Shown here: positions 1 to 14,317 of the stretch, one piece after another
Numbering within the stretch: the stretch's first letter is position 1
Layout: the number at the start of each line of letters is the position of its first letter
Assembly (NCBI GenBank): GCA_030538175.1
Contig: JAUNUL010000011.1
Location: forward strand, 1-14,317
DNA: 14,317 nt
DNA from: Propionibacteriaceae bacterium
GTDB taxonomy: Bacteria; Actinomycetota; Actinomycetes; Propionibacteriales; Propionibacteriaceae
Direction: 5' to 3'
The notes under the pieces: generated by a model
The model's database searches: none
What the model saw: only the letters and a program-made list of their open reading frames with translations
Told to the model about the DNA's origin: nothing
Made by a program: the position numbers and the translations under genes

Positions 1-36
1 CGAAACCCCAGTTGCCTCCGGGCAGCTGGGGTTTCG
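1..36. terminator. Hairpin, probable terminator of an unseen gene
   Basis: The 11-base arm CGAAACCCCAG (1-11) is the exact reverse complement of 26-36. The inner bases extend the stem (13-16 with 21-24) to a TCCG tetraloop, so nearly the whole segment folds. No T-run follows on the plus strand, which is common for high-GC actinobacterial terminators. It probably ends a gene lying left of the window. The direction of use cannot be decided because the flanking gene is not visible. Confidence 0.6.
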
Positions 37-70
37 TGCTGTCCGGACCCTCGCGTTGGTCGTTGTGGTC

Positions 71-142
71 CCCGAAACCCGACAAACGACGAGGGGCCAG
101 CCAAATAGTTGCGTCCGACCCGGCATTTTGTCGGGTTTCGGG
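71..142. repeat. Perfect 16-bp inverted repeat with a 40-nt spacer
   Basis: CCCGAAACCCGACAAA at 71-86 is the exact reverse complement of 127-142. The spacer is 87-126. The arm shares CGAAACCC with the arm of the hairpin at 1-36, so arms of the two structures could also pair with each other. It lies in the gene-free stretch 37-249, where nothing else is visible apart from the end of the GNAT gene at 250. It may be a bidirectional terminator, an attenuator-like RNA, or a small repeat element; the sequence does not decide between these. Confidence 0.7.
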
Positions 143-249
143 AGGCCGCGCGTCCGAATCTGCACGGACAACCGGGCCGCTTGGATAATCCCGATGGCCA
201 GCCTGTGGGTGCATCACGTGCGCCTTGGCAGGAAGGGCCAGGTCACGGA

Positions 250-873
250 TTAGGTGCGGCGTACCATCCGGAACATCGGCCGCCCCAGCCACGGCCCACC
301 CGCTGGACCCGCGGCCCCATCGGGGGAGAAACCGTTGCGCACATAGAAGCGCTCCGCACGAGGATTGTTGGCGATGATCCAGAGGTACGCCGAACGGTCC
401 CCAACCGCAGCCTCGAACAGGGCCTGACCAACACCTGACCCCTGGGCCTGCGGACGCAGGTACAGCCGATCCAACATGTACGGCACATCCACCGGCGGCG
501 GATCGAAGTTGGCCTCCCACCAGTTCTGGCCCGCCCCCGCGCATGCGATCCCGAGGATGCCACGGGGCCCCGCGGCCACGCTTGACCCACCCCCCGGGGT
601 CGTCCGGGCGCCGGGGTTCCCCCCCCTTGGGGGCGCCGCGGCCCCCCAATGCCGCCGGAAGGGTTCCCTCCCCGCGGCCAGGTCGTCGTGCATGGTCGCG
701 AGGTCCACCGCGAGCTCCGCGGCAGCGATTGCCGCCTCCGCCTGCCGCGGGTCGGCGTGCTCAGGGGGCATCAAGTGCGCGTACGTTGCGATCTGCGAGG
801 TGACGTGGGCAGCGACGTACGCCTCAGCGTCCTCGGGTTGGGCGAGCCGGATGCGGTACGCCCAGTGGGTCAC
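250..873 (-). CDS. GNAT-family N-acetyltransferase
   Basis: This 207-residue protein carries the GNAT fold. The acetyl-CoA binding loop is visible as RPQAQGSGVGQALFEAA (residues 140-156), preceded by the strand MLDRLYL. The late motif ANNPRAERFYVRNGF (168-182) is typical of motif B. Family knowledge says it transfers an acetyl group from acetyl-CoA to an amine; the substrate cannot be told. The start is GTG at 871-873, overlapping the stop of the upstream thiamine-binding gene by 4 bases (GTGA), so the two are probably co-translated. Residues about 77-104 are a Gly/Pro/Ala-rich stretch encoded by long C and G runs (about 575-660). It interrupts the central beta region, between FRRHW and GILGIACAG, and looks unlike the rest of the protein. 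The gene may be intact with a low-complexity loop, or the stretch may hide an indel or sequencing artefact. Confidence 0.85.
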   Translation of the reverse strand: MTHWAYRIRLAQPEDAEAYVAAHVTSQIATYAHLMPPEHADPRQAEAAIAAAELAVDLATMHDDLAAGREPFRRHWGAAAPPRGGNPGARTTPGGGSSVAAGPRGILGIACAGAGQNWWEANFDPPPVDVPYMLDRLYLRPQAQGSGVGQALFEAAVGDRSAYLWIIANNPRAERFYVRNGFSPDGAAGPAGGPWLGRPMFRMVRRT

Positions 874-935
874 TCAGCCTCGAGCCTGTCGATCGCGGCC
901 TCGAGGCGATCGAGCTTGCCGGTCAACTCACCGGT
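842..935. repeat. Left copy of direct repeat A (pairs with 7473-7566)
   Basis: This 94-base segment spans the GNAT 5' end and the thiamine-binding gene 3' end. It aligns without gaps to 7473-7566 at a constant offset of 6631, with 8 mismatches by eye (about 91% identity). Both copies end at the same ACCGGT. Confidence 0.9.
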
Positions 936-1172
936 ATGCCCGGGCCGGATGTCGGCCTTGAGGACCAGCGACACCCGGTTGCCGAACCGGCCGACGGCTT
1001 CGGTGGCGCGGCGGACCACGTCCATGCACTCATCCCAGTCACCCTCGATCGTGGTGAACATCGCATCCGTGCGCTTGGGCAGGCCGGACTCCCGGACCAC
1101 CTGCACGGCCGCCGCGACGGCGTCATGGACGGATTCAGAGCCGCTCGGGGCGACGGAAAAGGCAACCAACAT
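870..1172 (-). CDS. MTH1187-family thiamine-binding protein
   Basis: The 100-residue product matches the small MTH1187/YkoF-like thiamine-binding family (formerly DUF77) in length and pattern. It starts MLVAFSVAPSG, has the central MFTTIEGDWDECMDVVRRA, and the strand NRVSLVLKADIRPG. These proteins are small cytosolic ferredoxin-like-fold proteins, some shown to bind thiamine; the exact role is not settled. The start is ATG at 1170-1172 with a modest AGGATGG upstream. It overlaps the GNAT start by 4 bases and is first in that two-gene unit. The C-terminal helix (TGELTGKLDRLEAAIDRLEAE split over residues 80-100) is duplicated in degenerate form at 7501-7566, beside cydC. That suggests this gene once lay directly downstream of cydC. 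Confidence 0.85.
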   Translation of the reverse strand: MLVAFSVAPSGSESVHDAVAAAVQVVRESGLPKRTDAMFTTIEGDWDECMDVVRRATEAVGRFGNRVSLVLKADIRPGHTGELTGKLDRLEAAIDRLEAE

Positions 1173-1252
1173 GAGGCCATCCTGTCAGCCAGGTCAAGCG
1201 AGCTGCGCCACTCAGCATCCGCGAAGGAGCACCCCGGCTCCGCAGGCGCTTC

Positions 1253-1271
1253 GTGCTCGCCACACGAGCAC
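1253..1271 (-). terminator. Small hairpin, possible ancestral cydC terminator
   Basis: GTGCTCG (1253-1259) pairs with CGAGCAC (1265-1271) across a 5-base loop. There is no T-run. It lies between the cydC remnant and the start of the thiamine-binding gene, where a terminator for an ancestral cydC would sit. The corresponding sequence is missing from the right-hand copy. The rest of 1173-1299 shows no gene. Confidence 0.3.
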
Positions 1272-1299
1272 ACCGGCGGCAGCTACCAAGCCAAGTCGG

Positions 1300-1367
1300 G
1301 CTCAGCCCACCTCAACGACGCGGTTACAGCGGTCGACCACCCACGGATCATGGGTGATCACCAGCAC
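1300..1367. repeat. Left copy of direct repeat B (pairs with 7573-7640)
   Basis: This 68-base segment covers the end of a cydC reading frame. It aligns without gaps to 7573-7640 at a constant offset of 6273, with 6 mismatches by eye (about 91% identity). Homology stops abruptly after CCAGCAC. Confidence 0.9.
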
Positions 1368-1370
1368 CGG
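1302..1370 (-). pseudogene. Remnant of the 3' end of cydC
   Basis: Read on the minus strand it encodes SPVLVITHDPWVVDRCNRVV followed by EVG and the stop. This is nearly the same as the last residues of the intact CydC at 7575, including the H-loop histidine of an ABC ATPase. Three of the six base changes alter residues (Arg to Trp, Glu to Asp, Asp to Asn). Upstream of this the cydC similarity ends at once, so no ATPase can be made. An open frame continues to 1493, but it is non-homologous sequence crossing the ptsH terminator. It is a duplicated fragment, not a gene. Confidence 0.9.
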
Positions 1371-1431
1371 CGACGTCCTCGCCAAGGGTCTGGGACTGCT
1401 CGGAATCACCGCGCCCGAGCGGATGTGACCG

Positions 1432-1483
1432 AACTCGCCCGACAGACCGGGAGGTCGAACCTCCGCTGTGTGCCGGGCGAGTT
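1432..1483 (-). terminator. Long hairpin terminator after ptsH
   Basis: AACTCGCCCG (1432-1441) is the exact reverse complement of 1474-1483. Inside, ACAG (1442-1445) pairs with CTGT (1466-1469), and GGAGGT (1450-1455) pairs with ACCTCC (1459-1464) around a 3-base loop. It starts 6 bases beyond the ptsH stop, so it probably ends the fruR-fruK-fruA-ptsH transcript. No U-tract follows. Confidence 0.75.
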
Positions 1484-1489
1484 GGTGGC

Positions 1490-1750
1490 TCACTCCGCGT
1501 CGAGATCCTTTTCGACCAGCGCCGCAATCTCGGCGACAGCAGCCTCGTCGTCGGACGCCACGGTGACGCTGGCACCCTTCTCGGCGCCCAGGGTCATGAT
1601 GAGCAGAGGGCTGGTGGCATCGACAGGGTCCTCCCCCTCGACGGCGAGGGTGATCTCCGCGTCGTACTTCTCGGCGGCTTCGGCGATGATCGCGGCCGGG
1701 CGGGCGTGGAGGCCGACCTCGGAACCGACGATGACGGTGGTGCTGGGCAT
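1490..1750 (-). CDS. ptsH: Phosphocarrier protein HPr
   Basis: This 86-residue cytosolic protein is the usual HPr length. It accepts phosphate from Enzyme I and passes it to the EIIA domain. The active-site histidine is His15 in GLHARPA (residues 13-19). A serine, Ser47 in ATSPLLIM, sits at the position of the regulatory Ser46 of Firmicutes HPr; actinobacteria generally lack HPr kinase, so it is probably not a regulatory site here. The ATG start at 1748-1750 has AGAGGT seven bases upstream. The gene lies 49 bases downstream of fruA on the same strand and is the last gene before a long hairpin, so it should be the last cistron of the fru operon. Assignment is firm from the motif, length and context. 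Confidence 0.96.
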   Translation of the reverse strand: MPSTTVIVGSEVGLHARPAAIIAEAAEKYDAEITLAVEGEDPVDATSPLLIMTLGAEKGASVTVASDDEAAVAEIAALVEKDLDAE

Positions 1751-1799
1751 GGTGTTACCTCTTCCTTGAGTGTGTTGCTGACTGTGGTCGGGAATGGGA

Positions 1800-3869
1800 T
1801 CAGGCGGCGCGGGCCTTGAGCTGCTTCAACAGCAGCACCAGGGCGGCGGAGACGATCATGCCCGCCAGGACCGCGACGATGAAGCCCCAGATGGGGTCAA
1901 TGGCGAAGAACACGAAGATGCCGCCGTGGGGGGCCTTGGACCCGACGCCGAGCGCCATGATCAGCGCTCCGGTCACGGCGCCTCCGGCCATCATCGAGGG
2001 AATGATCCGGAAGGGATCGGCGGCTGCGAACGGAATGGCGCCCTCTGAAATGAACGAGGCACCCAACAGCCAGGCGGCGCGCCCGTTTTCCTGCTCGATC
2101 GGCGTGAACAGCTTTGGCCGAACCGCGGTGGCCAGCGCGAGTGCGAGCGGGGGGACCATGCCGGCTGCCATGACGGCGGCCATGATCTCCATCGAGGGCT
2201 GGCTGCTGACTGCGAGCCCGGCCGTCGCGAAGGTGTAAGCCGACTTGTTGACCGGTCCGCCGAGGTCGAAGCACATCATGAGGCCGAGGACGACCCCCAG
2301 AAGGATGGCAGCGCCGCCGGACATCCCTTCCAGCCAGCCCGTCAGCCCCGTCATCAGGGCCGCCAGGGGTCGGCCGAGCAGGAGGAACATCAGACCGCCC
2401 GATATCAGCGTCGCGATCAGGGGAATGATGACGACCGGCATCAGCCCTCGCACCCAGCGCGGCACCTTGAAGCTGCCCAGCCACATGGCGACCAGACCGG
2501 CGATCAGGCCGCCCGCGATGCCGCCGATGAAGCCGGCGCCCACGACCACAGCCACGGCACCCGCGGTGAATCCCGGAGCGATGCCGGGCCTATCGGCAAG
2601 AGCGAACGCGATATAGCCCGCCAGCGCGGCGACCAGGAAGTTCATTGAGGTCGCACCCAGCGTGAACAGCACCGCGCCGAGATATTGCATCAGCCCGCCC
2701 TCGGGCAGGTTGGTCAGCGAATTCTCGATCACGACCTGATCGGCCACATCGGTGATCTGATAGCCGCCGAACAGGAAGCCCAGCGCGATCAACAAGCCGC
2801 CGGCTGCGACGAACGGAATCATGTAGCTGACGCCGGTCATCAGCGCCTGCTGGATCCGCTTGCCCCAGCCGAGCTGGCTGCCCCTGCCTGTTGCGACGTC
2901 GGCGTCCGCGGCCGGCGTGCCCGACACCCGTGGGGCGTTCGGGTTGTCCGACGCTGCGACGGCTTCCTTGAGCATGACCTCCGGCTCGTTGATCGCGCGC
3001 TTGACCCCGGACTCGATCACGGGTTTGCCGGCGAACCGCTCGCGGCCCTTCACCCCGACATCGGTGGCAAAGATGACGGCATCGGCCGACGCGATCTGTT
3101 CCGCGGTCAGCGAGTCGGTCGCCGTGGAGCCCTGGGGCTCTGTGATGACGTCGATGCCCAGCTCCTTGCCGGCGTTGACGAGATAGTCGGCCGCCATGAA
3201 CGTGTGGGCAATCCCAGTGGGACAAGCGGTGATGGCAATGACAGTCCGCCGCTTATCCGAGCCTTCGGCCTGGCCTGCGATGCCTGGGGCGGCCGCCGCA
3301 CCGGTTGCGGTGGAGACTCCGGCAGCGACCGGCTCAGCGGCTCGAGATGGAGTGGTGTCGGCAGCGGTTGTCGTCTCCCTGGCCGGGGTGGCTGCCGCGC
3401 CGGTGTCGGCCGGAGGCTCGACGACCCCCCGGACCAGGTCGGTGACCTCATCGGGAGACGACGCTGAGCGCAGCGCGGCGAGGAAGTCCTTCTTGATCAG
3501 CGCGCGGGCGAGTTTGGTCAACAGCTTCATATGGTCGGCTCCGCCAGACTCGGCGGCCGCGATGAGGAACACCAGGTCGGACGGGCCGTCCTTGGCGCCG
3601 AAGTCGATGGGCTCGACCAGGCGTGCGAATCCCAGGGAGGCCTGGTTGACCGCGGCTGAGCGGCAATGGGGAATGGCAAACCCACCGGGCATGCCCGTTG
3701 GCGACTTCCCCTCCCGGGTGAGCGCATCGGCTGCCAACCCGTCGGCGTCGGCCCGCCCGGTGGCGGCGACGATCCCGGCGAGGCCACGGATCACGTCCTC
3801 CTTGGTGGATCCGAGGTCGACGTCCACGGCGACGAGGCCCGGCTCGATGAGCGATGGATTGGTGGACAT
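1800..3869 (-). CDS. fruA: PTS fructose-specific EIIABC transporter
   Basis: This 689-residue permease takes up fructose and phosphorylates it to fructose 1-phosphate. EIIA (about 1-150) has its phospho-histidine His68 in FAIPHCRS. An Ala/Thr/Pro-rich linker follows (about 152-206). EIIB (about 207-305) has the active cysteine Cys216 in ITACPTGIAHTFMAA. EIIC (about 335-685) is a multi-helix membrane domain with GGPVNKSAY (537-545), SFISEGAIPF (605-614) and APHGGIF (646-652). The A-B-C order is complete in one chain. The start chosen is ATG at 3867-3869, with AAGGAGAA (complement of 3874-3881) just upstream. The frame is open to 4133, but that extension lies over fruK and is not homologous. 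fruK ends 37 bases upstream. In Corynebacterium the equivalent gene is called ptsF. Confidence 0.95.
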   Translation of the reverse strand: MSTNPSLIEPGLVAVDVDLGSTKEDVIRGLAGIVAATGRADADGLAADALTREGKSPTGMPGGFAIPHCRSAAVNQASLGFARLVEPIDFGAKDGPSDLVFLIAAAESGGADHMKLLTKLARALIKKDFLAALRSASSPDEVTDLVRGVVEPPADTGAAATPARETTTAADTTPSRAAEPVAAGVSTATGAAAAPGIAGQAEGSDKRRTVIAITACPTGIAHTFMAADYLVNAGKELGIDVITEPQGSTATDSLTAEQIASADAVIFATDVGVKGRERFAGKPVIESGVKRAINEPEVMLKEAVAASDNPNAPRVSGTPAADADVATGRGSQLGWGKRIQQALMTGVSYMIPFVAAGGLLIALGFLFGGYQITDVADQVVIENSLTNLPEGGLMQYLGAVLFTLGATSMNFLVAALAGYIAFALADRPGIAPGFTAGAVAVVVGAGFIGGIAGGLIAGLVAMWLGSFKVPRWVRGLMPVVIIPLIATLISGGLMFLLLGRPLAALMTGLTGWLEGMSGGAAILLGVVLGLMMCFDLGGPVNKSAYTFATAGLAVSSQPSMEIMAAVMAAGMVPPLALALATAVRPKLFTPIEQENGRAAWLLGASFISEGAIPFAAADPFRIIPSMMAGGAVTGALIMALGVGSKAPHGGIFVFFAIDPIWGFIVAVLAGMIVSAALVLLLKQLKARAA

Positions 3870-3906
3870 GAAATTCTCCTTTCGGGTGCGACGGTGCACC
3901 GGAGGG

Positions 3907-4863
3907 TCAGATGGCGACGACCTCGACGTCGCCCGGTGAAGCCTGATGGGGCGCCGGCACCGTAGTGCCGGGCAGAGATGCTGCGGCCGACCCGTAGGCG
4001 ACGGCGTTGCGCAGGAGAGCGGGGCCGGTGTGGCCGGAGCATGCGGCGAGGACATAGCCGGCGAGGGATGAGTCGCCGGCACCCACCGTGGACAGGACGG
4101 TGACCGGGGGCGCGGCCGCCCGCCAGGCACCATCGGCCGTCACGAGCAGTGCGCCCGAACCGCCGAGGGTCACCAGCGCGGCACCGACTCCGCGGTCGAC
4201 CAGTCCCCGGGCCGCCGCGACGATCGGTGCGAGATCGCCTGCGGCGGCAGCCACCTCCAGCTCGTGACCGTTGCCGCCGACCAGCTGGGCAAGCTCATCG
4301 GAGTTGGGCTTGATCAGGTCGGGAGCGGCCAAGTCGAGTGAGTCGGCCAACGCGCGCAGAGGTGCGTCGGAGGTGTCGACAGCTATGCGTACGCCCAGCG
4401 GGCGCAGAGCGCGAACCATCCGTGCGTACCAATCCACCGGGGCCCCCGGCGGCAGCGAACCGGACAGGGTGACCCAGCGGGCGTTGCGGGCCGAGCCGAC
4501 CAGGATGTCGGTGAGCATTTCGACCTGCTGCTCGGAGACGGGCGCGCCCGGCGCGTTGAACTTGGTGGTTGTCCCGTCCTGCTCGGTCAGAGTGAGGTTG
4601 GTGCGCACCGGTGAATCCACGGCTACATTGCGATAGGGAAGCCCGATCGCCGTGAGTGCGGTGAGGAGCGGGTCGTGGGATGCGGCGGGAACCACCGCCA
4701 GCACGGGCTGCCCCGCCAGATGGACCGCGCGGGCGATATTGACACCCTTGCCGCCCGGTTCGGTGGTGATGTCGGTGAGGCGATGCACGCCACCGCGCTC
4801 GACGGTGCCCAGCACACGCGCTGTGCGATCCAGGCTGGGGTTGGGAGTGAACGTGACGATCAT
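3907..4863 (-). CDS. fruK: 1-phosphofructokinase
   Basis: This 318-residue PfkB-family sugar kinase phosphorylates fructose 1-phosphate, the product of FruA, to fructose 1,6-bisphosphate, feeding glycolysis. The N-terminus MIVTFTPNPSLDRT is typical of FruK. GGKGVNIARAVHLAG (about 38-51) is the first PfkB signature. KPNSDEL (185-191) is conserved. The second signature, STVGAGDSSLAGY (258-270), holds the catalytic base Asp264. The length matches the family. The ATG overlaps the fruR stop by 4 bases (ATGA), so it is translationally coupled to the regulator. The gene lies 37 bases upstream of fruA in the same operon. A LacC-type tagatose 6-phosphate kinase would look similar, but the EIIABC-Fru neighbour makes FruK the clear choice. 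Confidence 0.95.
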   Translation of the reverse strand: MIVTFTPNPSLDRTARVLGTVERGGVHRLTDITTEPGGKGVNIARAVHLAGQPVLAVVPAASHDPLLTALTAIGLPYRNVAVDSPVRTNLTLTEQDGTTTKFNAPGAPVSEQQVEMLTDILVGSARNARWVTLSGSLPPGAPVDWYARMVRALRPLGVRIAVDTSDAPLRALADSLDLAAPDLIKPNSDELAQLVGGNGHELEVAAAAGDLAPIVAAARGLVDRGVGAALVTLGGSGALLVTADGAWRAAAPPVTVLSTVGAGDSSLAGYVLAACSGHTGPALLRNAVAYGSAAASLPGTTVPAPHQASPGDVEVVAI

Positions 4864-5618
4864 GCGACCACGACCTCGATTCCTTCCTCGGTGATCCGCT
4901 GGTGTTGGTTTTCGGTGATGCTGCTGTCGGTGATCAGGACGTCGACGGCGTTGAGCGCGGCGAAACTCACCGTGGTTTCGACGCCCAACTTGCGGGAGTC
5001 GGCGAGCACGACGACCCTCTCGGCGGCCCGCACCATCGCCTCCTTCATGGCCGCCTCGTCCAGGTCGGGGGTCGAGAAGCCGTGGGCGGCGGAGATGCCG
5101 TTGGTGCCGATGAAGGCGACGTCCACGCGGAGCCGGGCGAACTCTGCGGGTGAGCCGACGATCGCCTGGGTGATGCCCCGCAGCCGCCCGCCGACGACCC
5201 GCACGTCCGCATGTGGCCGATTGGCCGAGATCGACTGGGCCGCTGGGAGAGAATTGGTCACGACGACGAAGTCATTGCTCAGGATCCGAGCCAGACGGCC
5301 GGTGGTCGTGCCGGCGTCGACGATGATCGCAGCGCCCGGCTCGGGGAGTTGGGCCAGTGCGGCCACGGCGATCCGCTCCTTTTCGGCGCTGGCTACGGTG
5401 TCGCGGTCACTGATCGATCGATCGCCCAGATTGAGGCTCTCCGCCAGCACGGCCCCGCCGTGCACCCTCCGCAGGACGCCCTGACGGTCGAGGACCTCGA
5501 GGTCGCGACGGATGGTCTCGGGCGTGACATCGAAGCGATCAGCCGCAAGCGTGACAGTGATGCGTCCATCGACGCGGGCGAAGTCGATGAGTGCCGCCCG
5601 GCGCTCCTCTGCATACAT
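4860..5618 (-). CDS. fruR: DeoR-family transcriptional regulator of the fructose operon
   Basis: This DeoR-type repressor has 252 residues from ATG at 5616-5618. A GTG two codons upstream (5622-5624) is also possible. It sits only 4 bases from the AGGGAGG ribosome site, while the ATG is 10 away, and family members usually begin MYAEERR, so the ATG is preferred. Residues about 20-57 form the winged helix-turn-helix (LAADRFDVTPETIRRDLEVL, then RRVHGGAV). The C-terminal sugar-phosphate sensor domain shows DAGTTTGRLA, FIGTNGISAAHGF and DEAAMKEAMV. It is first in the operon, overlaps fruK by 4 bases, and diverges from ptsI. By analogy with corynebacterial FruR it probably senses fructose 1-phosphate (or fructose 1,6-bisphosphate) and controls both divergent transcripts. 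The ligand is inferred. Confidence 0.9.
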   Translation of the reverse strand: MYAEERRAALIDFARVDGRITVTLAADRFDVTPETIRRDLEVLDRQGVLRRVHGGAVLAESLNLGDRSISDRDTVASAEKERIAVAALAQLPEPGAAIIVDAGTTTGRLARILSNDFVVVTNSLPAAQSISANRPHADVRVVGGRLRGITQAIVGSPAEFARLRVDVAFIGTNGISAAHGFSTPDLDEAAMKEAMVRAAERVVVLADSRKLGVETTVSFAALNAVDVLITDSSITENQHQRITEEGIEVVVA

Positions 5619-5684
5619 GGCCACGATGCCTCCCTTGCGTCACTGCTGATCCAATGAATCATCCAAAACAAACGCAATCGGATG

Positions 5685-5710
5685 TTGAAATATGTCCGAT
5701 CATATTTGAA
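5685..5710. promoter_or_regulatory. Candidate FruR operator, inverted repeat
   Basis: TTGAAATATG (5685-5694), six bases TCCGAT, then CATATTTGAA (5701-5710): the arms match at 9 of 10 positions. It lies in the AT-richer fruR-ptsI intergenic region and directly abuts the putative ptsI -35 box. A regulator bound here could affect both divergent promoters. The link to FruR rests on position and symmetry only. Confidence 0.55.
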
Positions 5711-5714
5711 TGTG

Positions 5715-5743
5715 TTGTCTTTGGCAACCTTTTCGCGTACTCT
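5715..5743 (+). promoter_or_regulatory. Putative ptsI promoter
   Basis: TTGTCT (5715-5720) and TACTCT (5738-5743) are separated by 17 bases and fit a housekeeping -35/-10 pair. The predicted transcription start, near 5750, leaves a short leader with a strong ribosome site. The matching minus-strand promoter for fruR, expected within about 5640-5690, could not be picked out with confidence. Confidence 0.5.
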
Positions 5744-5765
5744 TCTGGAAAGAGCCCAGGTCCCC

Positions 5766-5773
5766 AAGGAGGT
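5766..5773 (+). promoter_or_regulatory. Ribosome binding site that fixes the ptsI start
   Basis: AAGGAGGT lies seven bases before ATG 5781. The frame is open up to 5682, but an ATG there would fall inside the promoter/operator region and lacks a ribosome site, so 5781 is the real start. Confidence 0.85.
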
Positions 5774-5780
5774 AGGACCC

Positions 5781-7454
5781 ATGTCAGGAACCACGATCAT
5801 CGGCACCGGCGTAGTGCCCGGAGTGGCCCGCGGCCCCGCTCTCTGGACGTCGCCGCGCCCTCAACTCCCGGAGCATCAGCCGACCGTCGCCGAGGCAGAG
5901 CGAGCAGCGGAGGCCGACCGGTTCCGCGCCGCGGCCGCGACCGTTTCGGGCCGGCTTGCCGATCGTGCCTCCGCGGCCTCGGGTGCCGCTGCGAATGTGC
6001 TCGGCGCCACTGCGGCCCTCGCCAGGGACAAGGGCTGGATGAAGGCGGCGGAGAAACGAATTGCCGGCGGGATGCCCGCGGCGCACGCGGCGGTGGCAGC
6101 GACCGAACAGTTCGCCACTCTCTTCGAGAAGATGGGCGGCCTGATGGCCGAGCGCGTCACCGACCTCCGGGACATCAGGGACCGGGTGATCGCCGAACTG
6201 CTCGGTCAGCCCGAACCCGGCGTGCCCATGCCCGCCCAACCGTCGGTCCTGCTGGCCGATGACCTGGCTCCCGCCGACACAGCCGGGCTGGATCCCCTGC
6301 TCATCGTCGCGCTAGTCACCGAGCTCGGCGGGCCGACGTCACACACGGCCATCATCGCCCGGCAGTTGGGTATTCCCTGCATCGTGGCGGCCGAGGCCAT
6401 CGGCGGCATCGCCGTTGGCACAGACCTGCTGGTCGACGGGGCCGCCGGCACGGTCCGGGTCGGTGTCGACCCGACCGAGGCGGATCGTCTCGTCACCGAG
6501 GACGCGGTCCGCCGCGAGGCCATCCGGGCCTGGCGAGGCCCGGCCCGCACCGCCGACGGGCACGACGTGCAATTGCTGGCGAACGTGCAGGACGGCGCAG
6601 GTGCCCGGGCGGCGGTGGAGAAATCCCAGGCCGAAGGGGTCGGGCTGTTCCGGACCGAGCTGTGCTTCCTCTCGGCCGATACCGAGCCGACCGTCGACCG
6701 CCAGCGGGAGATCTATGCCGAGGTGCTCACGGCGTACTCAGATCGAAAAGTCGTGATGCGGACGCTCGATGCCGGTTCCGACAAGCCGCTGAAGTTCGCC
6801 AACCTGGAACACGAGGAGAATCCGGCGATGGGCGTCCGCGGGATCCGACTGGCTACCGGCGACCCCGGCCTCCTGACCCGTCAGCTCGATGCCATCGCTG
6901 GTGCCGCCCGGCAAACAGGCAATCAGCCATGGGTCATGGCACCCATGGTCGCCACGGTCGACGAGGCGCGTGACTTCGCGGTGGCCTGCCGCGAGCGCAA
7001 ACTGGTGCCGGGCATCATGGTTGAGGTCCCCGCCGTGGCCGTCCGGGCGCGGTTCTACCTGGAGCATGTCGACTTCCTGTCGATCGGCACGAACGACCTC
7101 GCGCAATACACGATGGCGGCGGACCGGATGTCGCCGAGGCTTGCTGCCTTAACCGATCCGTGGCAGCCGGGTGTGCTGCAGCTCGTGGCCGATACGGCCC
7201 GAGCCGGTGCCGAGGCCGGGAAGCCCGTGGGTGTCTGCGGCGAGGCTGCTGCGGACCCCCAGCTCGCCTGTGTGCTGATCGGGTTCGGGATCACCTCCCT
7301 GTCGATGGCCCACGGCGCAGTTGCCGGCGTTGGCGCCCAATTGGCTTCGGTCACTCTCGACCAATGTCACGAAGCCGCGGAGGCGGTGTTGGAGGCACCC
7401 GATGCCCAGACAGCTCGAAACGCAGCTCGGGTGGCTTTGAGTTCGGTGGCCTGA
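5781..7454 (+). CDS. ptsI: PTS Enzyme I (phosphoenolpyruvate-protein phosphotransferase)
   Basis: This 557-residue cytosolic enzyme takes phosphate from phosphoenolpyruvate and hands it to HPr, starting the PTS relay. The N-terminal domain begins MSGTTIIGTGVVPGVARGPA. The phosphohistidine is His188 in ELGGPTSHTAIIARQLGIP. The C-terminal PEP-binding barrel shows GLFRTELCFL, MRTLDAGSDKP, GIMVEVPAVA, SIGTNDLAQYTMAADR and the active-site cysteine motif GVCGEAA. Length is close to the usual 570, so the gene appears complete. It diverges from fruR across a 150-base control region. It is separated from the convergent cydC by 120 bases holding a decayed duplicate of other genes. As general Enzyme I it could serve other PTS transporters elsewhere in the genome. 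Confidence 0.96.
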   Translation: MSGTTIIGTGVVPGVARGPALWTSPRPQLPEHQPTVAEAERAAEADRFRAAAATVSGRLADRASAASGAAANVLGATAALARDKGWMKAAEKRIAGGMPAAHAAVAATEQFATLFEKMGGLMAERVTDLRDIRDRVIAELLGQPEPGVPMPAQPSVLLADDLAPADTAGLDPLLIVALVTELGGPTSHTAIIARQLGIPCIVAAEAIGGIAVGTDLLVDGAAGTVRVGVDPTEADRLVTEDAVRREAIRAWRGPARTADGHDVQLLANVQDGAGARAAVEKSQAEGVGLFRTELCFLSADTEPTVDRQREIYAEVLTAYSDRKVVMRTLDAGSDKPLKFANLEHEENPAMGVRGIRLATGDPGLLTRQLDAIAGAARQTGNQPWVMAPMVATVDEARDFAVACRERKLVPGIMVEVPAVAVRARFYLEHVDFLSIGTNDLAQYTMAADRMSPRLAALTDPWQPGVLQLVADTARAGAEAGKPVGVCGEAAADPQLACVLIGFGITSLSMAHGAVAGVGAQLASVTLDQCHEAAEAVLEAPDAQTARNAARVALSSVA

Positions 7455-7472
7455 GAGACGCGGGCCTCCAGT

Positions 7473-7492
7473 GCGTACCGGATGCGGTACGC
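7473..7492. terminator. Small hairpin between the convergent ptsI and cydC
   Basis: GCGTACC (7473-7479) pairs with GGTACGC (7486-7492) around six bases. It lies 19 bases beyond the ptsI stop. The left arm differs from the corresponding left-copy sequence by two bases, so the perfect stem exists only here. It is a possible terminator for ptsI, with no T-run. Confidence 0.3.
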
Positions 7493-7500
7493 CCACCGGG

Positions 7501-7566
7501 TCACTCAGCCTCGATCCTGTCGATCGCGGCCTCCGGGCGATCAAGCTTGCCGGTCAACTCACCGGT
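7501..7566 (-). pseudogene. Remnant of the thiamine-binding protein 3' end (and GNAT start)
   Basis: On the minus strand it encodes TGELTGKLDRPEAAIDRIEA plus a final Glu and stop. This is the C-terminal helix of the protein at 870-1172, with two Leu changed to Pro and Ile. The overlapping GTGA then starts MTRWAYRIRYA, a copy of the GNAT N-terminus (MTHWAYRIRLA), before similarity ends near 7473. The first four-fifths of the thiamine-binding gene are absent here, so it cannot be functional. Confidence 0.9.
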
Positions 7567-7572
7567 GTTGGT

Positions 7573-7640
7573 GCTCAGCCCACCTCAACGACCCGGTCAC
7601 AGCGCTCGACCACCCGCGGGTCGTGGGTGATCACCAGCAC
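7573..7640. repeat. Right copy of direct repeat B (pairs with 1300-1367)
   Basis: This is the 3' end of the intact cydC, 68 bases with 6 mismatches to 1300-1367. It is part of the functional gene, so this is the copy under selection. Confidence 0.9.
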
Positions 7641-9236
7641 GGGGTCGCCCGCCGAAACTTCCCAGATGTCGGCCATCAGTGCATCGGCGGTCTCGGCGTC
7701 CAGGTGTTCGGTCGGCTCGTCGAGGATCCAGCACTGGTGTTCCCCGAGCAGGACCCGGGCCAGCGCCACCCGTCGGGCCTCGCCGCCGGACAGCATGGCG
7801 CCCTCCTCGCCGACGATCCGCTGCGGGTTCATCCGCAACCCGGCCCGCTGCAGCGCGTGCGCCAGTTGCTCCTCGGTCGCATCCTTGTTGCCGATCCGCA
7901 CGTTCTCGGCGACCGAGGTGTTGAAAATGTGGGCGTCCTGCGCGAGATAGCCGACGGTCCCGTCGACCCGAACCTGACCGCTGATCGGCGGGATCAGCCC
8001 CATCAACGTGGCGGCGATCGTGGTCTTGCCGATCCCGGATGGCCCCACCAGGGCCACTCGCTCACCGGGCTGCACCTGCAGGTCCACCCCGGTCAGGACC
8101 GGGGCAGATCCCGGCCAGCCCACTGCCGCATCCCGCAGTTCCAGAAGGGGCTGCTCAGCGTGCTCGCCGGCCGCCCGGTCCCCGCGACCCAGCGGCGCGG
8201 AGTCGAGGACCTGGGTGACCCTCGCGAGCCCCGCGGTCGCCCGGGTATGTGTCTGTGCCGCCTGGGTCAGCGTCGACAGCACCTCGTGCAGCGCGAGCGG
8301 GACGAGGACGAGCGTGCCAAGCGCGACCCGGTTGAGGTCGCCGTTCGCCACGGCCGGTACGCCCACTGCGAGCGCGACCAGCACCGCGAACCCCGCAGCG
8401 AGCACCTGGACACCGGCGGCCAGGCCGCGGACGACCGATGCCCGTTCCTCAGCGGTCCGCAGGCGCTCATCGACGGCCAGGAGAGCCTCCACCCGAGCGG
8501 TGTCACCGTACGCCGCCAGGTCGTCGGCGGCCCGGTTGATCTCCCGGACCCGGTCGGCGAGCTCACCTCGGGCCGGCACCGTTGCTGCGTCAGCATTGCG
8601 GGAGGCCCGCTGCGCCAACCGCGGCACGATCACGCCGGCGATGATCGCCGACACGAACAGTGCAATCCCGGCGATGGGGGAGAGCACGGTCATCGCGATC
8701 GAGGCGACAAAGGTGATCAACCCGGCCGATGCGAATGGCAGCGCCACCCGCACGATCAGATCCTGGATGGCCTCGACGTCCTTCACCACCCGCACCAGCA
8801 GGTCACCGCGTCGCTGCCCGAGCAGTGTCGTCGCGGACAGCCGGGCGTACGTCTGGATCCGCAACAACGACTGCATCCGCAGGGCGAGTGTGTGGGAGGT
8901 GATCCGCTCGGCGTACCTGAACACGGCCCGGAAGAGGCCGCACGCGCGGACGATGACGATGATGACCATCAGATACAGCACCGGTGGGTGCTCCGCGGCC
9001 CGCGACAGCAGCCACGCCGATGCGCCCATCAGCGTGACCGCGGTGAGCGAGGTCAGAAACTGCAACCCCAGCGAGACCCCGAACAGCGTCCGCGAGCGTG
9101 GGACCTCGGGCATCAACTCCCGAGCCAGGGCGAACGGCGAGCGACCCCGTGTGACCGTGGGCGCCCCAGCGGAGTCAGCGGTGGGGATCGGGCTGCTGGC
9201 TGACTGATCTGGGCGGGTCGAAATCTCCTGGCTCAT
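7575..9236 (-). CDS. cydC: CydC, ABC exporter half required for cytochrome bd assembly
   Basis: This 553-residue half-transporter has a membrane domain (about 48-320) followed by an ATPase domain (about 363-553). Walker A is GPSGIGKT (398-405), the signature is LSGGEA (482-487), Walker B is CWILDEP (502-508) and the H-loop is His538. With CydD it forms the CydDC exporter. CydDC has been linked to thiol (cysteine/glutathione) export and, more recently, to haem handling needed to assemble cytochrome bd. Both subunits appear ATPase-competent at motif level. The first about 45 residues are Ser/Ala/Pro-rich and probably disordered. The start overlaps the cydD stop by one base (TGATG). A broken copy of its last residues lies at 1302-1370. 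The CydC/CydD names rest on order and motifs. Confidence 0.9.
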   Translation of the reverse strand: MSQEISTRPDQSASSPIPTADSAGAPTVTRGRSPFALARELMPEVPRSRTLFGVSLGLQFLTSLTAVTLMGASAWLLSRAAEHPPVLYLMVIIVIVRACGLFRAVFRYAERITSHTLALRMQSLLRIQTYARLSATTLLGQRRGDLLVRVVKDVEAIQDLIVRVALPFASAGLITFVASIAMTVLSPIAGIALFVSAIIAGVIVPRLAQRASRNADAATVPARGELADRVREINRAADDLAAYGDTARVEALLAVDERLRTAEERASVVRGLAAGVQVLAAGFAVLVALAVGVPAVANGDLNRVALGTLVLVPLALHEVLSTLTQAAQTHTRATAGLARVTQVLDSAPLGRGDRAAGEHAEQPLLELRDAAVGWPGSAPVLTGVDLQVQPGERVALVGPSGIGKTTIAATLMGLIPPISGQVRVDGTVGYLAQDAHIFNTSVAENVRIGNKDATEEQLAHALQRAGLRMNPQRIVGEEGAMLSGGEARRVALARVLLGEHQCWILDEPTEHLDAETADALMADIWEVSAGDPVLVITHDPRVVERCDRVVEVG

Positions 9237-11020
9237 CAGTGGCCTCCCTCGTCCGGGCTCCTGGTGTGATCCGTCTCGGCCGAGGCAGCAGCCACGCCGG
9301 CCAGCGCCTCCTGTGGGATGCGGTCCGGCGGCCCTGACTCGTCGACGACGTCGACCGCAGGCTCGGGGGCCGGCAGCTCGATGACCCGATCGGCGGCGGC
9401 CAGCACGGCCGGTCGGTGGGTGACGACGAGGGCGCCTGTGCCGCTGCGGCGTACGCCGGCCAGGACCGCCGCCTCGGTATCGCCATCGAGCCCCGCGGTC
9501 GGTTCGTCGAGTACCAACAGCCTGGCCCCGGCATCGATCCGCAGCAGGGCCCGGGCCATGGCGATGCGCCGGATCTCACCGGCGGACAGGTTCTCGCCCG
9601 CATCGTCGACGTCGCGCTCGGGCGCCAAGCCGTCCGCCCCCGCTCGCTGCAGGGCATCGGCGACCGCGGCGTCGCTGGCGTCCGGGTTGCCGAGGCGGAC
9701 GTTGTCGGCGATCGTGCCGCTGACCAGCCCGGGTTCCTGCGCGACGTACGCCAACTGTGCCCGCCACGAGGCGATGTCCAGTTCGAACAGCAACCGGTCG
9801 CCGACGTAGATGCTGCCCTCGCTGGGCGTCCAGAACCCCATGAGCAGCGCCAACGCGGTCGATTTGCCGCACCCCGAGGGGCCGGCCAGGGCGACCACCT
9901 CGCCGGGTTGCACGGTGAGGGAGAAGTCAGTCAGCGCGGCGACCTTGCCCTCGGGATAGGTGAATCCCACCCGGTCGAACCGGATCGGCACCTCCGCCAC
10001 CGACGGCGCGGAAACGGTCCCGGGCTTGCCGCCGGCACCTTCGATGACTGCGAACGCATCATCCGCGGCCGCGATGCCGTCAACGGAGTCGTGATAGTGG
10101 ACGCCGACCTGGCGCACGGGCAGGTAGACCTCGGGCACCAGGATCAGCACGAACAACCCCGTGACCAGGTCCATCCGGTTGTCGACGATCAGCAGGCCGA
10201 CCGGGACCGCGACCAGCGCAACGGAATAGGTCGCGAGCAGCTCCAGGGCGAACCCGGACAGGAACGACACCCGCAGCGTCGACATCGTCTCCGAGCGGTG
10301 CTTCTGCTCGGTGATCTCCAGCCCGATGGTCTGGTTCTTCGCCCGCCCGAATGCCTGCAGGGTCGGCAGGCCGGTGACGAGGTCGCCGAAGTGATTGGCC
10401 AGCCGGCGCTGCGTACGCCAACTCTTCGCCATCTTCACCTTGGTCGCGAGCCCGATCAACACCATGAACACCGGGATCAACGGCAACGACACCGCCACGA
10501 TCAAGGCGGAGGTGACGTGGGTGGTGAAGATCGCGACGCCAACGATCAGCGGGATCGTGAACGCGAGGGCGAGCTGGGGGAGATAGCGGGCGAAATAGCC
10601 GTCGAGCGCATCCAAGCCATGGGTCAGCAGGGCAATGAGGGATCCGGTCGAGGTCTCGGTCCGCCCCGGGGCCCGGAGGCGGGCGGCGATGATGTCGGCC
10701 CGCAGTTGGGACTTCACCGCGGCAGCGGAGCGGTGCGCTAGCCAGGAGTTCAGCCAGGCCAGCAGTGCGCGCCCGGCGATGATCGCGGCCAGCACACCCA
10801 GTGCAGCCCACAACCCACCGAAGGGCATGGCATCGATGCTGCCCTGCTGGGTGCCGTCCACCCCGCGCGAGTCGAAGACGCGGGCGATCATCCGGGACAG
10901 GATCCAGGCCTGGCAGACCACCAGGACCGCCGTCGCGCTGCCCACTGCCACGCCGGCGATCAGATAGGACTTCGTCGCCTTCGCGCGGGTCAACAGTCTG
11001 TGATCTATCGCTCCGGCCAT
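9236..11020 (-). CDS. cydD: CydD, ABC exporter half required for cytochrome bd assembly
   Basis: This 594-residue half-transporter partners CydC. The membrane domain covers about 18-310 and the ATPase domain about 345-550. Walker A is GPSGCGKS (380-387), the signature is the variant LSAGEIRR (478-485), Walker B is LLVLDEP (501-507), and the H-loop histidine is His535 in VVTHRP. A 45-residue acidic, Pro/Ala-rich tail follows the ATPase domain (about 550-594), beyond the usual end. ATG at 11018-11020 is the chosen start; no good ribosome site is seen before it. The gene is separate from cydC, unlike the fused form in Streptomyces. It lies 105 bases after cydB, with a strong terminator-like hairpin between them, so the assembly genes may be transcribed at a lower level than cydAB. 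Confidence 0.9.
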   Translation of the reverse strand: MAGAIDHRLLTRAKATKSYLIAGVAVGSATAVLVVCQAWILSRMIARVFDSRGVDGTQQGSIDAMPFGGLWAALGVLAAIIAGRALLAWLNSWLAHRSAAAVKSQLRADIIAARLRAPGRTETSTGSLIALLTHGLDALDGYFARYLPQLALAFTIPLIVGVAIFTTHVTSALIVAVSLPLIPVFMVLIGLATKVKMAKSWRTQRRLANHFGDLVTGLPTLQAFGRAKNQTIGLEITEQKHRSETMSTLRVSFLSGFALELLATYSVALVAVPVGLLIVDNRMDLVTGLFVLILVPEVYLPVRQVGVHYHDSVDGIAAADDAFAVIEGAGGKPGTVSAPSVAEVPIRFDRVGFTYPEGKVAALTDFSLTVQPGEVVALAGPSGCGKSTALALLMGFWTPSEGSIYVGDRLLFELDIASWRAQLAYVAQEPGLVSGTIADNVRLGNPDASDAAVADALQRAGADGLAPERDVDDAGENLSAGEIRRIAMARALLRIDAGARLLVLDEPTAGLDGDTEAAVLAGVRRSGTGALVVTHRPAVLAAADRVIELPAPEPAVDVVDESGPPDRIPQEALAGVAAASAETDHTRSPDEGGH

Positions 11021-11048
11021 GGGGGAGAGTCTGCCCCATCACAGCAAA

Positions 11049-11084
11049 AGGCCCGAGCCGGTCCGGTGGGACGGGCTCGGGCCT
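11049..11084 (-). terminator. Intrinsic terminator between cydB and cydD
   Basis: AGGCCCGAGCC (11049-11059) is the exact reverse complement of 11074-11084, with a 14-base loop. On the minus strand the stem is followed by TTTT, giving a good rho-independent terminator 42 bases past the cydB stop. It should stop or attenuate cydAB transcription before cydDC. Confidence 0.8.
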
Positions 11085-11125
11085 GCTGGCTCGGGGCGAG
11101 TCTCTTTCGAGGTACGCCCAGTTGG

Positions 11126-12169
11126 TCAGTGCACCGGCTGCTGCGGCGCGGCGGCGGGGAGGTTCTTGGTGCTGATCCGCTTGCGGAACACCCAGAACGT
11201 CCAGGCCTGATAGCCGAGCACGACGGGCAGGAAGATCGCCGTGGCGACGGTCATGATCGTCAGGGTGTAGGACGTCGAGGCCGCGGACTGGATGGACAGG
11301 TCGTTGCCGGCGGTGAGGGCCGGGACGACGTTCGGCCACATCGCGATGAACATGCCGGCGACGGTGGTGAGGATGCTCACGACGGTGCCGATGAACGCCC
11401 AACCCTCGCGGCCCTTGCTGTTCATGAACCAGGCAATGCCGACACCGGCGATGGCGAGCACCGCGATGACCAGGCTCAGCGCCCCCTTGCCCCAGCCGAG
11501 GCTCAGCCAGATGCCGAAGGCAGCGACGAGGACGATCGCGGCGATGCCGATCTTGGCGGCGAAGTTGCGGGCCTGTTCGCGGATGTCGCCTCGGGTCTTC
11601 AGCGCGATGAACAGCGCGCCATGGAACATGAAGACCGCCAGGAAGGTGATCCCACCGAGCAGGGCGAACGGGTTGAACAGGCCGAGGATGTTGCTGAACG
11701 TGCCGTCCATGACCCAGTTGCGCTGGACCGGATCAGCCACGATCGGCAGGCCGCGGACGAAGTTCGCGAAGCCGACGCCCAGCACCAGCGGCACCACATA
11801 GGAGCCGAACATGATGAAACCGTCGAACAGCTTGCGCCAGTCATCCCGGTCGTGCTTGTGGCGATATTCGAAGGAGACACCGCGCAGGATGAGCCCCAAC
11901 AGCACCAGGAACAGCGGGATATAGAGCCCGGAGAAGACCGTGGCATACCACTCCGGGAAGGCGGCGAACATCGCACCACCGGCGGTCAGCAGCCACACTT
12001 CGTTGCCGTCCCAGACCGGGCCGATCGTGTTGATCATCACCCGCCGGTTTTCTTCCTTGCGGCCCAGGATCGGAAACAGCATGCCGACCCCGAAGTCGAA
12101 TCCTTCCAGGACGAAGAACCCGATCCACAGGATGGCGATCGCGACGAACCAGATCTCAGCGAGAGTCAT
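11126..12169 (-). CDS. cydB: Cytochrome bd oxidase subunit II
   Basis: This 347-residue integral membrane protein is subunit II of the bd-type quinol oxidase and pairs with CydA. Conserved family segments are clear: LEGFDFGVG (21-29), GPVWDGNEVWL (50-60, with the conserved Trp and Asp), FPEWYA (71-76) and RGVSFEYR (96-103). Multiple hydrophobic helices cover the rest. The C-terminus is short and cytosolic. The length is slightly under the E. coli protein (379), which is normal for Gram-positive forms. It starts 34 bases after cydA; the GGGGAAA before the ATG is only a weak ribosome site. No CydX-like small ORF is seen between it and cydD. Confidence 0.95.
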   Translation of the reverse strand: MTLAEIWFVAIAILWIGFFVLEGFDFGVGMLFPILGRKEENRRVMINTIGPVWDGNEVWLLTAGGAMFAAFPEWYATVFSGLYIPLFLVLLGLILRGVSFEYRHKHDRDDWRKLFDGFIMFGSYVVPLVLGVGFANFVRGLPIVADPVQRNWVMDGTFSNILGLFNPFALLGGITFLAVFMFHGALFIALKTRGDIREQARNFAAKIGIAAIVLVAAFGIWLSLGWGKGALSLVIAVLAIAGVGIAWFMNSKGREGWAFIGTVVSILTTVAGMFIAMWPNVVPALTAGNDLSIQSAASTSYTLTIMTVATAIFLPVVLGYQAWTFWVFRKRISTKNLPAAAPQQPVH

Positions 12170-12203
12170 GTCAGATTTCCCCGTTCAGCTTCCAGGTCCG
12201 CGA

Positions 12204-13712
12204 TCAGTAGGCGAAGGTCAGCGGAGCGTCGTCGTCCTCAAGGACCTTCGGCTCCTCGACATAGTCGGGCAGGCCAGCACGGATGTAGTGCAGGAGCAGC
12301 TTCACCTCGATGACGGCGAGGACGCCGTAGACAACGGTGAACCCGATCAGCGAGAACAGCATCTGGCCGGCGGTGACGCCCGGTGAGACACCCGCCTGGG
12401 TCGGCATCAGACCGAAGACGACCCACGGCTGGCGGCCCATCTCGGTGAAGATCCAGCCGAACGAGTTGCCGAACAGCGGGGCCAGGGGCAGGACCACCAT
12501 CAAGGGGACCCACAGCTTGCCTCTGGGCAGACGGTCACCGCGCAGGACCCACAGCATCCAGGCGCCGATCGCCATGGCGATCATGCCGAGGGTGATCATG
12601 ATCCGGAAGGTCCAATAGGTCACGATGATGTTCGGGTGATAGCCGTTCTGAGCGAAATGGTCCGCGACCTCATCGCCATAACGCTCCCGCAGCATCGGGG
12701 TGAATTCCTGCTGATATTGCGCTTCCAGCGGCCGGATGCCGGGCACAGGTTCGGTGAAGTTGCCATAGGACAGGAACGACAGCAGGCCCGGCAGGTGGAT
12801 GGCGAAGACTTCCTCATCGGCCTCGCGGTTGCCGATGGTGAGGATCGAGAAGTCCGTTGTCGACTCGAACGCACCCTCGGCCGCGGCCATCTTCATCGGT
12901 TGCTTCTCATACATCGCCTTGCCCTGGAAGTCGCCGCTGATCATCACGCCCATGCCGGCGATGATGAGCACGATCGCACCGAACTTGGCGGCGAAGCGAT
13001 AGGGGATGACCTCGTGGTCATGGTCGGCGATCTTCTGCATGCCCTCAACGTCGTTCAAGTCGGCCTGGGCCGGACGCAGCTTGTTCAACCGATGCAGGTG
13101 CCAACCGGCGACGGCGGCCAGGAACGATGCGGAGACGAGCCAGGCCGCGGTCATCTGGTGCGGGAACGTCGCGATGAAGACCTTGTTGGTCAACACGGCA
13201 ACGAAGTCGGTGAGCTCGGCGCGGTTGGTCTCTGGGTTGAACCGATAGCCCTCGGGGTTCTGCATGAAGGCATTGGCCGCGAGGATGAACACCGCGGAGA
13301 GGTTCGTGCCGATCGCAACCAGCCAGATCGTGGCTAGGTGCAGGTGCTTGTTCAGCCGGTCCCAGCCGAAGATCCACAGGCCGAGGAACGTGGATTCCAT
13401 GAAGAACGCGAGCAGCGCCTCCAGGGCCAGCGGTGCGCCGAAGATGTCACCGACGAAGCGCGAATATTCGGACCAGTTCATGCCGAACTGGAATTCCTGC
13501 ACGATGCCCGTGACAAGGCCCATCGCAAAGTTGATCAGGAAGAGTTTTCCGTAGAACTTCGTCAACCGCAGATAGTTCTGGTTGCCGGTGCGCACCCACA
13601 ACGTCTGCAGAATCGCCACCAGCCACGACAGGGCGAGCGTGATCGGAACGAAGAGGAAGTGATAGACGGTGGTGATGCCGAACTGCCACCGAGCGATGGT
13701 TTCCGAGCTCAT
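12204..13712 (-). CDS. cydA: Cytochrome bd oxidase subunit I
   Basis: This 502-residue subunit of the quinol oxidase reduces oxygen to water with electrons from menaquinol or ubiquinol, working at low oxygen. Haem ligands are visible by family alignment: His18 (VYHFLFVP), His185 (FPHQMTAA) and Met372 (FRIM). Glu99 and Glu106 in ALEALLAFFMESTFLG correspond to the proton-path glutamates. KQPMKMAAAEG (270-280) is the start of the quinol loop, and GRQPW (426-430) is conserved. The distance from this motif to Met372 is about 100 residues, against about 140 in E. coli, suggesting the short Q-loop type. The start is set at MSSETIARWQFG; the open frame to 13946 crosses the divergent regulator and is rejected. 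No ribosome site precedes this ATG, so a leaderless or very short leader is possible. Confidence 0.95.
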   Translation of the reverse strand: MSSETIARWQFGITTVYHFLFVPITLALSWLVAILQTLWVRTGNQNYLRLTKFYGKLFLINFAMGLVTGIVQEFQFGMNWSEYSRFVGDIFGAPLALEALLAFFMESTFLGLWIFGWDRLNKHLHLATIWLVAIGTNLSAVFILAANAFMQNPEGYRFNPETNRAELTDFVAVLTNKVFIATFPHQMTAAWLVSASFLAAVAGWHLHRLNKLRPAQADLNDVEGMQKIADHDHEVIPYRFAAKFGAIVLIIAGMGVMISGDFQGKAMYEKQPMKMAAAEGAFESTTDFSILTIGNREADEEVFAIHLPGLLSFLSYGNFTEPVPGIRPLEAQYQQEFTPMLRERYGDEVADHFAQNGYHPNIIVTYWTFRIMITLGMIAMAIGAWMLWVLRGDRLPRGKLWVPLMVVLPLAPLFGNSFGWIFTEMGRQPWVVFGLMPTQAGVSPGVTAGQMLFSLIGFTVVYGVLAVIEVKLLLHYIRAGLPDYVEEPKVLEDDDAPLTFAY

Positions 13713-13725
13713 GGCGGCCAACGTA

Positions 13726-13738
13726 CTACTCGCTGTAG
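13726..13738. promoter_or_regulatory. Imperfect CTAC/GTAG dyad near the cydA start
   Basis: CTACTCGCTGTAG has four matching bases at each end around an imperfect centre. It resembles the better dyad at 13793-13805 and lies 13 bases before the cydA ATG, where it could cover the promoter. It is a weak candidate for a second MecI/BlaI-type site. Confidence 0.35.
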
Positions 13739-13792
13739 GAGAACGGTACTCCCCAGACGCCATATGAACGTAACAGATAGGGCGCAGTACTC

Positions 13793-13805
13793 TTACAGGC
13801 TGTAG
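13793..13805. promoter_or_regulatory. Candidate MecI/BlaI-type operator
   Basis: TACAG-G-CTGTA (13794-13804) is a perfect 11-base dyad, embedded in TTACAGGCTGTAGTA. The TACA/TGTA core is the known recognition pattern of BlaI/MecI repressors. It sits 23 bases before the start of the adjacent BlaI-type gene, so autoregulation is likely. It lies 81 bases from the cydA start. Confidence 0.6.
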
Positions 13806-13827
13806 TAGAGCATGCGACGATGGGCGC

Positions 13828-14193
13828 ATGGCTGTCCTGGGCGAACTGGAAAGCAGCGTCATGGACGTGCTGTGGCGCGTTGACGGTGCCGTATCGGTCC
13901 GTGACGTGCACACCGAAATCGCCCGCAGTCGCGACTTGGCGTACACGACGGTGATGACCGTCCTGGACCGACTCGAGAAGAAGAGCCTCGTCTCGCGGGT
14001 CCGCCAGGGTCGGCAGTGGCTTTATTCGCCCAGCCAGACACGAGAAGACCTCATCGCCGGTGAGGTCCTGGAGTTGCTCGGCGACGATCCCGCTGCCCGC
14101 CACGCGGTGTGGGCGGAGATCATCGGTCGGCTGCCCAGCGTGGATCGGGACGCGCTCAAGGAGTTGCTCGGCCGGCCACCGTCGGTCACCTGA
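13828..14193 (+). CDS. MecI/BlaI-family transcriptional repressor
   Basis: This 121-residue protein has the penicillinase-repressor architecture: an N-terminal winged helix (MAVLGELESSVMDVLW, then LAYTTVMTVLDRLEKKSLV, about 38-55) and a C-terminal dimerisation helix region. Family members bind TACA/TGTA dyads and are usually inactivated by a BlaR1/MecR1 metalloprotease. Here no sensor-protease gene adjoins it: the next gene, on the other strand, is an ABC exporter. No Asn-Phe cleavage pair is seen near residue 100. It diverges from cydA across 115 bases holding two candidate dyads, so control of cytochrome bd and of itself is plausible. M. tuberculosis BlaI also regulates ATP synthase genes, a precedent for a respiratory role. 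The family is clear; the target is inferred. Confidence 0.88.
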   Translation: MAVLGELESSVMDVLWRVDGAVSVRDVHTEIARSRDLAYTTVMTVLDRLEKKSLVSRVRQGRQWLYSPSQTREDLIAGEVLELLGDDPAARHAVWAEIIGRLPSVDRDALKELLGRPPSVT

Positions 14194-14215
14194 CCGACCG
14201 CGACCGGCAGGCGGG

Positions 14216-14317
14216 TCAGCTGACCGGGGCGGTGAACTGCGACTGATACAGCCGGGCGTACGCCCCTTGGGCCTCCAACAACTCCGCGTGCGTGCCCTGC
14301 TCGACGATCCGGCCCTC
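14216..14317 (-). CDS. ABC exporter, C-terminal end (partial)
   Basis: The last 33 residues of a gene that runs off the right edge read EGRIVEQGTHAELLEAQGAY, then ARLYQSQFTAPVS and a stop. The segment GRIVEQGTHAELL is the conserved end of ATPase domains in fused membrane-ATPase exporters (MsbA/LmrA type). The rest, including substrate clues, is outside the window. It converges on the regulator gene with a 22-base gap, in which only a weak CTGACC/GGTCAG stem is visible. Confidence 0.85.
   Translation of the reverse strand, partial: EGRIVEQGTHAELLEAQGAYARLYQSQFTAPVS

Follow-up and report, generated by a model that had tools for sequence, protein, structure and literature searches.

A predicted complete fructose-type PTS lies between two partial copies of a single gene junction in this Propionibacteriaceae genome, and we propose that it probably arose when a linear chromosomal fragment was captured at a DNA break with a long target duplication that has since decayed. 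The window, by which we mean the whole 14,317-nucleotide stretch analysed here, comes from the source genome G000, which was compared with the other four genomes of the genus (G001 to G004) and, overall, with 56 other genomes. Its features bearing on the event are as follows.

250–873, minus strand: GNAT acetyltransferase gene, intact (left copy); Pfam Acetyltransf_7, 71% amino acid identity to G001 over 178 codons
842–935, no strand assigned: left repeat A, covering the GNAT 5′ end and the thiamine-binding gene 3′ end; 91% identical to 7473–7566
870–1172, minus strand: thiamine-binding protein gene, intact (left copy); Pfam Thiamine_BP (E 1.8e-26), 91% amino acid identity to G001
1184–1299, no strand assigned: spacer from the intact thiamine-binding gene to the cydC stub, longer than the G001 spacer; convincing homologues absent from the five genus genomes
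1300–1370, minus strand: left repeat B, a cydC 3′ stub; 90% identical to 7573–7643
1372–1428, plus strand: argS 3′ stub, the last 18 codons and stop; 50/57 bases shared with G003 argS, 42/57 with the host's own argS and 44/57 with that of G001
1372–7455, no strand assigned: entire putative captured donor block; single end-to-end match to G003:C1:54458-60495 at 89.4%
1429–1489, no strand assigned: hairpin between the argS stub and ptsH; predicted fold of −41.5 kcal/mol for 1425–1495
1490–1750, minus strand: HPr (ptsH) with a GLHARPAA motif; Pfam PTS-HPr, the sole HPr found in the source genome
1800–3870 (start approximate, open frame to 4133), minus strand: fructose-type EIIA-EIIB-EIIC fusion; Pfam PTS_EIIA_2 and PTS_IIB, 94% amino acid identity to G003
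3907–4863, minus strand: PfkB kinase of 1-phosphofructokinase type; Pfam PfkB, close homologues named 1-phosphofructokinase
4860–5624, minus strand: DeoR-family regulator; Pfam HTH_DeoR and DeoRC, 93% amino acid identity to G003
5784–7454 (start approximate, open frame from 5682), plus strand: Enzyme I (ptsI) with a GGPTSHTA motif; Pfam PEP-utilizers domains, 95% amino acid identity to G003
7473–7566, no strand assigned: right repeat A, stubs of GNAT and the thiamine-binding gene; from the repeat search
7573–7643, minus strand: right repeat B, the 3′ end of intact cydC; from the repeat search
7575–9236, minus strand: cydC, intact; Pfam ABC exporter, 87% amino acid identity to G001

Pfam matches fit the gene reading for 10 proteins (GNAT, Thiamine_BP, HPr, EIIA/EIIB, PfkB, DeoR, EI, two ABC exporters and Penicillinase_R, the last located further right in the window); the two exporters we take to be cydC and cydD from context. 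All components of a fructose PTS, with their conserved motifs, are present in the block (EI, HPr, EIIA/B/C and the 1-phosphofructokinase-type kinase, together with the regulator), so that it would encode a complete system; Pfam named only EIIA and EIIB in the fusion protein, and an EIIC part is suggested by its length. The hairpin between the argS stub and ptsH, which has a folding counterpart in the matching stretch of G003 (−56.7 kcal/mol), is likely a two-way terminator.

Repeats A (94 nt) and B (71 nt) flank the PTS genes in the same order and orientation, as the preliminary description had reported and as both our repeat search of the window and a BLAST search of the source genome confirm. 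With 842–1500 as the query and an E cut-off of 0.001, the only other matches in the 87.8% complete genome were the right-hand copies (E 9.7e-32 and 7.6e-21), with no third copy of the junction segments; chance is therefore excluded as the source of the repeats. The next-longest two-copy family among those listed reflects ABC-domain paralogy between two adjacent exporter genes, at 76 nt and 72% identity. The division of intact and truncated genes between the two sides likewise stands as first described: the left side carries GNAT and the thiamine-binding gene intact with a stub of cydC, and the right side carries cydC intact with stubs of the other two. What remains on the right is ~32 nt from the start of GNAT and 22 codons from the end of the thiamine-binding gene. 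Two features had gone unreported. The spacing from A to B is 6 nt in the right copy versus 364 nt in the left, the right copy having no counterpart of 936–1299, a pattern for which loss and a separate templated insert leave the same sequence; and the argS stub at 1372–1428 came with the PTS block. The spacer left of the cydC stub (query 1170–1310) gave, besides itself, only short, weak matches in the five genus genomes, the best at E 0.012.

The site without the insert is preserved in the closest relative compared, G001, where the target is present once and uninterrupted, with no PTS and just 46 bases between the last cydC codon and the start of the thiamine-binding gene. Among the 56 other genomes, manual reading of the matches finds 11 with the same two genes in this order and strand within 5 kb of each other, in keeping with the ancestral order that had been proposed for this locus. 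The PTS genes, which had been expected to lie elsewhere or to be absent in close relatives, lie elsewhere in the congener G003, which carries the whole block ~504 kb from cydC and directly downstream of argS, with a gene without a Pfam match on the other side. HPr was detected in two of the five genus genomes, G000 and G003, and was undetected in G001, G002 and G004. Because within the genus only G000 and G003 carry the block, the argument rests on presence and absence together with synonymous divergence. No flanking duplication of this kind accompanies the block in G003, where the direct repeats of 25 nt or more in L187:4300-13600 fall into 14 families whose longest unit is 43 nt. Other genera in the family and in the order also have PTS blocks with a DeoR-family gene next to ptsI (e.g., G023, G015 and G040); what is unusual about the present block is solely its position by cydC. 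In a contig scan with ptsI, the best 80 of 119 loci were at most 67% identical to it.

The synonymous divergence (dS) between G000 and G003 is 0.25 to 0.40 for the PTS genes, compared with 0.83 for cydC, 0.87 for cydD, 0.63 for cydA, 0.87 for the thiamine-binding gene, 0.74 for argS and 1.26 for GNAT, although few genes were compared and cydB, at 0.43, lies just above the PTS range. This lower divergence, the closer resemblance of the argS stub to G003 argS than to the host's own gene, and the argS-PTS neighbourhood of G003 together argue that the PTS arrived horizontally within a G003-like argS-PTS locus, upholding the earlier suggestion that the PTS DNA was incoming. In a check for relaxed constraint using outgroup polarity, ptsI showed 8 changes in G000 versus 6 in G003 (12 of 26 unpolarised), and deoR showed 7 versus 2 (7 of 16 unpolarised), a hint that deoR may be changing faster in G000.

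The duplicated junction itself has a different affinity from the block. Between the two copies, 11 of 131 coding sites differ; the intact copies show 25 differences in 130 sites against G003 and 24 in 131 against G001. The stub C-terminus (IDRIEAE) is like that of the host (IDRLEAE) and unlike that of the closest sister thiamine-binding gene found (P0002, 97% identical; IDKLETE), which is without the residues common to stub and host. The copies being closer to each other than to relatives, and the stub residues being host-like, the duplicated junction would most simply be DNA of the host lineage and not of the donor. At 5 of the 15 sites that differ between stub and intact copies, all aligned outgroups agree and the stub is the changed copy (two-sided p 0.06); at the other 10 the outgroups are split, with two of three supporting the stub base at 1368. 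Codon third positions account for 8 of 15 stub/intact differences (7 of 11 once GNAT sites are set aside) versus 18 of 24 against G001 and 18 of 25 against G003, a test that does not discriminate (p 0.19 and 0.31, or 0.69 and 0.70 when like is compared with like).

We therefore considered how donor DNA could have come to lie within duplicated host DNA. In the reading that we favor, a linear piece of chromosome from a congener resembling G003, starting with the final 57 bp of argS and ending just beyond the ptsI stop codon, would have entered an ancestor of this bacterium. There it would have been inserted, by joining of ends that shared no long match, at a break in the host junction of cydC, the thiamine-binding gene and GNAT. 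Joining would have duplicated ~530 bp of the target (842–1370 in the left copy), so that each side ended up with a partial copy, and the right copy would have lost ~360 bp, either later or at once; equivalently, the target duplication may have measured 71 bp, with a templated insert of 94 bp added at the right junction. Of each gene, the host would then have kept one intact version (cydC on the right, the other two on the left) while the stubs, which total just 165 bp, decayed, and the lineage would have gained a complete fructose-type PTS through the block. By eye, 3 to 4 bases are shared at either block end. Ku is present in all five genus genomes, indicating that end-joining machinery exists in the genus, and it may have acted at this break. 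A transposon- or integrase-mediated island finds no support: no transposase or integrase domain was found by Pfam in 14 proteins (10 in the window and 4 further on the contig), and the window holds no tRNA.

The preliminary description had instead envisaged circular or linear DNA carrying the PTS genes plus a related GNAT/thiamine-binding/cydC junction, integrated by one homologous crossover. Such a crossover predicts the same split of stubs and intact genes, and a ~530-bp duplication falls within the 109 to 950 bp found in 14 sequenced clones with E. coli lacZ duplications, which the authors, in the available part of that report (PMC3240628), explain by truncated circular plasmids that recombined through single crossovers. 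Those cases, as far as that text goes, also place an insert beside partial duplicates, but they require a circle with homology to the host, and none was seen here. Moreover, the argS end on the PTS block marks argS, not cydC, as the donor neighbor, cydC in G003 is ~504 kb away from the PTS, the junction copies look like host-lineage DNA, and a circle would first have to be built from donor and host-like DNA, an extra step. The related junction on the incoming DNA thus finds no support, and we regard a single crossover as a rather unlikely route. Homology-facilitated illegitimate recombination, as described in the available part of the same report, similarly brings in foreign DNA with 3 to 10 bp of microhomology at the illegitimate end; however, it needs homology at one end and generally produces a host deletion rather than a duplication.

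A move within the genome, in which the ancestor had an argS-PTS arrangement like that of G003 and its block was relocated or copied to the cyd locus and then disappeared from argS, would account for the position of the G003 block, and the host's own argS likewise has the regions flanking that block on its two sides. We nevertheless consider it improbable, because PTS dS to G003 is about half that of most other genes compared, the argS stub (57 bases only) is nearer to G003 than to host argS, and HPr is undetectable in three of the other genomes. Slightly less probable still is acquisition of the whole rearranged locus from an unsampled sister lineage by homologous replacement across the cyd region. 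Part of cydA is somewhat nearer to G003 (82.2 to 85.8%) than to G001 (77.8 to 82.0%) in three overlapping 500-bp stretches (12361–13660), so recombination in the cyd region is possible, but dS to G001 of the thiamine-binding gene, cydC and cydD (0.70 to 0.78) resembles that of argS on another contig (0.65), and such replacement merely shifts the same event elsewhere. The structure is known from one contig of one metagenome bin, a draft assembly in 553 contigs whose contamination is estimated at 5.1%, yet the joining of a G003-like contig to a cyd contig during assembly is highly improbable, since an assembler would not be expected to yield two partial copies diverged by 9% and a diverged argS stub, and the block differs from G003 by 10.6%.

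Capture at a break with target duplication has a counterpart in the insertion with long target duplication of Nobusato et al. (2000, Gene 259:99-108), which, in the available parts of the papers that cite it (PMC1643837, PMC3031569, PMC4978471, PMC2749054 and PMC3154945), is described for restriction-modification genes, chiefly in Helicobacter. There, as here, the block is absent from a relative and the target carries a long direct duplication. The present locus, to the extent that those texts allow comparison, differs in concerning a sugar PTS in an actinobacterium and in having decayed copies, an internal gap in one of them and a traceable donor neighborhood, and it would thus extend this type of insertion to a complete sugar-transport system. 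Among the literature matches listed, there was no on-point precedent for PTS transfer in Propionibacteriaceae or for capture by end joining or illegitimate recombination.

The locus looks like a real and well-preserved further case of a known kind of event, and our impression is that such cases are rare. The order of events is largely readable, because both joints are preserved, the block retains the end of its donor neighbor argS and the empty site can be seen in a relative. The data suggest that a whole PTS was gained in a single ~6-kb step, in a genus in which HPr is undetectable in three of the four other genomes. We tentatively raise the possibility that end-joining break repair with long target duplication may be a general, transposon-free route by which Ku-bearing actinobacteria acquire metabolic modules from neighboring chromosomes; if so, this locus would exemplify that route, with the donor neighborhood, the host target and the decay of the stubs all readable.

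Two partial copies of the junction between the GNAT gene, the thiamine-binding gene and cydC flank the PTS block. The window covers positions 1-14317 of a contig 21,075 bases long, from a 3.2-Mb, 553-contig draft genome (87.8% complete, 5.1% contamination).

Features of the window
842-935 and 7473-7566, direct: repeat A, 91% identity
1300-1370 and 7573-7643, direct: repeat B, 90% identity
Left of the PTS block, minus strand: GNAT enzyme gene, thiamine-binding protein gene
PTS block, minus strand: HPr, EIIABC, PfkB kinase and DeoR
PTS block, plus strand: EI
Right of the PTS block, in this order: cydC, cydD, cydB, cydA

The four cyd names are presumed from context; of these genes, the Pfam run covered cydC and cydD. 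The repeats named in the preliminary description are real: they are direct, keep the same order on both sides of the block, and are the junction's only matches in its own genome (E up to 0.001). On the left, the GNAT and thiamine-binding genes are whole and cydC is a 3′ stub, a broken partial copy; on the right, cydC is whole and the other two are stubs. The gap from A to B is 6 bases in the right copy versus 364 in the left. The spacer that separates the cydC stub from the thiamine-binding gene (1184-1299) is about 116 bases long, compared with 31 in the congener G001. The best named homologue of the thiamine-binding protein is from Granulicoccus sp. (92%).

G001 is the nearest relative examined by both cydC (87% of residues) and the thiamine-binding protein (91%). 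There, 46 bases separate the last cydC codon from the thiamine-binding gene start, with no PTS between, which bears out the ancestral order proposed earlier (GNAT, thiamine-binding gene, cydC). The other congeners, G002, G003 and G004, keep this order with 1.1-4.4 kb separating the two genes, an interval that in G003 holds a 293-aa open frame without a Pfam match (L188:7532-8413). Among the matches listed, at least 11 of 56 other genomes (G001-G004, G010, G014, G015, G016, G019, G023 and G028) have the pair within 5 kb in the same order and strand. Besides the host, 24 genomes matched ptsI over nearly its full length at 45% identity or more; ptsI shared a contig with the best cydC match in 10, always at least 223 kb away, and lay on a separate contig in 13, which in draft assemblies is compatible with closeness. 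The remaining genome, G055, had no cydC among the matches listed.

The whole block (1372-7455) is found in G003 (G003:C1:54458-60495, 89.4%), where it directly follows the 3′ end of argS, with cydC about 504 kb away. The first 57 bases of the window's block correspond to an argS 3′ end that matches G003 at 50/57 positions, the host's own argS at 42/57 and G001 at 44/57. The argS surroundings compared from the host, G001, G002 and G004 contain no match to the block. Synonymous divergence (dS) from G003 is 0.25 for ptsI, 0.26 for HPr, 0.35 for deoR, 0.37 for EIIABC and 0.40 for the kinase; it is 0.43 for cydB, 0.63 for cydA, 0.83 for cydC and 0.87 for cydD, and 0.74 for argS, 0.87 for the thiamine-binding gene and 1.26 for GNAT. 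Across the five genus genomes, HPr was detected only in the host and G003. DeoR matches at 93% in G003, once weakly in G002 (E 1.9e-4), and not in G001 or G004; EI has only a 36% match in G001 and weak ones in G002 and G004 (E 7.6e-9 and 1.3e-8). The simplest account of these sequence comparisons is horizontal transfer of a fragment from a G003-like argS-PTS locus, and the donor may have been a genome other than G003. A strong hairpin between the argS end and ptsH (1425-1495), also found in G003, is probably a two-way terminator that came along with the block. Outside the acquired block, the host has a second, distant EI-like gene (G000:C179:311-1918, 35% identity), with similar genes in G001 and G003 (36-37%). 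Elsewhere, three overlapping 500-bp stretches of cydA (12361-13660) are 82.2-85.8% identical to G003 versus 77.8-82.0% to G001, a possible separate recombination tract; cydC differs in being no nearer to G003 than to G001.

The junction copies differ from each other at 15/165 positions. At comparable coding sites they differ at 11/131; the corresponding counts for the intact copies are 24/131 against G001 and 25/130 against G003. The stub is the changed copy at all five positions where every aligned outgroup agrees (two-sided p 0.06); at the other 10 the outgroups split, with two of three matching the stub at 1368. When the stub was aligned with the 10 best thiamine-binding homologues among 120 listed (the window's own protein ranks first), its C-terminus, IDRIEAE, resembled host IDRLEAE and not IDKLETE of P0002, the nearest sister's protein (97% identical overall), and a leucine common to all 10 full-length sequences was proline in the stub. 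Together these observations, on a short sequence, are suggestive of a junction duplicated within the host lineage and subsequently decayed. The codon positions of stub/intact differences do not discriminate, being flat when compared like with like.

We lean toward the reading that a linear fragment was captured at a break and that the target underwent a long duplication, which explains the data most economically, although the flat codon comparison slightly lowers our confidence. By eye, CACG is common to cydC and argS at the left junction and three bases (GCG) are possibly common at the right; Ku is present in 5/5 genus genomes. The window has no tRNA, and the 14 contig proteins scanned have no mobile-element domain. 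Under linear capture, the right copy would either have lost about 360 bp or carry its 94-bp A copy as a separate templated insert. Single-crossover integration, the route first proposed for this locus, is also reported to leave duplications, of 109-950 bp (PMC3240628), but it requires a circle carrying host-lineage junction DNA. Nobusato et al. 2000 are reported to have described insertions with long target duplication in Helicobacter pylori, often involving restriction-modification genes (PMC1643837, PMC3031569, PMC4978471, PMC2749054, PMC3154945). Like those cases, our locus combines flanking repeats with an empty site in a relative; its cargo, a PTS, differs.

The PTS probably works in the host, in G003 or in both, because EI and HPr contain the motifs GGPTSHTA and GLHARPAA, respectively, and dN of the block genes against G003 is 0.024-0.033. 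Family names and the 1-phosphofructokinase-type kinase suggest that its substrate would be fructose.
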